Shown: piece after piece, positions 1-64,000 of the stretch
How the letters are laid out: the number at the start of each line of letters is the position of its first letter
Position numbering within the stretch: the stretch's first letter is position 1
Origin: Actinoallomurus soli
Lineage (GTDB): Bacteria; Actinomycetota; Actinomycetes; Streptosporangiales; Streptosporangiaceae
Assembly: GCF_024055715.1 (NCBI RefSeq)
Contig: NZ_JAMXMV010000013.1
Location: forward strand, 62,001-126,000
Direction: 5' to 3'
DNA: 64,000 bases
Translations under genes and position numbers: made by a program
Notes under the pieces: model-generated
Database searches by the model: none
Seen by the model: only the letters and a program-made list of their open reading frames with translations
What the model was told of the DNA's origin: nothing

Positions 1-30
1 CGCGATCTTTCAGGAGCGGGTGGAGACGGA

Positions 31-1629
31 ATGACGAAACTGGATCTGGACCCGCAGGTGGTCCGCAAGGCACGGCTGCTCGCCGAGCGCGCCGCCCAGC
101 CGGTGATCGAGATGGCCCGCACCCACACGACCGTGTCGGTCGAGCGGGCGCAGCTGCGGCTGGCCGGCCTCACCGGCGCGGACTCCGACGGCCTGCCGTG
201 GGTGAACCACCTCGTCGACGCCGTACGGGACCAGGTGGGCCTGGAGCACGGGGTCGCCCTGCCGGTCTTCGACGCGCTCCTGCGCGAGCCGTACGACGAC
301 CTGGGCGACCTGGCGCGTGCGGCCTCGCTGGGCGCGGTGACGTTCCGCCTGCCGTCCGGGGGCGACGCCGACGAGGCCGCCGAGCTGGCGCGCCGCGCGG
401 CCCGCCAGGGCATCGGCCGCATCGACGCGCGCCGCGCCGAACGCGACGCGATGCTGCGCCTGACCGGCGACCCCCGCCAGCCGTGGATCTACCTCATCGT
501 CGCGACCGGCGACATCTACGAGGACATCCCGCAGGCGCAGGCCGCCGCCCGCGAGGGCGCGGACGTCGTCGCGGTGATCCGCTCGACCGGGCAGTCGCTC
601 CTGGACTACGTGCCCGAGGGCGCCACCCGCGAGGGCTACGCCGGGACGTACGCCACCCAGGAGAACTTCCGGCTCATGCGGGCCGCGCTCGACGACGTCT
701 CGCGCGAACTCGGCCGGTACGTGCGGCTCACCAACTACGCGTCGGGGCTGTGCATGCCGGAGATCGCCGCGCTCGCCGGCCTGGAACGCCTCGACATGAT
801 GCTGAACGACTGCATGTACGGCATCATCTTCCGCGACATCAACCCGCGGCGGACCTTCATCGACCAGCGGTTCTCCCGGCAGATCCACGCCCGCGCCGGC
901 ATCGTCATCAACACCGGCGAGGACAACTACCTCACCACCGCCGACGCCGTCGACGCCGCCCACACCGTCATCGTCAGCCAGCTGCTGAACGAGCGGTTCG
1001 GCAAGGAGGCGGGCCTGGCCGACCGGCAGCTCGGCCTCGGCCACGCGTTCGAGATCAACCCGGCGATCCCCGAGTCGTTCCGGCTCGAGCTCGCCCACGC
1101 CCAGCTCGTGCGCGAGCTGTTCCCGGACGCGCCGCTGAAGTACATGCCGCCGACCAAGCACATGACCGGCAACATCTTCGCCGGCTATCTCCTGGACGCC
1201 TTCTTCAACCTCGCCGGCGTGATGACCGGTCAGTCGATCATCCTGATCGGCATGATGACCGAGGGAATCCACACCCCGTGGCTGTCCGACCGCGACCTCG
1301 CCCTGGAGAACGTCCGGTACGTCCGCGACGCCTGCGGCTCCCTCGCCGAGGACTTCGTCCCGCGCCCGGACGGGTTCATCGTCCGCCGCGCCCGGCAGGT
1401 GCTGTCCGAATCCGTCGACCTGCTCGAACGGATCTGCGACGACACGCTCCTCACGGCCATCGCCGAGGGGACGTTCGGGGTGACCCGGCGGCCCGCCGAC
1501 GGCGGCAAGGGCCTCGACGGCGTCGTCGAGCGCGCCGACGGCTACTTCAATCCCGTCACCGAGATCCTGGAGTCGGAGGATCCGCACGACACCGCCGTGC
1601 CCACGACGCCCGCAGGGAGGGCCGAATGA
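31..1629 (+). CDS. kamD: D-lysine 5,6-aminomutase alpha subunit
   Basis: The 532-residue protein matches the large subunit of the adenosylcobalamin- and PLP-dependent lysine 5,6-aminomutase, which moves the terminal amino group of D-lysine or beta-lysine to the adjacent carbon. It is recognised from overall family resemblance, including conserved stretches such as TNYASGLCMPE near residue 235 and KYMPPTKHMTGN near 370; I did not map single active-site residues. A purine-rich ribosome binding site (GGAGACGGA) directly precedes the ATG. Its stop overlaps the kamE start (ATGA), and kamE and kal follow, so the enzyme belongs to the beta-lysine route of lysine breakdown. Earlier genes of the pathway (lysine 2,3-aminomutase, kdd, kce) are not visible and may lie left of the window. 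Full length. Confidence 0.93.
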   Translation: MTKLDLDPQVVRKARLLAERAAQPVIEMARTHTTVSVERAQLRLAGLTGADSDGLPWVNHLVDAVRDQVGLEHGVALPVFDALLREPYDDLGDLARAASLGAVTFRLPSGGDADEAAELARRAARQGIGRIDARRAERDAMLRLTGDPRQPWIYLIVATGDIYEDIPQAQAAAREGADVVAVIRSTGQSLLDYVPEGATREGYAGTYATQENFRLMRAALDDVSRELGRYVRLTNYASGLCMPEIAALAGLERLDMMLNDCMYGIIFRDINPRRTFIDQRFSRQIHARAGIVINTGEDNYLTTADAVDAAHTVIVSQLLNERFGKEAGLADRQLGLGHAFEINPAIPESFRLELAHAQLVRELFPDAPLKYMPPTKHMTGNIFAGYLLDAFFNLAGVMTGQSIILIGMMTEGIHTPWLSDRDLALENVRYVRDACGSLAEDFVPRPDGFIVRRARQVLSESVDLLERICDDTLLTAIAEGTFGVTRRPADGGKGLDGVVERADGYFNPVTEILESEDPHDTAVPTTPAGRAE

Positions 1630-2453
1630 GACCGCAGGACTCCGCCACCACCGACCGGACCGCACCGCAGGACCTGCCCTCGATCATCCGGCCGTACGGC
1701 GACACGACCGGCGACGCGATGGTGCAGCTGTCCTTCAGCCTGCCCGTGCCCGCCGGGAAGCGCGCCGAACTGGCCGCGCTGCAGCTCGCCGGGAAGATGG
1801 GCCTGGACCCGGCCAGCGTCGTGCACTCCAAGCCGATGGGGCCCAACTTCACGTTCTTCATCGTGTACGGCAAGGTCAACCACCTGATCGACTACGCCGG
1901 CATCGAGGTCCCGGAGGGCCGGGAGTACCCGCTGCTGTCGGCCAAGGAGATCGACCTGGCGATCCGGACCGTCCTGAACCGCCGCATGGTCGTCGTCGGG
2001 GCCTGCATCGGCACCGATGCGCACACCGTCGGCATCGACGCGATCCTCAACGTCAAGGGGTTCGCGGGGGAGAAGGGCCTGGAGTACCACCGCGAGATCC
2101 AGGTGATCAACATGGGTGCCCAGGTGACCGTCGAGGAGCTCGTGGAGCGCGCCAAGGCCGAGAACGCCGACGCCGTCCTCGTCTCCCAGGTCGTCACCCA
2201 GAAGAACGCCCACATCCACAACACCAAGCAAATGGCCGCCGCCTTCCACGCCGCGTATCCCACGGCGGTCGGGCCGGGCATGGGACGGCCGCTGCTCATC
2301 GCGGGCGGCCCGCGCTTCGACACGGTCACCGAGCAGGAGCTCGGCGTCGATCGTATCTTCGGCAAGGGCACCACTCCCCGCGAGGTCGCCAGTTACCTCG
2401 TGCACGCCCTGCTCCCCAGCCGGCCCCCCGAGAACCCCGCGGAGAACGCATGA
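1626..2453 (+). CDS. kamE: Lysine 5,6-aminomutase beta subunit (cobalamin-binding)
   Basis: The 275-residue small subunit carries the base-off cobalamin motif DxHxxG as DAHTVG at residues 131-136, so His133 is the predicted cobalt ligand. Lys144, eleven residues later in NVKG, falls where the family keeps the lysine that forms the internal aldimine with PLP. As far as I recall these are the same positions as in the Clostridium sticklandii enzyme. The C-terminal half is the Rossmann-type B12 fold (AGGPRFD near residue 225). The start is the ATG that overlaps the kamD stop. The downstream kal gene overlaps its own stop in the same way, so three products of one mRNA are translationally coupled. 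Confidence 0.94.
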   Translation: MRPQDSATTDRTAPQDLPSIIRPYGDTTGDAMVQLSFSLPVPAGKRAELAALQLAGKMGLDPASVVHSKPMGPNFTFFIVYGKVNHLIDYAGIEVPEGREYPLLSAKEIDLAIRTVLNRRMVVVGACIGTDAHTVGIDAILNVKGFAGEKGLEYHREIQVINMGAQVTVEELVERAKAENADAVLVSQVVTQKNAHIHNTKQMAAAFHAAYPTAVGPGMGRPLLIAGGPRFDTVTEQELGVDRIFGKGTTPREVASYLVHALLPSRPPENPAENA

Positions 2454-2878
2454 GCGAGCGGAGCATGCCCGTCGCACCCGAGGGCGAGGACCCGCGGGTC
2501 GGGCTGAGCGTCACCCACCGCCGGTACGTCCCCTACGCGCACGCCCACTACGGCGGCGACCTCGTCGACGGCGCCTACGTCCTCGGGATGTTCGGTGACG
2601 TCGCCACCGAGGTGTGCATCCGCGACGGCGGCGACGAGGGCCTGTTCGCCTCCTACGACGACGTGCAGTTCCGTGCCCCCGTGCGCGCGGGGGACGTCCT
2701 GGAGGCCACCGCGACGGTGATCCGCGCCGGGCGCCGCAGCCGTACACTGGCGTTCGAGGCACGGGTGGTCTGCCGGGCCCGTCCGGACAAGGGGCCGTCG
2801 GCCGCCGAGGCGCTGGCCGAGCCCATCGTCGCGGTCACCGCCACCGGCACCGTCGTGCTACCGCACGCCGGCACCTGA
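2450..2878 (+). CDS. kal: 3-aminobutyryl-CoA ammonia-lyase (hotdog fold)
   Basis: A 142-residue single hotdog-fold protein whose start overlaps the kamE stop. In the lysine fermentation pathway Kal removes ammonia from L-3-aminobutyryl-CoA to give crotonyl-CoA. The family signature is visible in the block around residues 28-50 (YAHAHYGGDLVDGA, then FGDVATE) and in the central strand FRAPVRAGD. The assignment rests on this similarity plus strict operon context with kamDE; hotdog proteins are otherwise easily confused with thioesterases. It is the last gene of the operon, being followed by two hairpins and a long non-coding stretch. Confidence 0.85.
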   Translation: MSERSMPVAPEGEDPRVGLSVTHRRYVPYAHAHYGGDLVDGAYVLGMFGDVATEVCIRDGGDEGLFASYDDVQFRAPVRAGDVLEATATVIRAGRRSRTLAFEARVVCRARPDKGPSAAEALAEPIVAVTATGTVVLPHAGT

Positions 2879-2908
2879 CAGGTGGACCGACACGCGATGA
2901 ACGGCAAT

Positions 2909-2975
2909 GATCACAGGGATTTCCGTGGCCTGTGATCGGCCCGCTGACCTGCGGTGATACGGCAATCCGCAGGTC
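2909..2975 (+). terminator. Tandem hairpins after the kam operon
   Basis: Two perfect 9-bp stems follow each other: GATCACAGG (2909-2917) pairs with CCTGTGATC (2929-2937), and GACCTGCGG (2946-2954) pairs with CCGCAGGTC (2967-2975). There is no U-tract, as is usual for actinobacterial terminators. The position 30 bp after the kal stop suggests transcription termination. Confidence 0.55.
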
Positions 2976-2984
2976 GCGGCCGCC

Positions 2985-3012
2985 TTGACATCGCTACGGA
3001 TACCGATAGGTT
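2985..3012 (+). promoter_or_regulatory. Candidate housekeeping-type promoter
   Basis: TTGACA (2985-2990) is followed after 16 nt by TAGGTT (3007-3012), which fits the actinobacterial TANNNT -10 form. The next gene, lnt, starts about 420 bp downstream, so either the leader is long or a small RNA lies in between. Sequence match only. Confidence 0.4.
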
Positions 3013-3435
3013 GCCTGAACGTCCACCGCAGGACTGACCGGTCGGCCGACCGGGGCGCCGCGAATCTTGCGCCGCGACGGGGGTTGCGAGCACGCGCCGG
3101 CTCAGGCGCCCATCCGTCCATGCCAGACGCACGATGACGCGCCCGCCCGCGGCCGGAGCACCCCGGCCGGCGGGGGGTGGAACTCGGTAAGGGCCTGGGC
3201 ACCCATCAGACAACGGACTACGCGCTCGCCGCCGACGAGACGGGTCCGGTTCGAAGGGAGCGCCCGGGTCCTCTTCCGTTTCCGTCTCCCGCCGCAGGAG
3301 CGCCATCCGGGCTCTCGTCCGTGCGACTTCACCCTGGAAGTGGGATCATCCGTACGAAGCGGCCTGCCCGTATTCGTCCCGGTCCCCACCGGCGGGTAGC
3401 GTTCCGTCGACGGTCGGACCTGATGAGGAGTGCTG
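3013..3435. other. Non-coding stretch before lnt, no gene seen
   Basis: Open frames exist in several phases, but their translations are arginine- and proline-rich with no recognisable motif or ribosome binding site, as expected of random high-GC DNA. The only likely signals are the upstream promoter at 2985-3012 and the lnt ribosome binding site at 3425-3430. A long 5' leader or small RNA cannot be excluded. Confidence 0.5.
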
Positions 3436-5124
3436 GTGGCGCAGGAGTTGCTCGCCGAGAAGACGCCCGGCGTCGCCGAGCGTGACCGGCGGTCACGGAT
3501 TCCGGCGTGGCTGCCACGCCCGGCGGGCGTGGTTCTGGCCGGCCTGCTGCTGGCCGCGGCGTTCCCGCCGATCGGCTGGTGGCCGCTGGCGCCGGTCGCC
3601 ACCGCGATGCTCGCGCTGCTGATGCGCGGCCGGACCTGGCGTCGCGGCGCCGGCCTCGGCATGCTGTTCGGCCTGGCGTTCTGCTTCCCGACCTTCGAGG
3701 GCCTGCGGCCCGTCGGCATCGACGCCTGGGTCGCGCTGAGCCTCTTCGAGGCGCTCTACTTCGCGGTGCTGGGCATCGGCCTGGCCCTCGTCACCCGCCT
3801 GCCCGGCTGGCCCGTGTGGACGGCCGCGGCGTGGATCACCGAGGAGCTCATCCGCGGCCGCGTGCCCTTCGGCGGCTTCCCCTGGGCCCGGCTGGCGTTC
3901 AGCCAGACCTCCTCGCCCTTCACCGGCTACGCCTCCATCGGCGGCGCGCCGCTGGTCGGCTTCGTGACCGCGCTCACCGGCGGACTGCTCGCCGCGGCGG
4001 TCCTGCTCCTGTGGCGGCGGCGGACCCCCTTCCCGGCCCCGGAACCGGTCGCCGCGGCGGACGCGGTTCCCGGGGCGGACCCGGCCGCGGAGGCCGGGAC
4101 GGCCGCCGAGACCGGCACTCCCGGTCGCGCGCCGGGCCGGGTGGCCGGGCGGCCGGTCCGCTGGGCGGCCCTCGCGGTCGCCGCCGTGCTCGTTCTCGGC
4201 GCGGCCGGCATGCTCGTGCCACGCCCCACCGGCGGCCGATCGGTGACCGTCGCGGTCATCCAGGGCAACGTGCCCCGCGCCGGCCTGGACTTCCTCGGCC
4301 AGCGCCAGGCCGTCCTGAACAACCACGCGCGGGAGACGCACCGGCTGGCCGAAGAGATCCGCGCCGGCCAGGTGCCCCGGCCCGACGTGGTCATCTGGCC
4401 GGAGAACTCCAGCGACCTCGACCCGTACGCCGACGAGACCGCCCGCGAGGTGATCGACGCGGCGGTCAAGGACGTCGGCGTGCCGGTGCTGGTCGGCGCC
4501 GTCATCGACGCCGGCGACGGCGAGCACGTCGAGAACCGCGGGATCGTGTGGGATCCCGTCAAGGGCCCCGGCGCGTACTACGTCAAGCGCCATCCGCTGC
4601 CGTTCGGCGAGTACATCCCGATCTTCCGCGGCCTGCTGCGAAAGCTCATCACCCGTTTCGACCAGGTTGGAGAGTTCGTCAAGGGCCGTTCACGCGGATC
4701 CCTTCAGCTCGGTCCGGTGAAAATCGGAGACGTCATCTGTTTCGAGGTGGCCTACGACGGGCTCGTGCGGGACGTCGCGGACGCCCCGTTGCTCGTCGTG
4801 CAGACCAACAACGCGACGTTCGGACGCACCAGCCTTCCCCCGCAGCAGTTCGCGATGTCGCAGATGCGCGCGGTCGAGCACGGGCGCAGCGTCCTCGTCG
4901 CCTCGACGAGCGGCATCAGCGGGATCATCGCGCCGGACGGGAAGGTCCTGACCAAGTCAAAGGAATTCACCCCGGACATCCAGGTCCGCCGCGTGCCGCT
5001 GCGTACCTCGCGTACGCTTACTGATCACCTGGGTGCCGCTCCCGAGTGGGTGCTGGCGCTGCTGGGACTCGCGGCCGCGGTCGCCGCCGCGTGGAGGACA
5101 CGGAAGACGAGCAGGGGGGCCTGA
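3436..5124 (+). CDS. lnt: Apolipoprotein N-acyltransferase
   Basis: A 562-residue membrane enzyme that N-acylates the lipid-modified cysteine of lipoproteins. The N-terminal 190 residues form several membrane helices, then comes an Ala/Pro-rich linker, another helix near residue 250, and a periplasmic nitrilase-fold domain. The catalytic triad is readable: Glu about 323 (VIWPENSSD), Lys about 384 (KRHPLPFGE) and Cys about 435 (ICFEVAYD). A final helix closes the protein. GTG at 3436 is preferred because GAGGAG ends 5 nt upstream; a GTG at 3430 would sit inside that binding site. It is followed 3 nt later by ppm. In Mycobacterium tuberculosis the equivalent two enzymes form one fused protein, Ppm1. 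Confidence 0.92.
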   Translation: MAQELLAEKTPGVAERDRRSRIPAWLPRPAGVVLAGLLLAAAFPPIGWWPLAPVATAMLALLMRGRTWRRGAGLGMLFGLAFCFPTFEGLRPVGIDAWVALSLFEALYFAVLGIGLALVTRLPGWPVWTAAAWITEELIRGRVPFGGFPWARLAFSQTSSPFTGYASIGGAPLVGFVTALTGGLLAAAVLLLWRRRTPFPAPEPVAAADAVPGADPAAEAGTAAETGTPGRAPGRVAGRPVRWAALAVAAVLVLGAAGMLVPRPTGGRSVTVAVIQGNVPRAGLDFLGQRQAVLNNHARETHRLAEEIRAGQVPRPDVVIWPENSSDLDPYADETAREVIDAAVKDVGVPVLVGAVIDAGDGEHVENRGIVWDPVKGPGAYYVKRHPLPFGEYIPIFRGLLRKLITRFDQVGEFVKGRSRGSLQLGPVKIGDVICFEVAYDGLVRDVADAPLLVVQTNNATFGRTSLPPQQFAMSQMRAVEHGRSVLVASTSGISGIIAPDGKVLTKSKEFTPDIQVRRVPLRTSRTLTDHLGAAPEWVLALLGLAAAVAAAWRTRKTSRGA

Positions 5125-5127
5125 CCG

Positions 5128-5880
5128 GTGCAGAACACGGACGACATCGGGCGGGTGCTCGTGATCATCCCGACGTACAACGAGCGGGAGAACATCGAGA
5201 GCATCGTCGCCCGGGTGCGCACCGCCGTTCCCGAGGCCGAGATCCTGGTCGCCGACGACAACAGCCCCGACGGCACCGGGAAGATCGCCGATGGGCTCGC
5301 CGCCGACGACGAGCGCGTGCACGTCATGCACCGGGCCGGCAAGGAGGGCCTCGGCGCCGCGTACATCGCGGGGTTCCACTGGGGGATGGAGCACGGCTTC
5401 GACGTGCTCGTCGAGATGGACGCCGACGGGTCGCACCAGCCCGAGGAGCTGGCGCGGCTGCTCAGCGCGCTCTCCCGGGCGGACCTGGTCATCGGCTCCC
5501 GGTGGGTCCGCGGCGGCACCGTGGAGAACTGGCCGGTCAACCGGGAGATCCTGTCGCGCGGCGCCAACGTCTACGCGCGGCTGATGCTGGGCATCCCGGT
5601 GCGCGACTCGACCGGCGGGTACCGCGCCTACCGCGCGACGACCCTGCAGAAGATCGACATCGACGGCGTCGCGTCGCAGGGCTACTGCTTCCAGGTGGAC
5701 CTGACGCTGCGGACCGTACGGGCCGGCCTGCGGGTCGCCGAGGTGCCGATCCGGTTCGTCGAGCGCACCCACGGCGCCAGCAAGATGAGCCGCGCGATCA
5801 TGATCGAGGCGTTCCAGCGGATCGCCCGGTGGGGCGCCGCCTACTGGCTGGGGCGTCTCACCGGCCGCGAGCGGCACTGA
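5128..5880 (+). CDS. ppm1: Polyprenol monophosphomannose synthase (GT2)
   Basis: A 250-residue GT-A family 2 glycosyltransferase that makes polyprenyl-phosphate-mannose from GDP-mannose, the lipid-linked donor for protein O-mannosylation and mannosylated lipids. Visible motifs are the N-terminal [21 protein letters not shown] (Asp43-Asp44 for nucleotide binding) and MDADGSHQP (the metal-binding DxD at 98-100). The C-terminal part resembles the soluble Dpm1/Ppm1-D2 form, with no added membrane domain. It starts with GTG only 3 nt after the lnt stop, so the two are almost certainly cotranscribed. In mycobacteria Lnt and Ppm interact physically, which explains the linkage. Confidence 0.9.
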
Positions 5881-5885
5881 CCCCG

Positions 5886-5919
5886 GTCGCGGCGCCCGCC
5901 CACCGGCGGGTACCGCGAC
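5886..5919 (+). terminator. Hairpin after lnt-ppm1
   Basis: A nested inverted repeat: GTCGCGG (5886-5892) pairs with CCGCGAC (5913-5919), enclosing CCCGCC (5895-5900) and GGCGGG (5905-5910) around a 4-nt loop, with a 2x2 internal loop. It begins 6 bp after the ppm1 stop. Confidence 0.6.
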
Positions 5920-5971
5920 TCCGGGACGGCCGTCGAGTGGTGGCCGAGGAGCGCGCCGGAGGAGAACGTCG

Positions 5972-7168
5972 ATGACTCTCAGCGTCGGTGTGGTCGGAGC
6001 CGGGATCGTCGGGCTCTCGGTGGCGCGCCGGCTGGCCCGGTGGGACCACGAGGTCACGGTCTTCGAGAAGGAGGCCGACGTCGCGCTGCACCAGACCGGG
6101 CACAACTCGGGGGTCGTCCACGCGGGCGTGTACTACCCGCCCGGCTCACTGAAGAGCCGCCTGTGCCGGGACGGCGCGCGCCGGCTGAAGGAGTTCTGCG
6201 CCGAGCACCACCTGCCGTACGAGGAGATCGGCAAGGTGATCGTGGCGCGGTCGGCGGACGAGGCGGGGCGGCTGCGCGACCTCGAGGCACGGGCGCGGGC
6301 GGCCGGCGTTCCGGGACTGCGCCGGCTGGACCCGGCCGAGCTCGCGGAGGTGGAGCCGCACGTGCGGGGGTACGCCGCGCTGCACTCACCGACGACCGCC
6401 ATCGTCGACTACCGTCTGATCGCCCGTGCCCTGGCCGACGACGTACGGGCGGCCGGCGGCCGGATCCTCCTCGGCCGGGCCGTGACCGCGCTCGAACGCG
6501 CGGGCGGGCGGCTCATCGTGCACACCGCCGCGGAGAGCACCCCCGTCGATCGCCTGGTGATCTGCGCCGGACTGCAGTCCGACCGCGTCGCGGCGCTGGC
6601 CGGGGACGAGCCGGCGCCGGCCATCGTCCCGTTCCGCGGGGAGTACCACCGGCTGGCACCGCACCGCAGGGAGCTCGTCAAGGGCCTGGTCTATCCCGTG
6701 CCCGACCCGGCGTATCCCTTCCTCGGCGTCCACTTCACCCCGCGCGTGGACGGCACCGTCGACATCGGCCCGAACGCGGTGCTCGCCACGGCGCGCGAGG
6801 GCTACCGGCGCGGTGACGTCGACCTCGCCGATCTGCGGGAGGTCCTCCGGTGGCCGGGCTTCCGGCGCCTCGCCCGCGCCCACTGGCGGGCCGGCGTGCG
6901 CGAGGCGCTGACGTCCCTGTCGACACGGCGGTTCATCGCCGAGGCCCGCGCGTACGTGCCGGAGCTGACGGTCCGGGACGTGATACCGGCCCCGGCCGGG
7001 GTCCGCGCGCAGGCCGTCGACCGCGACGGCGCCCTCGTCGACGACTTCGCCATCCACCACCTCGGCCCGGTCGTCAGCGTCCGCAATGCGCCCTCGCCCG
7101 CGGCGACGTCGGCGCTGGCCATCGCCGACCACATCGCCGAGCAGGTACGGGCCCGGGCGCGCGACTGA
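5972..7168 (+). CDS. lhgO: L-2-hydroxyglutarate oxidase
   Basis: A 398-residue FAD-dependent oxidoreductase of the DAO superfamily. The N-terminal dinucleotide-binding motif is GAGIVGLSVARRL (residues 8-20). The family block HQTGHNSGVVHAGVYYPPGS (about 46-65) is characteristic of LhgO/L2HGDH, which oxidises L-2-hydroxyglutarate to 2-oxoglutarate. The distal FRGEYHRL and VHFTPRVDG blocks also fit. The start ATG has GGAGGAG eight nt upstream. It looks monocistronic, between a terminator and a convergent lipoprotein gene. A D-2-hydroxyacid dehydrogenase homologue lies in the same window at 19.5-22.8 kb. Confidence 0.88.
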   Translation: MTLSVGVVGAGIVGLSVARRLARWDHEVTVFEKEADVALHQTGHNSGVVHAGVYYPPGSLKSRLCRDGARRLKEFCAEHHLPYEEIGKVIVARSADEAGRLRDLEARARAAGVPGLRRLDPAELAEVEPHVRGYAALHSPTTAIVDYRLIARALADDVRAAGGRILLGRAVTALERAGGRLIVHTAAESTPVDRLVICAGLQSDRVAALAGDEPAPAIVPFRGEYHRLAPHRRELVKGLVYPVPDPAYPFLGVHFTPRVDGTVDIGPNAVLATAREGYRRGDVDLADLREVLRWPGFRRLARAHWRAGVREALTSLSTRRFIAEARAYVPELTVRDVIPAPAGVRAQAVDRDGALVDDFAIHHLGPVVSVRNAPSPAATSALAIADHIAEQVRARARD

Positions 7169-7193
7169 CACCCGGGCCGTCCGCCTCCGCGCG

Positions 7194-7652
7194 CTACTTC
7201 GCGTAGGCGCGGCAGGAGTTGTCCTGGTCGGTGCCCAGGGCGATGACGGTCACGTGGTGCAGCGACTTCACGCCCTTGATCAGCAGCGTGTGCCGTGTGT
7301 CGCCGCCCTTGAACGCGTAGGTGACGCCGGAGGTGGACGGGTCGCCCGTCACGGGGTTGTCGTCGGCGTCATCGGCCTCGAAGTTCAGGGTGATGGGGGT
7401 CTTGCCCACCTGCGCGGTGACCTCGACGCCCGTACCGGCGACCCGGTAGGTGACCGTCGTGCAGGTGGGAGCGTCGCTGTCGCCCTTCGGAGAAGCGCTG
7501 GGCAGCGGCTCGCCCGCCGCCGCACCGCTCGCGGCCGAGGACGAGGAGGCGGCGGACTTGTCCTGATGCGCGGATCCGCTGCCACCGCTGCCACCGCAGC
7601 CTGCCAGGCCGAGCCCGGCCACGGCGACGAGAACGAGCACACGCTTGCGCAC
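7194..7652 (-). CDS. Putative lipoprotein of unknown function
   Basis: A 152-residue protein with a short lipoprotein signal peptide: KR, a hydrophobic core, then the lipobox LAGC at about residue 18. A Gly/Ser-rich spacer follows the lipidated cysteine. The mature part (about 120 residues) contains two cysteines, in CTTVTYRV and near the C terminus (NSCRAYAK), that could form a disulphide. I do not recognise a family. I chose GTG at 7652 rather than an ATG 18 nt upstream because TTGGAG lies 7 nt before the GTG and would otherwise be inside the coding sequence. The gene converges with lhgO and lies 192 bp downstream of the ligase gene. Confidence 0.75.
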   Translation of the reverse strand: MRKRVLVLVAVAGLGLAGCGGSGGSGSAHQDKSAASSSSAASGAAAGEPLPSASPKGDSDAPTCTTVTYRVAGTGVEVTAQVGKTPITLNFEADDADDNPVTGDPSTSGVTYAFKGGDTRHTLLIKGVKSLHHVTVIALGTDQDNSCRAYAK

Positions 7653-7844
7653 GACGAGACTCCAAAGCATGAGGGATCAGTGACGACCGGCGATCCGCGG
7701 GCCCGGTCGGGCGTCCGGCGGGGGACCGGATCACGACCGGACGGGACGCCGGGGCAACTCTTCTGCCGTCACCATGATCCCGCAAATGCACACGCCGGAA
7801 GAACGGCGCGACCCCGGCGGTTCCTGTCGTACCGCCGAACTCCG

Positions 7845-8807
7845 TCACGCGGGTTCCTCGCGGTGGACGTCCTTGGGGCGCTTGTCCAGGCGGAGCCCCC
7901 GCCAGCTCGGGTGGCGCAGGGCGCCGTCGGGGGTCCACTCGGCGAACGCCACCTCGCCCACCAACACGGGCTCGACCCAGCGCGCGCGCCGCGCGATCTC
8001 GCGGGGCGCGGGCGGGTCGAAGGGGTCCTCGTCCCGCGCCAGCGGCGCCAGCCGGGCGGCGAGGTCCCGCAGGTCCGCCTCGGTGAAACCCGTCCCCACG
8101 TTCCCGGCGTACCGCAGCCGCCCGTCGTCGTGGACGCCGAGCACCAGGGACCCGACCATGTCGGCGCGGCGGCCCGCGCCGGGCAGCCACCCGGCGATGA
8201 CGACCTCCTGGTGACGGATGTTCTTGACCTTGATCCAGGGGCCCCGCCGTCCGGGGTGGTAATGGGATCGCAGCGGCTTGCCGACGACGCCCTCCAGCCC
8301 CTGGGCCAGGCCGACCGCGAAGACCGTCTCGCCCTCGCCCCGCCACCACGGCGGGACGCGCACCGGCGCCCGGTCGAGGCCGAGTCCGTCGAGGCGGTCC
8401 CGTCGCTCGGTGTAGGGGCACCCCAGGAGCGACTCCTCGTCCAGGTGGAGGACGTCGAACAGGTAGTACTGGACCGGCACGGCCCGGATCAGCCGGTCAC
8501 CGGGGCGCTGGACGTGCATCCGGGTCTGCAGGGTCGCGAAGCTCGGCCGCCCGTCGCGCAGGGCGACGATCTCACCGTCGAGGATCGCCGGCCGGCGCAA
8601 CATCCGGGCCAGGGCGGCCAGCTCCGGGTAGGAGCGGGTGATGTCCTTGTCGTTGCGGGACATCAACCGCAGGCTCCGGCCCTGCACGTAGGCGACCGCC
8701 CTGACTCCGTCCCACTTCAGCTCCCACCCGTACTCTGTCTGATCCGGCGGCAGGGACCGTTTCAGCAGGGCCATCATCGGCCGGATGAGCCGTGGCAGTT
8801 CGCCCAA
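7845..8807 (-). CDS. ATP-dependent DNA ligase (LigD/LigC-like)
   Basis: A 320-residue ligase consisting of an adenylation domain and an OB domain. Motif I is ELKWDG with Lys31 as the adenylated residue. LDGEIVALRDG is motif III, YLFDVLHLD is motif IIIa, LEGVVGKPL is motif IV and WIKVKN is motif V. The size equals the stand-alone ligase module of the non-homologous end-joining LigD/LigC group, without the nuclease or polymerase domains. TTG at 8807 with GGAG 6 nt upstream is the likely start; an ATG pair ten codons further in is the alternative. No Ku gene is visible nearby, so a repair role is inferred from family only. Confidence 0.88.
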   Translation of the reverse strand: MGELPRLIRPMMALLKRSLPPDQTEYGWELKWDGVRAVAYVQGRSLRLMSRNDKDITRSYPELAALARMLRRPAILDGEIVALRDGRPSFATLQTRMHVQRPGDRLIRAVPVQYYLFDVLHLDEESLLGCPYTERRDRLDGLGLDRAPVRVPPWWRGEGETVFAVGLAQGLEGVVGKPLRSHYHPGRRGPWIKVKNIRHQEVVIAGWLPGAGRRADMVGSLVLGVHDDGRLRYAGNVGTGFTEADLRDLAARLAPLARDEDPFDPPAPREIARRARWVEPVLVGEVAFAEWTPDGALRHPSWRGLRLDKRPKDVHREEPA

Positions 8808-8846
8808 CCAGGGCTCCGACGCGTTCCCCGAGGCCTGCCTCCGGGC

Positions 8847-9134
8847 TCAGCTGACCGGCATCGCCTCACGGGCCCGGCGCTTCATCCGCTCGGCCCCCTC
8901 GTGCGGCTCCTCCTCGCCGTACTCCTCCTCCATCCGGAGCGCGACACCGAGCGCGAAGAAGGTCGGTGCCCACTCGCCGATGAAGATCCCCCAGCGGTCG
9001 GCGCGGTCCAGTCCGGCGTGCTCCTCCGCCTTCAGCGACATCGCCCAGCTGGCGAACGACGCCAGGATCGACGCGACTCCGGCGATGTACATCGTGTCGG
9101 ACGTGATACCAGCCCTGCGCATGAGCCTCACCAT
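8847..9134 (-). CDS. Small predicted membrane protein
   Basis: A 95-residue protein with two hydrophobic segments (about 15-34 and 49-68) and a very acidic stretch followed by a basic C-terminal tail (EEEYGEEE, then MKRRARE). No family is recognised. ATG at 9134 is preceded 6 nt upstream by a run of six G, and a longer in-frame reading has no better start. It sits between the ligase gene and the divergent fxsA. Confidence 0.6.
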   Translation of the reverse strand: MVRLMRRAGITSDTMYIAGVASILASFASWAMSLKAEEHAGLDRADRWGIFIGEWAPTFFALGVALRMEEEYGEEEPHEGAERMKRRAREAMPVS

Positions 9135-9273
9135 CGTTAACCCCCCGTTGACCTGCGCATTTTCCTCGATATGGACCGGTACCCGTGGGTCGGTGCGCCA
9201 TGCCGTCACGGTGTTCAAATCACCGCCAACTGCCACCGCCCGAACGCCGCCGCCGGCAGGACACAATGGAGAC

Positions 9274-9777
9274 ATGCTCCCCGTGGCGCTGTTCATCGTG
9301 TTCCTGCTGATCCCCGTGCTGGAGATCTACGTCATCATCCAGGTCGGCGAGCTGATCGGCGGTTGGCCGACGGTCGCGCTGCTGCTGGCCGAGAGCGTCC
9401 TCGGCGCCTGGATCATCCGGCGCGAGGGCCGGCGGGCGTGGCGCGCGCTGAAGGAGACCCTCGGCGGCGGGAGAATGCCCGACCGGGAGCTGGCCGACGC
9501 CGGGCTCGTCCTGGTCGGCGGCGCGCTGCTGCTGACGCCCGGTTTCGTGACGGACTTCTTCGGGTTCCTGTTCGTGCTGCCGTTCACCCGGCCGCTGGTG
9601 CGCCGCCTGCTGTCGCGGTACGCCGAGCGCCGGATCTCCGCGTCGCGGCGCCGCACGAGCCTGCGCTTCGGGGATCTGGGCGGGATGTACGGCCCCGGGC
9701 CCGGCGAGCCGGAGCCGGGACCCCGGGTGGTGCGCGGAGAGGTCATCGAAGAGGACCGAGAGGCGGACCGGCGCTGA
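9274..9777 (+). CDS. fxsA: FxsA family inner-membrane protein
   Basis: A 167-residue membrane protein with the FxsA layout: a hydrophobic N-terminal half (PVLEIYVIIQVGELIGGW, then WIIRREGRRAW), a second membrane region (ALLLTPGFVTDFFGFLFVLP) and a charged cytoplasmic tail. In E. coli FxsA overproduction relieves F-exclusion of phage T7; the ordinary role is unknown. ATG at 9274 has GGAG just upstream. It is convergent with rbpA and shares a strong terminator hairpin with it. Confidence 0.85.
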   Translation: MLPVALFIVFLLIPVLEIYVIIQVGELIGGWPTVALLLAESVLGAWIIRREGRRAWRALKETLGGGRMPDRELADAGLVLVGGALLLTPGFVTDFFGFLFVLPFTRPLVRRLLSRYAERRISASRRRTSLRFGDLGGMYGPGPGEPEPGPRVVRGEVIEEDREADRR

Positions 9778-9783
9778 ACGACG

Positions 9784-9823
9784 CACGGGCCGTGCCGTCG
9801 AGGGGCTGACGGCACGGCCCGTG
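9784..9823. terminator. Bidirectional terminator between fxsA and rbpA
   Basis: A perfect 16-bp inverted repeat (9784-9799 with 9808-9823) with an 8-nt loop lies between two convergent stop codons. It can extend further with a 2-nt bulge. Position and strength make termination of both genes likely. Confidence 0.8.
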
Positions 9824-9839
9824 TGCGTTCGGTGCTCGG

Positions 9840-10184
9840 TTACGCGGTCCTTCTGCGCTGTGCGCGCAGGACGGCCAGTCGCTCGGCCAGGACCTCCTCC
9901 AGATCTTCGATCGTGCGGCGCTCCATGAGCATGTCCCAGTGCGTGCGGGGCGGTTTACCCTTCTTGGACTGGGGCATCTCGCCATTGACCATAAGGGCCG
10001 TCGCACCGCAGCTCCGGCACTCCCAGGTCATCGGCACCTCGGCCTCCGCGGCCAGGATGACGGTGAACCGGTGGCCCTTCGGGCAGTCGTACATGACCTC
10101 CTGACGAGGGGCCAGGTCGGTGTTTCGATCGTTCTCGTAGCTCGTGGCTCCGAGTCGGGTGCCGCGAAGTGCGCGCTCGGCCAT
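9840..10184 (-). CDS. rbpA: RNA polymerase-binding protein RbpA
   Basis: A 114-residue actinobacterial transcription factor that binds the principal sigma factor and stabilises the open complex. The family pattern is clear: an N-terminal tail (MAERALRGTRLG), the core with YDCPKGHRF and WECRSCG cysteines, the basic linker (QSKKGKPPRTHWDML), and the C-terminal sigma-interaction helix (RRTIEDLEEVLAERL). GGGAGG lies about 9 nt before the ATG. A SigR-type promoter is located 40-70 bp upstream, which matches the known SigR control of rbpA in Streptomyces coelicolor. Confidence 0.95.
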   Translation of the reverse strand: MAERALRGTRLGATSYENDRNTDLAPRQEVMYDCPKGHRFTVILAAEAEVPMTWECRSCGATALMVNGEMPQSKKGKPPRTHWDMLMERRTIEDLEEVLAERLAVLRAQRRRTA

Positions 10185-10225
10185 CGTGACGTGCCTCCCA
10201 GACGGCGTGCGTTCTGCTAGACATG

Positions 10226-10252
10226 AACGCTGGATACCGTCACAAGATTCCC
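10226..10252 (-). promoter_or_regulatory. SigR-type promoter of rbpA
   Basis: On the minus strand GGGAAT (10252-10247) is followed after exactly 18 nt by GTT (10228-10226), the thiol-oxidative-stress SigR/SigH consensus GGAAT-N18-GTT. The predicted start site lies about 35 nt before the rbpA ATG. Confidence 0.75.
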
Positions 10253-10513
10253 GCCTTGGCCTGGATCCAACCCTGGGAAGACCGATCGTTTCCCGAGGTC
10301 GCCCGGCTTTGCCCTCCTGAGCAGCGCTAAGAGTCTATCAACGCGAGCCTCGGGGGACGCGGCCCGCCACAGATCATCCGGGGTCGGTCGGGCCGGTTCG
10401 GGTCGCAGGTCGGGACGCGACGTTCCGTCGCCCGATACGCCCGGTCAAGGCTCCTTCGGAAGCTCGTCGCTCGGTGGCTGGACAGTTAGGGCGAATGTAG
10501 CGAACCTTGCGGG

Positions 10514-12763
10514 ATGTCCGAAATGCTACAAAAGGAGGCCGCGCCCGCCCGGCGAGGCTTCGCCGTACGGTCGCCGGCCTGGATGCCCCGGTGGTCGGCC
10601 GAGGCGGCGTTGCGCGCGCTGCGGACCGTCATCGTGGTGCCGGGCTTGTTCGCGTTCGCCGCCAAGGTGATCGGCGATCCCCAGGTCGCGACTTTCGCGG
10701 CGTTCGGTGGGTTCGCCACGCTGGTCATGGCCGGGTTCGGCGGGACGCGGCGCGACAAGCTGGCCGCCCACCTCGGGCTCGCCGTCGCCGGAAGCGCCCT
10801 CATCGCGCTCGGGACCGTCGTCGGTTCGTCCCCCGTGCTGGCCGCCCTGATCACGCTGCCGACGGTCTTCGTGGTGATGTTCGCCGGCGTTGCCGGCCCG
10901 GCCGCCGCCTCGGGCGTGACGGCGGCCCTGGTCGCGTACGTGCTGCCCGCGGCGACGCCCGGCACGGTCGAGATGATCCCTTCCCGGCTGGCCGGGTGGT
11001 GGTTGGCCTCGGTCGCGGGTACGGCGGCGGTGCTGCTGCTGTCGCCGCGCCCGCCGGGACACCGGCTCCGGGCCCGCGCTGCGGCGTGCGGCGACGCCCT
11101 CGCCGATCAGCTCGACGCGGCGCTGCGGAACGAGCTGGCCCCCGAGCACGCCGAGGCGTCGGTCGCGGCCAAGCACGCGCTGCTGAGCGAGTTCACCGCG
11201 ACCCCGTACCGGCCCACCGGCCTCGGCACCACCGATCAGGCACTGGACAACCTGGTCGGGCTCCTCGAGTGGTGCACCGCCGTGGTGTGCGAGAGTCTGG
11301 GGGAGTATCGCGACCTCAGCGCGGTTCCCGCCGTGGAGCGGGAACTGCTGACGGCGACCGCGCGGACGCTGCGCGACATGGCCGCGGTGCTCTCGGACGA
11401 GCGGGTCACCCCGGACCTGCCCGCGCTGCGCGAGTGCCTGGAGGCCAGTGTCGCCCACCTGCGCGGGATGGGCGTGGTCGAGACCCGCTACCGTGACGCC
11501 GTCCACCTGTCCTTTCACGCGCGGACGCTGGCCCTCGCGGTCCAGCAGGCCACCGAGGACGCGCTGATCGCGATGCGGCGGGCCGATCCCGACCTGATCG
11601 TCGGACACAGGCGGCGTTGGTACGGTCTGCCCGCCACCGAACCGGCGACCGTGGAGGGGCGCGGGCCGCGCGGTGGCGCGCCCCGCACCGCCGCGCTCGC
11701 CGGTGCCGCGACCGTGACCTGGCGGCACGTGAGCGTGCGGTCGGCGTGGTTCCTGAGCAGCGTGCGCGGCGCGGTCGCGCTGGCCGCGGCGATCGCCGTG
11801 GCCGACGCGACGGGCGTGCAGCACGGCTTCTGGGTGGTGCTGGGCACGCTGTCGGTGCTGCGGACGAGCGCCGCCTCGACCGGCGCGACGGCGCTGCGCG
11901 CCCTGGCCGGGACGGTCGCCGGATTCCTCGTCGGCGCGCTGCTCCTGCTGACGATCGGCACCGGCCCGACCGCACTGTGGGTGGCGCTGCCGATCGCGGT
12001 CGCCGTGGCCTCGTACGCGCCGGGGACGGCGCCGTTCGCGGTCGGGCAGGCGGCCTTCACCGTCACGGTCTCGGTGCTGTACAACCTGGTGGCGCCGGCC
12101 GGGTGGCGGGTCGGCATGCTGCGCCTGGAGGACGTGGCCATCGGCTGTGCGGTCAGTCTCGTGGTCGGTGTGCTGCTGTGGCCGCGCGGGGCGAGCGCGG
12201 TGGTCGGCGACGCCCTCGCGGACGCGTTCCGGCGTGGCGGCGACTACCTGTGCCAGTCGGTCGCCTGGGCGCTCGGGGTCCGGCCGTCGCCGCCCGACGC
12301 GGCCCCGGCCGTCACGGCGGGTCTCCGGCTCGATGACGCGCTGCGCGGCTTCCTGGCCGAGCGGGGCACGAAACACATGCCCAAGGAGGACCTGTGGCGG
12401 CTCGTCGGCGGCACGGTCCGGCTGCGCCTGACGGGCGAGTCCCTGGCCGGGCTGCCCAGCCCGGACGCCGAGCCCGATCCGGCGACCCGCGCGCTCAGCG
12501 CGCAGACCACCCGGCTGACCGGCTGGTTCGACGAGGTCGCCGGGCATCTCGGCCCGGCCGCCGGTCGGCCGTTCGTTCCGCTGCGGCCGCCATCCCCGGA
12601 GTCACTGCGCCTGGCCCGGTCCGCGCTCGACGCGTCGGACCGGAACATCGCCTGCACGCTGTGGGTGGCCCAGCACCTCGAGCACATCGTACCGTACCTG
12701 GACGGCCTGACCGGCCCGGCCGACCAGGTCGCACGGCTGCGGCGGGCGCCCTGGTGGCGCTGA
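10514..12763 (+). CDS. FUSC-family integral membrane protein
   Basis: A 749-residue protein with two hydrophobic blocks, residues about 35-185 and 405-560, each followed by a long soluble helical region. This is the architecture of the fusaric acid resistance / aromatic acid exporter (FUSC) family. The second block (VRGAVALAAAIAVADATGVQHGFWVVLGTLSVLRTS) is the conserved FUSC core; quoted here in parts it reads VRGAVALAAAIAVADA, then GFWVVLGTLSVLRTS. The substrate is not predictable. ATG at 10514 is used, although its upstream region has only a weak ribosome binding site (TTGCGGG); a second in-frame ATG is three codons on. It is divergent from rbpA and followed by hairpins. Confidence 0.83.
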   Translation: MSEMLQKEAAPARRGFAVRSPAWMPRWSAEAALRALRTVIVVPGLFAFAAKVIGDPQVATFAAFGGFATLVMAGFGGTRRDKLAAHLGLAVAGSALIALGTVVGSSPVLAALITLPTVFVVMFAGVAGPAAASGVTAALVAYVLPAATPGTVEMIPSRLAGWWLASVAGTAAVLLLSPRPPGHRLRARAAACGDALADQLDAALRNELAPEHAEASVAAKHALLSEFTATPYRPTGLGTTDQALDNLVGLLEWCTAVVCESLGEYRDLSAVPAVERELLTATARTLRDMAAVLSDERVTPDLPALRECLEASVAHLRGMGVVETRYRDAVHLSFHARTLALAVQQATEDALIAMRRADPDLIVGHRRRWYGLPATEPATVEGRGPRGGAPRTAALAGAATVTWRHVSVRSAWFLSSVRGAVALAAAIAVADATGVQHGFWVVLGTLSVLRTSAASTGATALRALAGTVAGFLVGALLLLTIGTGPTALWVALPIAVAVASYAPGTAPFAVGQAAFTVTVSVLYNLVAPAGWRVGMLRLEDVAIGCAVSLVVGVLLWPRGASAVVGDALADAFRRGGDYLCQSVAWALGVRPSPPDAAPAVTAGLRLDDALRGFLAERGTKHMPKEDLWRLVGGTVRLRLTGESLAGLPSPDAEPDPATRALSAQTTRLTGWFDEVAGHLGPAAGRPFVPLRPPSPESLRLARSALDASDRNIACTLWVAQHLEHIVPYLDGLTGPADQVARLRRAPWWR

Positions 12764-12903
12764 CCGGCGGCGGACCGGACATCGGAGCGCTCGGACGGTG
12801 GGGGCACCTGGTTCACCGCGTCCGCTTCCGGCGGACCGCGAAGGAAGGCTGCGTGAAGGAGACTTCCGTGAGCGGTGGTGCACACGCCCGGCCGGATGGC
12901 CGT

Positions 12904-12989
12904 CGCCCCCGGCCGGAGTGCCCGGATGGGGCCGGCCGGGGGCGATGATCGGTGACGGTGCCGGCCGGCCCGCGCATGGCGGGCCGGCC
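12904..12989. terminator. Two GC-rich hairpins downstream of the FUSC gene
   Basis: CGCCCCCGGCCGG (12904-12916) pairs with 12932-12944 (13 bp, 15-nt loop). GGCCGGCCCGC (12963-12973) pairs with 12979-12989 (11 bp, 5-nt loop). They lie between the converging FUSC and GH65 genes, so they may serve both. The remaining sequence of 12764-13062 shows no gene. Confidence 0.6.
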
Positions 12990-13062
12990 GCCCCCCGCTG
13001 GGGGGCCCGCCCGGCCATGGGTCACGGCGACGGCGGGGGTGCCGGGTCCGTGCCCGGCGTGT

Positions 13063-15963
13063 TCACGAGCACTGCGTCGCGTCGCCCGCCGGGTGCCTGG
13101 TGGGCACCTGGAGCCCGGCACCGGGCGTCACCTTGCGCACGCCGCCGCCCGCGACCCGTACCGGGAGCGGCGGGCCGGACCGGAGGGTCAGCTTCGTCGC
13201 CTGCTGTCCGACCGAAAGGTCGAACGTGCGCCCGTGCCACTTCACTCCCGTGATGTCGACGCCCGGCAGCTGCGGCGGCAGGAAGGGATCGATGGCGATC
13301 GCGTCCGTTCCCCAGCGCAGCCCGGTGAACCCGTACAGGAACTCCTGCAGGTAGCCGCCCTCACCGGTGGTGAAGGTGAACGCTCCGCCGTTGCGGGTCT
13401 CGTACCACTGGTCGAACGGTGCGGCCAGGTACGGGTCCGCGCTGTCGCGCAGGTAGGTGTAGACCGTGCAGCCGGGCGATCCGAGGGCGGCGCTGTCGAT
13501 GGCCGCGATCGCATCGGTCATCGACGGGCCGTTCGGGTCGGTGTGCTGCTTGTAGTAGCCGAGGTCGTTCTGCGCCAGGCCGGCCGACATCGGCACACCC
13601 CACGGGTACTGCAGCAGGGTGACGTCGGCCTGCTTGACGGTCTGCCCGTTGTAGCCCTGGAACTCGGGGTGAATGTTCGCCGTGGTGTCGACCGGGATCT
13701 TCAGGCCGTCCGCGACCTTGCTCCACGCCGGATCGGCGGTCCGGCCGAGGACGCCGGCGGCGCGGACCGCGATGCGCAGCGACGCCTGCGCGCCGGCGTT
13801 GGTGCTCGCGCTGTTGTTCACGTTGTCGTGGTACTCGTCCGAGCCCATGACGTCGTTGATGTCGTATCCGCCGGCCGGGTCGGGCACGGCACGCGTGGCC
13901 CAGTAGTCGGCGATGTCCTTCAGCACCGGCCAGGCCTTGTCCCGCAGCCACGCCGTGTCGCCGCTCGCCTCGTAGTACTGCCACTGCGCCAGCGCGACGT
14001 CGGAGTTGATGTGGATCTCGCTCTTACCCGTGGTGCAGCACGGCGGGGTCTGCTCCGTGCCGCTGAGGGCGCTCTCCCACGGGAACTTCGCGCCCTTGAT
14101 CGGCTGGGTGGGAGTGGACAGTTTCGCCGCGTCGGCCTCGGCCCCGGACAGCAGCTTCTGCCGGTAGGTGTTCGCGCCGACCGCGATGTCGGGGAACTGG
14201 GCGAGCAGCGACGGGTACATCCAGGTCTCCATGTCCCAGAACACGTGACCGGCATAGCCGTCCGAGGACAGCCCGCCCGGGCTGGCGCTCCAGGTGACCC
14301 CGGCGCGCATGCTCGCGAGCAGGTAGAACATCGACGCGTGGATCCGCGCGGTCGTGGTGGCGTCACCGGGGACCGAGATGCCGGACCGCCACAGGTCCGC
14401 CCAGGCGCGGTCGTTGCGGTCGAGCGCGTGCCGGTAGCCGCTCTCGGCGGCGCGGGACGCGGTGTCCGCGGCGGCCCGCCGCGGGCTCGCGGCGTTGAGC
14501 GACCGGTCGGTGTCGACGCTGGAGGCCACGCCCACGTACTTGGTGATCCGGTACGCCTGACCGGCGTGGACGGGGAAGGCCGCGCTCTGCCCGGCACTGC
14601 CGTCGCCGGAGGCGGCGGTCGCCTGGGTGGGCACGGTCCTGTCGTCCACGCGCAGCACCGAGTTCAGCCCGGCGGTGACCAGGTTCCCGTCGCTCACGAC
14701 GGTCTGCGACAGCGTCGCGGTCCTGCCGTCCACGCGGGGGTCCGAGGTGGAGGCGTGGTTCAGTCCCCGGGCGTCGAACTCGTCCACGACGGTGGCCGTT
14801 CCGCTCCAGTGGGGTACGGCCTGCACGCTCACCGTGCCCAGATGGCCGTCCGCGCGGTTGGCGTTGACCTCGTAGGTGAGGCTGGTCGTGTCGCCCTCGG
14901 GTGAGGTCCAGTCGAACGACGTGCTCAGCACCCCGGTGCGCAGGTCCAGCGACTGCTTGTAGTCGCTGGTGGTGCCGACCGTGGCGGGGGCGACCTGCGT
15001 CGGCCGCTGGCCGCCGTCCGGATACAGCGCGAGGTAGTCGACGTTCACCCGGGCCTCGTCACCCTGGGCGACGGTGATCTCGAGCGTGTTCGCGCCCGCG
15101 TTCAGCGTCACGGGCACGGTCACCACCCCCCAATCGTCCCAGCTGGACAGGCTGGGCACGGTCAGCTGCTGGAGCGTGCCGTTCACGCCGAGGTGGATGC
15201 TCTGCGGGCCGCCGCTCGCGTTGCCGTACCGCACCGCCAGCGTCGCCTTGCCGGCCGGCGCGTCACGGATCTCCATGACGTCGGTGCCGCCGATCGTCGG
15301 CTTTCCATTGGTGTTCAGGCCGGCCAGGTAGCCGCCGACGGTCGAACCGGGGTGGGAGGTCTCGACGAACGCGCCGCCCGAGATCTTCCCGTACGCGGCC
15401 GGGCACAGCTGGTCGAAGGCGCAGGACCAGCTCCCCGTCCCGTAGACGTCGCCGCTGCGGCCGAAGCCCAGCGTCGTCCAGCTCGGCAGGCTCGCGCGCT
15501 GCTCGTTCTGGCCGGCGGGGTGGGCGTAGAAGCCGGCGAGTTCGGACTGGGTGACGATGGGCGTGCTGCTGTAGCCCTCGCCTCCCGCCGGCACCCGCGC
15601 GGCCAGGTAACCGTTGCCGACGAACGTCGGGGAGTAGTTCTTCGAGGTGTCACTCGTGCTCAGCACCCAGCCACCGCCGGTGAGCCGGCCCGGCGGCGCG
15701 GCCGAGGCCGGCACCGCCACCGCGCCCAGCGCCACGGAGCCGAGTGCCAGCACGCCGGCCACCGCGCTCCTGCCGCGGCCCCGGCCACGGGACCTGGCAC
15801 GGTCACCGGGTCTGATCACCATCGATGCCGCGGTGGTCGCCACGGCCACGAAAAGGACCCGGGCCGACCTGAGACGCCGGGGATGAGGCGCCGGTCCGTC
15901 GTCGGCCGGCGGGGACTGCACGGGGCGGCGGGGGCGATCACGGTGGGGACGCGATCTGGTCAT
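13063..15963 (-). CDS. Secreted GH65 glycoside hydrolase with inserted CBM35-like domain
   Basis: A 966-residue exported enzyme. After a basic N-terminal region come two hydrophobic segments, the second ending in VPASAAP, a typical signal peptidase site near residue 88. The GH65 N-terminal domain is interrupted at about 190-320 by a CBM6/35-type beta-sandwich (GGAFVETSHPGS, then VNVDYLALYP). The catalytic (alpha/alpha)6 barrel shows FWDMETW (about 575) and GSDEYHDNVNNS (about 707-718), with the general acid Glu about 710. TTGEGGYLQEF offers a Glu where hydrolases carry the base. That pattern suggests an acid trehalase- or kojibiose-hydrolase-type enzyme rather than a phosphorylase. ATG 15963 has AAGGA 10 nt upstream; an in-frame ATG at 15822 directly before the signal peptide is an alternative start. 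Confidence 0.82.
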   Translation of the reverse strand: MTRSRPHRDRPRRPVQSPPADDGPAPHPRRLRSARVLFVAVATTAASMVIRPGDRARSRGRGRGRSAVAGVLALGSVALGAVAVPASAAPPGRLTGGGWVLSTSDTSKNYSPTFVGNGYLAARVPAGGEGYSSTPIVTQSELAGFYAHPAGQNEQRASLPSWTTLGFGRSGDVYGTGSWSCAFDQLCPAAYGKISGGAFVETSHPGSTVGGYLAGLNTNGKPTIGGTDVMEIRDAPAGKATLAVRYGNASGGPQSIHLGVNGTLQQLTVPSLSSWDDWGVVTVPVTLNAGANTLEITVAQGDEARVNVDYLALYPDGGQRPTQVAPATVGTTSDYKQSLDLRTGVLSTSFDWTSPEGDTTSLTYEVNANRADGHLGTVSVQAVPHWSGTATVVDEFDARGLNHASTSDPRVDGRTATLSQTVVSDGNLVTAGLNSVLRVDDRTVPTQATAASGDGSAGQSAAFPVHAGQAYRITKYVGVASSVDTDRSLNAASPRRAAADTASRAAESGYRHALDRNDRAWADLWRSGISVPGDATTTARIHASMFYLLASMRAGVTWSASPGGLSSDGYAGHVFWDMETWMYPSLLAQFPDIAVGANTYRQKLLSGAEADAAKLSTPTQPIKGAKFPWESALSGTEQTPPCCTTGKSEIHINSDVALAQWQYYEASGDTAWLRDKAWPVLKDIADYWATRAVPDPAGGYDINDVMGSDEYHDNVNNSASTNAGAQASLRIAVRAAGVLGRTADPAWSKVADGLKIPVDTTANIHPEFQGYNGQTVKQADVTLLQYPWGVPMSAGLAQNDLGYYKQHTDPNGPSMTDAIAAIDSAALGSPGCTVYTYLRDSADPYLAAPFDQWYETRNGGAFTFTTGEGGYLQEFLYGFTGLRWGTDAIAIDPFLPPQLPGVDITGVKWHGRTFDLSVGQQATKLTLRSGPPLPVRVAGGGVRKVTPGAGLQVPTRHPAGDATQCS

Positions 15964-16027
15964 TCGGCGCACATCCTTGCCCAGTAGGATCGGTGAAACG
16001 TCCACCTAGGGCCTCTAAGCCCGTCAA

Positions 16028-16057
16028 AACGTACGATCGGGCTAAATCCGTCGTCAA
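16028..16057 (-). promoter_or_regulatory. Candidate promoter of the GH65 gene
   Basis: On the minus strand TTGACG (16057-16052) and TACGTT (16033-16028) are separated by 18 nt. The predicted start site lies about 55 nt upstream of the chosen ATG. The surrounding 16006-16178 stretch is unusually AT-rich for this window and otherwise holds no gene. Confidence 0.5.
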
Positions 16058-16178
16058 GAGTGGACAAAAGATGGCATTTAGTCTTTTCGGCGGCGCAATG
16101 GGCGCGTGGTAGCCGATGAGTGCTCTCTCGACCCGGCACACCTGATCGAGACGTCCCTCCAGCGACGCTCCGAACGGA

Positions 16179-16649
16179 TCAGGGCGCGTCGCCCGGTGTG
16201 CGCGGGTCCGGCGGGGCCGGCAGGTCGGCGAGGTGACCGAGCACCGGCGCGGTCGACAGGAGGAGTTTCGCCTGATCCGCCGGGATGGCCGACATCAGGC
16301 CGGCGAGGACCTCCGCCTGGGCGCGCGCGAACGAGCGGAGGATCTCCCCGCCCGCCTCGCTGATGAGCACCTGGGTGGCACGGCCGTCGGTGGGGTCCGC
16401 CCTGCGGTCGACGTACCCGCCCGCCAGCAGCCCCGCCACCGCGGTGGTGGCGGTCGGCTGCGAGCAGGGGACGCGCCGGGCGATCTCGCCGATGCGCAGC
16501 GGGCCGTACTGGGTCAGCAGGGCCAGCACGATCAGCTGTGTCGGATGCACGGCGCCGCCGTGGCCCGAACGACGGAGACGGCGCATGAGGCGGTGCATCG
16601 CGATCACGACGTCGAGTGCCTCGTCCGTGTGCACCGCCCGTTCGTTCAT
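16179..16649 (-). CDS. MarR family transcriptional regulator
   Basis: A 156-residue winged-helix regulator: helix-turn-helix IGEIARRVPCSQPTATTAVA (about 75-94), then wing residues DRRADPTDGRATQVLIS. The start ATG lies 2 nt beyond the asnB stop codon and has no obvious ribosome binding site of its own, so translation is probably coupled to asnB. The 21-bp palindrome upstream of asnB is the natural candidate for its binding site. The ligand is unknown. Confidence 0.88.
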   Translation of the reverse strand: MNERAVHTDEALDVVIAMHRLMRRLRRSGHGGAVHPTQLIVLALLTQYGPLRIGEIARRVPCSQPTATTAVAGLLAGGYVDRRADPTDGRATQVLISEAGGEILRSFARAQAEVLAGLMSAIPADQAKLLLSTAPVLGHLADLPAPPDPRTPGDAP

Positions 16650-16651
16650 GG

Positions 16652-18493
16652 TCAGGATATTTTCAGGGTCGGCTTGTACATGTCCAGCCAAAGAGCCAGG
16701 TCAAGTGTGCGCTCGAGGCCGTGGCGGGACGCCTGGGTGATCTGCGGCGTGTCGACCTCGACCGCGCGGGCCAGCCAGTCCCGGCTGACGATGTCGAACA
16801 CGGCGTGGTCGGGGGTGGACAGGTACGCGCGCGCGTTCTCCTGCAGCTTCACCGCGTACTTGGGGTCCTGCGTGGACGGGTACGGCGACTTGACCCGCTC
16901 GACCACCGATTGCGGCAGCACGTCGCGCGCGGCGCCGCGCAGCAGTGACTTCTCCCTCCCGTCATAGGTCTTGAGCGACCAGGGCGTGTTGTAGACGTAC
17001 TCCACCAGCCGGTGGTCGCAGAAGGGCACGCGGACCTCCAGGCCGACCGCCATCGAGGCGCGGTCCTTGCGGTCCAGGAGGATGCGCACGAAGTGCGTCA
17101 GGTGCAGGTAGCAGACCTTGCGCATGCGCCATTCGAAGTCGCTCTCCCCGTCGAGCCGCTGGATCCGGGCCACGGAGGTGTCGTAGGCGTCCTGGACGTA
17201 CCGCGGCAGGTCGATGGTCGCGGCGAGCTCGGGGGTGAGGATGCCGTCGTCCTCACCGAAGTGCCGGGCGACCCGCACCAGCCAGGGGAACGTCGTGGCC
17301 CGCTGGGCCTCCGGGTCGAAGAACTGCTGGTAGCCGCCGAAGACCTCATCGGCCGACTCTCCCGACAGCGCCACCGTCGAGTGTTCGCGGATCGCCTTGA
17401 ACAGCAGGTACAGCGAGGCGTCCATGTCGCCGAACCCCGCCGGGATGTCCCGGGCCCGGATGACCTTCGAGCGCACGTCCGGGTCGGCGAGCTGGTCGGA
17501 GTCGAGCACGATGTCCTGGTGTTCGGTGCGGGACTTGGCCGCGACGTCGTGCACGTAGGGCGTGTCGGGCGTGCCGCGCAGCTCGTCGGGGACGAAGTTC
17601 TCGGTCTGCCCGACGAAGTCCACGGCGAAGCTGCGCACCGTCTCGCCGGCCGCGGCGAGCTGCCGGGCGGCGATCGCCGTCATCGCCGACGAGTCGAGGC
17701 CGCCGGACAGCAGGGTGCAGCGCGGCACGTCGGAGATGAGCTGGCGGCGGACGATGTCCTCCAGCAGCTCGCGCACGTGGGCGACCGACGTCTCCTGGTC
17801 ATCGGTGTGCTCGCGGGTCTCGAGCGTCCAGTAGCGGGTGGTGCGCACGCCGTTGGTGCCGACGGTCACGATCGTGCCGGGCTCGACCTCGCGCATGCCC
17901 TCCCAGATCGCGTGGCCGGGCGTCTTGACGAACGCGAACAGCTCGCGGAGGCCGTCGAGGGTCACGGTGCGTTCTGCGAGGGGGTTGGCCAGGATCGCCT
18001 TCGGCTCGGAGCCGAACAGCACGCCGTCGGAGGTCTCGTAGTAGTAGAAGGGCTTGATGCCCATGCGGTCGCGGACCATGATGAGCCGGTTCTCGCGGGA
18101 GTCCCAGATGGCGAAGGCGTACATGCCGTTGAGCCGCTCGACGAATGCCTCGCCCCACTCCAGGTAGGCGTGCAGGACGACCTCGGTGTCGGAGTCGGTA
18201 CGGAACCGGTGCCCGCGCCCGATCAGCTCGCCGCGCAGCTCGGAGAAGTTGTACGTCTCGCCGGAGTAGACCATCACCACGGGCCCGCCGGGCGTGTCGA
18301 CGCTCATCGGCTGGCGGCCGCCGGGCAGGTCGATGATGGCCAGCCGCCGGTGGCCGAGCGCCGCGTGCTCGCCGATCCAGGTGCCGCGGTCGTCGGGGCC
18401 GCGGCAGGACATCGTCTCCGTCATCGCGTCCACGGCCTGCTGCTCCGCTCGCAGGTCACGGTCGAACGCCACCCAGCCGGTGATTCCGCACAT
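16652..18493 (-). CDS. asnB: Asparagine synthase (glutamine-hydrolysing)
   Basis: A 613-residue class II amidotransferase. Cys2 (MCGITG) is the N-terminal nucleophile of the glutaminase domain, and RGPDDRG and YNFSELR complete that site. The C-terminal synthetase domain carries the ATP pyrophosphatase loop LLSGGLDSSA (about 261-270). The length matches the actinobacterial AsnB form. It is the first gene of a two-gene unit with marR, which is unusual for a housekeeping asnB; AsnB homologues also amidate secondary metabolites or cell-wall precursors, so the substrate is not certain. Confidence 0.9.
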   Translation of the reverse strand: MCGITGWVAFDRDLRAEQQAVDAMTETMSCRGPDDRGTWIGEHAALGHRRLAIIDLPGGRQPMSVDTPGGPVVMVYSGETYNFSELRGELIGRGHRFRTDSDTEVVLHAYLEWGEAFVERLNGMYAFAIWDSRENRLIMVRDRMGIKPFYYYETSDGVLFGSEPKAILANPLAERTVTLDGLRELFAFVKTPGHAIWEGMREVEPGTIVTVGTNGVRTTRYWTLETREHTDDQETSVAHVRELLEDIVRRQLISDVPRCTLLSGGLDSSAMTAIAARQLAAAGETVRSFAVDFVGQTENFVPDELRGTPDTPYVHDVAAKSRTEHQDIVLDSDQLADPDVRSKVIRARDIPAGFGDMDASLYLLFKAIREHSTVALSGESADEVFGGYQQFFDPEAQRATTFPWLVRVARHFGEDDGILTPELAATIDLPRYVQDAYDTSVARIQRLDGESDFEWRMRKVCYLHLTHFVRILLDRKDRASMAVGLEVRVPFCDHRLVEYVYNTPWSLKTYDGREKSLLRGAARDVLPQSVVERVKSPYPSTQDPKYAVKLQENARAYLSTPDHAVFDIVSRDWLARAVEVDTPQITQASRHGLERTLDLALWLDMYKPTLKIS

Positions 18494-18556
18494 GTGCCAC
18501 CTCCAGCGTCAGTGCCGAGGACCAGCACGGGACGTGGTCCTCCGCTCACGATCCGC

Positions 18557-18577
18557 ATAGTTGCATTAGGCATCTAT
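18557..18577. promoter_or_regulatory. Palindromic operator candidate upstream of asnB-marR
   Basis: ATAGTTGC (18557-18564), a 5-nt centre and GCATCTAT (18570-18577) form an inverted repeat with 7 of 8 positions matching. It lies about 65 bp upstream of the asnB start in the only AT-rich part of the 361-bp gap 18494-18854. MarR proteins usually bind such 16-22 bp dyads next to their own promoter. I see no gene elsewhere in this gap. Confidence 0.5.
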
Positions 18578-18854
18578 GTACTTCCATGTTACGAACACAT
18601 CACGAATCCGCGTAACCAGTGTGACCCATCCCACTTCGGCGGGAAGGCGCGGAGAGCAGGGCCGATCACCGGCCGTACGGGCGAGGAAGGACACACCGAT
18701 CAGGAATCGAGAAGCGCGGGCCGGTGAGCCGGAACTAGCCTGATCGCCGTGGATCTGACCATCCGGATTCGCGACTTCGCCTTCCGTGATCCCGCAGGCG
18801 AATGATCGGCATCAACGAGCTCGGCTGAGCCGTCCGGCGAGGCTGGAGGTAGCG

Positions 18855-19328
18855 ATGACAGAGAGCAAGCAGACAGACAGCCGTGGCGGGCGCGCCGGCG
18901 GTGGCCCCGGCGCGTTCTCCCGGTGGATGCAGCACAAGGTGAACGCGCGTACGAACCGCCGCATCCGTAAGGGCAACGGCACGTTCATGGGCATGGACGT
19001 GCTGATCCTGCACACGGTGGGCAGCCGGAGCGGGGAGCCGCGGCAGTCGCCCGTGGCGTGGTTCGCCGACGGCGAGGACAGCCGGCTGATCGTCGCGTCG
19101 GGCGGAGGGAAGCGGAACCCGGACTGGTACGTCAACCTGATGGCGCACCCCGACCAGGCGTCGATCGAGCTGCCCGGACGGGAGCCGCTCCCGGTGACGC
19201 CGCACTCGCTCGAGGGCGCCGACCGGGAGCAGGCCTGGCAGCGCATCGCCGAGGCCCAGCCCCGCATCGCGAAGTACCAGAGCAAGTCGGAGCGGCAGTA
19301 CCCCGTGGTCCGCCTCACCCCGCGGTGA
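18855..19328 (+). CDS. Nitroreductase/deazaflavin (F420)-dependent family protein
   Basis: A 157-residue protein of the Ddn-type split beta-barrel family that binds F420H2. Diagnostic features are LILHTVGSRSGEPRQSPVAWF (about 50-70; it reads LILHTVGSRSG then EPRQSPVAWF), the GGGKRNPDWYVNLMAHP block (about 80-96) and the C-terminal YPVVRLTPR. A GGAGG ribosome binding site 5 nt upstream fixes the ATG. Family members reduce diverse electron-poor substrates with F420, so the natural substrate cannot be read from sequence. It is monocistronic and converges with the large dehydrogenase gene. Confidence 0.86.
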   Translation: MTESKQTDSRGGRAGGGPGAFSRWMQHKVNARTNRRIRKGNGTFMGMDVLILHTVGSRSGEPRQSPVAWFADGEDSRLIVASGGGKRNPDWYVNLMAHPDQASIELPGREPLPVTPHSLEGADREQAWQRIAEAQPRIAKYQSKSERQYPVVRLTPR

Positions 19329-19447
19329 GCGGATAGAGCGGCGGCCCGTCGGCGCGGCGTCGCGGGCGCAGGTTCCCGTCGAGCGGCAGGCGATCACCCG
19401 CCTGAGCGCGGCCGTTCGCCTGCGGTCGAGGCCGTCTTCAGGCCGGG

Positions 19448-19465
19448 ACCGCCCTCATGGGCGGT
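19448..19465. terminator. Hairpin between convergent genes
   Basis: ACCGCCC (19448-19454) and GGGCGGT (19459-19465) form a perfect 7-bp stem with a 4-nt loop in the 170-bp gap between the two converging stop codons. The rest of the gap shows nothing. Confidence 0.5.
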
Positions 19466-19498
19466 GGTGCTCGCCTTCGGCAGGCGGTCGTCCCCGGC

Positions 19499-22400
19499 TC
19501 ATGGCCGGACCGCGCGGACGAGCGACGCGACCGGGCGGAACAGCGACGCGGCCGGATGGAGGAGCGACGCGACCGGGCGGCCCTGGGCGGGCGGCGTCGA
19601 GCGGCGGTCCCGGGCGGCCAGGAACGCTCCCGCGCCCAGGGCCCCGCCGACCGCCACGGGCAGCGCCACGCGCATGACGCGCCGGCCCAGCGGGGGAGCC
19701 GGTCGCACGCCGACGACGGCCTGCTCGGGCCGGTCCGCCGGGCGCTCGCCGTGACGAGCGTCGCGGGCCAGCTTCATGACCTGGCCGACGTGCATCGCGC
19801 GGCGTCCGGTGCGGGCGTCCTCGATCTGGCTCTTGCAGGAGAACCCGTTCGCGACGACCAGCGTGCGCGGGGCGGCCTGGCGCACCGCGGGCAGCAGGGC
19901 CTGTTCCCCGCAGGCGAGGGAGATGTCGTATTTGCCCTGCTCGAAACCCCACGAGCCGGCGAGGCCGCAGCATCCTCCCTCCACCTCCTGCACCTGCAGG
20001 CCCATCCCGGCCAGCAGCTCCTTCTCGGGCTCGGTGCCGCCGGTGGCCTTGTGGTGACAGTGGCCCCACAGCAGCGCCTTCTCCTCGAGCCGGGGCGGCT
20101 CGATGTCGAAGGCCTGGAAGAACTCGGCGAAGTGGTAGGCGTTGCCGGCGAGGCGCCCGGCGTCGTCGTCGTGCGGCAGCATCCTGGCCAGCTCGTCCTT
20201 GAAGACGGCGAGGCAGCTGGGTTCCATCCCGACGACGGGGGTGCCGGCGCGGATGTGCTCACGAAGGACGCCCAGGACGTCGCGCAGGTAGCGCTGGGCG
20301 ATGTCGAGGAAACCGTAGTCGTACAGCGGCCGGCCGCAGCACACGTGGCCCTCCGGCATGACGACCTGCCAGCCGGCGGCCTCGATCGCCTCGACGCAGG
20401 CCACGCCCACGTCGGTGTGGAAGTGGTTGTTGAACGTGTCGGGGAACAGCACCACGGGACGGCCGTACGGGTTGGTGGTGCCGCCGCGTTCCCGGAACCA
20501 CCGCTGCAGCGTCATCGGGGCGAACCAGGGGGCGGGCCGGCGCCGGTCGACCCCACCGGCCCACTTGGTCAGTCGTGCCAGGCCCGGCGCGTGCAGGAAG
20601 ACGTTGGCGATCTCGGGGATCCGGGCGCCGAGGCGGCAGGCCTGGTCGATGAACCCCATGGCGTAGGCGTAGCGCGGCCGCCACCGGCGCAGTGAGCGGT
20701 AGTGGTGGTACAGGAACTCCGACTTGTACGTCGGCATGTCGACGTTGACCGGGCAGTCGTTCGTGCAGCCCTTGCAGGCCAGGCACAGGTCGAGCGCGTC
20801 GTAGACCTCCCTGGACCGCCAGCCGTCGGTGACCACGTCTCCCTGGAGCATCTCGAACAGCAGCCGGGCCCGGCCTCGGGTGCTGTGCTTCTCCTCACGC
20901 GTGACCTGGTAGCTGGGGCACATCACCTGACCGTCGGCCTCGGGGACCCGGCACTTTCCGACGCCGACGCAGCGGAGCATGGCGTGGGCGAAGTCGTCAC
21001 CGTCCTCCTGGTAGGTGAACCTGGTACGCGGCCGGGGCGGGTCGTACGACGTGCCGAGCCGCAGATTCTCGTCGAGCCGGTACGGGTCGACGACCTTCCC
21101 GGGGTTCATCTTCCACCCGGGGTCCCAGATCAGCTTGAACTCCCGCATCGCCTGGATCAGCTCGGGCCCGTACTGCCGGTCCAGGAGTTCGGCGCGCTGC
21201 TGGCCGTCGCCGTGCTCGCCGGACAGGGTTCCGCCGTAGGACACCACGAGGTCGGCGGCGTCCTCCATGAACGCGCGGTAGTTCGCGATGCCCTGCGCGG
21301 TCCGCAGGTCGAAGCTGATCCGTGAGTGCAGGCAGCCCTGCCCGAAATGCCCGTAGACCTGACCGTGCAGGTCGTGCCGGTCCCACAGCTCGCGCAGGTC
21401 GCGGATGTAGTCCCCGAGCCGTTCGGGCGGTACGGCCGAGTCCTCCCAGCCGGGCCAGTGGTCCCGGCCGTCGGGCGGGAAGGCGGTGGCGCCCAGGCCG
21501 CCCTCGCGGATCGCCCATACCCGTTCGCTGACGCCGCCCTCCTCCTCGCTCTTCAGGACGTCGATCCGATCTCGGGCGTACCCCTTGTCCGCGCGCAGCC
21601 ATGCGATGAAGTCGTGCGCCGTCTTCACCGACTCCTCGGCGGTGTCGGCGCCGAACTGCACCAGCAGCCAGCCGTCCGCGTCGGCGGAGTGGGGCAGTCG
21701 CCCGATGGCGGCGACGTTGCGGTGCTCCTGCCGCTGGTTCTGGATCAGCTGCCGGTCGATGCCCTCCAGGCCGATCGGCCGCCAGCGCTCGACGATCTCG
21801 GGCACGTGCTCGGCGGCGTCCGCGATGTCGCCGAAGGCCACGACCACGGTCGTGCGCATCATGAGGGCCGGCGTCAGCATGAGCGTCACGCGCAACGCCG
21901 TCGCGCAGGTGCTCTCGGTGCCCACGAGCGCCCTGGCGACGTTGAACCCGCGCTCCGGCAGCAGCTCGTCCAGGTTGAAGCCCGAGACCCGGCGCGGCAG
22001 CTCACTGACCGGCCGGTACCCGGCGCGGATCGCGCCGGCGTACCGGTCCCGCAGGTCCCGGAGTCTCGCGTAGATCTCGCCCTTGACGCCACCGGCCGCG
22101 ATGATCTCCTCCAGCCGGTCCTCTTCCCCGTTGCCGACCCAGAACCGTTCTCCGCCGTAGGTCACGATCTCCATGGCGTGGACGTTGTCGGAGGTCCGGG
22201 GGCCGGGACCGTACAGCTGGGACTGCAGCGAGTGGATGCCGCAGGAGTTGTTGCCGAGGTTCCCGCCGATCGCGCACCGGGAATGGGAGGAGGGATCGGG
22301 GCCGAACACCAGCCCCTTCTCGCCGGTCCTCTTGTTCAGCTGCTCGTTGATCACCCCGGGTTCGCAGGTCACCAGCCGCCGTGCGGCGTCGGTCTCGCCG

Positions 22401-22762
22401 ATCCTCGTGAGGTACTTCGTGTGGTCGATGACGACCGCGTAGTTCACCGTCTCCCCGGACAGGCTGGTGCCGCCCCCACGGTTGACGATGGGGGCGCCGA
22501 ACCGCGCGCACACGCGGTGCACCGCCACCACGTCGTCGAGGGTCCTGGGGACGACCACGCCGATCGGCACCTGCCGGAAGTTGGAGCCGTCCGAGGCGTA
22601 CATCGCCTTGGAGGCGGTGTCGAAACGGACCTCGCCCTCGACCTCCGCGCGGAGCGCGCGTTCGAGCGCGCGGACGTTGACGACCTGGGACGACCGGGGC
22701 GGCGCCGGCACCTGCGGTGCGCTCTTGGCCGGGACGTCGACGCGGCTGCTGGTTCGGGTCAT
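19499..22762 (-). CDS. FAD-linked oxidase / Fe-S oxidoreductase, D-2-hydroxyglutarate dehydrogenase-like (YdiJ type)
   Basis: A 1087-residue multidomain enzyme. Residues about 50-260 are a PCMH FAD-binding domain (PIVNRGGGTSLSGE, NNSCGIHS), followed by the FAD-oxidase C domain. A ferredoxin-like cluster CLACKGCTNDCP lies near 670, and two CCG half-domains follow (EGHVCCGRPL and EGGCCGLAGSWG). This is the arrangement of E. coli YdiJ, a D-2-hydroxyglutarate dehydrogenase homologue. Unusual is the C-terminal extension: a hydrophobic segment (VALPVAVGGALGAGAFLAA), then a short tail with imperfect RPVASL repeats, which could anchor the enzyme to the membrane. It is followed on the same strand upstream by the ThDP enzyme gene. 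Confidence 0.85.
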   Translation of the reverse strand: MTRTSSRVDVPAKSAPQVPAPPRSSQVVNVRALERALRAEVEGEVRFDTASKAMYASDGSNFRQVPIGVVVPRTLDDVVAVHRVCARFGAPIVNRGGGTSLSGETVNYAVVIDHTKYLTRIGETDAARRLVTCEPGVINEQLNKRTGEKGLVFGPDPSSHSRCAIGGNLGNNSCGIHSLQSQLYGPGPRTSDNVHAMEIVTYGGERFWVGNGEEDRLEEIIAAGGVKGEIYARLRDLRDRYAGAIRAGYRPVSELPRRVSGFNLDELLPERGFNVARALVGTESTCATALRVTLMLTPALMMRTTVVVAFGDIADAAEHVPEIVERWRPIGLEGIDRQLIQNQRQEHRNVAAIGRLPHSADADGWLLVQFGADTAEESVKTAHDFIAWLRADKGYARDRIDVLKSEEEGGVSERVWAIREGGLGATAFPPDGRDHWPGWEDSAVPPERLGDYIRDLRELWDRHDLHGQVYGHFGQGCLHSRISFDLRTAQGIANYRAFMEDAADLVVSYGGTLSGEHGDGQQRAELLDRQYGPELIQAMREFKLIWDPGWKMNPGKVVDPYRLDENLRLGTSYDPPRPRTRFTYQEDGDDFAHAMLRCVGVGKCRVPEADGQVMCPSYQVTREEKHSTRGRARLLFEMLQGDVVTDGWRSREVYDALDLCLACKGCTNDCPVNVDMPTYKSEFLYHHYRSLRRWRPRYAYAMGFIDQACRLGARIPEIANVFLHAPGLARLTKWAGGVDRRRPAPWFAPMTLQRWFRERGGTTNPYGRPVVLFPDTFNNHFHTDVGVACVEAIEAAGWQVVMPEGHVCCGRPLYDYGFLDIAQRYLRDVLGVLREHIRAGTPVVGMEPSCLAVFKDELARMLPHDDDAGRLAGNAYHFAEFFQAFDIEPPRLEEKALLWGHCHHKATGGTEPEKELLAGMGLQVQEVEGGCCGLAGSWGFEQGKYDISLACGEQALLPAVRQAAPRTLVVANGFSCKSQIEDARTGRRAMHVGQVMKLARDARHGERPADRPEQAVVGVRPAPPLGRRVMRVALPVAVGGALGAGAFLAARDRRSTPPAQGRPVASLLHPAASLFRPVASLVRAVRP
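19518..19580. repeat. Three 21-bp tandem repeats at the 3' end of the dehydrogenase gene
   Basis: Three adjacent 21-bp units (19518-19538, 19539-19559, 19560-19580) share the core AGCGACGCG and encode the repeated RPVASL-like peptide of the C-terminal tail. The copy number could vary by slippage without a frameshift. Confidence 0.75.
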
Positions 22763-22780
22763 GATGCTCCTTCTCGTCGC

Positions 22781-22810
22781 TGCGCGCCTGCGGGCTGCGC
22801 GCCTGCGGGC
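22781..22810. repeat. 15-bp tandem duplication in the intergenic gap
   Basis: TGCGCGCCTGCGGGC occurs twice without a gap, at 22781-22795 and 22796-22810, between the ThDP enzyme stop and the start of the downstream dehydrogenase gene. No function is apparent. Confidence 0.6.
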
Positions 22811-22865
22811 GGGGCGTCCGCGGGTCCTGCGGGAGACCTCCTCGTGGCCGGTCGCCGGGGTGCGC

Positions 22866-24665
22866 TCAGCGCCCGCCGCGGCCCGGCACCGCCTCGTACA
22901 GTTCGGCGAGCTTCTGCCGGAAGCCCGCGACCGCGATGCCGACCTTCTCCGGGTCGTGCAGGGCGGCCTTGGCGGCCTTCTTGCCCTGCTCCCACATGAT
23001 GTGCGGGGGCATCGGCGGAACCTCCCGGTCGACCATGAACTCCAGGACCACGGGCCCCTTGGCGGCGAAGGCGCGGTCCCAGGCGTCGCCGACCGCGTCC
23101 TGGTCGTCGCAGTAGATGCCGGTCAGCCCGAGCAGCTCGCCCCACTTGTGGTACGGCACGTCGGGGATGTACTGGGAGCCGAGGAACTTCGGGTCGCCGG
23201 CCATCGCCCGCTGTTCCCAGGTGACCTGATTGAGATCCTGGTTGTTGAAGACGCAGAAGATCAACGGCGAGCGGCCGAGACGGCCCAGGTAACGCTTGAC
23301 GGTGATCATCTCGTTCATGCCGTTCATCTGGAAGGCGCCGTCGCCCACGAACGCGATGACCGGCCGGTCGGGGTAGGCGAACTTCGCCGCGATGGCGTAC
23401 GGGGTCCCCGGGCCCATCGTGGCCAGCGTTCCGGACAGGGACGCCTTCATGCCCCGGCGCAGCTTGAGCTGCCGCGCCCACCAGGTGGTCGAGGAGCCGG
23501 AATCGGCGGTGAGGATGGCGTCGTCGGGCAGCCGGCCGGACAGCTCCCACGCGACGGCCTGGGGGTTGATCTTCGTGAATCTCTGGTGGGACCGGCGCTC
23601 GACGATGCGCCACCACTTGCGGACGTTCTCCTCGATCCCCCGCCGCCAGGACCGGTCGGCCTTGCGCTTCAGGAGCGGGATCAACGCCCGCAGCGTCTCC
23701 TTGGAATCGCCGATCAGGTGGGCGTCCATGGGGTAGCGGATGCCGATCATCCGCCCGTCGATGTCGATCTGCACTCCGCGTGCTTTGCCCTCGTCGGGCA
23801 GCCACTCGGCGTACGGGAAGCTGGTGCCGATCATGAAGAGCGTGTCGCAGTTCATCACCATGTCGTCACTGGCCTTGGAACCCAGCAGGCCGATGGGGCC
23901 GGTGACGAACGGCAGGTCGTCGGGCAGGGCCGCGCGGCCCAGGAGCGCCTTGGCCACGCCGGCGCCCAGCAGGTCGGCCGTCTCGACGACCTCCGGAGCC
24001 GCCTCGACGGCGCCCTGGCCGATGAGCATGGCGACCTTCTCGCCGGCGTTGAGGATCTCGGCCGCCTTGCGGAGCTCCTGCTCGTCGGGCAGGAGCCGCG
24101 GCTTGGTCCAGCCGACGCTCGAATAGACGGCGCCGTGCTCCTTGGGCGGTGACGGCTCGGCCGGGGACTCCTGCACGTCCTCGGGCACGATGACCGTCGC
24201 GACGCCGCGGGTGGTCAGGGCGATCTTCAGTGCCCGGTCGATCAGGTGGCGGGCCTGGGCGGGCGCCATGCAGACCTCGACGTACTCCGACACGTCCTTG
24301 AAGAGGGTGGTGAGGTCGACCTCCTGCTGGTAGTGCGCGCCCAGCGACATCCGCTTCTGCTGGCCGACGATCGCCAGCACGGGCTGATGGTCCAGTTTGG
24401 CGTCGTACAGGCCGTTCAGCAGGTGGATCGCGCCCGGTCCCGAGGTCGCGGTGCAGCAGCCGACCTCGCCGGTGAACTTCGCGTGCGCGCACGCCATGAA
24501 CGCGGCCATCTCCTCGTGCCGCGGCTGGATGAACTCCGGGTCACCGCCCGCCCGGTCGTACGCGCCCAGGAAACCGTTGATCCCGTCCCCGGGATATCCG
24601 TAGACGCGGTGGATGCCCCACTGGGTGAGCCGATGGAGCATGTAATCACTGACCTTCTGTCCCAT
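22866..24665 (-). CDS. ThDP-dependent pyruvate oxidase/dehydrogenase (quinone)-like enzyme
   Basis: A 599-residue enzyme of the pyruvate oxidase/acetolactate synthase superfamily. The conserved Glu that activates the cofactor lies in PRHEEMAAFMA near residue 50. The ThDP pyrophosphate/metal motif is FVGDGAFQMNGMNEM (GDG, about 438), with the paired asparagine in FNNQDLNQVTW about 28 residues on. The central domain is the FAD-like middle domain. Closest in general form is PoxB, which converts pyruvate to acetate and CO2 and reduces quinone, but other decarboxylases cannot be excluded. ATG 24665 is chosen for GGGAG about 6 nt upstream. The large FAD/Fe-S dehydrogenase gene lies 103 bp downstream on the same strand. 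Confidence 0.83.
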   Translation of the reverse strand: MGQKVSDYMLHRLTQWGIHRVYGYPGDGINGFLGAYDRAGGDPEFIQPRHEEMAAFMACAHAKFTGEVGCCTATSGPGAIHLLNGLYDAKLDHQPVLAIVGQQKRMSLGAHYQQEVDLTTLFKDVSEYVEVCMAPAQARHLIDRALKIALTTRGVATVIVPEDVQESPAEPSPPKEHGAVYSSVGWTKPRLLPDEQELRKAAEILNAGEKVAMLIGQGAVEAAPEVVETADLLGAGVAKALLGRAALPDDLPFVTGPIGLLGSKASDDMVMNCDTLFMIGTSFPYAEWLPDEGKARGVQIDIDGRMIGIRYPMDAHLIGDSKETLRALIPLLKRKADRSWRRGIEENVRKWWRIVERRSHQRFTKINPQAVAWELSGRLPDDAILTADSGSSTTWWARQLKLRRGMKASLSGTLATMGPGTPYAIAAKFAYPDRPVIAFVGDGAFQMNGMNEMITVKRYLGRLGRSPLIFCVFNNQDLNQVTWEQRAMAGDPKFLGSQYIPDVPYHKWGELLGLTGIYCDDQDAVGDAWDRAFAAKGPVVLEFMVDREVPPMPPHIMWEQGKKAAKAALHDPEKVGIAVAGFRQKLAELYEAVPGRGGR

Positions 24666-25036
24666 CTCGAACTCCCTGTGTCGTTCGGGGCCGTCCGGCG
24701 GACCGTCCACACGCGCAGACGGGTATGGCGGTCGGCTACCCGCAACCTCCACTGCACGTGGGCACGAAGCCGCAAAAACTCGACAATCGCCGCATTTCGC
24801 ATGACATTCGCTCACCCGGTGTCAGGGCGGCGGGCCCCTCGACGATCAACGCTCCAGGAGAGACCGTGCCGGATCACGCACGCAGCGCCCGCTGCGAAGA
24901 CGACCTCGGAGGAACTGCGGAGCCTGCTGACCGGTGAGCGCGCCGCGCCGGGGCGTTCGCACGCGACGATGCGCCATGATCCGGCATCTCGCTCTACAGT
25001 CACGTAGCGAAGCGTGCGAAGAGTGAAGGGTGGGAC
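24666..25036. other. Divergent intergenic region with a long-range inverted repeat
   Basis: This 371-bp gap separates the ThDP enzyme gene from the nuclease-helicase operon. A perfect 9-bp inverted repeat, TTCGCACGC (24955-24963) and GCGTGCGAA (25011-25019), flanks 47 nt just before the operon start, and a -10-like TACAGT lies between the arms at 24994-24999 without a recognisable -35. I see no gene. Confidence 0.45.
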
Positions 25037-27703
25037 ATGGGGGGACTGCAGTCCGGGGGCGGAACGAGTGCCGTGGCCGCGTCGGCGCATGCCGGGTGCG
25101 AACGGTTCCGGCTGACCGATCCCTTCATCACCCGCAGGACGCGCAAGGTCCTGGCCGCCCGCATCGGCCACCCCGACGTCGGTGCCGGGATCCCCGAGGC
25201 CCGGTGGACGCGGGCGATGACCTTCGAGACCCTCGTGCGCTCCGAGCGCTTCGTCTCCGAGCTGCTCACCAAGACGGTCGGGCGGCTCGATCTCGCCCGC
25301 CCGGAGGCGGTCCGCAGGCGCGACTGCCGCGGCACCGTCGCCGGCACCGCCGCCGAACTCGCCGCCGCGCACCGCGACGCGGAGTCCTCCGGCCAGGCGA
25401 CCATGCTCACCGCGCTCGCCGTCCCGTACCTCGACCTCGAGAACATCCCCGACGCGACCCCCGTCCAGCCGGACTTCGCGATCGTCTGTCCTCGGGAGGA
25501 GGACGGCCGGGCCGTCGGATCGTGGCTGATCATGGGCGACGCCAAGGACTACGAACGGATCCGCTCGCGCATCGACGACGGCCGGATGCTCAAGGGCTTC
25601 CTGCAGGTCGCGCTGGGCGCCGAGTCCGCCGCCGCGTGGAGCGGTCTGCCGGCGGGCATGCGCGTGCACCGCTGCGGGGCGCTCGCCGTGCCGCGCAACG
25701 CCTTCCTGCAGCCCGAGGCCGTCGTGGAGTCGCTGGACGACCACCGGATCGAGGTTCGCACGAGGGCCGACGAACGGCTGAAGGCCAGGGCCGAACTCGG
25801 CGACGACCCGCCCGCGCAGGACGGACTCGGCCCGTACGTCGCCGGCCTGACCGCGAACTTCGACCCGCGCGGCTGCGCGACCTGCAACCTGTTCTTCTAC
25901 TGCCGGGCGGAACTGCGCGGCTCCGGCGACCCGCTCGCCGTCCTCACCGAGATCGGGATCGACCGGCTCAGACGTCCCGCCGTGGCGGGCCTGGTGTCCG
26001 GGGACGGCGCCGACGGGGCCGCGCCGCGGAGCGTCGTCGACCAGGTGCGCGCCACCGTCACCGGCCTGCCGTCCTGGACCGGGCGCCTGCGCACCGACCC
26101 GTGCGGACTGCCGGGCACCATCGATCTCGTCCTCGTGAAGTCGGACGCGTCGGCTCTCGGCGTGCACGGCGTGGCCGTACGGCGGATGCGGGCGGACGGG
26201 CCGACCGCCTGGACGCGGCGGGTGTTCGCCGATCCGCAGTCCCCGTTCACCCGCCGCGCGGTGATGCGGATCCTGGGCGCGGCCATCCGCGAGAGCCGGG
26301 AGGCGGGCACCGGGCCGGTCCACCTGGTCGTTCCGGACCAGCCGACCGCCGACCTGCTGGCCACCGCCGCGGACTCCCTGGCCGGCGTCGAACTCAGCCG
26401 GCTGCGCTGGCAGCACGACCTGGACAGCGGCCGCCCGGCCCTGACCTTCGACGGGGAACCCGCCACGCTGCCGGAGCCGCTGCACGACGACGAGCGGCTC
26501 GCGGTCGCCTTCCTCCTGGAACAGGACCGGGCCCGGGCCATGAGCCTGCGCACGCCCATCGTCGACCTGCGGGCCGTGCTGGCCGCGCACGTGACGCCCG
26601 GCGGCCCGGCCGTCGACGCGGGCCGCCTGGACTACCTCCTCACCTGGGCCGAGGCCACCGGCCCGCTCGACCACCGCGAGATCTCCGACGCCATCGCGGA
26701 GCGACCGGAGACCCCCGGCGCCCGGCTGTCCAACGTCGCCTCCGACGCGATCGACAGGGCGCGCCGCGCGGAGGACACGGCGGCGTACGAGGCGCTCGTC
26801 GGCGCGGCCCTGGACTACCGCGTCGAGGTGCTCGAGCGGGCGCACCGGGTCCTCGGCGGGCTGGGGATCTCCCGGCTGCGCGAAGCGCACCGCGTCCTGG
26901 AGGCCGACGCGCAGGAGATCTGGGGCCGCCGCGTCGCGTTGCAGGCCTCCGACCTCGTCCGCTTCTCCCGGATGCACCCGCGCTGGCGCAACTCCCACGT
27001 CGACCTCCTGGACGCCGACCGTACGTGCTTCGAACAGCTCACCTGCCTGGCCGACACCGCGGCCGCGCGGGACAGGGCGGCCGACGCGGGCGTCCGCGAA
27101 CTGGCCCTGGCGACGGTGATCGGCCTCGACCCCATCCGGCTCGACGTGAGGTCACGGCGCCTGGGCGACGGATCGGAGGTCGTCGCCCTGCACGTGGGCG
27201 ACCACGCCGTCGTCGAGCGGCCGGAAACGGTCTTCAAGATCCAGAAAGGATCCTTCAAGCTCGGGCGGATGCCGGTCGGGACGCTGAGGCACATCGACGA
27301 CGCCGGGGGACTCGGCTGGGACCCCCTCGTCGTCCCCGACCTGACGGTCGGCGACACCCTGGTCCTGGCCGACACCGCCTGGTTCACCCGGTTCAAGTCG
27401 GGTCATGAGATCGCCGTGAAGCGGCCGTCCCTGGACGACCGGTCCGCCCCGAAGCCCACCTGCACCCCGGACGCCTACACCGAGGATCCGGAGGAGCACC
27501 AGTACTGCTGCCGCCCGCACACGGCCGCCGAGGCCGAGTGGGCCGACACGCTGGCCGAGCGCCGGTCCCGCGGCGAGCTCAACCCGCAGGTCTGGCCGCC
27601 GCTGGTGGACGAAGAACGGTTCGACGTCGGACCGCACGACGAGCGACCGCCGCTCGCGGCCACGGACGTCCCCGGCCATCTCACCCTCGACGACCTGGAC
27701 TGA
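25037..27703 (+). CDS. Cas4/AddB-type Fe-S PD-(D/E)XK nuclease, large, unclassified
   Basis: An 888-residue protein with a RecB-like nuclease core in its first third. PD at 145-146 (TPVQPDFAIV) and DAK at 168-170 (IMGDAKDY) are the metal-binding motif, and Gln190 follows where RecB/Cas4 nucleases keep a conserved Gln. Cys21 plus Cys280, Cys283 and Cys289 (C-x2-C-x5-C) match the split iron-sulphur clasp of AddB, Cas4 and Dna2. The remaining 590 residues are unrecognised; they hold a helical region (about 540-690), a beta-rich stretch (about 690-800) and a second Cys/His patch (EDPEEHQYCC). The ribosome binding site GGGTGGG precedes the ATG. The helicase gene starts 6 bp after the stop. Most likely a split Dna2-like machine; a defence role is inference. 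Confidence 0.78.
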   Translation: MGGLQSGGGTSAVAASAHAGCERFRLTDPFITRRTRKVLAARIGHPDVGAGIPEARWTRAMTFETLVRSERFVSELLTKTVGRLDLARPEAVRRRDCRGTVAGTAAELAAAHRDAESSGQATMLTALAVPYLDLENIPDATPVQPDFAIVCPREEDGRAVGSWLIMGDAKDYERIRSRIDDGRMLKGFLQVALGAESAAAWSGLPAGMRVHRCGALAVPRNAFLQPEAVVESLDDHRIEVRTRADERLKARAELGDDPPAQDGLGPYVAGLTANFDPRGCATCNLFFYCRAELRGSGDPLAVLTEIGIDRLRRPAVAGLVSGDGADGAAPRSVVDQVRATVTGLPSWTGRLRTDPCGLPGTIDLVLVKSDASALGVHGVAVRRMRADGPTAWTRRVFADPQSPFTRRAVMRILGAAIRESREAGTGPVHLVVPDQPTADLLATAADSLAGVELSRLRWQHDLDSGRPALTFDGEPATLPEPLHDDERLAVAFLLEQDRARAMSLRTPIVDLRAVLAAHVTPGGPAVDAGRLDYLLTWAEATGPLDHREISDAIAERPETPGARLSNVASDAIDRARRAEDTAAYEALVGAALDYRVEVLERAHRVLGGLGISRLREAHRVLEADAQEIWGRRVALQASDLVRFSRMHPRWRNSHVDLLDADRTCFEQLTCLADTAAARDRAADAGVRELALATVIGLDPIRLDVRSRRLGDGSEVVALHVGDHAVVERPETVFKIQKGSFKLGRMPVGTLRHIDDAGGLGWDPLVVPDLTVGDTLVLADTAWFTRFKSGHEIAVKRPSLDDRSAPKPTCTPDAYTEDPEEHQYCCRPHTAAEAEWADTLAERRSRGELNPQVWPPLVDEERFDVGPHDERPPLAATDVPGHLTLDDLD

Positions 27704-27709
27704 ACGGCG

Positions 27710-29212
27710 ATGACGATCACCTTCTCGGCCCCCGCCGCACCGCCCGAGGACGCGCTTCACCACGACGCCGCGGCCGAGGGGAACATCGAGGCAGCGCAAA
27801 GGGCCATCGACGCCCTCCTGGCGGCCCTCGAGGGCACCGCCGGCTACGAGAGGATCCTGCTGCGCGCCGCCGCCGGCGCCGGGAAGTCCTACGCGCTCGT
27901 GCGCATGGTCCGGGAGGCCCTGGCGCATGAGAACTGCGGCCGGGTGGGGGTGACCGCCTTCGCGAACAAGCAGGTGTTCCCCCTCGCCGGCGACCTGGGA
28001 AGGGAACTGGGCGCCTCCCAGGTCTGCCTGTTCGTGGCGAAGGACCGGCTGCCCGAGGTCCCGCAGGACGTGCTCGACCAGGTCTCCGTCGCGACCTCCG
28101 CCGGCGCGATCCCCGACACGTGCGCCGTGGTCCTCGGAACCTCGCACAAGATGGGCGCGTGGGGGGAGCAGCAGCGGCTGCTGGACCGCCTCGGCCCCGC
28201 CGTCAACGCGACGCTGCCCTTCGACGTCCTGTTCGTCGACGAGGCGTGGCAGCTTCCCCTCCACCGGTACGCGACGGTCGAGGGGCTGGCCCCGCTGTCC
28301 GTCGGGGTCGGTGACGTCGGCCAGCTCCCTCCGATCGACCCCGGCCAGAACCCCTGGCGCGGCGACTCCGGCTACAACCCCTACCGCGCCTGGCCGACCG
28401 CCTACGAGAAGGACGAGAAGACCTTCGCCGTCGACCTTCCCGCCGTGTGGCGCCCGACGGCCGCGCAGCTTCCCCTCTGGCGGGCCTTCTACGGTGATTG
28501 GGACCGGCTGGACTGCGTGGCGGCGCCGGGAGACCGGGCCGTCGAGCTGCCGGCCATGACCGGGCCCGCCGCCGCGGTCTGGGCGTCCGTCGCCACCGGC
28601 GCCCCGACCCTGCTCGAGGTCGGCGGTCTCCCGGACCCCGAGGCGCCGGACATCGACCCGGACCTGCTCGGCGTGGTCGAGGAGATGCTCATGCCCCTCC
28701 TGGAGAACGGGTTCGCGATCACGCGCCGCCGGTACGACGGCGCCGGCCGGCCCCTGGACGAGGAACGGATCACCTCCGGCGCGCCGTCCGGGGATCCCCT
28801 GATCGTCGTCCTCGCCACCCGCAACCAGGCCGTGGACGACGCGGCGGCGATGGTCGAGCGCCTGACGGACAAGTACGGCCTGCCGCCGGGCGTGCTGCTC
28901 GCCTCGACCGTCGACTCCTGGCAGGGCCAGACCAACGCCGTCACCGTCGCCGTCCACCCGCTGTCCGGGGCCGACCGGCTGGACGAGTTCAACTCGGCGT
29001 TCGGCCGGCTCGCCGTCACCTGTACCCGGGCCACCCACGGTCTGCTGATGGTCGCCCGTGCCGGTCTGGACGAGCTGCTGGGCGAGGCTCCGGCGCGGCC
29101 CGGGACGCCTCTCGGCGAGCCCGGCAGCCGGTCCCTTCCCCGCCAGACCCACCAGCGGATCCTCCGGACCTTCAGCCGCGGGACGCTGAAGGCCGGCCCC
29201 GCGTCAGCGTGA
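27710..29212 (+). CDS. SF1 helicase (AAA_19/UvrD-like), partner of the Fe-S nuclease
   Basis: A compact 500-residue superfamily 1 helicase. Motif I is AAAGAGKS with Lys59. Motif II is VLFVDEAW with Asp177-Glu178, so the usual DExQ appears as DEAW. Motif III is GDVGQLPPI (201-209). Motif IV is LATRNQAVD with Arg371. Motif V is STVDSWQGQ (399-407) and motif VI is TCTRATHGL with Arg440. The order and the GDxxQLPP form resemble the Upf1/RecD2/Dna2 side of SF1 rather than UvrD. At 500 residues the 1B/2B insertions must be small. It starts 6 bp after the nuclease stop, so the two form one operon, and no third gene follows in this direction. Confidence 0.85.
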   Translation: MTITFSAPAAPPEDALHHDAAAEGNIEAAQRAIDALLAALEGTAGYERILLRAAAGAGKSYALVRMVREALAHENCGRVGVTAFANKQVFPLAGDLGRELGASQVCLFVAKDRLPEVPQDVLDQVSVATSAGAIPDTCAVVLGTSHKMGAWGEQQRLLDRLGPAVNATLPFDVLFVDEAWQLPLHRYATVEGLAPLSVGVGDVGQLPPIDPGQNPWRGDSGYNPYRAWPTAYEKDEKTFAVDLPAVWRPTAAQLPLWRAFYGDWDRLDCVAAPGDRAVELPAMTGPAAAVWASVATGAPTLLEVGGLPDPEAPDIDPDLLGVVEEMLMPLLENGFAITRRRYDGAGRPLDEERITSGAPSGDPLIVVLATRNQAVDDAAAMVERLTDKYGLPPGVLLASTVDSWQGQTNAVTVAVHPLSGADRLDEFNSAFGRLAVTCTRATHGLLMVARAGLDELLGEAPARPGTPLGEPGSRSLPRQTHQRILRTFSRGTLKAGPASA

Positions 29213-29254
29213 ACCCGCAGGAACGGCGGCACGTGCCTCGACACCGGCGGCGGG

Positions 29255-30316
29255 TCAGGGCGTGCTCAGGTCGAATCGCCGTACCGTCACCGTGCCGCCG
29301 AGGGACCGGGTGGCGTAGTTGAAGATCGCGTATCGGTAGCCCATGAAGAACTGCCAGCTGTCGTCCATCGTGAAGGCGGGGCCGAAGGAGGTGAAGTGGG
29401 TTCCGTCGGTGCTGTACGAGAAGTGCCCCAGCCGTCCGGCGCCCGGATGGATGTCCGCGTTGACGCGGAGCCAGATGTGCCCGCCGGAGACGGGGGTGGA
29501 CGCGACCTGAGTCCCGGTACTCGTGGTGTTCCAGTTGGTGTCCATGGTGATGCCGTCCATCCGGACGAGCTTCGCGCCGCCGTTGTCGCGCTGGACGCCG
29601 ATCCATCCCGAGGAGTCGCGGAGCAGGGCGAGGCCGGCCCGGTCGCCGTCCTTCATCTGTGAGTAGTCGAGTTCGACGGTGGCGGTCGAGGTGGGTCCGA
29701 GGATCCGGTGCGTGAGGGTGTTCCGCGCGGAGTAGAGGTCGTTCGTGACCGTCGCGGTCTGCAGGGCGAGCCCGTTCCCCGAGGACCATCTGGTGTTGTC
29801 GGGGTTGTGGTTCCACTCCCACTCCGGGCCCAGGGCCGTCCCGCTGAAGGTGTCGGTTCCGGTGGGCTGCTTCACCTGGTGCGCCGGGCGCGGCACGTTC
29901 GGGTACGGGTAGGTGTCGCCCCAGCCGCCGTTGCTGCCGGTCTGCACCTGGGGCCAGCCGTCGGAGGTCCAGGTCACCGGGGCCAGGACGGGGATCCGCC
30001 CGCCCGGGTAGGAGTCCACGAACGCCATGGAGTACCACTGGCCGTTCTGCAGCTGCACGAGGCCGCCCTGGTGCGGGTTGCCGCTGCCGGAGACCGGGCT
30101 GGTGATCTTGTTGATCAGCGGACGCATGGTGTACGGCCCGAACGGGCCGCTGGTGGACTTCAGGACGTACTCGGCGTCGGCCGGATGGGTGACGAGGATG
30201 TAGTAGGCGCCGTTGATCTTGTAGAAGCGCGAGCCCTCGATGGTCCCGACGTTCGACGGCGAGGTGAAGACCTGCTGCGTCCTGACCTGACCGGTCCCGT
30301 CCGCGGGTCTGTCCGG
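29255..30316 (-). pseudogene. 3' portion of a split GH43 arabinanase/xylosidase gene
   Basis: This frame encodes the C-terminal part of a GH43 enzyme. It opens in the catalytic five-bladed propeller at TIEGSRFYKING, where the Glu is the family general acid, continues through GGLVQLQNGQWYSMAF and ends in a concanavalin-like C-terminal beta-sandwich (DTFSGTALGPEWEW onward). There is no start codon or signal peptide: the frame runs into a stop at 30317-30319 where GH43 similarity ends. The missing 5' part, with signal peptide, CBM2, linker and first propeller residues, is found on the same strand 4 kb away at 34334-34891. About 150 residues of propeller are in neither piece. Confidence 0.8.
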
Positions 30317-30379
30317 TTAACGGCTCTGTCGCACTACCGTACAGTCCCGATCCGCAAGCTGGAGGATGTTGCGATCTGT

Positions 30380-31270
30380 ATGGGTGACGGGCACGGACCC
30401 GGACGGTCTGAGCAGGAGGACTCGCTCGGAGCCGGATGGGAGATGCACCGGCCCGCGGTTTTCGGTGTGGCCTACCGGCTGCTGGGGAGTGTGGCCGATG
30501 CCGAGGATGTGACCCAGGATGTGTGGCTGCGGGCGGCCGGAGCGGATCTGCAGGGCATCGGTGATCTGCGGGCCTGGCTGGTGACGGTGGCCGCGCGACG
30601 GTCGTACGACATTCTCAAGAGTGCCCGGGTCCGTCGGGAGACCTATGTCGGGCCATGGCTGCCGGAGCCGCTGCTGACGGGGCCGGACGCGTCGAAGCCG
30701 GTACTCGTCGATGAGTCCGTCAGTTCGGCGATGCTGCTGATCATGGAGGAGCTGTCCCCGCCGGAGCGGGTGGCCTTCGTCCTGCACGATGTCTTCGGTC
30801 TTGAGTTCGGCCGGATCGCCGAAGTGCTGGACGTCTCCGTGCCGGGTGCCCGGCAGCTCGCCTCGCGGGCGCGACGGCGGGTGGCCGAGGCGAAGCAGTC
30901 CATGCCGCAGGCGTCGAAGGCGGAACGCGAACGCGTCCTCGCGGTTTTCCGCTCCGCGTACGAGGCCGGGGACCTGGCCGGCTTGGTCAGGCTCCTGCAC
31001 CCGGACGCCGTCTACGCCACCGACGGCGGCGGCAAGGTCTCCGCGGCACGCAAGCTCATCCACGGCGGCGAGCGCGTCGCCGAGGTCATGGTGCGTGTGG
31101 GGCGCCAGTGGCACCCGGACCGCATCGACTTCGCCGAGGTCGGCGGCGAGCTCGCCCTGGTGTTCTACCGCGAAGGCAGGGTCTACTCCGTCGACACGGT
31201 CCAGATCACAGACGGTCTGATCACCGCGTACCGCAGGGTCATCAATCCCGACAAACTTGTGCGCGTCTGA
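30380..31270 (+). CDS. ECF41-family RNA polymerase sigma factor with SnoaL-like C-terminal domain
   Basis: A 296-residue sigma factor. Region 2 (YRLLGSVADAEDVTQDVWLR) and region 4 (LSPPERVAFVLHDVFGLEFG; helix-turn-helix to about residue 175) are followed by an NTF2/SnoaL-like domain. Three ECF41 hallmarks are present: WLPEPLL in the sigma2-sigma4 linker, DGGGKV in the C-terminal domain and the terminal NPDKL. In ECF41 proteins the C-terminal domain controls activity in place of an anti-sigma factor. The ATG at 30380 has GGAGG unusually far upstream (15 nt). The downstream oxidoreductase, with an ECF41-type promoter, is the expected target. Confidence 0.9.
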   Translation: MGDGHGPGRSEQEDSLGAGWEMHRPAVFGVAYRLLGSVADAEDVTQDVWLRAAGADLQGIGDLRAWLVTVAARRSYDILKSARVRRETYVGPWLPEPLLTGPDASKPVLVDESVSSAMLLIMEELSPPERVAFVLHDVFGLEFGRIAEVLDVSVPGARQLASRARRRVAEAKQSMPQASKAERERVLAVFRSAYEAGDLAGLVRLLHPDAVYATDGGGKVSAARKLIHGGERVAEVMVRVGRQWHPDRIDFAEVGGELALVFYREGRVYSVDTVQITDGLITAYRRVINPDKLVRV

Positions 31271-31272
31271 GC

Positions 31273-31299
31273 TGTCACGTTCGGAGGGGCTACCTCGTC
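31273..31299 (+). promoter_or_regulatory. ECF41-type promoter before the oxidoreductase gene
   Basis: TGTCACG (31273-31279) is followed after 16 nt by CGTC (31296-31299). This agrees with the ECF41 consensus as I remember it (TGTCACA and CGTC). It lies just after the sigma factor stop codon and about 165 bp before the next gene. Confidence 0.65.
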
Positions 31300-31467
31300 T
31301 CCCTGATGAGAACGCAAAACGGGCGACGAAGGAATGCGCGAGCAGGTGAAATCGATCATGCGGAACGGCATACATCCACCTGCTGCATCTTCCCGATGAC
31401 GAGCCGCTATGAGCCCTGTGTGTGAACGGGCCGCGCGCTCGAGTCGCCCCTCCAAGCAAGGACCTGT

Positions 31468-32388
31468 ATGCAAGCCATCACTGTTCGAGACCGTGACGCC
31501 GGTCTGGCCGGGCTGTCCCTGGAGGACATGCCCTACCCCCATGCGGCCGAAAACGACGTCATCGTGCGGGTGCACGCGGCGGGCTTCACCCCTGGCGAGC
31601 TGGACTGGCCGGGCACGTGGGCCGATCGCGCCGGCCGTGACCGGGCGCCAAGCGTGCCCGGGCACGAGTTGTCGGGTGTCGTCGTAGAGCTGGGGTACGG
31701 CACCACCGGCCTGAGTGTCGGCCAGCGGGTGTTCGGCCTGGCTGACTGGACCCGCAACGGCTCGCTCGCCGAGTACGTCGCGGTGGAAGCCCGCAACCTC
31801 GCGCCGCTGCCGGCGGACATCGACCACACCCTGGCCGCCGCACTGCCGATCTCCGGGCTGACCGCCTGGCAGGGCCTGTTCGACCACGGCCGCCTTACCA
31901 CCGGCCAGACCGTCCTGATCCACGGTGCCGCGGGCGGCGTCGGCTCGATCGCGGTACAGCTCGCCCGCGAGGCCGGCGCCCGTGTCATCGGCACCGGCCT
32001 GGCTTCCGACCGGGACAGGGCACTCGCCCTGGGCGTCGACACCTTCCTGGACCTGCAGACCGAGAAGCTGGAGGACGCCGGCGAGGCCGACGTCGTGTTC
32101 GACGTGATCGGCGGCGACATCCTCGACCGCTCGGCCACCCTGGTCCGGGCCGGTGGCGCGCTCGTCACCATCGTCATGCCGCCCAAGGTCCAGCCCAAGG
32201 ACGGGCGGGCCGTCTTCTTCGTGGTCGAACCCGACCGTGCCCGGCTCATCGACCTCGCTACGCGGCTGAGGGACGGACGGCTCAAGCCGATCGTCGGCGC
32301 CGTGCGGCCACTCGCCGAAGCACCCGCCGCATTCGCCCCCGCCCCGCGCACCCCCGGTAAGACGATCATCCGCATCACCGAAGACTGA
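31468..32388 (+). CDS. MDR-superfamily NADPH:quinone oxidoreductase-like protein
   Basis: A 306-residue zinc-independent member of the medium-chain dehydrogenase/reductase superfamily. The N-terminal GroES-like domain contains VPGHELSGVV (about 60-70). The Rossmann nucleotide motif is HGAAGGVGSIAVQLA (about 152-166). Zinc ligands of the alcohol dehydrogenase group are not conserved, which fits quinone oxidoreductases. AAGGA is 6 nt before the ATG. The gene is the probable target of the upstream ECF41 sigma factor, since ECF41 genes typically neighbour a carboxymuconolactone decarboxylase, oxidoreductase or epimerase. The substrate is unknown. Confidence 0.86.
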   Translation: MQAITVRDRDAGLAGLSLEDMPYPHAAENDVIVRVHAAGFTPGELDWPGTWADRAGRDRAPSVPGHELSGVVVELGYGTTGLSVGQRVFGLADWTRNGSLAEYVAVEARNLAPLPADIDHTLAAALPISGLTAWQGLFDHGRLTTGQTVLIHGAAGGVGSIAVQLAREAGARVIGTGLASDRDRALALGVDTFLDLQTEKLEDAGEADVVFDVIGGDILDRSATLVRAGGALVTIVMPPKVQPKDGRAVFFVVEPDRARLIDLATRLRDGRLKPIVGAVRPLAEAPAAFAPAPRTPGKTIIRITED

Positions 32389-32402
32389 GCAGGAGACCCC
32401 TC

Positions 32403-32720
32403 GTGGTCACCATGAGGATCGCCGGCGGCCTCCTGGCCGTCGCCACGCTGGCTGGGGCCACCGGCTGTACCGCCTCGGTCCAGCCCACCCACACCAAGAC
32501 GCCGACCGCCACCGCGGCATCGAAGCACCCCACCGAAACCCTGACCCCCCTGCTCCAGCAGGCCCTGCCGAACGTGAAGGGCAAGACGTTCACCTCTGCG
32601 GTCGTCGACTTCCCGCCCAGCGCACGCGCCGTGCCGCACCGGCACGGCCAGGCATTCGTCTACGCCTACGTCCTCGAAGGCACCGTGCGCAGCAAGCTCG
32701 ACGGCAAGCCCGTCGCGCTC
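32403..32720 (+). pseudogene. Truncated cupin-domain lipoprotein
   Basis: GTG at 32403 with AGGAG 7 nt upstream opens a gene for a lipoprotein: a hydrophobic N terminus, then GATGC as lipobox (Cys about 22), a Thr/Pro-rich spacer and the first half of a cupin (VPHRHGQAFVYAYVLEGTV, with the His-x-His metal ligands). After codon 106 the reading frame enters antisense transposase sequence, so the second cupin motif is lost. The abrupt change at 32720/32721 marks a recombination junction. It follows the oxidoreductase by 14 bp and was probably the third gene of the ECF41 unit. Confidence 0.75.
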
Positions 32721-34202
32721 GATGCGCTCGTAGGCGGCCACCGAGGAGAACTCCTCGGTGAAGCCGGTCAGGAAGTCGGCGTTCTTCAGTACGTCCAGGA
32801 GGTCCAGGACGCCCCAGCGGCGTGCGACCTCCTCCTTGAGGGCCGCCAGCCCGGTGGGCTCGGGGATGCGCTCGACCTTGCCCTTGTCGTCGACGACCGC
32901 CTCGCGCCAGTCCTTGCGCACCACGCCGTTCATGGGCACTTCGTCGCCGGCGTCGTAGAAGCGGGTCTTGCCGTCGACGTCGGCGTACTTCTTCAGCAGC
33001 TTCATCGCGTCCATCACCGGCCGGTAGGCGGTGTTGTTGCACTTGAAGCCCAGCGTGTTCAGCAGCGGAGGCAGCATCTGCTGGTAGTACGAACTGTAGG
33101 AGGAGCGCAGGGTGGTGCGGACCTTGGCCTTGAAGACCTTCTCGTTCGCCTTCGCCTCGGCCACCAGCTCACGGAGCGTCTTCTCCCCGACCACCGGGAA
33201 CAGGGCCCGGCGTACGACATCGTCGGGCTTGTCGACGGCGGCCGTCGCCAGCTTGAAGAGGATGCCCTCCTTGTCCCGGACCCTCTTCAACTCGGCGGTG
33301 AGCTGCTTCTCCACCCGCTGCTCGGCACGGGCGTTGATCTTGTGGACCAGGGCGACCAGCAGGTCGACCAGGGCGTCGGTGATCTCGGCCTGACGGGACG
33401 AGCACAGCGCCGCGAGCAGGGTGATCCGTACGCCCTCGCTCGTGTCGCGGAAGTCCGAGGGGTACATCTTGATCGCCCGTCCCCGCCAGGCGGCCACCAG
33501 CTTCTCCGCGCAGTCCGCGAACAGCCCCTCGGGCAGCCCGAGCTTGCGCACGTCGTTGAGCTTGGTGATCTCCGTGAGCAGGGAGTCCAGGCCCACCGCG
33601 CCGGGGTCGCGCTTGAGCGCGGCCGGCAAGGCGGTCCCCGCCTCGTTGTCCTCGGCCACCAAAGACGGCAGCCAGGCCGTGCCCACCTCGCCCAGGCGGC
33701 CGATCGTGCGGGCGCAGAACGTCTTCTCCCACTTGCCCCGCGCCGCGACAAGTACCTTCTCGACCCGGGTCCGGCCTGGCGGCTCGATCTTCCGGGCCCG
33801 GCACTCGACCAGCAGGGCCTCGCGCTGCCGGTCCTCCACCAGCTCGACCGGACAGACCTCCACGGCCAGCCACCCGGCCAGCGCCTTCTCGTCCGCGACC
33901 GTCGACGGCCGGAACCCCAGGGCCTCACGGATCTGCTTGCGGTGGTACTCGGCAGTCCGGCCGACCAGCGTGTACTTCGTGAAGTCGGTGGCCGGGACCT
34001 TCACCAGATCGGCGACGTACTCCACCGCGACCGGCGGGACCTCTTCCAGCACATCAGGGAACCGGCCTTCCAACTCGAAGAACTTCAGCAACAGGCTGAA
34101 GCCGAGCCGGGTCGCCCCGCTCTTGTTCGCCACCAGGTCCCAGTCGCCGTCTACCAGCGTCCAGTTCGCCAACAGCTCCTCTGGCGACCACTCTTGCCGC
34201 AC
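32721..34202 (-). pseudogene. Tn3-family transposase, N-terminal half only
   Basis: About 494 residues of a Tn3-type TnpA. The N-terminal DNA-binding domain begins VRQEWSPEELLANW, with NKSGATRLGFSLLLKFFELE following. Helical segments such as RWGVLDLLDVLKNADFLTGF are typical of the middle region. Full-length TnpA is near 1000 residues, and the C-terminal DDE catalytic domain is absent because the frame runs into the truncated cupin gene. The product cannot catalyse transposition. GTG at 34202 with a G-rich ribosome binding site is the likely start, about 130 bp from the right boundary of the inserted segment, as expected for a gene near a transposon end. Confidence 0.82.
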
Positions 34203-34306
34203 GCCCGCCCCCCTGGCCTCGATCACTCGATCACTCGATCAGACCAACGACGGCGCCCCGGACCGGGAAACGGGACGCATCCGGCTACCCGCGGCCTACT
34301 TTGCGG

Positions 34307-34330
34307 CTGGTGTCTGAACTAGGACACCAG
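34307..34330. repeat. 24-bp palindrome at the element/GH43 boundary
   Basis: CTGGTGTC (34307-34314), an 8-nt centre and GACACCAG (34323-34330) form a perfect inverted repeat 3 bp from the GH43 fragment. It may be part of a transposon terminal repeat or a recombination site. No second copy is visible in the window. Confidence 0.6.
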
Positions 34331-34333
34331 GGC

Positions 34334-34891
34334 CTAGTAGAACGTGTCGCCCATGCGGAAGACGTCGGGGTCGGCGTAGTCCTCCCACAGGACCGGGTTG
34401 CCGTAGGTCGCCGAGGGCGGCCAGAGGCCGTCGGTGTCCGTCGGGGTCGGTGTCGGCGTGGGGGTCGGTGTGGGGCTGCCGGAGACGCTTCCGGTGCAGG
34501 TGACGCCGTTGAGGGCGAAGTCGCCGGGAGCGGGATTGGAACCGTTCCAGGTGCCGTTGAAGCCGAAGCTCGCGGTGCCGCCGCTGGGGACGGAGGCGTT
34601 GTCGCCGGCGTTGGTGACGCTCACCTGGGGGCCGGGAGTGCCGAGAGTGCCGTTCCAGAGTTGGCTGACGGTCTGCCCGGCGGTGAACGACCAGGTGAGG
34701 CGCCAGCCGTTGATCGCGTCACCGAGGTTCTTGATGGTCACTCCGGCGCCGAAGCCTCCCTGCCATTGGTCGGTGACCGTATAGGTCACCTGGCATCCGG
34801 CGGCGTGTGCCGAGACGGTGGTGACGACTCCGATGGTGCCGAGCGCGGCCGTCACGATCGGCAGCCAGGCCCGATGTCGGGAGATTCTCAT
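34334..34891 (-). pseudogene. 5' portion of the split GH43 gene: signal peptide, CBM2 and first propeller residues
   Basis: A 185-codon frame with an N-terminal secretion signal (about 1-31, ending SAHAAG), a CBM2-type cellulose/xylan-binding module (GCQVTYTVTDQWQGGFGAGV, conserved Trp residues, closing Cys in GVTCTG), a Pro-Thr linker, and then the start of a GH43 catalytic domain. That start is NPVLWEDYADPDVFRMGDTFY, read in parts as NPVLWEDY and ADPDVFRMGDTFY, where the Asp of ADPD is the family base. It ends in a TAG created where the inserted element begins. The continuation lies at 29255-30316. As it stands it could at most yield a secreted binding module. Confidence 0.83.
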
Positions 34892-35140
34892 CCAGGTCCT
34901 CCGGTCGGGTCACCTCGGGGAATACGGGGCCTCTTCGGCGCCGTCGCCGACTCATCGAGCCGGCCGCGTCGCCGACGACGTCCCTGCCCTTCGCGGCGGT
35001 CGGCGGCAGCCCGGCGACCGCCCCGAAGAGTCTCGGCGGCCGGACCATCGGGCTGTCCCGCTGACGAGGCCCGGCGTGTCCCGCCGGCGGTCACGCCCCC
35101 TGGGGTGGCGGGACCGCCGGCGGGCGCATGGGTCGCCGTA

Positions 35141-35175
35141 GATAGTTAAAACAGCCTTATTAAGTTATCGTTAGT
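35141..35175. promoter_or_regulatory. AT-rich operator/promoter region of the marR-MFS operon
   Basis: Thirty-five AT-rich bases, in sharp contrast to the GC-rich surroundings, lie directly before the marR start. They contain an imperfect dyad, GATAGTTAA (35141-35149) against TTAAGTTATC (35160-35169), and two further TTAG/GTTA half-site-like motifs. This fits a self-regulated MarR promoter. The GC-rich 34892-35140 before it shows no gene. Confidence 0.5.
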
Positions 35176-35179
35176 ATCT

Positions 35180-35644
35180 ATGGACGAGACGGACGTATCG
35201 CCCGCAGCCCCGGATGATCCGGATGCGAGCGAGATCGCGGCGGCGCTGCGCCTGAGCGTGGGCCGGATCGCGCGCAAGATGCGCCAGGCCAAGGGATCCG
35301 CGGGCCTGGCGCTCTCGGAGATGTCGACACTGGCCAGGCTGGACCGGGAGGGCCCGAGGTCGCCGAGCGCGCTCGCCGCCGTCGAGGGCGTACGGCCCCA
35401 GGCCATGGCGACCACCCTGGCCACCTTGGAGGGACGCGGCCTCGTCGACCGGCGCCCGGACGAGAGCGACGGCCGCCGGGCGGTGATGACGATCACCGAG
35501 GCGGGCCGCGCGCTGGTCGCCGACCGGCGCTCCGAATCCGTACGGCGCCTGGCCGCCGTCATCGACACGGAGCTCACGCCGGCCGAGCGGCGCTCGCTCC
35601 TTCCCGCGCTTCCCCTGCTCGACCGACTGGCGGAACGGCTGTGA
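35180..35644 (+). CDS. MarR family regulator of the adjacent efflux gene
   Basis: A 154-residue winged-helix protein: recognition region ALAAVEGVRPQAMATTLATL (about 68-87), wing VDRRPDESDGRRAVMTIT and a C-terminal dimerisation helix. Its stop overlaps the start of the MFS transporter gene (GTGA, 35641-35644). Together with the AT-rich dyad just upstream this is the standard layout of a MarR repressor controlling its own operon and a drug exporter. The ligand is not predictable. Confidence 0.88.
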   Translation: MDETDVSPAAPDDPDASEIAAALRLSVGRIARKMRQAKGSAGLALSEMSTLARLDREGPRSPSALAAVEGVRPQAMATTLATLEGRGLVDRRPDESDGRRAVMTITEAGRALVADRRSESVRRLAAVIDTELTPAERRSLLPALPLLDRLAERL

Positions 35645-37416
35645 CGGACGGAGTGAACGGACGTATGGGCTCTGTGGACGAACGCGGGCACGCTCAGGAG
35701 GAGACCGGACGCTACAAGTGGGTCGCGCTGTCCAACACGACGATGGGCGTGCTCATCGCGACCGTCGACTCCTCGATCGTGATCATCTCCCTGCCGTCGA
35801 TCTTCCGGGGCATCGGACTGGACCCGCTCGCCCCCGGCAACATCGGCTACCTGCTGTGGATGATCCTCGGCTACCTGCTCGTCTCCGCCGTGCTCGTGGT
35901 CGCGCTGGGCCGGCTGGGCGACATGTTCGGCCGCGTCCGGATGTACAACGCGGGCTTCGCGATCTTCGCCGCCGCCTCGATCGCCCTGTCACTCGATCCG
36001 TTCAGGGGCGGCGGCGGCGCCCTGTGGCTGATCGGCTTCCGGATCGTGCAGGCCGTCGGCGGTTCGATGCTCACCGCGAACTCCGCCGCCATCCTCACCG
36101 ACGCCTTCCCCGCCCGGCAGCGCGGCATGGCGCTCGGCATCAACCAGATCACCGCGCTCGCGGGCCAGTTCATCGGGCTCCTCGCGGGCGGCCTGCTGGC
36201 GGCCATCGACTGGCGGGCGGTGTTCTGGGTGAGCGTGCCGATCGGCGTGCTGGGCACCGTGTGGTCCTACCGCAGCCTGCGCGAGATCGGCTCTCGCCGG
36301 CCCGGCCGCATCGACTGGGTGGGGAACCTGACGTTCACCGCCGGCGCCGGGGCCCTCCTCATCGGCATCACCTACGGCATCCAGCCCTACGGCGGCCACT
36401 CGACCGGGTGGACGAACCCGTACGTGCTCGGCGCCCTGGGCGGGGGCCTGGCCCTGCTCGTCACCTTCTGCATCGCCGAGACCCGCATCGCCGAGCCGAT
36501 GTTCCATCTCGGGCTGTTCCGCATCCGCGCCTTCGCCGCGGGCAACCTGGCGGCGCTGCTCACCGCGATCGCCCGCGGCGGCCTGCAGTTCACGCTGATC
36601 ATGTGGCTGCAGGGCATGTGGCTGCCGCTGCGCGGCTACGACTTCGAACGCACTCCGCTGTGGGCCGGCATCTTCATGCTGCCGCTGACGATCGGGTTCC
36701 TGCTGGGCGGGCCGATCTCCGGCTGGCTGTCCGACCGTTTCGGCGCGCGCCTGTTCTCCACGACCGGGCTGCTCGTGGTGGCGGCGGCCTTCCTCGGCCT
36801 GCTCCTCCTGCCGGTCGACTTCCCCTATCCCGCCTTCGCGGCCATGCTGTTGCTCAGCGGTCTCGGCCAGGGGATGTTCGCCGCGCCCAACACCTCCGCG
36901 ATCATGGGCAGTGTCCCGCCCGACCAGCGCGGCGTCGCCTCCGGCATGCGCTCGACGTTCCAGAACTCCGGCACCGCCCTGTCGATCGGCCTGTCCTTCT
37001 CGCTGATGATCACCGGCCTCGCCGGTTCGCTGCCCGGCGCGCTCGACAGCGGCCTGCGCGCGCACGGCGTGCCGGCCGGCACCGCGGCCCAGGTGGCGAA
37101 CCTGCCGCCGGTCAGCAGCCTGTTCGCCACCTTCCTCGGTAACAACCCGATCGGCCACCTGCTCGCGCCGAGCGGCGTCCTGAACACCCTGCCCGCCGAT
37201 GACGTCCACACCCTCACCGGCACCCGGTTCTTCCCGACGCTGGTGACCGGCCCGTTCCACCAGGGCCTCGTCACGGTCTTCACCGTGGCCCTGGCCCTGG
37301 CCCTGATCGGCGCCCTCGCCTCCGTGCTGCGCGGCCGTCACCAGCGCACCGGCGAGACCGCCGGGGCCGGTGCCCGGGAAGGGGAGCAGGCGGGCCTCGG
37401 GACCCGTTCGTCCTGA
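35641..37416 (+). CDS. DHA2-family MFS drug:proton antiporter
   Basis: A 591-residue transporter with 14 predicted membrane helices. The first helix carries the antiporter-type sequence ATVDSSIVIISLPSIF (about 41-56). The motif A loop is LGRLGDMFGRVRMYN and the motif C-like segment lies in AILTDAFPARQRGMALGIN. The protein belongs to the EmrB/QacA group. An unusual hydrophobic loop follows helix 12 or 13 (residues about 470-530). It is translationally coupled to the upstream MarR regulator. GTG start at 35641; an ATG nine codons on is an alternative. Confidence 0.9.
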   Translation: MTDGVNGRMGSVDERGHAQEETGRYKWVALSNTTMGVLIATVDSSIVIISLPSIFRGIGLDPLAPGNIGYLLWMILGYLLVSAVLVVALGRLGDMFGRVRMYNAGFAIFAAASIALSLDPFRGGGGALWLIGFRIVQAVGGSMLTANSAAILTDAFPARQRGMALGINQITALAGQFIGLLAGGLLAAIDWRAVFWVSVPIGVLGTVWSYRSLREIGSRRPGRIDWVGNLTFTAGAGALLIGITYGIQPYGGHSTGWTNPYVLGALGGGLALLVTFCIAETRIAEPMFHLGLFRIRAFAAGNLAALLTAIARGGLQFTLIMWLQGMWLPLRGYDFERTPLWAGIFMLPLTIGFLLGGPISGWLSDRFGARLFSTTGLLVVAAAFLGLLLLPVDFPYPAFAAMLLLSGLGQGMFAAPNTSAIMGSVPPDQRGVASGMRSTFQNSGTALSIGLSFSLMITGLAGSLPGALDSGLRAHGVPAGTAAQVANLPPVSSLFATFLGNNPIGHLLAPSGVLNTLPADDVHTLTGTRFFPTLVTGPFHQGLVTVFTVALALALIGALASVLRGRHQRTGETAGAGAREGEQAGLGTRSS

Positions 37417-37578
37417 CCGAGGCCGGGGCGCGACCCGCCGTGGCCCGTGCGCGCCGATCGGGCCGCGCCCGTCGTCCATGCCCGGCGCCCGGCGGCGGAT
37501 GCCGGGGCCGCACGGACCGCTGCGGGCGGCCACGGGCCGAGGTACGGTCGCGGCCACGGACGGTGGAAAGCTGTGGGC

Positions 37579-38010
37579 ATGGGATCGGCGGCTGATGAGG
37601 TGTCACCGAAGGCGGGCTACCGGCGGTCGGCGGGGTCGCCGCGCGGGGAGGCCAGGCGGCGGGAACTGCTGGAGCGCGTCACCGAGGACGTCGCCGCGAA
37701 CGGGCTCGTGGACTTCTCGCTGCGGCGGGCGGCGCGGGCGGCCGGGACGACGCACAAGGTGCTGCTCTACCACTTCGACGGCGTCGAGGACCTGCTCCGG
37801 CAGGTGATCTTCAAGCTCCGCGAGAGGCGCATCGACAACGCGCTGGCCGCCGCGCGCGAGGCGTCGGGTCAGGAGACGCTGGCGGCGCGGATCCGCGTCG
37901 TGTGGCCCACTGGGGCTTCTCGCTGGCAGGCGGTCACGTCATCCGGGTCGCGGCGGACGATCCACGGGTGGCGGCGGCGGTCGCGCAGATGCCGCTCGCC
38001 GACGGCCTGA
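37579..38010 (+). pseudogene. TetR-type regulator truncated by a deletion
   Basis: The frame opens with a typical TetR N-terminal DNA-binding domain: ELLERVTEDVAANGLVDFSL, then the helix-turn-helix RRAARAAGTTHKVLLYHFDG. TetR-like sequence continues to about codon 107 (LAARIRVVWP). Beyond about 37895 the frame reads out-of-phase hydrolase DNA and stops at 38010, giving 143 residues instead of about 200. The ligand-binding domain is missing. The simplest explanation is a deletion that joined this gene to the neighbouring alpha/beta hydrolase gene. Confidence 0.75.
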
Positions 38011-38546
38011 ACGCCACCCCGAGGGCGGGGCGTCACCAGAGGCCGCTGACCATGCTGCGGTTCACCGGCCGGGGCCTCCTCGACGCCGTGGGCGGGCTCC
38101 TCCACCGCCCTCCGCTGACGGTGCCGCTCGCCGGCGTGCCGGGGACGATGGCGATGCTCACCACCCCGGACGGCCTGGACGGAGACCGGGCGCTCAACCC
38201 GGGCGGCCGGTCCCCGGACTGGCCGCAGGTCGTCGCCGCCCGCTCGGCGCTCCGCATCACGCTCTACCGGCCCGGCCGGCACGCTCCCCGCGTGCGCTGC
38301 CCGCTGCTGGTCGTGGTCTGCGAGCAGGATCAGACCGCTCCGCCCGGCCCCGCCGTCCGCGCGGCACGGCGAGCCCCCCGCGGAGAGCTCATCGGCCTGC
38401 CCGGCGGGCACTACGCCCCCTTCCTGGACGCGCACGAGCAGGCCGTCGACGCCGAGCTGTCCTTCCTCGGCCGGCACCTGGCCGGCCGTTCGGGGACGGA
38501 GGGCGACGCCGCGGAGCCCGCTTCGCCCCGAGGGGAGCGTGCGTGA
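37890..38546 (+). pseudogene. Alpha/beta hydrolase, 5' end deleted
   Basis: The frame carries the C-terminal two-thirds of a dienelactone-hydrolase/acyl-peptidase-like alpha/beta hydrolase. It begins just before the nucleophile elbow (WGFSLAGGH, Ser about seven codons in), retains a C-terminal acid loop (VVVCEQDQTAPPGP) and the catalytic His (GGHYAPF). The first strands and oxyanion region are missing, and no start with a ribosome binding site precedes the elbow. It is fused out of frame to the truncated TetR gene at about 37890-37905, so no functional hydrolase is expected. Confidence 0.75.
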
Positions 38547-38657
38547 GGACCGTCGAGCCGCCGCCGGCGCGACCGGGCATGAGGACACCGGCGACGCCTC
38601 GCCGACGCGCGCCGGCGGCGGGTGCCGTTCGGTGAGCCGGGACCGGCCCGCGCGCCC

Positions 38658-40025
38658 TCAGAGCCGCCGGGGGAGGGCGTTGCCGGCCTCGCGCACGCCC
38701 CGGGGAACGTCCACCGTGACCAGCAACGCCAGGCCGATCACGAAGAACACCACCAGGGAGACCAGGGCGGTGCGGTAGCTGTCGGTCCACTGCAGCGCGG
38801 CCGCGAACACCAGCGGCCCCAGCCAGCTGGTCCCCTTGTCGCTGATGACGTAGAAGCCGAAGTACTCCGCCTCCCGGTCCCGCGGCAGCAGGTGGGAGAA
38901 CAGCGACCGCGACAGCGCCTGCGTGCCGCCCAGGACCACGCCGATCGCGGCGGCCAGCGCCAGGAACTCCGCCGCCGACCCGCGCCGCAGCCCGTACGCG
39001 GCCAGCACGACGGCCGTCCACAGGACCAGGGAGACCAGGATGACACGCTTGGCGCCGTACCGCCGGGCGAGCCTGCCCAGAGCCAGCGCCCCGCCGCACG
39101 CGACGAACTGCACGAGCAGCACCGCCGCGATCACGTCCGTCTGCCCCAGCTTCAGCTCCTCCGTCGCGAATGTCGCCGACATCGTGATGACCGTCTGCAC
39201 GCCGTCGTTGTAGACCAGGAACGCCAGCAGGAACAGCAGGGTGACCGGCCGGCCGCGCATGTCCCGCAGGGTGCCGGCCAGCCGCCCGAACCCGGCGCGC
39301 ACGGCCGTACGCAGCGGTTCGGCGCCGGACGCGGGCGCGGGCCGCCGGTCGCGCAGCGCGCGCAGCGGGATGAGGGTGAACGCCGCCCACCAGACACCGG
39401 CCGAGGCGAGGCTGACCCGGACCGCCTCCGCCTTGGTCACCCCGAACGCGTCGTGCGCCAGGAACAGCACGAGGTTCAGGACGAGCAGCAGCCCGCCGCC
39501 GAGGTAGCCCAGGCCCCAGCCGCGAGAGGACACCGCGTCGCGTTCGTCCGGTTCGGCGATGTCGGTCAGGAAGGCGTTGTAGACGACGGTGGAGGCGCCG
39601 AGCGCGAGGTTGCCCACGACGAACAGGGCGGCGCCGAGGAGGTAGCGCCCGCCGCCGACGAAGTACAGGCCCATGGTGGCGAACGCCCCGATGTAGGCGA
39701 ACACTCCGAGGAGCGCGCGCTTGCGTCCGGTGTGGTCGGCCAGCGCGCCGGCCAGCGGCAGGACGAGGACCTGCAGGACCACCGACAGCGTGACGGCGAG
39801 GGGGTAGACCGCCTTGGCCCGGATGTCGGCGCCCAGCGGGTGCACGAACCCGTCGGCGTCGGCCGCGGCCTTGGCGATGTCGCTGAGGTAGGGGCCGAGG
39901 AACACCGCCACGACGGTCGTGTCGAACGCGGAGTTGGCCCAGTCGTAGAAGTACCAGCCGCGCTGCTCGCGCCGGCGGTCGCGGGGGGTGGTCTCGGCGG
40001 GGGTGCCGACGGGCGCCAGGCCCAC
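38658..40025 (-). CDS. UMF1-family MFS transporter (Atg22-like)
   Basis: A 455-residue 12-helix membrane protein of the UMF1 family. The signature YFYDWANSAFDTTVV occurs near residue 25 and ADHTGRKRALLGVFA is the loop 2-3 motif. GGTQALSRSLFSHLLPRDREAEYFGFY (read GGTQALSRSLFSHLLP then RDREAEYFGFY) is the conserved C-half motif. Yeast Atg22 exports vacuolar amino acids; the substrate of bacterial members is not known. GTG at 40025 has a GAGGAGGA ribosome binding site. It lies 36 bp downstream of the glycerophosphodiesterase gene on the same strand, so the two are probably cotranscribed. Confidence 0.87.
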   Translation of the reverse strand: MGLAPVGTPAETTPRDRRREQRGWYFYDWANSAFDTTVVAVFLGPYLSDIAKAAADADGFVHPLGADIRAKAVYPLAVTLSVVLQVLVLPLAGALADHTGRKRALLGVFAYIGAFATMGLYFVGGGRYLLGAALFVVGNLALGASTVVYNAFLTDIAEPDERDAVSSRGWGLGYLGGGLLLVLNLVLFLAHDAFGVTKAEAVRVSLASAGVWWAAFTLIPLRALRDRRPAPASGAEPLRTAVRAGFGRLAGTLRDMRGRPVTLLFLLAFLVYNDGVQTVITMSATFATEELKLGQTDVIAAVLLVQFVACGGALALGRLARRYGAKRVILVSLVLWTAVVLAAYGLRRGSAAEFLALAAAIGVVLGGTQALSRSLFSHLLPRDREAEYFGFYVISDKGTSWLGPLVFAAALQWTDSYRTALVSLVVFFVIGLALLVTVDVPRGVREAGNALPRRL

Positions 40026-40061
40026 GCGTCCTCCTCGGCCCGCCCGGGGGAACGGCCGGCC

Positions 40062-40853
40062 TCAGGCCGGCGCGGCGGCCCACTGCGCGCGGGCGGTCAT
40101 GACGTCGCGCAGGGCCTCGATCTCATCCGTGATGATGCCATCGACGCCGAGGTCGAGGAGACGCGCCATCTCCGCCGGGTCGTTGACCGTCCACACGTGC
40201 ACCTGCAGGCCGAGCGCGTGCGCGGTCCGCAGGAACGCCTCGGTGACCAGCGGGGTCCGCCCGACGCGCCGGGGGACCTGGGCGCACGGGACGCCGAGCT
40301 CGGCCAGGCGCACGAGCCGGCCGAACGGGCCGCCGACGGACCGGGCGCGCAACGTGGCCACGCCCAGCGGGCTCAGCGCGGTGCACACGTCCCGGCCGGA
40401 CAGCAGGCGCATGCGGGCGCGTACCTGCCGGAGGCGGCGGTGGGAGAAGGAGGTGACGCAGATCCGGTCCCACGCGCGGGCCCGGTGCAGGACCTCGGTG
40501 AGCGGTCCGATGGCGTTCTCGGCCTTGACGTCGATGTTCAGGCGCGCGCCGGGCCAGGCGGCGAGGATCTCCTCCAGGCGGGGGATGGGCTCACGGCCCG
40601 CGATCCGCGCCTTGGCGACCTCGGCGAAGCCGAGCCGGGCGATCGGGCCGGTGCGGTCGGTGACCCGGTCGAGGGTCGCGTCGTGGAAGGCGACCAGGAC
40701 GCCGTCCGCGGTGGCGCGCACGTCGGTCTCCAGGTAGCGGTAGCCCAGCCCGATGGCGCGATCGAAGGCCGCCATCGAGTTCTCGCGGCCGTCGGGGGAC
40801 CCGCCGCGGTGCGCGAAGGGGATCGGGCCGGGATGGTCGAGATATGCGTACAC
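40062..40853 (-). CDS. Glycerophosphodiester phosphodiesterase
   Basis: A 263-residue GDPD-family TIM-barrel enzyme that hydrolyses glycerophosphodiesters to glycerol-3-phosphate and an alcohol. The catalytic pattern is intact: HRGG at 15-18, ENSMAAF and the metal-binding ETD (about 42-44), His in VAFHD, DVKAE (about 108-112), and the C-terminal VWTVNDPAEM and GVDGIITD blocks. No signal peptide is present, so it acts in the cytoplasm. It precedes the UMF1 transporter gene in one unit. The CCTTACT-type palindromic repeat lies about 60-85 bp upstream of its start. Confidence 0.9.
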   Translation of the reverse strand: MYAYLDHPGPIPFAHRGGSPDGRENSMAAFDRAIGLGYRYLETDVRATADGVLVAFHDATLDRVTDRTGPIARLGFAEVAKARIAGREPIPRLEEILAAWPGARLNIDVKAENAIGPLTEVLHRARAWDRICVTSFSHRRLRQVRARMRLLSGRDVCTALSPLGVATLRARSVGGPFGRLVRLAELGVPCAQVPRRVGRTPLVTEAFLRTAHALGLQVHVWTVNDPAEMARLLDLGVDGIITDEIEALRDVMTARAQWAAAPA

Positions 40854-40909
40854 GAGTGCACCTGTCGTACTAGGGGCCGCGGGCGCTGCTCCCGCTTTCC
40901 ACAGTAGTG

Positions 40910-40940
40910 ACCTTACTGCGTAAAGGCGGTGGCTTGATCA
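40910..40940. repeat. Palindrome-containing intergenic motif, copy 1
   Basis: The block begins ACCTTACTGCGTAAAGG and continues GCGGTGGCTTGATCA. A closely similar block occurs at 45007-45039. Read on the minus strand both contain TTGA-C and a -10-like TAAGGT, so they may be promoters or operators. The remainder of the 243-bp gap 40854-41096 shows no gene. Confidence 0.5.
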
Positions 40941-41096
40941 ACCGTAGTCTCTCCAACGCACCGGACCCCGAACCAACCGGCACGGCGTACACGGACCACC
41001 GATCCACCACAAGCCGGGCATCTCTTCCACTAAGTTGTCTCCGTCGTGGCTCCAGGAGAGCCCTCATCATCCTCTCAACCGGGAAGGCCGGGGATC

Positions 41097-41309
41097 GTGG
41101 CGGACACCAGCGCCTACGCGGCGACGTTCGAGATCGTCGATGTCAACAAGGACGGGCGCGTCTCCGCGCCGGAGCTCAAGCAGCTCATGAAGGCCCTCGG
41201 TGAGGACATCACCGACGAGACGGCGGCCGAGGTCGTCCGCCGGATGGACTCCGACGGTGACGGGGAGATCTCGCTGGAGGAGTTCGCCGCCTACATGTCC
41301 CAGGGCTGA
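41097..41309 (+). CDS. Small EF-hand calcium-binding protein
   Basis: A 70-residue protein made of two canonical EF-hands: DVNKDGRVSAPE (about 11-22) and DSDGDGEISLEE (about 50-61), each with Asp at position 1 and Glu at position 12. It resembles the CabB-type calmodulin-like proteins of Streptomyces, thought to buffer or sense calcium. The GTG at 41097 is preferred because a longer reading from 41046 lacks a ribosome binding site, though the chosen start has only a close GGGGA. A very strong terminator follows. Confidence 0.85.
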   Translation: MADTSAYAATFEIVDVNKDGRVSAPELKQLMKALGEDITDETAAEVVRRMDSDGDGEISLEEFAAYMSQG

Positions 41310-41330
41310 CCCGCTGCCGACGCGGGCGTC

Positions 41331-41372
41331 GCCCTCCGCCGGCCGCCCCGGTACGGGCGGCCGGCGGAGGGC
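41331..41372. terminator. Strong bidirectional terminator
   Basis: A perfect 18-bp inverted repeat (41331-41348 with 41355-41372) with a 6-nt loop lies between the convergent EF-hand and GH3 genes. Confidence 0.8.
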
Positions 41373-41415
41373 GCTCTGATGATGCGGAGCGTCCGGCCGG
41401 TGGGCCGGCCCCGGC

Positions 41416-44400
41416 TCAGCCGACGGTGATGGCGAAGACGTGGATGCCGTTGTCGTCGGGCAGGGTGACGGTCTCGACGGTCTTGGAGGGGGCGAGTGCG
41501 CCTCCGGTGGTGTACAGGCTCACCTTGTGGTGACCCAGGGTGTCACTGGGCGGGCGGTTCCAGTCGGCGGTGGTGACCGCCAGCCGGCTGTTGCCGCCGA
41601 CCGCGTTGGCGTACCAGTCGGGGAAGGTGATGGGGAGGTCGGCGGTGCTGCCGTCGGTGTAGGTGACGGTCACCGTTCCCGAGTGCGATGAGCCGGTGCC
41701 CGTGCCCAGCAGGCCGAGCCTGCCGCCCGTGCCGTGGACCTGGATGACCTGGCCGGCGGCGGCGACGTCGTCCGGCTGCCCGGGCTGGACGTCCGGCCAG
41801 GTGTAGGAGAGGCCGTCCGCGGTCACCGTCGCGCCCGGGGTGTAGCCGACCGCGGCGAGCTGTGTGGCCGAGAAGCTGTAGCCCTTCGGGTCGAGGTTGC
41901 CGGGGGACGGGTCGCCGTCGGCGGTGACCCCGACGTTGTCGAAGGCCTTCGTCACGTCGGCGTACGGCACGACGGTCGTGGTGGCGCCGCTGCGGGTCCG
42001 CCTCCCGTCCAGGACGAAGGAGGCGTTCCCGGTGAGGGTGGCCGGGCCCGCCGCCGCACCGGCCGGCGCGGTGACCTTCCAGGTGGTGTCGACCCGGCCG
42101 CCGGGGGGAACGACGGCCGGCGCGGACCTGTTCGCGGTGGCGGGCCGCACGGTCCAGCCCTGGGGTGCGGACAGCGAGAGCGCGAGGCCGTGCACGCTGG
42201 AGTCGCCGGTGTTGGTGAAGGTCTGGGTGACCGTCTGCGTGTCACCGGGCCGAGTGATCTTGGGGGCGGTGACGGACGTGTACTGGGTGCCGAGGGTACG
42301 GCGGACCGTCACCGAGGTGGTCAGCGGAGTGTCCGCGGAGGACTCGCCGACGCGGATGGGGTACTCGCCGTCCAGGACGGTCCAGTCGTGGGCCTTGTCG
42401 TCCCAGGTCCGCAGGGCGCCGGAGTCCAGGGTGAGGGTGACCTTCCTGGTCTCGCCGGCATTCAGCCGGACCTTGGCGAACGCCTTGAGCTCCTTGGGCG
42501 GCTCGCCGGCGCTCTCGGGGTGACCGAGGTAGGCCTGGACGACGTCGGAGCCGGTGCGCCGGCCGGTGTTGGTGACGTCGACGGTCAGCTTGATCCTGCC
42601 GGTGGTGCCCGCGCCTGCGGTGACCTTGGCGGGGCCGCCGCGCAGGTGGGAGAGCTTGAAGGTGGTGTAGGACAGGCCGTGGCCGAACGGGAAGAGCGGG
42701 GTCTCGTTCTCGTCCTGGTACCAGCGGTATCCGACGTCGAGCTTCTCGCTGTAGTCGTAGACGCCGTTGACCGCCGGGTACCGGCCGGGCGCGGCGGCCA
42801 CCGGGGTCTGGGTGTCGGTCTTCGGGAAGGTGACGGGAAGCCGGCCGCCGGGCTCGGCGTCGCCGGTGAGCAGCTCGGCGAGCGCGTTGCCGTCCTCCTG
42901 GCCGGGATACCACATGTCGAGCACCGCGGGGACCTTGCCGAGCCAGGGCATCAGCACCGGCGCGCCGGCCCGCAGCACCACGACGGTCCTGGGGTTGGCG
43001 TCGGCGACGGCCTCGATCAGGGCGTCGGTGTCGCCGGGCAGCGCCAGGGTGGTGCGGTCCGAGCCCTCGCTGGAGGAGTCGCCGACCACGATCACGGCGG
43101 CGTCGGCGGTCTTCGCGGCGGCGACCGCGGCCTGGATCTGCGGGTCGGGCAGGTTCGGCGACGACCAGCCCACGCTCACGGAGGCGTTGCCGCTGTTCTC
43201 GTAGTACTCCACCCGGAGGGTGTGCCGCTCACCGGCGGTGAGCTGCACCGGGGTGCTCGTGACGGTGCGCACCCCGTGGTCGCTCCAGTTGTCGGCGATC
43301 AGCTTGTCGTCCAGGTAGACGCGGCTGCCGTCGTCGCTGGTGGCCGAGAAGGTGTACGTGCCGGTCGCGGGTGCGGTGAGCGTGCCGGTCCAGCGCGCGG
43401 AGAAGCCGTCGGCCGGGATGCCGGTGGCGGGGGAGCCGCTTCCCCAGTCGAAGTCGATGGCGGTGTCGTCGCGGGTGACGGCGGGGGTGCCGGTGAGGGT
43501 CTTGTTGGTGAAGTACTCGCCCTTGAGGCCGGTCAGCGCGGAGGCGGGGATCGGGGGCTGGCCGGAGGTCGTGCCCGCCTTGACGTAGTTCACGTTCACC
43601 GAGTCGCCGAGTCTCGCCTTGAGGCCGGAGATCGGGTCTACCTTCTTGTACGGGGTGACGGCGGAGCTGCCGCCGCCCCCGGTGATCGCGGTGTCGGCGT
43701 TGGGGCCGATCACGGCCAGTGAGCGCAGGGCCTTCGTGTCCAGGGGCAGGGTGTTCCCGCTGTTCTTCAGCAGGACGCTGCCGTCCTCGGCGGCGCGCTT
43801 GGCGACGGCGCTGTCGTCGTCGAAGTTCGCGGTCACGGGCTTTGGCGGGTCGAACAGGCCGGTGCGGAACTCCAGCCGCAGGATGCGGCGGGCGGCGTCG
43901 TCGAGTACGGCCTGCGGCACCTGGCCGGCCGCGACGGCGGCGGGCAGCTGCTGGAAGTAGGTGGTGCCGCTGAACTCCTGGTCCAGGCCGGCGAGCGCGG
44001 AGGCGACCGTCGAGTGGTTGGCCGGGTAGTCGGTCCCGACGACTCCGTCGAACTTCCAGGTGTCGAGCAGGATGTCCCGCAGGATCTGGGCGTTCTCGCA
44101 CGCGTAGACGCCGTTGACCTTGTTGTACGCGCACATCACGGACCAGACCCGGCCGTCCGCGACCGCCTTCTCGAAGGCCGGCAGGTAGATCTCGTGCAGC
44201 GTCCGCTCATCGATGTCGGAGCTGGAGGTCTGGCGGGCGTTCTCCTGGTTGTTGCCCGCGTAGTGCTTGACCTGGGCGGCGACGCCCTGCGCCTGGATGG
44301 CCCGGATCTCGGCGGAGGCGAGGTCGCCGGCCAGTTCCGGGTCCTCGCCGAGGGTCTCGAAGTCACGGCCGCCGAGCGGCGTACGGACGATGTTGACCAT

Positions 44401-44838
44401 CGGACCGTAGATGACCTGGTAGCCGCGGTACTTCGCCTCGGTGCCCATCACCGTGCCGTACGCCGTGGCCGTCTGAGGGTTGAACGAGGCGGCCAATGAG
44501 ACGGGGGAGGGGAGCGCGGTCTCGGGCTGGCCGTCACGGACGCCGCTGGGGCCGTCGGAGAACTGCAGGCCGGGGATGCCGAGGCGCTCGATGCCGGGGA
44601 CGTAGCCGGTGGCGTGCGAGCCGCTGGGCCGTCCCACCGCGGTCATCAGGGTGGCCTTCTCCTGGTCGGTCATCTGCCTCAGCAGCAGATCGACCCGTTG
44701 TTCCAGCGGTAGTGAGGTGTTCAGCCAGGGTCTTTGCCCTCCGTCGGGGGCGGCCTGGGCCGCTCCGGTCGCCGCGGTGAGCGGCGCGGCCAGAGCGGCG
44801 GTGACCGCCGCCGCGACCGCGAGACGAGCCATGCGCAT
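41416..44838 (-). CDS. Secreted GH3 beta-glycosidase with PA14 and NEW3-like domains
   Basis: A 1140-residue exported enzyme. Residues 1-30 are a signal peptide (AQAAP cleavage). The GH3 N-terminal barrel shows KHYAGNNQE (191-199) and the nucleophile Asp270 in VVGTDYPANHS. A PA14 module (LKGEYFTNKTLTGTPAV onward, about 455-600) is inserted in the C-terminal GH3 domain, as in many beta-glucosidases. A fibronectin III-like domain follows (SDVVQAYLGHPES). The last about 280 residues form a NEW3/CARDB-like domain and a C-terminal beta-sandwich (about 970-1140). Likely substrates are beta-glucosides or xylosides from plant polymers. A palindrome between promoter and start suggests specific repression. 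Confidence 0.88.
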   Translation of the reverse strand: MRMARLAVAAAVTAALAAPLTAATGAAQAAPDGGQRPWLNTSLPLEQRVDLLLRQMTDQEKATLMTAVGRPSGSHATGYVPGIERLGIPGLQFSDGPSGVRDGQPETALPSPVSLAASFNPQTATAYGTVMGTEAKYRGYQVIYGPMVNIVRTPLGGRDFETLGEDPELAGDLASAEIRAIQAQGVAAQVKHYAGNNQENARQTSSSDIDERTLHEIYLPAFEKAVADGRVWSVMCAYNKVNGVYACENAQILRDILLDTWKFDGVVGTDYPANHSTVASALAGLDQEFSGTTYFQQLPAAVAAGQVPQAVLDDAARRILRLEFRTGLFDPPKPVTANFDDDSAVAKRAAEDGSVLLKNSGNTLPLDTKALRSLAVIGPNADTAITGGGGSSAVTPYKKVDPISGLKARLGDSVNVNYVKAGTTSGQPPIPASALTGLKGEYFTNKTLTGTPAVTRDDTAIDFDWGSGSPATGIPADGFSARWTGTLTAPATGTYTFSATSDDGSRVYLDDKLIADNWSDHGVRTVTSTPVQLTAGERHTLRVEYYENSGNASVSVGWSSPNLPDPQIQAAVAAAKTADAAVIVVGDSSSEGSDRTTLALPGDTDALIEAVADANPRTVVVLRAGAPVLMPWLGKVPAVLDMWYPGQEDGNALAELLTGDAEPGGRLPVTFPKTDTQTPVAAAPGRYPAVNGVYDYSEKLDVGYRWYQDENETPLFPFGHGLSYTTFKLSHLRGGPAKVTAGAGTTGRIKLTVDVTNTGRRTGSDVVQAYLGHPESAGEPPKELKAFAKVRLNAGETRKVTLTLDSGALRTWDDKAHDWTVLDGEYPIRVGESSADTPLTTSVTVRRTLGTQYTSVTAPKITRPGDTQTVTQTFTNTGDSSVHGLALSLSAPQGWTVRPATANRSAPAVVPPGGRVDTTWKVTAPAGAAAGPATLTGNASFVLDGRRTRSGATTTVVPYADVTKAFDNVGVTADGDPSPGNLDPKGYSFSATQLAAVGYTPGATVTADGLSYTWPDVQPGQPDDVAAAGQVIQVHGTGGRLGLLGTGTGSSHSGTVTVTYTDGSTADLPITFPDWYANAVGGNSRLAVTTADWNRPPSDTLGHHKVSLYTTGGALAPSKTVETVTLPDDNGIHVFAITVG

Positions 44839-44871
44839 GCAGACACTCCAGTCGACGTACGGCTTCCCGAA

Positions 44872-44888
44872 CGTTCAAGCAATGAACG
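44872..44888. promoter_or_regulatory. Operator-like palindrome before the GH3 gene
   Basis: CGTTCA (44872-44877), a 5-nt centre and TGAACG (44883-44888) form a perfect dyad 34 bp upstream of the GH3 start, between the predicted -10 and the start codon. A repressor bound here would block transcription. No adjacent regulator gene is visible. Confidence 0.45.
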
Positions 44889-44900
44889 GGACGACGACTC

Positions 44901-44929
44901 AGTGTCCGCTCGGAGAAAAAAATCGTCAA
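44901..44929 (-). promoter_or_regulatory. Candidate promoter of the GH3 gene
   Basis: TTGACG (44929-44924) and GACACT (44906-44901) on the minus strand are 17 nt apart, with an A/T-rich spacer rare in this window. The predicted 5' leader is about 55 nt and includes the palindrome. Confidence 0.45.
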
Positions 44930-45006
44930 TGATCTGAACGCAGATGTGAACGACTAACGAAGCTCCGCCGGCCCTCGGCCTTTCGGCTCCTCGGATCCAA
45001 GCCCGT

Positions 45007-45039
45007 ACCTTACTATGTAAAGGCCGTGGCTCTGTTCAA
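45007..45039. repeat. Palindrome-containing intergenic motif, copy 2
   Basis: It begins ACCTTACTATGTAAAGG and continues CCGTGGCT, matching the block at 40910-40940 in the palindrome and in the downstream GTGGCT. It overlaps the 3' end of a transposase relic. Confidence 0.5.
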
Positions 45040-45240
45040 GAAGACCCTGCTGAGCCGAGTACAGGCCCTGGAACGGGGGGTCGCCCCGCGCCAGTTCGCC
45101 CGCGCCGGACCCCGGACCTTCTGGTCCAGACGGAAGAACTGCTCCAACTCCCCGGGCGACGGTTCCGTGGCGAACCGGCCGTAGCGGGCCTCTTGCTCAG
45201 CAGACAGGTACTCAACAGGCTTGCCGAGGACCGTAGAGCC
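45013..45240 (-). pseudogene. Tn3-family transposase N-terminal relic (DUF4158-like)
   Basis: A minus-strand frame without a clear start reads GKPVEYLSAEQEARYGRF and then ATEPSPGELEQFFRLD, the opening of a DUF4158-type Tn3 transposase. After about 45115 the similarity ends, and the frame becomes arginine-rich and stops at 45013. Only about 35 recognisable residues remain of about 1000. It explains part of the 534-bp gap 44839-45372, in which the GH3 promoter, the operator and repeat copy 2 are the only other signals. Confidence 0.6.
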
Positions 45241-45372
45241 AGCTGACCAGGCAAAACAGGTACGTCACCGAATCGGAATCAAGATCGCCTCGCTACCGCT
45301 GATCCCCGTTCCGATACTCCCCGAGGGCCACGCACACCCACTTCGGAGGGCACCGTACCCGGCCGGGAACGG

Positions 45373-45756
45373 TCAGCGATCCCAGGCGGCCGTCGCCTCG
45401 GCGCCGGCTCGCGGATCGTCCACCACGAGGATCAGCCGGTGGTCGTGGTCGGAGTAGAGGACCTCGATGTTCACGCCGGCGTCGGCGAGGGCCCGGCTGA
45501 TCGCCCCGAGCTGCCCCGGCCGGTCCTGGTCCAGGCGGCGGGCGAGGACCTCCCGGCAGGCCGTCACGCGCAGGCCGGCCGCCCGCAGCGCCGCGCTCGC
45601 CGCCACGCCGTCGTCGAACAGGAAGTGCGCGACCGCCCGCCCGCCGACGACGAACACGCCGCCGCCCTCCACGCTGGCGCCGGCGGCGCCGAGGGCCTCG
45701 CCCATGGCCGCCAGGGCGCCCGGCTCGTCGTCGAGCTCGATCGTCAGGTCATGCAT
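45373..45756 (-). CDS. ACT-domain protein
   Basis: A 127-residue protein with two ACT-like repeats: MHDLTIELDDEPGALAAMGEAL at the N terminus (read MHDLTIELDDEPGALAAM) and LDQDRPGQLGAISRALADAG (about 75-95), each with the Asp-x-Pro-Gly ligand loop. Such stand-alone proteins bind amino acids and regulate partner enzymes. No partner is evident. Its start lies inside the 3' end of the ABM-domain gene (8-bp overlap), so the two are cotranscribed. Confidence 0.8.
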   Translation of the reverse strand: MHDLTIELDDEPGALAAMGEALGAAGASVEGGGVFVVGGRAVAHFLFDDGVAASAALRAAGLRVTACREVLARRLDQDRPGQLGAISRALADAGVNIEVLYSDHDHRLILVVDDPRAGAEATAAWDR

Positions 45757-46111
45757 CAGTGGTCCTCTCGTCGTGGGCGCGGCGGCTGTCGGCGGGCGCC
45801 TCGTTGCGATCGCCCGGCCCGTAGTCGCGGATCACCTCGGCCATCCGCAGCCGGTAGTCGGTGAAGAACCGGCGCCGGCCCAGCGCCTGCGCGCGCCGGT
45901 GCGCCGGGGTGTTACGCCAGGCGGCGACGGCCTCCTCGTCCCGGAAGTAACCGATCGCGACGAACCGCCCCGGATCGGTGTCGCTGGTGAACCGCTCGAT
46001 CCCGTGGAGACCGTCCAGGTCCGGCAGCAGCTCCCGCAGCCGCGCCGCCTCGCTCAGGTACTCCCGGTAGGCGGCCTCGTCCCCGGGATCGAACCGGAAC
46101 TCGAAGATCAT
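45749..46111 (-). CDS. Antibiotic-biosynthesis-monooxygenase (ABM) domain protein
   Basis: A 120-residue ferredoxin-like alpha/beta-barrel protein. The N-terminal strand MIFEFRFDPG, the central FVAIGYFRDEEAVAAWRNTPAH block and RRFFTDYRLRMAEVIRDYG are typical of ABM/heme-degrading-type small proteins (EthD/YgiN relatives). A clear Shine-Dalgarno sequence is missing before ATG 46111; a GTG three codons upstream is possible. It overlaps the ACT gene. The function is not assignable beyond the fold. Confidence 0.75.
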   Translation of the reverse strand: MIFEFRFDPGDEAAYREYLSEAARLRELLPDLDGLHGIERFTSDTDPGRFVAIGYFRDEEAVAAWRNTPAHRRAQALGRRRFFTDYRLRMAEVIRDYGPGDRNEAPADSRRAHDERTTDA

Positions 46112-46177
46112 TGCTATCACCGGCCGAACGTATCCCGGCGACACTTGCGGCTCCGTCGAAACGCCGGCGGCCTATGC

Positions 46178-46972
46178 CTAGGAGGATCCGGTGAGCAGGG
46201 CCGCCCGCCGGCGCGGGCGTTCGGGACGCCAGGTCGCGACCAGTGCGGCGGCCAGGAGGAGCTCGGCGACGTCCCCGCCGTAGTACATGATCGCCGCGGC
46301 GTCCTGAATCCGGCCGGCCGGGGCGTGGACGTGGACGCCGAAACCGCCGTACAGCAGCTGCGCGACCGTGGCGTGCGCCGCCACGGCCACGCCGAGCAGC
46401 ACCAGCCGTGCGGGTACCCCCGGCCGGCCGGGCGCGGGATCGGGGCCGGCCACCACCCAGGCGAACAGGTACCCCGAGGCCAGGAAGTGGGCGTGCAGGA
46501 GCCAGTGCCCGGCGGGCCGGGCGGCCGCCGCGTCGTACAGCGGCGTGAAGTACAGCACGCCCAGGCTGCCGGTGCTCAGCATCAGGGCGATCACCGGGTG
46601 GGTGAGGACACGTGCCGGGCGGGCGCGCAGCAGGCGGGTCACCTGCCGCGCGCGGCCGGCGGGCAGTGCCCGCAGCAGTACCGTCAGGGGAGCGCCGAGC
46701 ACGAGGGCGAGCGGCGCGTACATTCCGATGATCATGTGTTGCAGCATGTGGCGGCGGAAGTCACCGTGCGCGGCGACCGGGGGCAGCAGCGCGACGGCGA
46801 GCAGGGCGCATCCGCCGAGGAAGCTCCCGGTGCGCAGGCGCTGTGGCCCCCGGTCGCGGTCGCGGGCCCGCGCCACCAGCCACAGGTACGCGGCGGCTGC
46901 CGCCAGGACCAGAGCCAGGGCGGGGAGCGTGCCGGGAGTCGTTCCCCCGGCATGGTGGAGGTGGCCGCTCAT
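46178..46972 (-). CDS. CtaG/caa3-type cytochrome c oxidase assembly membrane protein
   Basis: A 264-residue protein with about seven membrane helices. The conserved CtaG features are HMLQHMIIGMYAPLALVLG (about 80-98), the histidine-bearing HWLLHAHFLASGYLFAW and the terminal MYYGGDVAELLLA. In other bacteria the family assists copper insertion into cytochrome oxidase. Its start overlaps the DUF2243 stop (ATGA at 46969-46972), so the two are translationally coupled. Confidence 0.85.
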   Translation of the reverse strand: MSGHLHHAGGTTPGTLPALALVLAAAAAYLWLVARARDRDRGPQRLRTGSFLGGCALLAVALLPPVAAHGDFRRHMLQHMIIGMYAPLALVLGAPLTVLLRALPAGRARQVTRLLRARPARVLTHPVIALMLSTGSLGVLYFTPLYDAAAARPAGHWLLHAHFLASGYLFAWVVAGPDPAPGRPGVPARLVLLGVAVAAHATVAQLLYGGFGVHVHAPAGRIQDAAAIMYYGGDVAELLLAAALVATWRPERPRRRAALLTGSS

Positions 46973-47514
46973 CGGGCGGGGACCGTTCCGGGTGCGGCCG
47001 GGTCGACGGGGCGGGCGCCGCGCCGCATCAGGTGACCGGCGGCGACCAGCGCCCAGCCCAGCAGCAGGAAGCCGATGTCCCACCACAGCCGGTACGGGCC
47101 TCCGCGGACGTGGTGGATGCCGAGGACGTGGTGGTCGAGGATCCCCTCGACCAGGTTGAACAGGCCCCAGCCGGTGAGGACCCAGCCCCACAGGACACGG
47201 GAGGTCCACACGCGGCGGCGGTTCAGCGTCACGCGCGAGTACAGCACGGCCAGGCCCGTCAGCACCGACAGCCAGCACACGACGTGGAAGATCCCGTCCC
47301 ACAGGGTGTTCATCCGCAGCCCCGGCACGGTGTTCGGGTCGTAGTACCGCACGCCGATGTTGGCGGTGTCGGTGCTGGACAGCATGTGGTGCCACTGCAG
47401 GACCTGGTGCAGCAGGATCCCGTCGACGAAGCCGCCCAGGCCCACCCCCAGGAGGATTCCGGGCAATCGGATGCTCCGGGCGGGCGGGTTCGCCTCGCGC
47501 CCGGTCGTGCTCAT
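46969..47514 (-). CDS. DUF2243 membrane protein
   Basis: A 181-residue protein with four to five membrane helices. GFVDGILLHQVLQWHHMLS (about 28-46) and LFNLVEGILDHHVLGIHHVR are the histidine-rich signatures of DUF2243. The paired His residues in membrane helices suggest metal or heme contact, and coupling to ctaG supports a role around cytochrome oxidase or copper; both points are inference. ATG 47514 is assigned from the first residue that resembles the family. Confidence 0.82.
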   Translation of the reverse strand: MSTTGREANPPARSIRLPGILLGVGLGGFVDGILLHQVLQWHHMLSSTDTANIGVRYYDPNTVPGLRMNTLWDGIFHVVCWLSVLTGLAVLYSRVTLNRRRVWTSRVLWGWVLTGWGLFNLVEGILDHHVLGIHHVRGGPYRLWWDIGFLLLGWALVAAGHLMRRGARPVDPAAPGTVPAR

Positions 47515-47707
47515 CGCCGGCCTCCGTCCCCCCGCGTGATCCGCGCGACCAGGTCCTTCCCCGGCCATGAGCGCGCCACACGGGCCACCGCCGGCGGCGC
47601 CGGGGGACTCTGGAACGGGCGGTGCGGTCCGCTTCGCGGCGGCGCCTGGCGTGGATGGGCGCGCTCCTCGCCCTCGCCGGCATGACGGCCCGGAACGGCC
47701 GCCGGGG

Positions 47708-47738
47708 TTGAGTCTCAAGGGACTCGAGACTCCATGAT
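47708..47738 (+). promoter_or_regulatory. MerR-type promoter with 19-bp spacer
   Basis: TTGAGT (47708-47713) and CATGAT (47733-47738) are separated by 19 nt, the overlong spacing of MerR-controlled promoters. Inside lies the dyad GAGTCTC (47710-47716) and GAGACTC (47726-47732). It is 39 bp upstream of the hydrolase gene, which is followed by a MerR gene. Confidence 0.72.
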
Positions 47739-47776
47739 CTTCCACGTCGGCCGAACCGGATCTTGGAGGAGTCAGG

Positions 47777-48574
47777 ATGAGCGAGGGGACGAAGCACGTG
47801 GTCTCCCGCGCGGGCGTGGACATCGCCGTCCGCGACCATGGCGGGAGGGGCGCTACGGTCGTCCTGCTGCACGGCGGCGGCCGTGACATGGGCGACTGGC
47901 GGCGGGTGACCCCGCTGCTCGCCGAGGCCGGGCTGCGGGTGGTCACCGCCGACCTGCGCGGGCACGGCGCGTCCGGCCCGGCGCTGTGGTCGTGGCAGGA
48001 CGCGATCGACGACCTCGCCGCGGTGATCGACCGTCTCGGGCTGGGTGAACCGGCCGTGGCCGGGCACTCCCTCGGCGGGATCGTCGCGGCCCTGTGGGCC
48101 ACGAGGCGGCCGCGGTGCCCCCTCGCCGTGAACGTGGACGGGCACACCAACCCCACCGGCCCCTTCGACCTGGACGCCGGCGCCGCGCGGGCGGCGGAGC
48201 AGACGATGCGCGGCTTCCTCGAAGAGGAGGCGCGGCGCGCCGGCGATCCGGCATTGACCCGCCTGGTCGCCGAGCTGGGCGCCCTGGACCTGTTCGCGAC
48301 CTACCGGGCGGCGCGCTGCCCGCTGGTGGTGGTCCAGTCGGAGGGCTCGGACCTGGAGGAGCTGCTGCCGCCGCCGGTCGCGACGGCGTTCGCGGCGTAC
48401 CGGCGGGGGTTCGCACGGGAGTTGGCGGCGGTCGCGGCCGCCACACCGCTGCTGTCGGTGGTGCACCTCGCGACCGGCCACGACGTGCACCTGGAGGCGC
48501 CGGCGCGGGTCGCCGGCCTGATCCTGGAGCGGCTCGTCCCCGCCGGGGACGGGTACCGCCCGGCGGATCGATGA
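47777..48574 (+). CDS. Alpha/beta hydrolase
   Basis: A 265-residue alpha/beta hydrolase. The oxyanion region is VVLLHGGGRDMGDWRRV, the nucleophile elbow is VAGHSLGG (Ser about 99), and His in ATGHDVHLEAP closes the triad. ADLRGHGASG is the usual strand-4 motif. The family includes esterases, lipases and haloperoxidase-like enzymes, so the substrate is open. A GGAGGAGTCAGG ribosome binding site precedes the ATG. It is the first gene behind the MerR-type promoter and lies 15 bp before the MerR gene. Confidence 0.87.
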   Translation: MSEGTKHVVSRAGVDIAVRDHGGRGATVVLLHGGGRDMGDWRRVTPLLAEAGLRVVTADLRGHGASGPALWSWQDAIDDLAAVIDRLGLGEPAVAGHSLGGIVAALWATRRPRCPLAVNVDGHTNPTGPFDLDAGAARAAEQTMRGFLEEEARRAGDPALTRLVAELGALDLFATYRAARCPLVVVQSEGSDLEELLPPPVATAFAAYRRGFARELAAVAAATPLLSVVHLATGHDVHLEAPARVAGLILERLVPAGDGYRPADR

Positions 48575-48589
48575 GCCAGGCTGGGCGGC

Positions 48590-49549
48590 ATGCACGAGGG
48601 GCTGCGCACGATCGGCGAGATGGCCCGGCTCAGCGGGCTGCCGGTGGCCACGATCCGGTACTACTCCGACGAGGGGCTGGTGCCGCCCGCCGCCAGGTCG
48701 CCCGGCGGGTACCGCCTCTACGACGACGACGCGCTGACCCGGCTCGAACTCGTCCGCACGCTCCGTGATCTCGGCGTCGACCTCGCCACGGCCGCCCGGG
48801 TGCTGGACGGTGCGCAGAGTCTGGCGCAGGTCGCGGACCGGCAGGCGGCCGCGCTGGAGGCACGGATCCAGGAGCTGCGGGTACGGCAGGCGGTGCTGCG
48901 CCATGCCGCCGCCCGCGGCGCGGATCCGGCCGCGGTCACCCGTGCGCACCGGCTCGCCGTGCTCGCGGCGGGGCGGCGGCACCTGATGGTGACCGAGCTC
49001 ATCGGCGAGGCGACCCGCGGCCTGGACATGGAGCCGGGCTTCGCCGCGCACCTGCGCTCGATGGTGCCCGACCCGCCGGAGGACCCGGAGCCCGCGCGGC
49101 TGGAGGCGTGGGTGGAGCTGGCGTACCTGGTCGGCGATCCGGGCTTCCGGACGGCGGTCCGCGCGGCGTTCGAACGGCACGCCGCCGACCGGGCCTCCGG
49201 CGCGGACCGCGGCGACCCGGCGAGCTGGCGCCGTGCCGAGCGGGCCGTCCTCGACCTGGCAGGCGCGGCGCTCGCCGAGGGCGTCCCACCGGGCTGCGCG
49301 CGGGCGCGGGCCGTCGTCGAGGAGCTGGTCGCCGTGTTCGCCGGCGCGCACGGCCGGAACGACGACGCGGAGTTCCGCCGCTGGCTGGCCGAACGGGTCC
49401 GGGTCGGCGCGGACGCGCGGGTCTCGCGGTACGTGGAGCTCCTGGCCGTGATCGACGGCAGGGCCGCCGGGCCCGACCCGGTTCCGGCGGCCCGGTGGTT
49501 CCTCAGCGCGCTGGAGGCGTCCGCCGCGGCCGTGGCGGGGCCTGCGTGA
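48590..49549 (+). CDS. MerR family transcriptional regulator with long C-terminal domain
   Basis: A 319-residue regulator with an N-terminal MerR winged helix (TIGEMARLSGLPVATIRYYS, residues 7-26, then EGLVPPAARSPGGYRLYD) and a coiled-coil dimer helix near 75-105. A 200-residue helical C-terminal domain follows, longer than in metal sensors and lacking paired cysteines. It is therefore more likely a multidrug/organic-ligand sensor of the BmrR/TipA kind. It is encoded with the hydrolase behind a promoter that has a 19-bp spacer and a central dyad, so it probably activates its own operon. Confidence 0.87.
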   Translation: MHEGLRTIGEMARLSGLPVATIRYYSDEGLVPPAARSPGGYRLYDDDALTRLELVRTLRDLGVDLATAARVLDGAQSLAQVADRQAAALEARIQELRVRQAVLRHAAARGADPAAVTRAHRLAVLAAGRRHLMVTELIGEATRGLDMEPGFAAHLRSMVPDPPEDPEPARLEAWVELAYLVGDPGFRTAVRAAFERHAADRASGADRGDPASWRRAERAVLDLAGAALAEGVPPGCARARAVVEELVAVFAGAHGRNDDAEFRRWLAERVRVGADARVSRYVELLAVIDGRAAGPDPVPAARWFLSALEASAAAVAGPA

Positions 49550-49559
49550 CGGGCACCGG

Positions 49560-50099
49560 TCAGCGGGCCCACTCGCGGCGGCGGGCCTCGGCGAGGGCGA
49601 TGGCGGTGGCGACCGCGACGTTGAGGGAGCCGACCCGTCCGATCTGGGGGATGTAGGCGACCGCGTCGGCGGCGGCCAGCAGGGCGGGGGAGCAGCCGTG
49701 GTCCTCGCCGCCGACGGCCAGGCAGACGTCGCCGTCCAGCGGGGCCTCGTGCAGGGGGGCCGCGTCGCCGGTCAGCTCGATCGCGACGATCCGGTAGCCG
49801 TCCTCGCGGGCGGCGCGTACGGCGTCGGTGACGGGGACGGGCGGTTCCCAGGTGATGAGGCGTTCGGTGCCGAGCGCGGTCTTGCGGGCGTTGGGATGGG
49901 TCGGGGGAGTGGCGTTGCCGGCCAGCCACACGTGGTCGACGCCGAACGCCGCCGCGGACCGGGTGATCGAGCCGATGTTGAACGGCTGGGTCACCGACTC
50001 GACGAGCAGCGCGAGGCGGTCCTCGGTGCGCCGGCGCCAGGTGCGGTTCAGGCGCTTGACGTCGGTGGGGCGCAGTTGCCGACGCTCGTCGGTGCTCAC
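49560..50099 (-). CDS. TrmH/SpoU-family RNA methyltransferase
   Basis: A 179-residue SPOUT-fold methyltransferase. The knot motifs are NIGSITRSAAAFGV (about 41-54, motif 1), AVGGEDHGCSP (about 128-138, motif 2) and IGRVGSLNVAVATAIALAEAR (about 152-172, motif 3; IGRVGSLNVAVA then TAIALAEAR). These methylate 2'-O of ribose in tRNA or rRNA; the target cannot be told. Its start overlaps the stop of the methyltransferase gene upstream on the same strand. Confidence 0.88.
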   Translation of the reverse strand: MSTDERRQLRPTDVKRLNRTWRRRTEDRLALLVESVTQPFNIGSITRSAAAFGVDHVWLAGNATPPTHPNARKTALGTERLITWEPPVPVTDAVRAAREDGYRIVAIELTGDAAPLHEAPLDGDVCLAVGGEDHGCSPALLAAADAVAYIPQIGRVGSLNVAVATAIALAEARRREWAR

Positions 50100-50701
50100 G
50101 ATGGGTCCTTCGGGTCGACGGCCAGGACGCGGTACCCGGCGCGGGAGGCGATGCGTTCGGTGGGATGGCCCTGGTCCCGCAGCCAGCGCTGCAGGGAGTC
50201 CGAGCCGAGGTTCTTCTGCACGACCAGGTGGGCGCGGCCGCCGGGGGCGAGCCGGGCCAGCCAGGTCTGCAGGAGCGTGTGCAGGGCCTGCTTGCCGATG
50301 CGGATCGGCGGGTTCGACCAGATCGCGGCGAACCGCAGCGCGGGATCGATCCGGTCGGCCAAACCGAACCTTACATTGTCAAGGCCGGCGGCTCGGGCAT
50401 TCTGCTCCGCGATGATCAAGGCCCGCTCGTTGACGTCCACCCCCCAGATCATCGCCTGCGGCGATCGGCTGGCCATGGTGAGGGCGATGGGGCCGTAGCC
50501 GCAGCCCAGGTCGAGGAGGTCCCCCTCCGGCGGGGGAGGGGGGACGGTCTCCAGCAGCACGCGGGTGCCCGGGTCGACGCGGTCGGGGGAGAACATCCCC
50601 CGGTCGGTGGCGAGCCGCAGGTGAAGGTCGGGCAGGACGAGGTCGACGGTGCCCGGTCTGCTGTCGGCCTGCGGCTGTCGCGCGAAGTAGTGCTCCCCCA
50701 C
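50096..50701 (-). CDS. RsmC-like class I SAM-dependent methyltransferase
   Basis: About 201 residues, Rossmann-fold methyltransferase. The SAM site is LLDLGCGYGPIALTM (about 65-79) and the catalytic motif is WSNPPIRIGK (about 129-138), the NPP form used for exocyclic-amine methylation by RsmC/RsmD/PrmC-like enzymes. RHYFA-like HYFARQP at the start matches actinobacterial homologues. GTG 50701 is chosen from this alignment, without a clear ribosome binding site. It overlaps the TrmH gene by 4 bp, giving an RNA-modification gene pair. Confidence 0.82.
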   Translation of the reverse strand: MGEHYFARQPQADSRPGTVDLVLPDLHLRLATDRGMFSPDRVDPGTRVLLETVPPPPPEGDLLDLGCGYGPIALTMASRSPQAMIWGVDVNERALIIAEQNARAAGLDNVRFGLADRIDPALRFAAIWSNPPIRIGKQALHTLLQTWLARLAPGGRAHLVVQKNLGSDSLQRWLRDQGHPTERIASRAGYRVLAVDPKDPS

Positions 50702-50800
50702 GACGGCTGACCGTACCAGCGTCCGGCTGGGGGTGACCTCAGGGGCGGCTCGGGGGAATCCCCGATGGCCCTCCCGCCGATCCCGGCGCATCATCACGAT

Positions 50801-51253
50801 ATGACGCATGAACCGGATGTACCGCGCCGCTCGGAGACGACCTGGATCGCCATGGCGGCGGCCGCCGACGGGCCCTGGGCGCTCGCGCTCGCCGGCGGGG
50901 CGGCGGTCGGCCTGGCCGACTTCGCGCTGCACCTGCTGGGCTGGCACCTGACCCTCGCCGCGCCGATCGCCCTCGGCCTGTCGGTGTTCTTCCTCATCGG
51001 CGCCGGCGGCGCGCTGCTGCGCCAGGGCCGTGACCGCGCGCGGGCGTGGGCGCAGGCGCACCCGTGGTCCTACGCCGCGGTCCCGGCCGCGGGCACGGCG
51101 CTGACGGTGTTCGCGACCTACCTGTTCCTGTCCGGGCACGGCCTGTTCGCCAGCCTGTGGGAGGGACTGTCGGACGGCGTGGGCGTCCTGGTCCTGCTGG
51201 GCCTCATCGGGTACGTCGCACGCGGCGTCCGCCCGGCGGCCCGGCGCGGCTGA
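50801..51253 (+). CDS. Predicted four-helix membrane protein
   Basis: A 150-residue protein with about four hydrophobic helices (around 27-47, 50-70, 90-110 and 120-143) and short polar ends. No family is recognised. ATG at 50801 has no upstream purine-rich site and may be leaderless. It is divergent from the methyltransferase gene and converges with the VWA gene. Confidence 0.6.
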   Translation: MTHEPDVPRRSETTWIAMAAAADGPWALALAGGAAVGLADFALHLLGWHLTLAAPIALGLSVFFLIGAGGALLRQGRDRARAWAQAHPWSYAAVPAAGTALTVFATYLFLSGHGLFASLWEGLSDGVGVLVLLGLIGYVARGVRPAARRG

Positions 51254-51275
51254 TCCCTTCCCGGGGCGGCGGCCG

Positions 51276-52223
51276 TCAGGGCAGGCGCTGGAACCACACC
51301 AGCGACAGGCCACCGGCCGCCAGGGCCAGCAGCAGCGCGGCGAAGATGTACTGCGAGGCGGCCTCCTGGCGTTCGATGCGGTACCCCAGCGAGCTGCCGA
51401 TGTGGCGGTAGACCTCCGACAGCTCCGATCCGGCCTGCGCCTCGTACGCCTTGCCGGCGGTGTCGTGCGCGAGGTTGCGCAGCGTGGTCTTGTTGACCTG
51501 CACCGGAACGGTCTCCCCGTCGATGTCGACGGTGCCGTACGGGGTGCCGAACGCGATCGTCGACACGGGCACCTTCGCGGCGCGGGCCGCGGCGGCGGCC
51601 TCGGTGACCGACCGGCCGCTCTGGTTGTCGCCGTCGGACAACAGGACGATGTGCGAGGGCGGCGGGTCCTGGGTGGCGCGCGCGTCGAACGACCGGATCG
51701 ACTGCAGGGAGGTGAACACCGCCTCGCCGATCGCGGTGCCCTTGCCCAGCTGCAGCCCGTCGATGGCGTGGCCCACCGCCTCCCGGTCGAAGGTCGGGGC
51801 GACGACGGCCGAGGCGTTGCCGGAGAAGCTGACCAGGCCGACGTTGAAACGCATCGGCAGGTCCTGCACGAACTTCCTCGCCGCGGCCTTGGCGGCGTCC
51901 AGACGGGTCGGCAGGACATCCGTGGCCTTCATCGACAGGGAGACGTCGATCGCCACGATGATCGTCGCGCGTTCCCGTGGCACCTTGACGGGCTTGGCGG
52001 GCCGGGCGAACCCGACCGTCATCAAGATCACCGACAGGAGGAACAACGTCGCGGCCAGGTGCCGGCGCCACCCGGGGCGGCGCGGCGCGATCTGTGCCAG
52101 CAGCGCCAGGTTGGAGAAGCGCACCGCGGCCTGCCGGCGGCGGGCCTGCATCAGCAGGTACGCCCCGACCAGGAACGGCACCAGCGCCAGCAGCCACAGG
52201 CGGCCGGGAGACAGGAAGGTCAT
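51276..52223 (-). CDS. Membrane-anchored VWA-domain protein (BatA-like)
   Basis: A 315-residue protein with two N-terminal helices (about 8-25 and 55-75), a von Willebrand A domain and a C-terminal helix (about 288-310). The MIDAS metal site is intact: DVSLS (Asp93, Ser95, Ser97), a Thr in KGTAIG, and Asp in LLSDGDNQSG. It is the last gene of the MoxR-DUF58-VWA unit and its start overlaps the DUF58 stop by 4 bp. In other bacteria such sets act as chaperone-like complexes in stress tolerance; the role here is inferred. Confidence 0.87.
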   Translation of the reverse strand: MTFLSPGRLWLLALVPFLVGAYLLMQARRRQAAVRFSNLALLAQIAPRRPGWRRHLAATLFLLSVILMTVGFARPAKPVKVPRERATIIVAIDVSLSMKATDVLPTRLDAAKAAARKFVQDLPMRFNVGLVSFSGNASAVVAPTFDREAVGHAIDGLQLGKGTAIGEAVFTSLQSIRSFDARATQDPPPSHIVLLSDGDNQSGRSVTEAAAAARAAKVPVSTIAFGTPYGTVDIDGETVPVQVNKTTLRNLAHDTAGKAYEAQAGSELSEVYRHIGSSLGYRIERQEAASQYIFAALLLALAAGGLSLVWFQRLP

Positions 52224-53191
52224 GAGCGGCCTCCTCGCGGCTGCGGACGGCCCGCGACACGCCGCTGCTGCAGCGCGAACCGGGCCACATCGCTGATCCA
52301 GTCACGGTCGGTGCGCAGCACCAGGTGAGACGCCCCGCTGCCGCGGATCGCCGCACCGATCCGCGCGCGCTGGGCGGCCGCCGCGGCGGCGTACGCGGCG
52401 CGGACCCGGCCCGACAGGATGATCTCGCGGGTCTCGCCGGTCTCCGGGTCGCTCATCAGCACCGGCCCGACGTCGGGCAGATCCAGCTCCCGCGGGTCGA
52501 CGATCTCCACGGCGATCACCTGGTTGCGGACGGCGAGGCGGCGCAGGGGCCGCTGCCACGGCAACTCCCCGCCCGTGGTCGCCTGCCCGTCCAGGAAGTC
52601 GGAGATGACCACGCGCAGGCCCCGCCTGACCTGGCCGCGGGCCAGACCGGAGATCCCGTCGGCCAGGCCCGGCCCGGGACCGGCGGCGGACCCGGCCCCG
52701 GCGCCCCCGCGCGGGGTGTCCAGCAGCCCCTGCAGCAGCGCGTACATCGCGGACCGGCCCGTACGGGCGGGCCAGCGGCGCACCTGACCGCCCTGCATGA
52801 TGTAGGCGCCGAGACGGTCACCCAGACGGGCGGTGAGGAACCCCACGGCGGCCAGCGCCGCCACGGCCAGGTCGCGTTTGGTCATCCGCGCGGTGCCGAA
52901 GTCCATGCTGGGCGACATGTCGACCAGCGCCCACGTCTCCAGTTCATGGTCGGCGATCAGGTCCCGTACGTGGGAGACCGTCGTCCGGGCGGTGACGGCC
53001 CAGTCCATGTGGCGGACGTCGTCCTCACCGGGCTGGTACAGCCGGGCCTCGGCCAGGTCGCTGCCGGGCCCGGGCAGCAGGCCCAGGTGCTCGCCGTGCA
53101 GCAGCCCGTCGAGGCGGCGCGTCACCTGCAGCTCCAGTCGCTTGAGGGATCGCTCGGGCGCCAGCCTGCCGAGCTTCGGCGACCTGCTCAC
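52220..53191 (-). CDS. DUF58 domain protein
   Basis: A 323-residue soluble DUF58 protein. The conserved region YQPGEDDVRHMDWAVTART (about 53-71), followed by LVDMSPSMDFG (about 90-100, a VWA-like DxSxS start) and VISDFLDGQ, is typical. Companion MoxR AAA+ ATPases are thought to remodel VWA proteins together with DUF58. GTG 53191 is preceded by GGAGGAGG. It overlaps the VWA gene and follows moxR by 64 bp. Confidence 0.88.
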   Translation of the reverse strand: MSRSPKLGRLAPERSLKRLELQVTRRLDGLLHGEHLGLLPGPGSDLAEARLYQPGEDDVRHMDWAVTARTTVSHVRDLIADHELETWALVDMSPSMDFGTARMTKRDLAVAALAAVGFLTARLGDRLGAYIMQGGQVRRWPARTGRSAMYALLQGLLDTPRGGAGAGSAAGPGPGLADGISGLARGQVRRGLRVVISDFLDGQATTGGELPWQRPLRRLAVRNQVIAVEIVDPRELDLPDVGPVLMSDPETGETREIILSGRVRAAYAAAAAAQRARIGAAIRGSGASHLVLRTDRDWISDVARFALQQRRVAGRPQPRGGRS

Positions 53192-53255
53192 GGAGCCTCC
53201 TCCGCCGGCGGAGTGACCACGAGCGCCGTGCCTCCGGTTCGTCCGCTCCGTCCGC

Positions 53256-54260
53256 TCATGAGGCGTGCTGGTGGTTCCACACCACCCGCGGCGGCGGGAC
53301 CGTGGCCAGGATCCGCTCGACGATCGCGACCGGGTCGACCCCGTCGGCGACCGCGTCGAAGGACAGCAGGATCCGGTGGGACATCACGTCGACGGCCACG
53401 GCACGGACGTCGTCGGGCAGGACGTAGTCACGGCCGCGCAGCAGCGCCAGGGCGCGGGCGGAGGCGACGAGACCGAGCGTGGCGCGGGGGCTGGCGCCGA
53501 TCTCGATGACGCCCTCCAGGTCGGGCAGGCGGTACTGCTCCGGTTCGCGGGTGGCCATGACCAGCCGCACGATGTAGTCGGCGACCAGTTCGTGGACGGC
53601 GACCTCGTCCGCGGCGCGCTGCAGCGCAATGAGACTGCCGGGATCGAGGATCCGCTCGGCGTCCGGCGGGTCCACGCTCATCCGCTGCAGGATCTGCATC
53701 TCCTCGCTGGCGCCGGGGTAGGCGACGTTCACCTTCATCAGGAACCGGTCCCGCTGCGCCTCGGGCAGGGGGTAGACGCCCTCGGACTCGATGGGGTTCT
53801 GCGTGGCGATCACCACGAACGGCTCCGGCAGGGGATGGGTCCGCCCGCCGAGTGAGACCTGGCGTTCGGCCATCACCTCCAGCAGCGCGGACTGCACCTT
53901 CGCCGGGGCGCGGTTGATCTCGTCGGCGAGGACGAAGTTGACGAACACCGGGCCGAGCTCCACATCGAACTGCTCGGTGGACGGATGGTAGATCCGGGTC
54001 CCCACGATGTCGGAGGGCACCAGGTCGGGCGTGAACTGCAGGCGGGCGAACGACCCGCCGACGACGGTGGCCAGGGTCTCGACGGCGAGGGTCTTGGCGA
54101 CGCCGGGGACACCCTCGAGCAGGCAGTGGCCGCGCGCGAGCAGGGCGATGACCATGCGCTCGACCATGTGCTCCTGGCCGACGATGACCTTCTTGACCTC
54201 CGCCACGCTCTGCCGCAGCAGAGCCGCCGCCTCTTCGATGTCACCTATGGCGATCGTCAT
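53256..54260 (-). CDS. MoxR-family AAA+ ATPase
   Basis: A 334-residue AAA+ ATPase. Walker A is EGVPGVAKT (about 49-57), Walker B is FVLADEINRAPAK (about 105-117) and sensor 1 lies in VIATQNPIESEG (about 140-151). ATG at 54260 is preferred because AGGGA lies 4 nt upstream; a TTG ten codons earlier is the longer alternative. First gene of the moxR-DUF58-VWA operon. Confidence 0.92.
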   Translation of the reverse strand: MTIAIGDIEEAAALLRQSVAEVKKVIVGQEHMVERMVIALLARGHCLLEGVPGVAKTLAVETLATVVGGSFARLQFTPDLVPSDIVGTRIYHPSTEQFDVELGPVFVNFVLADEINRAPAKVQSALLEVMAERQVSLGGRTHPLPEPFVVIATQNPIESEGVYPLPEAQRDRFLMKVNVAYPGASEEMQILQRMSVDPPDAERILDPGSLIALQRAADEVAVHELVADYIVRLVMATREPEQYRLPDLEGVIEIGASPRATLGLVASARALALLRGRDYVLPDDVRAVAVDVMSHRILLSFDAVADGVDPVAIVERILATVPPPRVVWNHQHAS

Positions 54261-54387
54261 CTGATCCCTCGGGTCAGGGGCATGCTTCAACGCTGATGAC
54301 CCTATGCGATTCAGGCGAAAAGTCGTCTGATCCCCTAGCTGTTAGGGTGTCGCGCGCGACACGGAGAAGCCGGGGGAGGGGGCATCG

Positions 54388-55176
54388 ATGCCCAAACCGC
54401 TGCAGGTCGGCGACCCAGCCGAGCTGGGGCCGTTCCGGCTGCACTCTCGTCTGCGCGAGTCCGTCGCCGGGATCGTCTACCTGGGCGCCGACCCGAACGG
54501 CCGGTCGGTGACGGTGGCGTTGCTGACCGCGGCGGCGGCCGGTGACGCCGCCGCCCGGGACCGGTTCCGCGCGGCGATCGCCCGTGAGACGCCGCCGCCG
54601 GACCCGGTGCCGCGGGTGCTGCCGGAGCCCGCCCCGGGGGAGCCCGCTCCCGTGATCGCGGCGCTGGCCGAGGGCGGCGCGCCGTGGGTGGCGACGACCT
54701 ACGAGGAGGGGCGCGCGGGCGCGGAGCGGTTCCTGGAGCCGGTGCTGCCGCAGCGCGGCTGGACGGGCCGGGTCCGCCGGGGCCCGCAGTTCCAGGCCCA
54801 CTGGGCGTCGGGTCCGGCCGGCCCGGCGGTGAGCACCGAGGGGCCGCCGGTCTCCGGGCCGGTGGCGGCGTTCGGGGATTCGAAGGGGCTGGCCACGGCG
54901 GTGCTGTCGCTGGCGGCGCTGCTCGCGCTGCTGGCCCTGCTGGTGCTCCTGCTGTTCTCCTGTGAGCCGGAGCAGCCGGCGCCGCCGATCCCGACGCAGA
55001 CCCCCACGTCCACGCCGGCCAGCCCGGAGCCGTCGCCGTCGCTCACGTCGTCGCAGCCGTCGCCGTCACCGGGCCGGTCCACTCCGGGGACGCCGCGGCC
55101 CCGCCCGAGCGGCGGAGACAGCGGGAACCCGCCGGGCGGTCCGCTGGCGGGTGTCGCGGGCCGCCGGGTCCGCTGA
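54388..55176 (+). CDS. Membrane protein with degenerate protein-kinase N-lobe
   Basis: A 262-residue protein. Residues about 10-60 resemble the start of a Ser/Thr kinase (LGPFRLHSRL, then VYLGADPNGRSVTVALL), but the glycine-rich loop reads RESVAG and the ATP-contacting Lys of VAVK is absent. No HRD or DFG motif follows, since only about 100 further residues precede a membrane helix (about 170-192). Outside the membrane is a Pro/Ser/Thr-rich tail with Arg-Gly at the end. It looks like a shortened pseudokinase with one membrane span. GGGAGGGGG precedes the ATG. It is divergent from moxR. Confidence 0.65.
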   Translation: MPKPLQVGDPAELGPFRLHSRLRESVAGIVYLGADPNGRSVTVALLTAAAAGDAAARDRFRAAIARETPPPDPVPRVLPEPAPGEPAPVIAALAEGGAPWVATTYEEGRAGAERFLEPVLPQRGWTGRVRRGPQFQAHWASGPAGPAVSTEGPPVSGPVAAFGDSKGLATAVLSLAALLALLALLVLLLFSCEPEQPAPPIPTQTPTSTPASPEPSPSLTSSQPSPSPGRSTPGTPRPRPSGGDSGNPPGGPLAGVAGRRVR

Positions 55177-55230
55177 GGTGTCGCGGGAACTCGGTTGCCG
55201 GTGCCGGCCGGTGGCCGGGGGCATGAGGCC

Positions 55231-55860
55231 ATGGTTCAGAGTCTGATCGTGTTCGTCGGCGCGGCGTTCCTGGTCGCGATGGTGCCCGGGCCCAGCACGG
55301 CGGTCATCGTGCGGGAGTCGGTGCGTTCGGGCCGGCGTGCGGGCGTCGCGGTGATGCTGGGCAACGAGATCGGGGTGCTGTTGTGGGGGCTGGCGGCGGT
55401 GTTCGGCCTGTCGGCGCTGCTGCTGGCCTCACGGGTCGCCTATGACGTGATGCGCGTCGCCGGGGCGGTGTTCCTGATCTGGATGGGGACGCGGGCGCTG
55501 TGGCGGGCGCGGCGGGACGGCGCGCCGGTGGCGGGGGAGGAGAGCCCGGCGCCGGCGCCGGCGCGGGGGCGGTTGTTCCGGCTGGGGCTGCTGACCAACG
55601 CCGCCAACCCCAAGGCGGGGGTGTTCGCGGTGTCGTTCCTGCCGCAGTTCGTCCCCCATGGGGCCGCGGTCCCGCCGATGCTGGCGTTGCTGGCGCTGGT
55701 GTGGGCGCTGGTCGATGTGGCGTGGTACCTCGGGGTGATCTGGCTGGCGGGACGCGCCGGGCGGCTGTTGCGCGGCCCGCGGGTGCGGCGGCGGATGGAG
55801 CAGGTGTCCGGTGTCGTGCTGGTGGGCCTGGGCGTGAGGCTGATCACGGACTCCCGGTAG
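55231..55860 (+). CDS. LysE/RhtB-family amino acid exporter
   Basis: A 209-residue membrane protein with about five to six helices. The family N terminus VAMVPGPSTAVIVRESVRSG (about 15-34), GNEIGVLLWGL and the mid-protein LLTNAANPKAGVFAVSFLPQ (about 124-143) are the RhtB/LysE signatures. It probably exports an amino acid or derivative. ATG 55231 follows GAGGCC. No operon partner is close enough to be certain. Confidence 0.87.
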   Translation: MVQSLIVFVGAAFLVAMVPGPSTAVIVRESVRSGRRAGVAVMLGNEIGVLLWGLAAVFGLSALLLASRVAYDVMRVAGAVFLIWMGTRALWRARRDGAPVAGEESPAPAPARGRLFRLGLLTNAANPKAGVFAVSFLPQFVPHGAAVPPMLALLALVWALVDVAWYLGVIWLAGRAGRLLRGPRVRRRMEQVSGVVLVGLGVRLITDSR

Positions 55861-55964
55861 GGGCGCCGGGTTCGGGGCGCTCGCGGGTCCTCCACAGCGT
55901 CATCCCCAGCCGGCCGCCCGGATCCTGGCGTGACGCGGCTTTCGCCGGGCGGTGTGGGACGTGG

Positions 55965-56772
55965 TTATCCACAAGTCCCCGTGCGTACGGCCACCCGCGG
56001 CGCCGCATGGGCCCGCTCGGCGTACCGTGTCACCGGGCCCATCGCCGCCCCCGCCGTCAGGAACGCCGCGCCGAGCAGCAGCCAGCCCGGCCCGCCCCAG
56101 CCCAGCAGCAGCGTCGTCAGCACCAGCGGCCCGGCCATCCGCGCGCACTGCGGCGCCATCCCGTAGAACCCCTGGTACTGCCCGTGCCGGCCCTCCGGCG
56201 CCAGCGCGAAGCTCAGCTCCCAGCCGCCCGCCCCGTGCAGCATCTCCCCGAACACCTGCACCAGCGCGCCCGCCACCAGCAGGACGACCGTCACCACGAC
56301 ACCCGAACCGGCCCCCGACATCGCGTACACCGCGCACGACGCCGCCATCAGCACGCCCGCGCGCCGCGTCGCCCGTGCGCTCACCGGCCGGCACCAGCCC
56401 CGCCAGCAGCGCCTGCCGCGCCGACGTCAGACCCGCCTGGCAGCACGCATACGCCGCGAAAGCCGCCGTGAACAGCGGAAACGACCGCACCACCAGGAAC
56501 GCGGCCAGTGTCACGGCCGTCGCGGCGGCCAGCCCCACCGCCGTACGGCGTGGTCCCCACCGGTCGGCCAGCCGCCCCAGCGGGACACCGGCGAGCATGC
56601 CCACCGCCCAGCCCAGTGTCAGCGCGAACCCCACCCGCGCGGGTGACAGCCCCACCACGCGCGTGAAGAACAGCACCGAGCAGGCGTAGAACGCCCCATC
56701 GCCCACGGAGCCGACCAGCTGCGCCACCGCCGGCGTCCGCGCCGGCCCGGACGTCGCCACGATACGGACCAT
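55965..56772 (-). pseudogene. MFS transporter with internal deletion and frame change
   Basis: The N-terminal 130 residues (start ATG 56772, GGAAGGAG nine nt upstream) are a normal MFS half, with GRLADRWGPRRTAVG as motif A, ending ALLAGLVPAGERT. At about 56375-56390 the sequence switches frame into a C-terminal MFS quarter (SARATRRAGVLMAASCAVY onward, to 55965). Together they make about 270 residues, whereas such transporters have about 410, so about 140 residues from the middle are missing and the frame is broken. A deletion at the short common sequence GAGCGCACG is likely. The gene is divergent from a MocR regulator. Confidence 0.75.
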
Positions 56773-56841
56773 GCGCGGCCGCTCCTTCCCCCGCCGGGCG
56801 GACCCGCCACCCGGGCGCCCGGAACCAGCCAACCCCGCCCC

Positions 56842-56863
56842 ATTGGCCGGCAGAAGAGCCAAT
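56842..56863. promoter_or_regulatory. Operator candidate between MFS pseudogene and mocR
   Basis: ATTGGC (56842-56847), ten bases and GCCAAT (56858-56863) form a perfect inverted repeat in the 124-bp divergent promoter region. MocR/PdxR regulators bind such repeats upstream of their own and the neighbouring gene. Another GGCCAA motif lies nearer the mocR start. Confidence 0.5.
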
Positions 56864-56896
56864 CAGCGCCCGGTCGAACGGGCCAAAATAGGGGGC

Positions 56897-58342
56897 GTGG
56901 ACCCGCACATCACCCTCGACGGTCCCGGTGACCTGTCCACCCGCATCTACCACCAGCTCCTCGACGCGATCCTCGACGGCAGGCTGCGCCCCGGGGAGCG
57001 GCTGCCGCCCAGCCGCGAACTCGCCCGCCGCCTCCAGGTCTCCCGCAACACCGTCTGCGTCGCCTACGAACGCCTGACCGCCGAAGGGTTCCTCATCGCC
57101 CGCGTCGGATCCGGCACCTACGTCGGCGACGCCCGGCACACCCGCGCCCGGCGCCGCGCCGCACCCACCGGCGGCGCCGTACGCCCCCGCCCGCCCTGGG
57201 ACTCCCTGACCCCCGCACCGCACCCCACCGGCGCTCCGGCCCCGTACGACTTCGGTGTCGGCATGCCCGACGGCGCCCTGTTCCCCCTGGCCACCTGGCG
57301 GCGGCTCCTCACCGCCGAACTGCGCGCCTCGGCGCTGCGCGTCTCCGGCTACGGCGACCCCGGCGGGCATCCCGCGCTGCGCGCCGCCGTCGCCCGCCAC
57401 GTCGGCGTGTCCCGGTCCGTACGCGCCGACACCGACGACGTGCTCATCACCCAGGGCGCCCAGCAGGCCCTCGACCTGCTCGCCCGCGTCCTCATCGCCC
57501 CCGGCGACCACATCGCAGTCGAGGAACCCGGCTACCCGCCGGCACGGCGCCTGTTCACCGCGCTCGGCGCCCGCGTCACCGGCGTGCCCGTCGACGAGGA
57601 GGGCCTGGACGTCACCGCGCTCCCCGCCACGGCCCGCCTCGTGTACGTCACGCCCTCCCACCAGTTCCCGCTGGGCACCCCCATGTCCGCGGCCCGCCGT
57701 ACCGCGCTGCTCGCCTGGGCGGACCGGCACGGCGCGGTGATCGTCGAGGACGACTACGACAGCGAGTTCCGGTTCTCCGCCCGGCCCCTGCAACCGCTGC
57801 AGAGCCTCGACCGCACCGGACGGGTCATCTACGTCGGAACGTTCTCCAAGACCCTGTCACCGTTGCTGCGTTCCGGTTTCCTGGTCGCCCCGGCCGCGCT
57901 GCGGCCGGCGCTGCGCGCGGCCCGGCAGCTCACCGACTGGCACGGCGACCCCGCCGCCCAGGCCGCGCTGGCCCGCCTCATCGACTCCGGGGAGCTGTCC
58001 CGCCACGTCCGCAAGGCCACCCGCGTCTACGCCGCCCGCCACGAACGCCTCACCACGGCGCTGGGGGAGGACCTCGCCGACTGGCTCACCCCGGTGCCCT
58101 CCACCGCCGGACTGCACCTGTGCGCGCGCCTGCGCCCGGGCGTCCGCGCCGACCTGGAGCAGGTCCACGACCGGGCCGGCCGGCTCGGCGTCGCCGTCGA
58201 GCCCCTGGCCGCCTACTGCGCCGACCGGCCGCAGCCGGGCCTGGTCCTGGGCTACGGGATGATCCCGGCCGAACGCATCGGCGACGGCCTGCGGCTCCTG
58301 CGCCGCGCCTTCCGCGAAGCGCACCCCACCGTACGACGCTGA
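56897..58342 (+). CDS. MocR/PdxR-type GntR regulator with aminotransferase domain
   Basis: A 481-residue regulator: N-terminal GntR winged helix (LPPSRELARRLQVSRNTV, about 37-54, then VGSGTYV) followed by a fold-type I aminotransferase-like domain. The latter has the PLP Lys in VGTFSKTLSPLLRSG (about 318-332) and VEDDYDSEFRF (Asp for the pyridine nitrogen). Such proteins sense PLP or amino acids; the divergent MFS gene was presumably the target. GTG 56897 is preferred from alignment of the GntR domain; its AGGGGG lies very close to the start. A strong hairpin ends the gene. Confidence 0.88.
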   Translation: MDPHITLDGPGDLSTRIYHQLLDAILDGRLRPGERLPPSRELARRLQVSRNTVCVAYERLTAEGFLIARVGSGTYVGDARHTRARRRAAPTGGAVRPRPPWDSLTPAPHPTGAPAPYDFGVGMPDGALFPLATWRRLLTAELRASALRVSGYGDPGGHPALRAAVARHVGVSRSVRADTDDVLITQGAQQALDLLARVLIAPGDHIAVEEPGYPPARRLFTALGARVTGVPVDEEGLDVTALPATARLVYVTPSHQFPLGTPMSAARRTALLAWADRHGAVIVEDDYDSEFRFSARPLQPLQSLDRTGRVIYVGTFSKTLSPLLRSGFLVAPAALRPALRAARQLTDWHGDPAAQAALARLIDSGELSRHVRKATRVYAARHERLTTALGEDLADWLTPVPSTAGLHLCARLRPGVRADLEQVHDRAGRLGVAVEPLAAYCADRPQPGLVLGYGMIPAERIGDGLRLLRRAFREAHPTVRR

Positions 58343-58393
58343 CCGGCCGCGCGTACGGGCCATGGCGCGCCGCCCCCGTACGCGCGGCCGGTC
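58341..58393 (+). terminator. Strong hairpin after mocR
   Basis: A perfect 19-bp inverted repeat (58341-58359 with 58375-58393) with a 15-nt loop begins at the mocR stop codon. Confidence 0.8.
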
Positions 58394-58593
58394 GGTCCTC
58401 GTTGCCAAGCCGCCGCTGGGCGGGTAGGGCTGAACAGCGCGCCGTGAGGCGCGGGGCGTGCCCGGAAGCCTGGTCCGCATCACAAGGGGCCTGTGCATCG
58501 ATGCGGCGGAGGTCCACCTGCTGTGACCGGAAATGATCACCGGGATCGGTGTTCGGGGTCCTGCTGCACCGGGTCAGGGGAGATGATGAGGAG

Positions 58594-59355
58594 ATGACTG
58601 CCGGCTCACGCGCTCATTCGTTCAACGCGGCCGCTGCCCAGTACGACGCGAGCCGTCCGTCGTATCCGCCCTCGGTCTTCGACTTCATCGAGGACTTCGT
58701 GAGCCGGCCTCTGGCGGGCATCCGCGTCGCCGATGTCGGCGCGGGCACCGGAATCTCGTCCGCCCTCCTGCACCGGCGGGGCGCTGATGTGATCGCCGTC
58801 GAGCCGGGGGAGGCGATGGCCGCCGAGTTTCGTCAGGTGCTCCCGGGCATACCGATCGTCCGGGGCGACGGCAACGCCCTCCCCCTCGCCGATTCCTCGC
58901 ACGACCTCATCACGTATGCGCAGTCCTGGCAGTGGACCGACACCTCTCGTTCCGTCCCGGAGGCGCTGCGTGTCCTGCGCGCCGGCGGTGCGCTCGCGAT
59001 CTGGTGGAACACCACCGCCTTCGACGTGCCGTGGGCCCGTGCCCAGCATGAGCGCATCGCACGCCATTGCGGAGTGCCCCCGCGTTCCGCGGTGCGTCCC
59101 GACGACGGCGAAGCCATCCGGCTCGCGGGCCTGACCGGGCTGCGGGTCGCGCGTCGGCACATCCGCTGGCAGCGAACGGTCCCTCTCGACACGCACCTCG
59201 CCAACATCAGCAGCCGCTCGGCGTTCCTGATCCTCGACCAGACGGCGAACCACGCCTTTCTCGCCGAGGAACGTACCCGGCTACGTGAGGTCTTCCCCGA
59301 TGAGACGGTGGAAGAGACCTATGTGGTCGATCTGCTGGTAGCCGCTCGTCCGTGA
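58594..59355 (+). CDS. Class I SAM-dependent methyltransferase
   Basis: A 253-residue methyltransferase of the UbiE/Trm9-like type. FNAAAAQYDASRPSYP is a common N terminus of this group, SAM motif I is VADVGAGTGISSALL (about 45-59), and GDGNALPLADSSHDLITYAQSWQW contains motifs III-IV (read GDGNALPLADSSHD then LITYAQSWQW). The substrate is unknown. ATG 58594 directly follows GAGGAG, with GGGGAG farther upstream. It stands alone in the 58.4-59.4 kb region and abuts a transposase relic. Confidence 0.84.
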   Translation: MTAGSRAHSFNAAAAQYDASRPSYPPSVFDFIEDFVSRPLAGIRVADVGAGTGISSALLHRRGADVIAVEPGEAMAAEFRQVLPGIPIVRGDGNALPLADSSHDLITYAQSWQWTDTSRSVPEALRVLRAGGALAIWWNTTAFDVPWARAQHERIARHCGVPPRSAVRPDDGEAIRLAGLTGLRVARRHIRWQRTVPLDTHLANISSRSAFLILDQTANHAFLAEERTRLREVFPDETVEETYVVDLLVAARP

Positions 59356-59994
59356 CGTGGCGTCGTTTCCCTTCGCACCGGTCGGCGCTGTTCACCCTGG
59401 TGGAGGCGGTGGAGCTGGAGGCCACCAGCGCCGACCGCAGCGTGCTGGACGCGGCGGAGTTCCTGATTGCGCTGCGCGGCGCCAAGGCCGCTCTGGTGCC
59501 CGAGCAGATTGTGGTGGAACGGCCAGACCTTGGCGGCGAGCCGGTGCCGGTGAGGTTGTCGATCGACGTCGACGCCTTCACCTCGCTGCAATGGCGCAAG
59601 ACCGTCCGCGATCCCGCGCGGCCCCGGGATGCTGGTGCGCCGCCACCTGGAGGTGTGCGTGTTCACCTACCTGGCGGCCGAGCTGAGCTCGGGCGACATC
59701 GCGGCGGCCGGGTCGGACTCCTACGCCAACCTGCACCACCAGCTGATGTCCTGGGAGGACTGCCGGCCGCTGGTGCCCGCGTTCTGCGCCCAGGTCGGGA
59801 TCCCCACCGAGGCGGCCGCGCTGACCCGGCACTACCGCGACGAGCTCGCCGCCGTCGCCGCGGCGGTGGACGCCGGCGCCCAGATCGACACCTGGGAGGA
59901 CAACCTGCTGGCCGAGACCAGCATCCGGTACGGCCGGATCGCCTACCGGCACGTGTCCAACACCTACATCGCACTGTTCTCCCACTTCATCCCC
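59356..59994 (+). pseudogene. Tn3-family transposase relic, frameshifted and internally deleted
   Basis: The sequence begins WRRFPSHRSALFTLVEAVEL, characteristic of Tn3 TnpA, and runs to TVRDPARP. There a C too many in the run near 59624 shifts the frame; the continuation is MLVRRHLEVCVFTYLAAELS. After AAAVDAG a large in-frame deletion leads to DTWEDNLLAETSIRYG, near the catalytic core, and similarity ends at ALFSHFIP. Both the N-terminal domain and the catalytic C terminus are missing. The open frame continues to 60066 without similarity. Confidence 0.78.
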
Positions 59995-60105
59995 TGGACC
60001 CGGAACCCCGCGTGCTGTTCGGTGCACCGCCCGCCTGAGTCGGGCGGCGACCAGCAGCGGGCATGAAGTCGCGGTAGACAACCGTCGGTCGATGTTGTCG
60101 TGCGC

Positions 60106-61098
60106 TCATTCAAGACCTGTTCCGGCATCGGGCAGGGTGCGCGGCAGGCCGAATGTCGAAAACAACGCCGGATCCTGGAATGAGGTCACTCGTGTGATGC
60201 GCGCTGCCGCGATGGTGAGGACCTGGATCGAGTGTGCATGGTGGATGCCGTCGCGGTCGCGTCGGTAGGTGGCGAGTGCGGGTTGACCGTTGGCGGCGGT
60301 CCGGACGACGTGGATGTCGGCGGGATTCGCGGGGATCCGGGAGCCGAGGAAGCGTCCGATCACCTGGCGGCCGGTGAACCAGGTCGGGATCGGCGGCATC
60401 TCGTACACGGCGTCGGCGGTGAGCACTCGCATGAGGGCGGTCACGTCGGCGTTCTTGAACGCGGTAGCGTACCGGTCGAGCAGGGTGCGCTGTTGCGGGT
60501 CGGTCGGTTCGACGAGTTCGTCCTCGGCGGGCGTGGCGCGTTCGAGGTTCGCTCGGGCGCGTTGCAGCAGGCTGTTGACCGCGGCGACCGAGACTTCGAG
60601 GAGCTCGGCGACCTCGGACGCCTGCCAGCGCAGCACGTCGCACAGGATCAGAACGGCGCGCTGCCTGGCAGGCAGGTACTGCAGGGTCGCGATCAAGGCC
60701 AGGCGCATCCCCGCGCGGGAGGCGACGATCGAGGCAGGGTCGGTCGGCGCGGTGCCGAACAGGGTGTCGGGGATCGGCTCCAACCAGGCCACCTCGTGCA
60801 GCGCGGGCGCCACGGACGCTTCCGGTCCCTCGGCGGGACCGCTCAGGCCGGAGGGCAACGGACGGCGGCCACGGTCCTCCAGCGCTCTCAAACAGACGTT
60901 GGTCGCGATCCGGTAGAGCCAGGTACGCAGCGACGCCCGGCCCTGAAACCCGTCGTATGAGCGCCACGCGCGCAGCAGGGTCTCCTGAACGAGGTCTTCG
61001 GCGTCATGCACCGAACCGAGCATCCGGTAGCAGTACGCCAGCAGTTCACGACGGTACGGAGCGGTGAGGTGAGCGAAGTCCTCGCCGCTTGACGTCAT
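60106..61098 (-). CDS. ECF sigma factor (SigG-like) with SnoaL-like C-terminal domain
   Basis: A 330-residue sigma factor. Region 2 holds CYRMLGSVHDAEDLVQETLL and WLYRIATNVC. Region 4 is LPARQRAVLILCDVLRWQ and then the helix-turn-helix EVAELLEVSVAAVNSLLQRAR. The last 120 residues are an NTF2/SnoaL-like domain (TFAFKNADVTALM-like, FTGRQVIGRFL). This resembles mycobacterial SigG. No anti-sigma gene is adjacent. ATG 61098 has GAGG 6 nt upstream, preferred over a start ten codons earlier. Its promoter and that of the divergent MFS operon share the same motif with the same spacing, suggesting autoregulation. Confidence 0.88.
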   Translation of the reverse strand: MTSSGEDFAHLTAPYRRELLAYCYRMLGSVHDAEDLVQETLLRAWRSYDGFQGRASLRTWLYRIATNVCLRALEDRGRRPLPSGLSGPAEGPEASVAPALHEVAWLEPIPDTLFGTAPTDPASIVASRAGMRLALIATLQYLPARQRAVLILCDVLRWQASEVAELLEVSVAAVNSLLQRARANLERATPAEDELVEPTDPQQRTLLDRYATAFKNADVTALMRVLTADAVYEMPPIPTWFTGRQVIGRFLGSRIPANPADIHVVRTAANGQPALATYRRDRDGIHHAHSIQVLTIAAARITRVTSFQDPALFSTFGLPRTLPDAGTGLE

Positions 61099-61169
61099 CG
61101 TTTCCTCACGCTGCATCGCAGTTACCAACCCCCATCACACGAGCAATTCCACGCCTGGGTCCCTCACCT

Positions 61170-61204
61170 GTACAGATCCCCGCCACCACAGAAACTCATC
61201 GGTC
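61170..61204 (-). promoter_or_regulatory. Mirrored ECF-type promoter, sigma-gene side
   Basis: GACCGATGAG (61204-61195), 17 nt and ATCTGTAC (61177-61170) on the minus strand. The same pair with the same spacing occurs on the plus strand at 61219-61253. The predicted start site is about 65 nt before the sigma gene. Confidence 0.68.
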
Positions 61205-61218
61205 TTCGGTGCCTCGCG

Positions 61219-61253
61219 GACCGATGAGGTCAAGCGGTCGGCCGTATCTGTAC
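61219..61253 (+). promoter_or_regulatory. Mirrored ECF-type promoter, transporter side
   Basis: GACCGATGAG (61219-61228), 17 nt and ATCTGTAC (61246-61253). The -35-like blocks of the two divergent promoters face each other and form a 10-bp inverted repeat around a 14-nt centre. The downstream MFS gene starts 61 bp after the -10. Confidence 0.68.
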
Positions 61254-61314
61254 GAGTGACCGCGCACGGCCGGTTCGCCGGCGGACGTGCGACCAAGGGG
61301 AAGGAGCCCGAACA

Positions 61315-62793
61315 GTGGTCAGTACGGATTTCACGGCCCGGCCGTCAGGACCGGCCACCCAGCGAGCAGGACGGCTCTGGCTCATGCTGGTCGTGCTGTT
61401 GCTCGGCCAGTTCATGGGCCTGCTGGACGTCACCATCGTCAACGTGGCGGTGCCAACGATCGGGGCGGATCTACACGCCTCCGGAGCGTCCCTTCAATTG
61501 GTGGTCGGCGGGTACACGGTCGCGTACGCGATGCTGCTGATCACAGGAGCGAGGCTCGGCGACCTCTACGGCCGGCGGCGGATGTATCTACTCGGTGCCG
61601 TCGTCTTCACCCTCACCTCGCTGATCTGCGGGCTCGCGCCGAACAGTGCGACGCTGATCGTCGCTCGCTTCATACAGGGTGCCGGCGCGGCGGTGATGGT
61701 GCCGCAGATCATCAGCGTCATCCAGACCCGGTTCGACGGCATGGCACGCGCCAAGGCGCTGTCGGCCTATGGAGTCGTGTTGTCGACCGGTGCTCTGGCG
61801 GGCCTGGTCTTGGGCGGCATCCTGGTCGACGCCAACCTGCTGAACGCCACCTGGCGACCGGTCTTCCTGGTCAACGTGCCCCTGGGAGTGCTCCTGGTGG
61901 CGCTCGTCCCGGTGTTCGTGCCGGCCGACGAGCCCCGCGGCACCCGCCGGCTCGACTTCGCCGGTCTCGCCATTGCGGTGCCGGCAGTATTCCTTGCGGT
62001 GCTGCCGTTGGTGCTCGGGCACCAGGTCGGTTGGCGGCCCTGGACGTTCATCTGTATCGCCGCCGGCATTGTGCTGGCCGGGGTCTTCGTCCTGGTCGAG
62101 CGGAGCATCGCGGCCCGCGGCGGTGACCCGTTGCTGAGCCTGTCGGCGCTGCGCGCGCCTGGAATGGCGTCCGGCGTGGGCACTCTCACCTGCATGCAGG
62201 TCGCCTACGGCGGGTTCATGTTCACTCTCGCGCTGCACCTGCAAGGTGGTCTCGGGGACAGCGCGCTGCGTGCCGGCCTGACCTTCGTGCCGGTCGCCGC
62301 GGTGTTCGGGCTGGTGGGGTTCTACTGGCGGGCGCTGCCCAGATCCATTCACCACACACTGTCGCCGACCGGCATGGCGATGTGCGTCCCGGGCTACCTC
62401 GGCATCGCTGCCGGCTTCCACGGCGGGACCCAGGACAGCCCGCTGTTGTGGGCCGGGCTCATCGTCTGCGGGCTCGGCATGGCTTTGACGCTCAGCCCAC
62501 TACTGGCCCTGGCGTTGGTCCACGTGCCACTGACCAAGGCGGCTGACGCCAGCGGAGTGCTGACCACCACGATGCAACTTGGACAGGTCATCGGCGTCGC
62601 GGTGTTCGGCAGCCTCTACCTCTCCCTGGCCGAGCCGCTCCCGCAGCATTCGCCGGCACGAGCGCACTCATCGGCACATGCGATGTCGACGGCGGCGGAA
62701 TGGATGGCGTTCCTGAGCGTCGTCGGCGTCGTCGGCGGTATCGCCCTCGCCCGCACCGTACGCCGAGCCGGGCGGCCTGACGCCGTCCGATAG
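61315..62793 (+). CDS. DHA2-family MFS drug exporter
   Basis: A 492-residue transporter with 14 predicted membrane helices of the EmrB/QacA group. Helix 1 reads LGQFMGLLDVTIVNVAVPTI (about 26-45). The motif A loop is ARLGDLYGRRRMYLLG. The characteristic antiporter motif C region follows (GPLLGG-like LVLGGILVD). GTG 61315 has AAGGAG 8 nt upstream. It is divergent from the ECF sigma gene behind a promoter that matches the sigma gene's own promoter, and two downstream genes lie in the same direction, so this is the probable main target operon. Confidence 0.9.
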   Translation: MVSTDFTARPSGPATQRAGRLWLMLVVLLLGQFMGLLDVTIVNVAVPTIGADLHASGASLQLVVGGYTVAYAMLLITGARLGDLYGRRRMYLLGAVVFTLTSLICGLAPNSATLIVARFIQGAGAAVMVPQIISVIQTRFDGMARAKALSAYGVVLSTGALAGLVLGGILVDANLLNATWRPVFLVNVPLGVLLVALVPVFVPADEPRGTRRLDFAGLAIAVPAVFLAVLPLVLGHQVGWRPWTFICIAAGIVLAGVFVLVERSIAARGGDPLLSLSALRAPGMASGVGTLTCMQVAYGGFMFTLALHLQGGLGDSALRAGLTFVPVAAVFGLVGFYWRALPRSIHHTLSPTGMAMCVPGYLGIAAGFHGGTQDSPLLWAGLIVCGLGMALTLSPLLALALVHVPLTKAADASGVLTTTMQLGQVIGVAVFGSLYLSLAEPLPQHSPARAHSSAHAMSTAAEWMAFLSVVGVVGGIALARTVRRAGRPDAVR

Positions 62794-62872
62794 CGACTCG
62801 GACGCGGTCACGGCGTCGACAAAGGTGCCCATGCAGGCTGGAAGCCCCCATCTCGAGTACCTGGAGGTCCGG

Positions 62873-63208
62873 ATGAACAAGATCAATATCGTGCAGTACG
62901 AGATTCGCCCTGAATCCGCCGATGAGAATCAACGGCTGATCGAGGAGGTCATGTCCGAGCTCGCGCACAATGACCCAGGCGGGCTGCGGTACGCCGCGTT
63001 CCGCCTCGACGACGGGGTCACCTTCGCTCACATCGTAGTCAGCGAAGACGATCGTGATCCGCTGTCGCGCTCCGCCGCTTTCACGGAGTTCCAGCAGGGA
63101 ATCGGTGAGCGCCAGATCCCCGGCACTCGCGTACGAACCGCCGCGACCCTTGTCGGGTCGTATCGTTTCTGGAGCCAGACCGCCCCTGACCTGACAGGCG
63201 GGGAGTGA
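62873..63208 (+). CDS. Small ABM/YgiN-like monooxygenase-domain protein
   Basis: A 111-residue protein predicted to form a ferredoxin-like dimer barrel. INIVQYEIRPESADENQRLIEEVM (read INIVQYEIRPESADEN) and GGLRYAAFRLDDGVTFAHIVV are typical of small ABM proteins, but the active-site His seen in many is not obvious. GGAGG five to six nt before ATG 62873 decides the start. It lies 79 bp after the MFS gene and 2 bp before the hydrolase gene, on the same strand. Confidence 0.72.
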   Translation: MNKINIVQYEIRPESADENQRLIEEVMSELAHNDPGGLRYAAFRLDDGVTFAHIVVSEDDRDPLSRSAAFTEFQQGIGERQIPGTRVRTAATLVGSYRFWSQTAPDLTGGE

Positions 63209-63210
63209 AG

Positions 63211-64000
63211 ATGCGGAAGACCGTTCTGCCGGAACCTGGTCTGGCTCGTACGGTCCGTGGTTCGGGTCCCGGTCTGGTGCTCTCCCATGGCGCGAATGGA
63301 AGCATCGAGCGTCAGTTCGGACCGATCCTTGACGGGCTCGCGGCGGATCACACCGTCGTCGGGGTCGACCTCCCGGGTTCGGGCGCGACACCTCGATCCG
63401 AAACTCCGCTCGACATCGACGAACTCGCGGATCAGCTGGTCGCCGCCGCCGACGCTGAGGGCCTGGACACCTTCACGATCGCCGGCATCTCTCTCGGAGG
63501 CCCCATCGGCATCCGTGCCGCCGTCCGCCACCCCGATCGGATCACGGCCCTCGTACTCACCGCCACCTTCGCTCGGCCCGATGCCAAAGTGCGCCTGTTC
63601 AACTCGATCTGGCGCCGACTCTACGAATCCGGAGACCGTAGGGTTCTCGCCGAATTCGGTGCCCTCATGGCCTTCAGCACCCGTACTTTGAACACGATGC
63701 CGAGCGAGAGGCTGCAGGCCACGATTGAACGGATCGCCGGGGCGTTCCCGCCGGGCACGCCCGAACAAGCCGATCTGCTCGAGCGGATCGACGTCAGCGA
63801 CGACCTCTCGCAGATCGAAGTTCCAACGCTCGTAGTCGTCACGATAGGCGACTGGCTCGTTCCCCCCGAGACGCAACGATGCCTCGCCGACCGCATTCCC
63901 GGTGCGAAGTCAGCCGAGATCGCCACGGGCCACGCGCCGTTCGGTGAAGATCCGGACGAGTGGCTGAGGATCATTACGACATTCCTGCGGCGCAACCGGC
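63211..64000 (+). CDS. Alpha/beta hydrolase (cut by window end)
   Basis: The frame is open from ATG 63211 to the end of the window (263 codons) and has no stop, so its C terminus is outside. Oxyanion region LVLSHGANGS (about 22-31), nucleophile IAGISLGGP (Ser about 95), acid IGDWLVPP and His in TGHAPFGE make a complete triad. GGGGAG directly precedes the start, 2 bp after the monooxygenase-like gene. With the MFS exporter and the sigma factor it suggests a detoxification or export unit; the substrate is unknown. Confidence 0.85.
   Translation, partial: MRKTVLPEPGLARTVRGSGPGLVLSHGANGSIERQFGPILDGLAADHTVVGVDLPGSGATPRSETPLDIDELADQLVAAADAEGLDTFTIAGISLGGPIGIRAAVRHPDRITALVLTATFARPDAKVRLFNSIWRRLYESGDRRVLAEFGALMAFSTRTLNTMPSERLQATIERIAGAFPPGTPEQADLLERIDVSDDLSQIEVPTLVVVTIGDWLVPPETQRCLADRIPGAKSAEIATGHAPFGEDPDEWLRIITTFLRRNR

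Follow-up and report, generated by a model that had tools for sequence, protein, structure and literature searches.

Results

A two-gene pair of a Cas4/Dna2-like nuclease and an SF1 helicase

We analyzed a 64,000-nucleotide stretch of the Actinoallomurus soli genome, hereafter the window, in which NUC (25037..27703), a protein of 888 aa whose nuclease domain resembles those of Cas4 and Dna2, is followed after 6 bp on the same forward strand by a 500-aa SF1 helicase most like UPF1/Dna2 (HEL; 27710..29212). The two-gene arrangement described in the original prediction is real; NUC and HEL form two open reading frames with a stop between them both in the window and in the 41 places measured. A single NUC match occurs in the A. 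soli genome, and comparison with four other loci (L002, L003, L004 and L006) gave dN/dS values of 0.32–0.40 for NUC and 0.16–0.25 for HEL, ratios below 1 that indicate that both genes are kept.

Structure prediction likens NUC residues 1–300 (25037..25936, + strand) to Cas4/MGME1/Dna2 nucleases, and this region carries C21, PD145–146, DAK168–170 and C280/C283/C289. Motifs and predicted fold bear out a Cas4/Dna2-type nuclease that has the Fe–S cysteine pattern; the proposed likeness to AddB found no specific support. Residues 358–621 (26108..26899, + strand) probably adopt a DEDD-exonuclease (RNase H-like) fold, a likeness predicted less surely than that of residues 1–300 to their own class, and in this domain the catalytic DxE of the first motif is absent and an invariant K368-x-D370 stands in its stead. 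Further along the same strand lie a beta-rich stretch at residues 689–795 (27101..27421), seen in the secondary structure of an AlphaFold2 model, and a tail at residues 809–828 (27461..27520) in which C809, H821, C824, C825 and H828 are invariant in 36 of 36 rows and possibly form a second metal site, as judged from sequence.

HEL is most like UPF1/Dna2 in Foldseek comparison, with UvrD ranking close behind in VIA-align. The SF1 helicase assignment holds, with UPF1/Dna2 (SF1B) as its type, and "split Dna2-like" is an apt description of the pair. Profile searches do not name NUC: it has no match up to E 1 in Pfam (hence none to PF12705), NCBIfam or PADLOC-DB 2.0.0, and no PDB sequence match gives it a name. 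HEL has seven Pfam matches, every one below its cut-off and none a UvrD model, and its best PADLOC-DB 2.0.0 match is MkoC (E 0.0044).

NUC–HEL is an accessory, patchily distributed pair

The pair lies within a variable island of ~28.4 kb (10276..38647) whose flanking genes adjoin in three congeners. The distance between these flanking genes (9840–10094 and 38658–40025) is ~0.2–0.8 kb in G002, G003 and G005 and 4.3 kb in G006; the stretch from G007 includes the right flank alone, and in G001 the right-hand gene has no match at E 1e-80. DNA similarity ends near 10275 and returns near 38648, and this break together with the close flanks in congeners identifies the intervening segment, pair included, as a variable island. 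The hotspot is nearly empty in three congeners and otherwise filled in others; in Actinoallomurus spadix this hotspot also holds the pair, together with other contents that differ in part, and in A. purpureus and A. iriomotensis the pair sits amid other neighbors. The pair had been described as standing next to mobile DNA, and a Tn3-type transposase fragment is indeed present, although such proximity is weak in itself as an argument for defense. Within the island, 29255–30127 and 34334–34891 (− strand) appear to be pieces of one GH43/CBM2 glycosidase gene, with ~4 kb between them that encodes a sigma factor and an alcohol dehydrogenase and includes the Tn3-type transposase fragment (DUF4158).

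We assembled 43 places with NUC, comprising 36 loci from a contig scan, two plasmids, four new class-genome loci and the window. HEL is the next gene after NUC in 42 of these, the exception (L013) being a contig end, and of the 41 places where the gap between the genes could be measured, 39 have one within 20 bp. In the two exceptions one gene is split between frames by decay or sequencing error: NUC of A. spadix L005 near 12196–12382, and HEL of M. colombiense L014 near 12539–12606. A search of 72,556 plasmid records found the pair on two Rhodococcus plasmids, one typed mobilizable and one conjugative, and both annotated records label the proteins hypothetical. The original prediction would have been undercut by a pair that is core and syntenic in relatives. 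Instead, NUC is matched in 4 of the 8 genomes from the genus, in 5 of 60 relatives (A. soli itself counted) and in 8 of 394 class genomes, and the pair sits in a variable island. The eight class genomes comprise A. soli itself, a short remnant in G185, L034, L035 and the four new loci; the stretches of congeners G002, G004 and G007 overlap those of L003 (A. iriomotensis), L005 (A. spadix) and L002 (A. purpureus).

Three kinds of restriction–modification system adjoin NUC–HEL

Neighboring genes were called and clustered with a custom script; identities were assigned to one or two members per cluster, which were mapped back by tblastn. Restriction–modification (RM) systems of three unrelated kinds lie immediately beside the pair in 25 of 43 places (Type ISP in 12, Type III-like in 11 and BPTD_3080-like in 2), a link that, like the three-gene sister set described below, was absent from the original prediction. 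Type ISP enzymes (cluster c2; Type_ISP_C, ISP_coupler and Mrr_cat_2) lie head-to-head upstream of the pair in 11 places (L004, L014, L015, L016, L021, L022, L027, L029, L035, L037 and L062), with only the start of the gene falling within the stretch in L022 and a broken or partial gene in L035 and L037, and downstream in one (L023). Type III-like Mod (N6_N4_Mtase) and Res (ResIII) genes of clusters c10 and c3 are co-directional with and downstream of the pair in 11 places (L025, L028, L030, L031, L032, L034, L036, L038, L039, L061 and L063). A restriction enzyme of the BPTD_3080 family (cluster c14) and a methyltransferase lie downstream in L011 and L012. The neighbor clusters also include an N6_N4_Mtase protein (c40), a UvrD helicase with PDDEXK_1 (c4) and a Schlafen-group-3 helicase (c7). 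The arrangement is constant within each RM type except for L023, and RM genes stand beside the pair in three of the four places that were not used in choosing neighbor queries.

Relatives of these RM enzymes are scarce among the 394 class genomes (ISP in 23 at E 1e-50, Mod in 6), so that chance adjacency appears negligible. The ISP relatives adjoin the pair in 2 of their 23 genomes and the Mod relative in 3 of its 6; the pair is thus optional to the RM enzymes. In seven places (L011, L012, L028, L030, L031, L032 and L036) a UvrD-Cas4-type gene is convergent to the RM genes, bringing two motors, presumably opposite in polarity, into one island. Separately, the Type III-like Res at L030:16252-18837 and ten relatives share an invariant PD ... 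D-P-H near the end, where ExK would be expected, possibly a variant nuclease site to judge by its residues.

RM systems of the three kinds are absent from 17 of 43 places, the window included, with the downstream side of L013 not judgeable. No RM query matches the window by tblastn, none of the three kinds adjoins the pair there, and PF02384 matches the A. soli genome at six places, none of them on the contig of the window, and PF01555 at none. Of these 17 places, five (L009, L010, L018, L019 and L020) lie among other defense-type genes resembling GmrSD, LmuB, PDC-S48, ZacC or PDC-S37/ProA, L020 additionally with a BPTD_3080-like fragment, and L033 and L064 have one defense-type gene each. These 17 places, several of them amid defense-type genes, and a near clade of the window that keeps the pair at dN/dS below 1 with no RM neighbor, are what would be expected if the pair itself sensed foreign DNA (ends or replication intermediates) and degraded it as a stand-alone defense or plasmid exclusion system, its RM neighbors reflecting defense-island clustering only. 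We consider this unlikely, as RM genes are directly head-to-head or co-directional with the pair in 25 of 43 places in an arrangement that is constant for each type but for L023. Coupling to such unlike RM systems could also mark a guard module, in which the RM partner silences the pair and phage inhibition of the partner frees it to degrade any DNA, including that of the host; PrrC beside EcoPrrI, as outlined in an excerpt of PMC12707154, is a precedent, and shared regulation in the head-to-head Type ISP loci would be a guess. A guarded partner is missing, however, from the 17 places with none of these RM kinds nearby, and we regard this idea as very improbable.

A NUC tree of 43 rows, built by a quick method with SH-aLRT support only and with 10 of 40 inner branches open, suggests how partners have been exchanged. 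The partner label requires 9 changes by parsimony, compared to a mean of 20.7 upon shuffling, and none of 200 shuffles gave a count that low; counting starred branches only, Type ISP needs at least 5 changes and Type III at least 2. The window falls in a clade of six RM-less rows whose sister is the ISP-linked Pseudonocardia bannensis locus L004, a placement that suggests partner loss in the window's clade.

A distant three-gene sister set of NUC–HEL

A sister helicase of HEL occurs in 69 of 394 class genomes (E 1e-30) as the last member of a set of 379-aa nuclease-like, 502-aa and 453-aa proteins found on Streptomyces plasmids and in other actinomycetes. The helicases are clearly homologous (hhalign E 1.6e-30, 414 columns), and NUC residues 15–299 align to the 379-aa protein including its cysteine motifs (E 4.8e-6, probability 86; C35, PD157–158, EIK172–174 and C301/C305/C311). 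The 502-aa protein has no demonstrable relation to the C-terminal part of NUC (E 0.12), and the libraries searched hold no name for the set.

We inspected 19 sister-set regions, 16 from the 394 class genomes and three from plasmid-collection records, and found all three genes in 18, with L123 holding the helicase alone. Six regions with no 281-aa gene (L114, L115, L116, L121, L126 and L127) are syntenic and belong to one genus (group g49, probably Streptomyces), and of the 19.9 kb in L114 the other five cover 15.0–18.5 kb; the set therefore looks core in that genus. Ten regions contain an additional 281-aa gene, and in three of the 19, all with this gene (L081, L082 and L125), Wadjet genes adjoin the set. 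There the four genes (281, 379, 502 and 453 aa), which include the nuclease-like protein and a UPF1-like helicase, lie directly beside Wadjet jetABCD (L081:2318-14021, L082:4368-16073 and L125:5-13939); the 281-, 379- and 502-aa proteins of L081 show neither a PADLOC match nor a Pfam match above cut-off. L120 and L125, both among the ten regions with the 281-aa gene, show a partial ISP-like match beside the sister helicase. The sister set cuts both ways: its synteny is a real caution that a housekeeping-like relative exists, yet some accessory copies stand beside a DNA-cleaving defense.

This synteny, and a domain plan resembling those of Dna2 and Bad as described in an excerpt of PMC7430649, would accord with a helicase–nuclease of repair or replication that is accessory, sometimes travels with RM genes and perhaps repairs host breaks made by them. 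A repair role is nonetheless improbable for a pair that is very patchy (8 of 394 genomes), occurs on plasmids and in a variable island, and is often tied to RM genes.

Discussion

NUC–HEL is a real gene pair with no existing name, accessory and often RM-linked. Some role in defense is probable, and the proposal that had flagged the pair as a candidate defense system is supported at that level. We judge the chances about even that it is specifically an accessory, horizontally moving helicase–nuclease of Actinomycetota that degrades DNA opened by an RM partner. What is observed or computed, namely sequence, motifs, predicted folds, gene linkage, partner range, patchy distribution and dN/dS below 1, forms the basis of a model in which complex formation, polarity, the presence of Fe–S, a step that follows cleavage by the partner, and the defense role itself are presumed. 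NUC and HEL would be two subunits working with DNA-cleaving defenses, above all ATP-dependent RM enzymes. The partner would recognize unmodified DNA and break it, HEL would load on the exposed single strand and travel 5′ to 3′, and the strand would thread through the Fe–S domain of NUC, which would cut it repeatedly and so destroy the broken DNA of a phage or plasmid before resealing or recombination. Other parts of NUC, namely its degenerate exonuclease-fold domain, its beta-rich stretch and its Cys/His tail, may hold DNA or the partner, and the window pair, which has no RM neighbor, would act in trans or alone.

The fate of restriction-cut DNA is usually left to host recombination nucleases, and the host's own end-degrading enzymes are inhibited by phages. 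If the model is correct, a mobile helicase–nuclease with several partner changes would mean that some defenses come with a disposal machine of their own, and a family labeled hypothetical in two annotated plasmid records would gain a function. More speculatively, and with clearly less confidence, the pair could be a general post-cleavage "DNA shredder", an Fe–S nuclease and 5′–3′ motor traded among unrelated DNA-cleaving defenses (Type ISP, Type III-like and BPTD_3080-like RM, with Wadjet for the distant three-gene form) and teamed in some Type III-like loci with an opposite-polarity UvrD-Cas4 machine for RecBCD-like two-motor destruction that is independent of host end-degrading enzymes.

Comparison with known systems

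Gabija, DISARM and BREX are operons of nucleases and helicases, and NUC–HEL resembles such defense operons in combining these activities. Its predicted distinctness from Gabija stands, as NUC has no PADLOC match and HEL reaches GajB only at E 0.041; no DISARM or BREX model is among the PADLOC matches of the pair up to E 1, and with no confident model match for either protein we rejected assignment to any PADLOC-DB 2.0.0 system. Our search of openly licensed PMC papers found no account of the pair.

The RecB-like nucleases of the TM0106 family (TIGR03491) are single chains with a C-terminal SF1 helicase. Their order of nuclease, DxE-bearing middle and helicase is similar by eye, and the helicase profiles match HEL (hhalign E 2.1e-9, 153 columns), but no alignment was obtained between the nuclease profiles (E 0.39) and NUC, with no NCBIfam match up to E 1, was rejected as a member; the A. 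soli genome contains no TIGR03491 place.

Excerpts of PMC7430649 describe a purified bacterial Dna2-like enzyme, Bad, with an Fe–S "iron staple" nuclease ahead of an SF1B helicase, and note that Mycobacteria and Rhodococcus have a second class. NUC–HEL shares the four-cysteine (C...CxxCx5C) and PD...(D/E)xK nuclease and the UPF1/Dna2-type SF1 helicase (SF1B), but splits these over two genes rather than one chain and differs in its DEDD-fold, beta-rich and Cys/His parts and its RM linkage.

The closest published idea is that of UvrD-Cas4 fusions beside Type III RM, reported in 2017 and, in an excerpt of PMC5704561, proposed as ancillary to several defense systems. Both share a Cas4-like nuclease, an SF1 helicase and linkage to Type III Mod/Res (same excerpt), and relatives of the L030 UvrD protein with PDDEXK_1 are themselves convergent to RM genes in 7 of 43 NUC–HEL places. 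NUC–HEL, in contrast, consists of separate nuclease and helicase chains, Foldseek places its motor closer to UPF1/Dna2 than to UvrD, NUC has ~590 extra residues and no PF12705 match, and its partners extend to Type ISP and BPTD_3080-like systems. Separate chains, the lack of a Pfam match for NUC and of a UvrD model for HEL led us to reject its identity with these fusions. The three-gene sister set has a homologous helicase, a 379-aa counterpart of NUC residues 15–299 and an agreeing gene order and summed length, and differs in that nuclease and middle part are separate genes.
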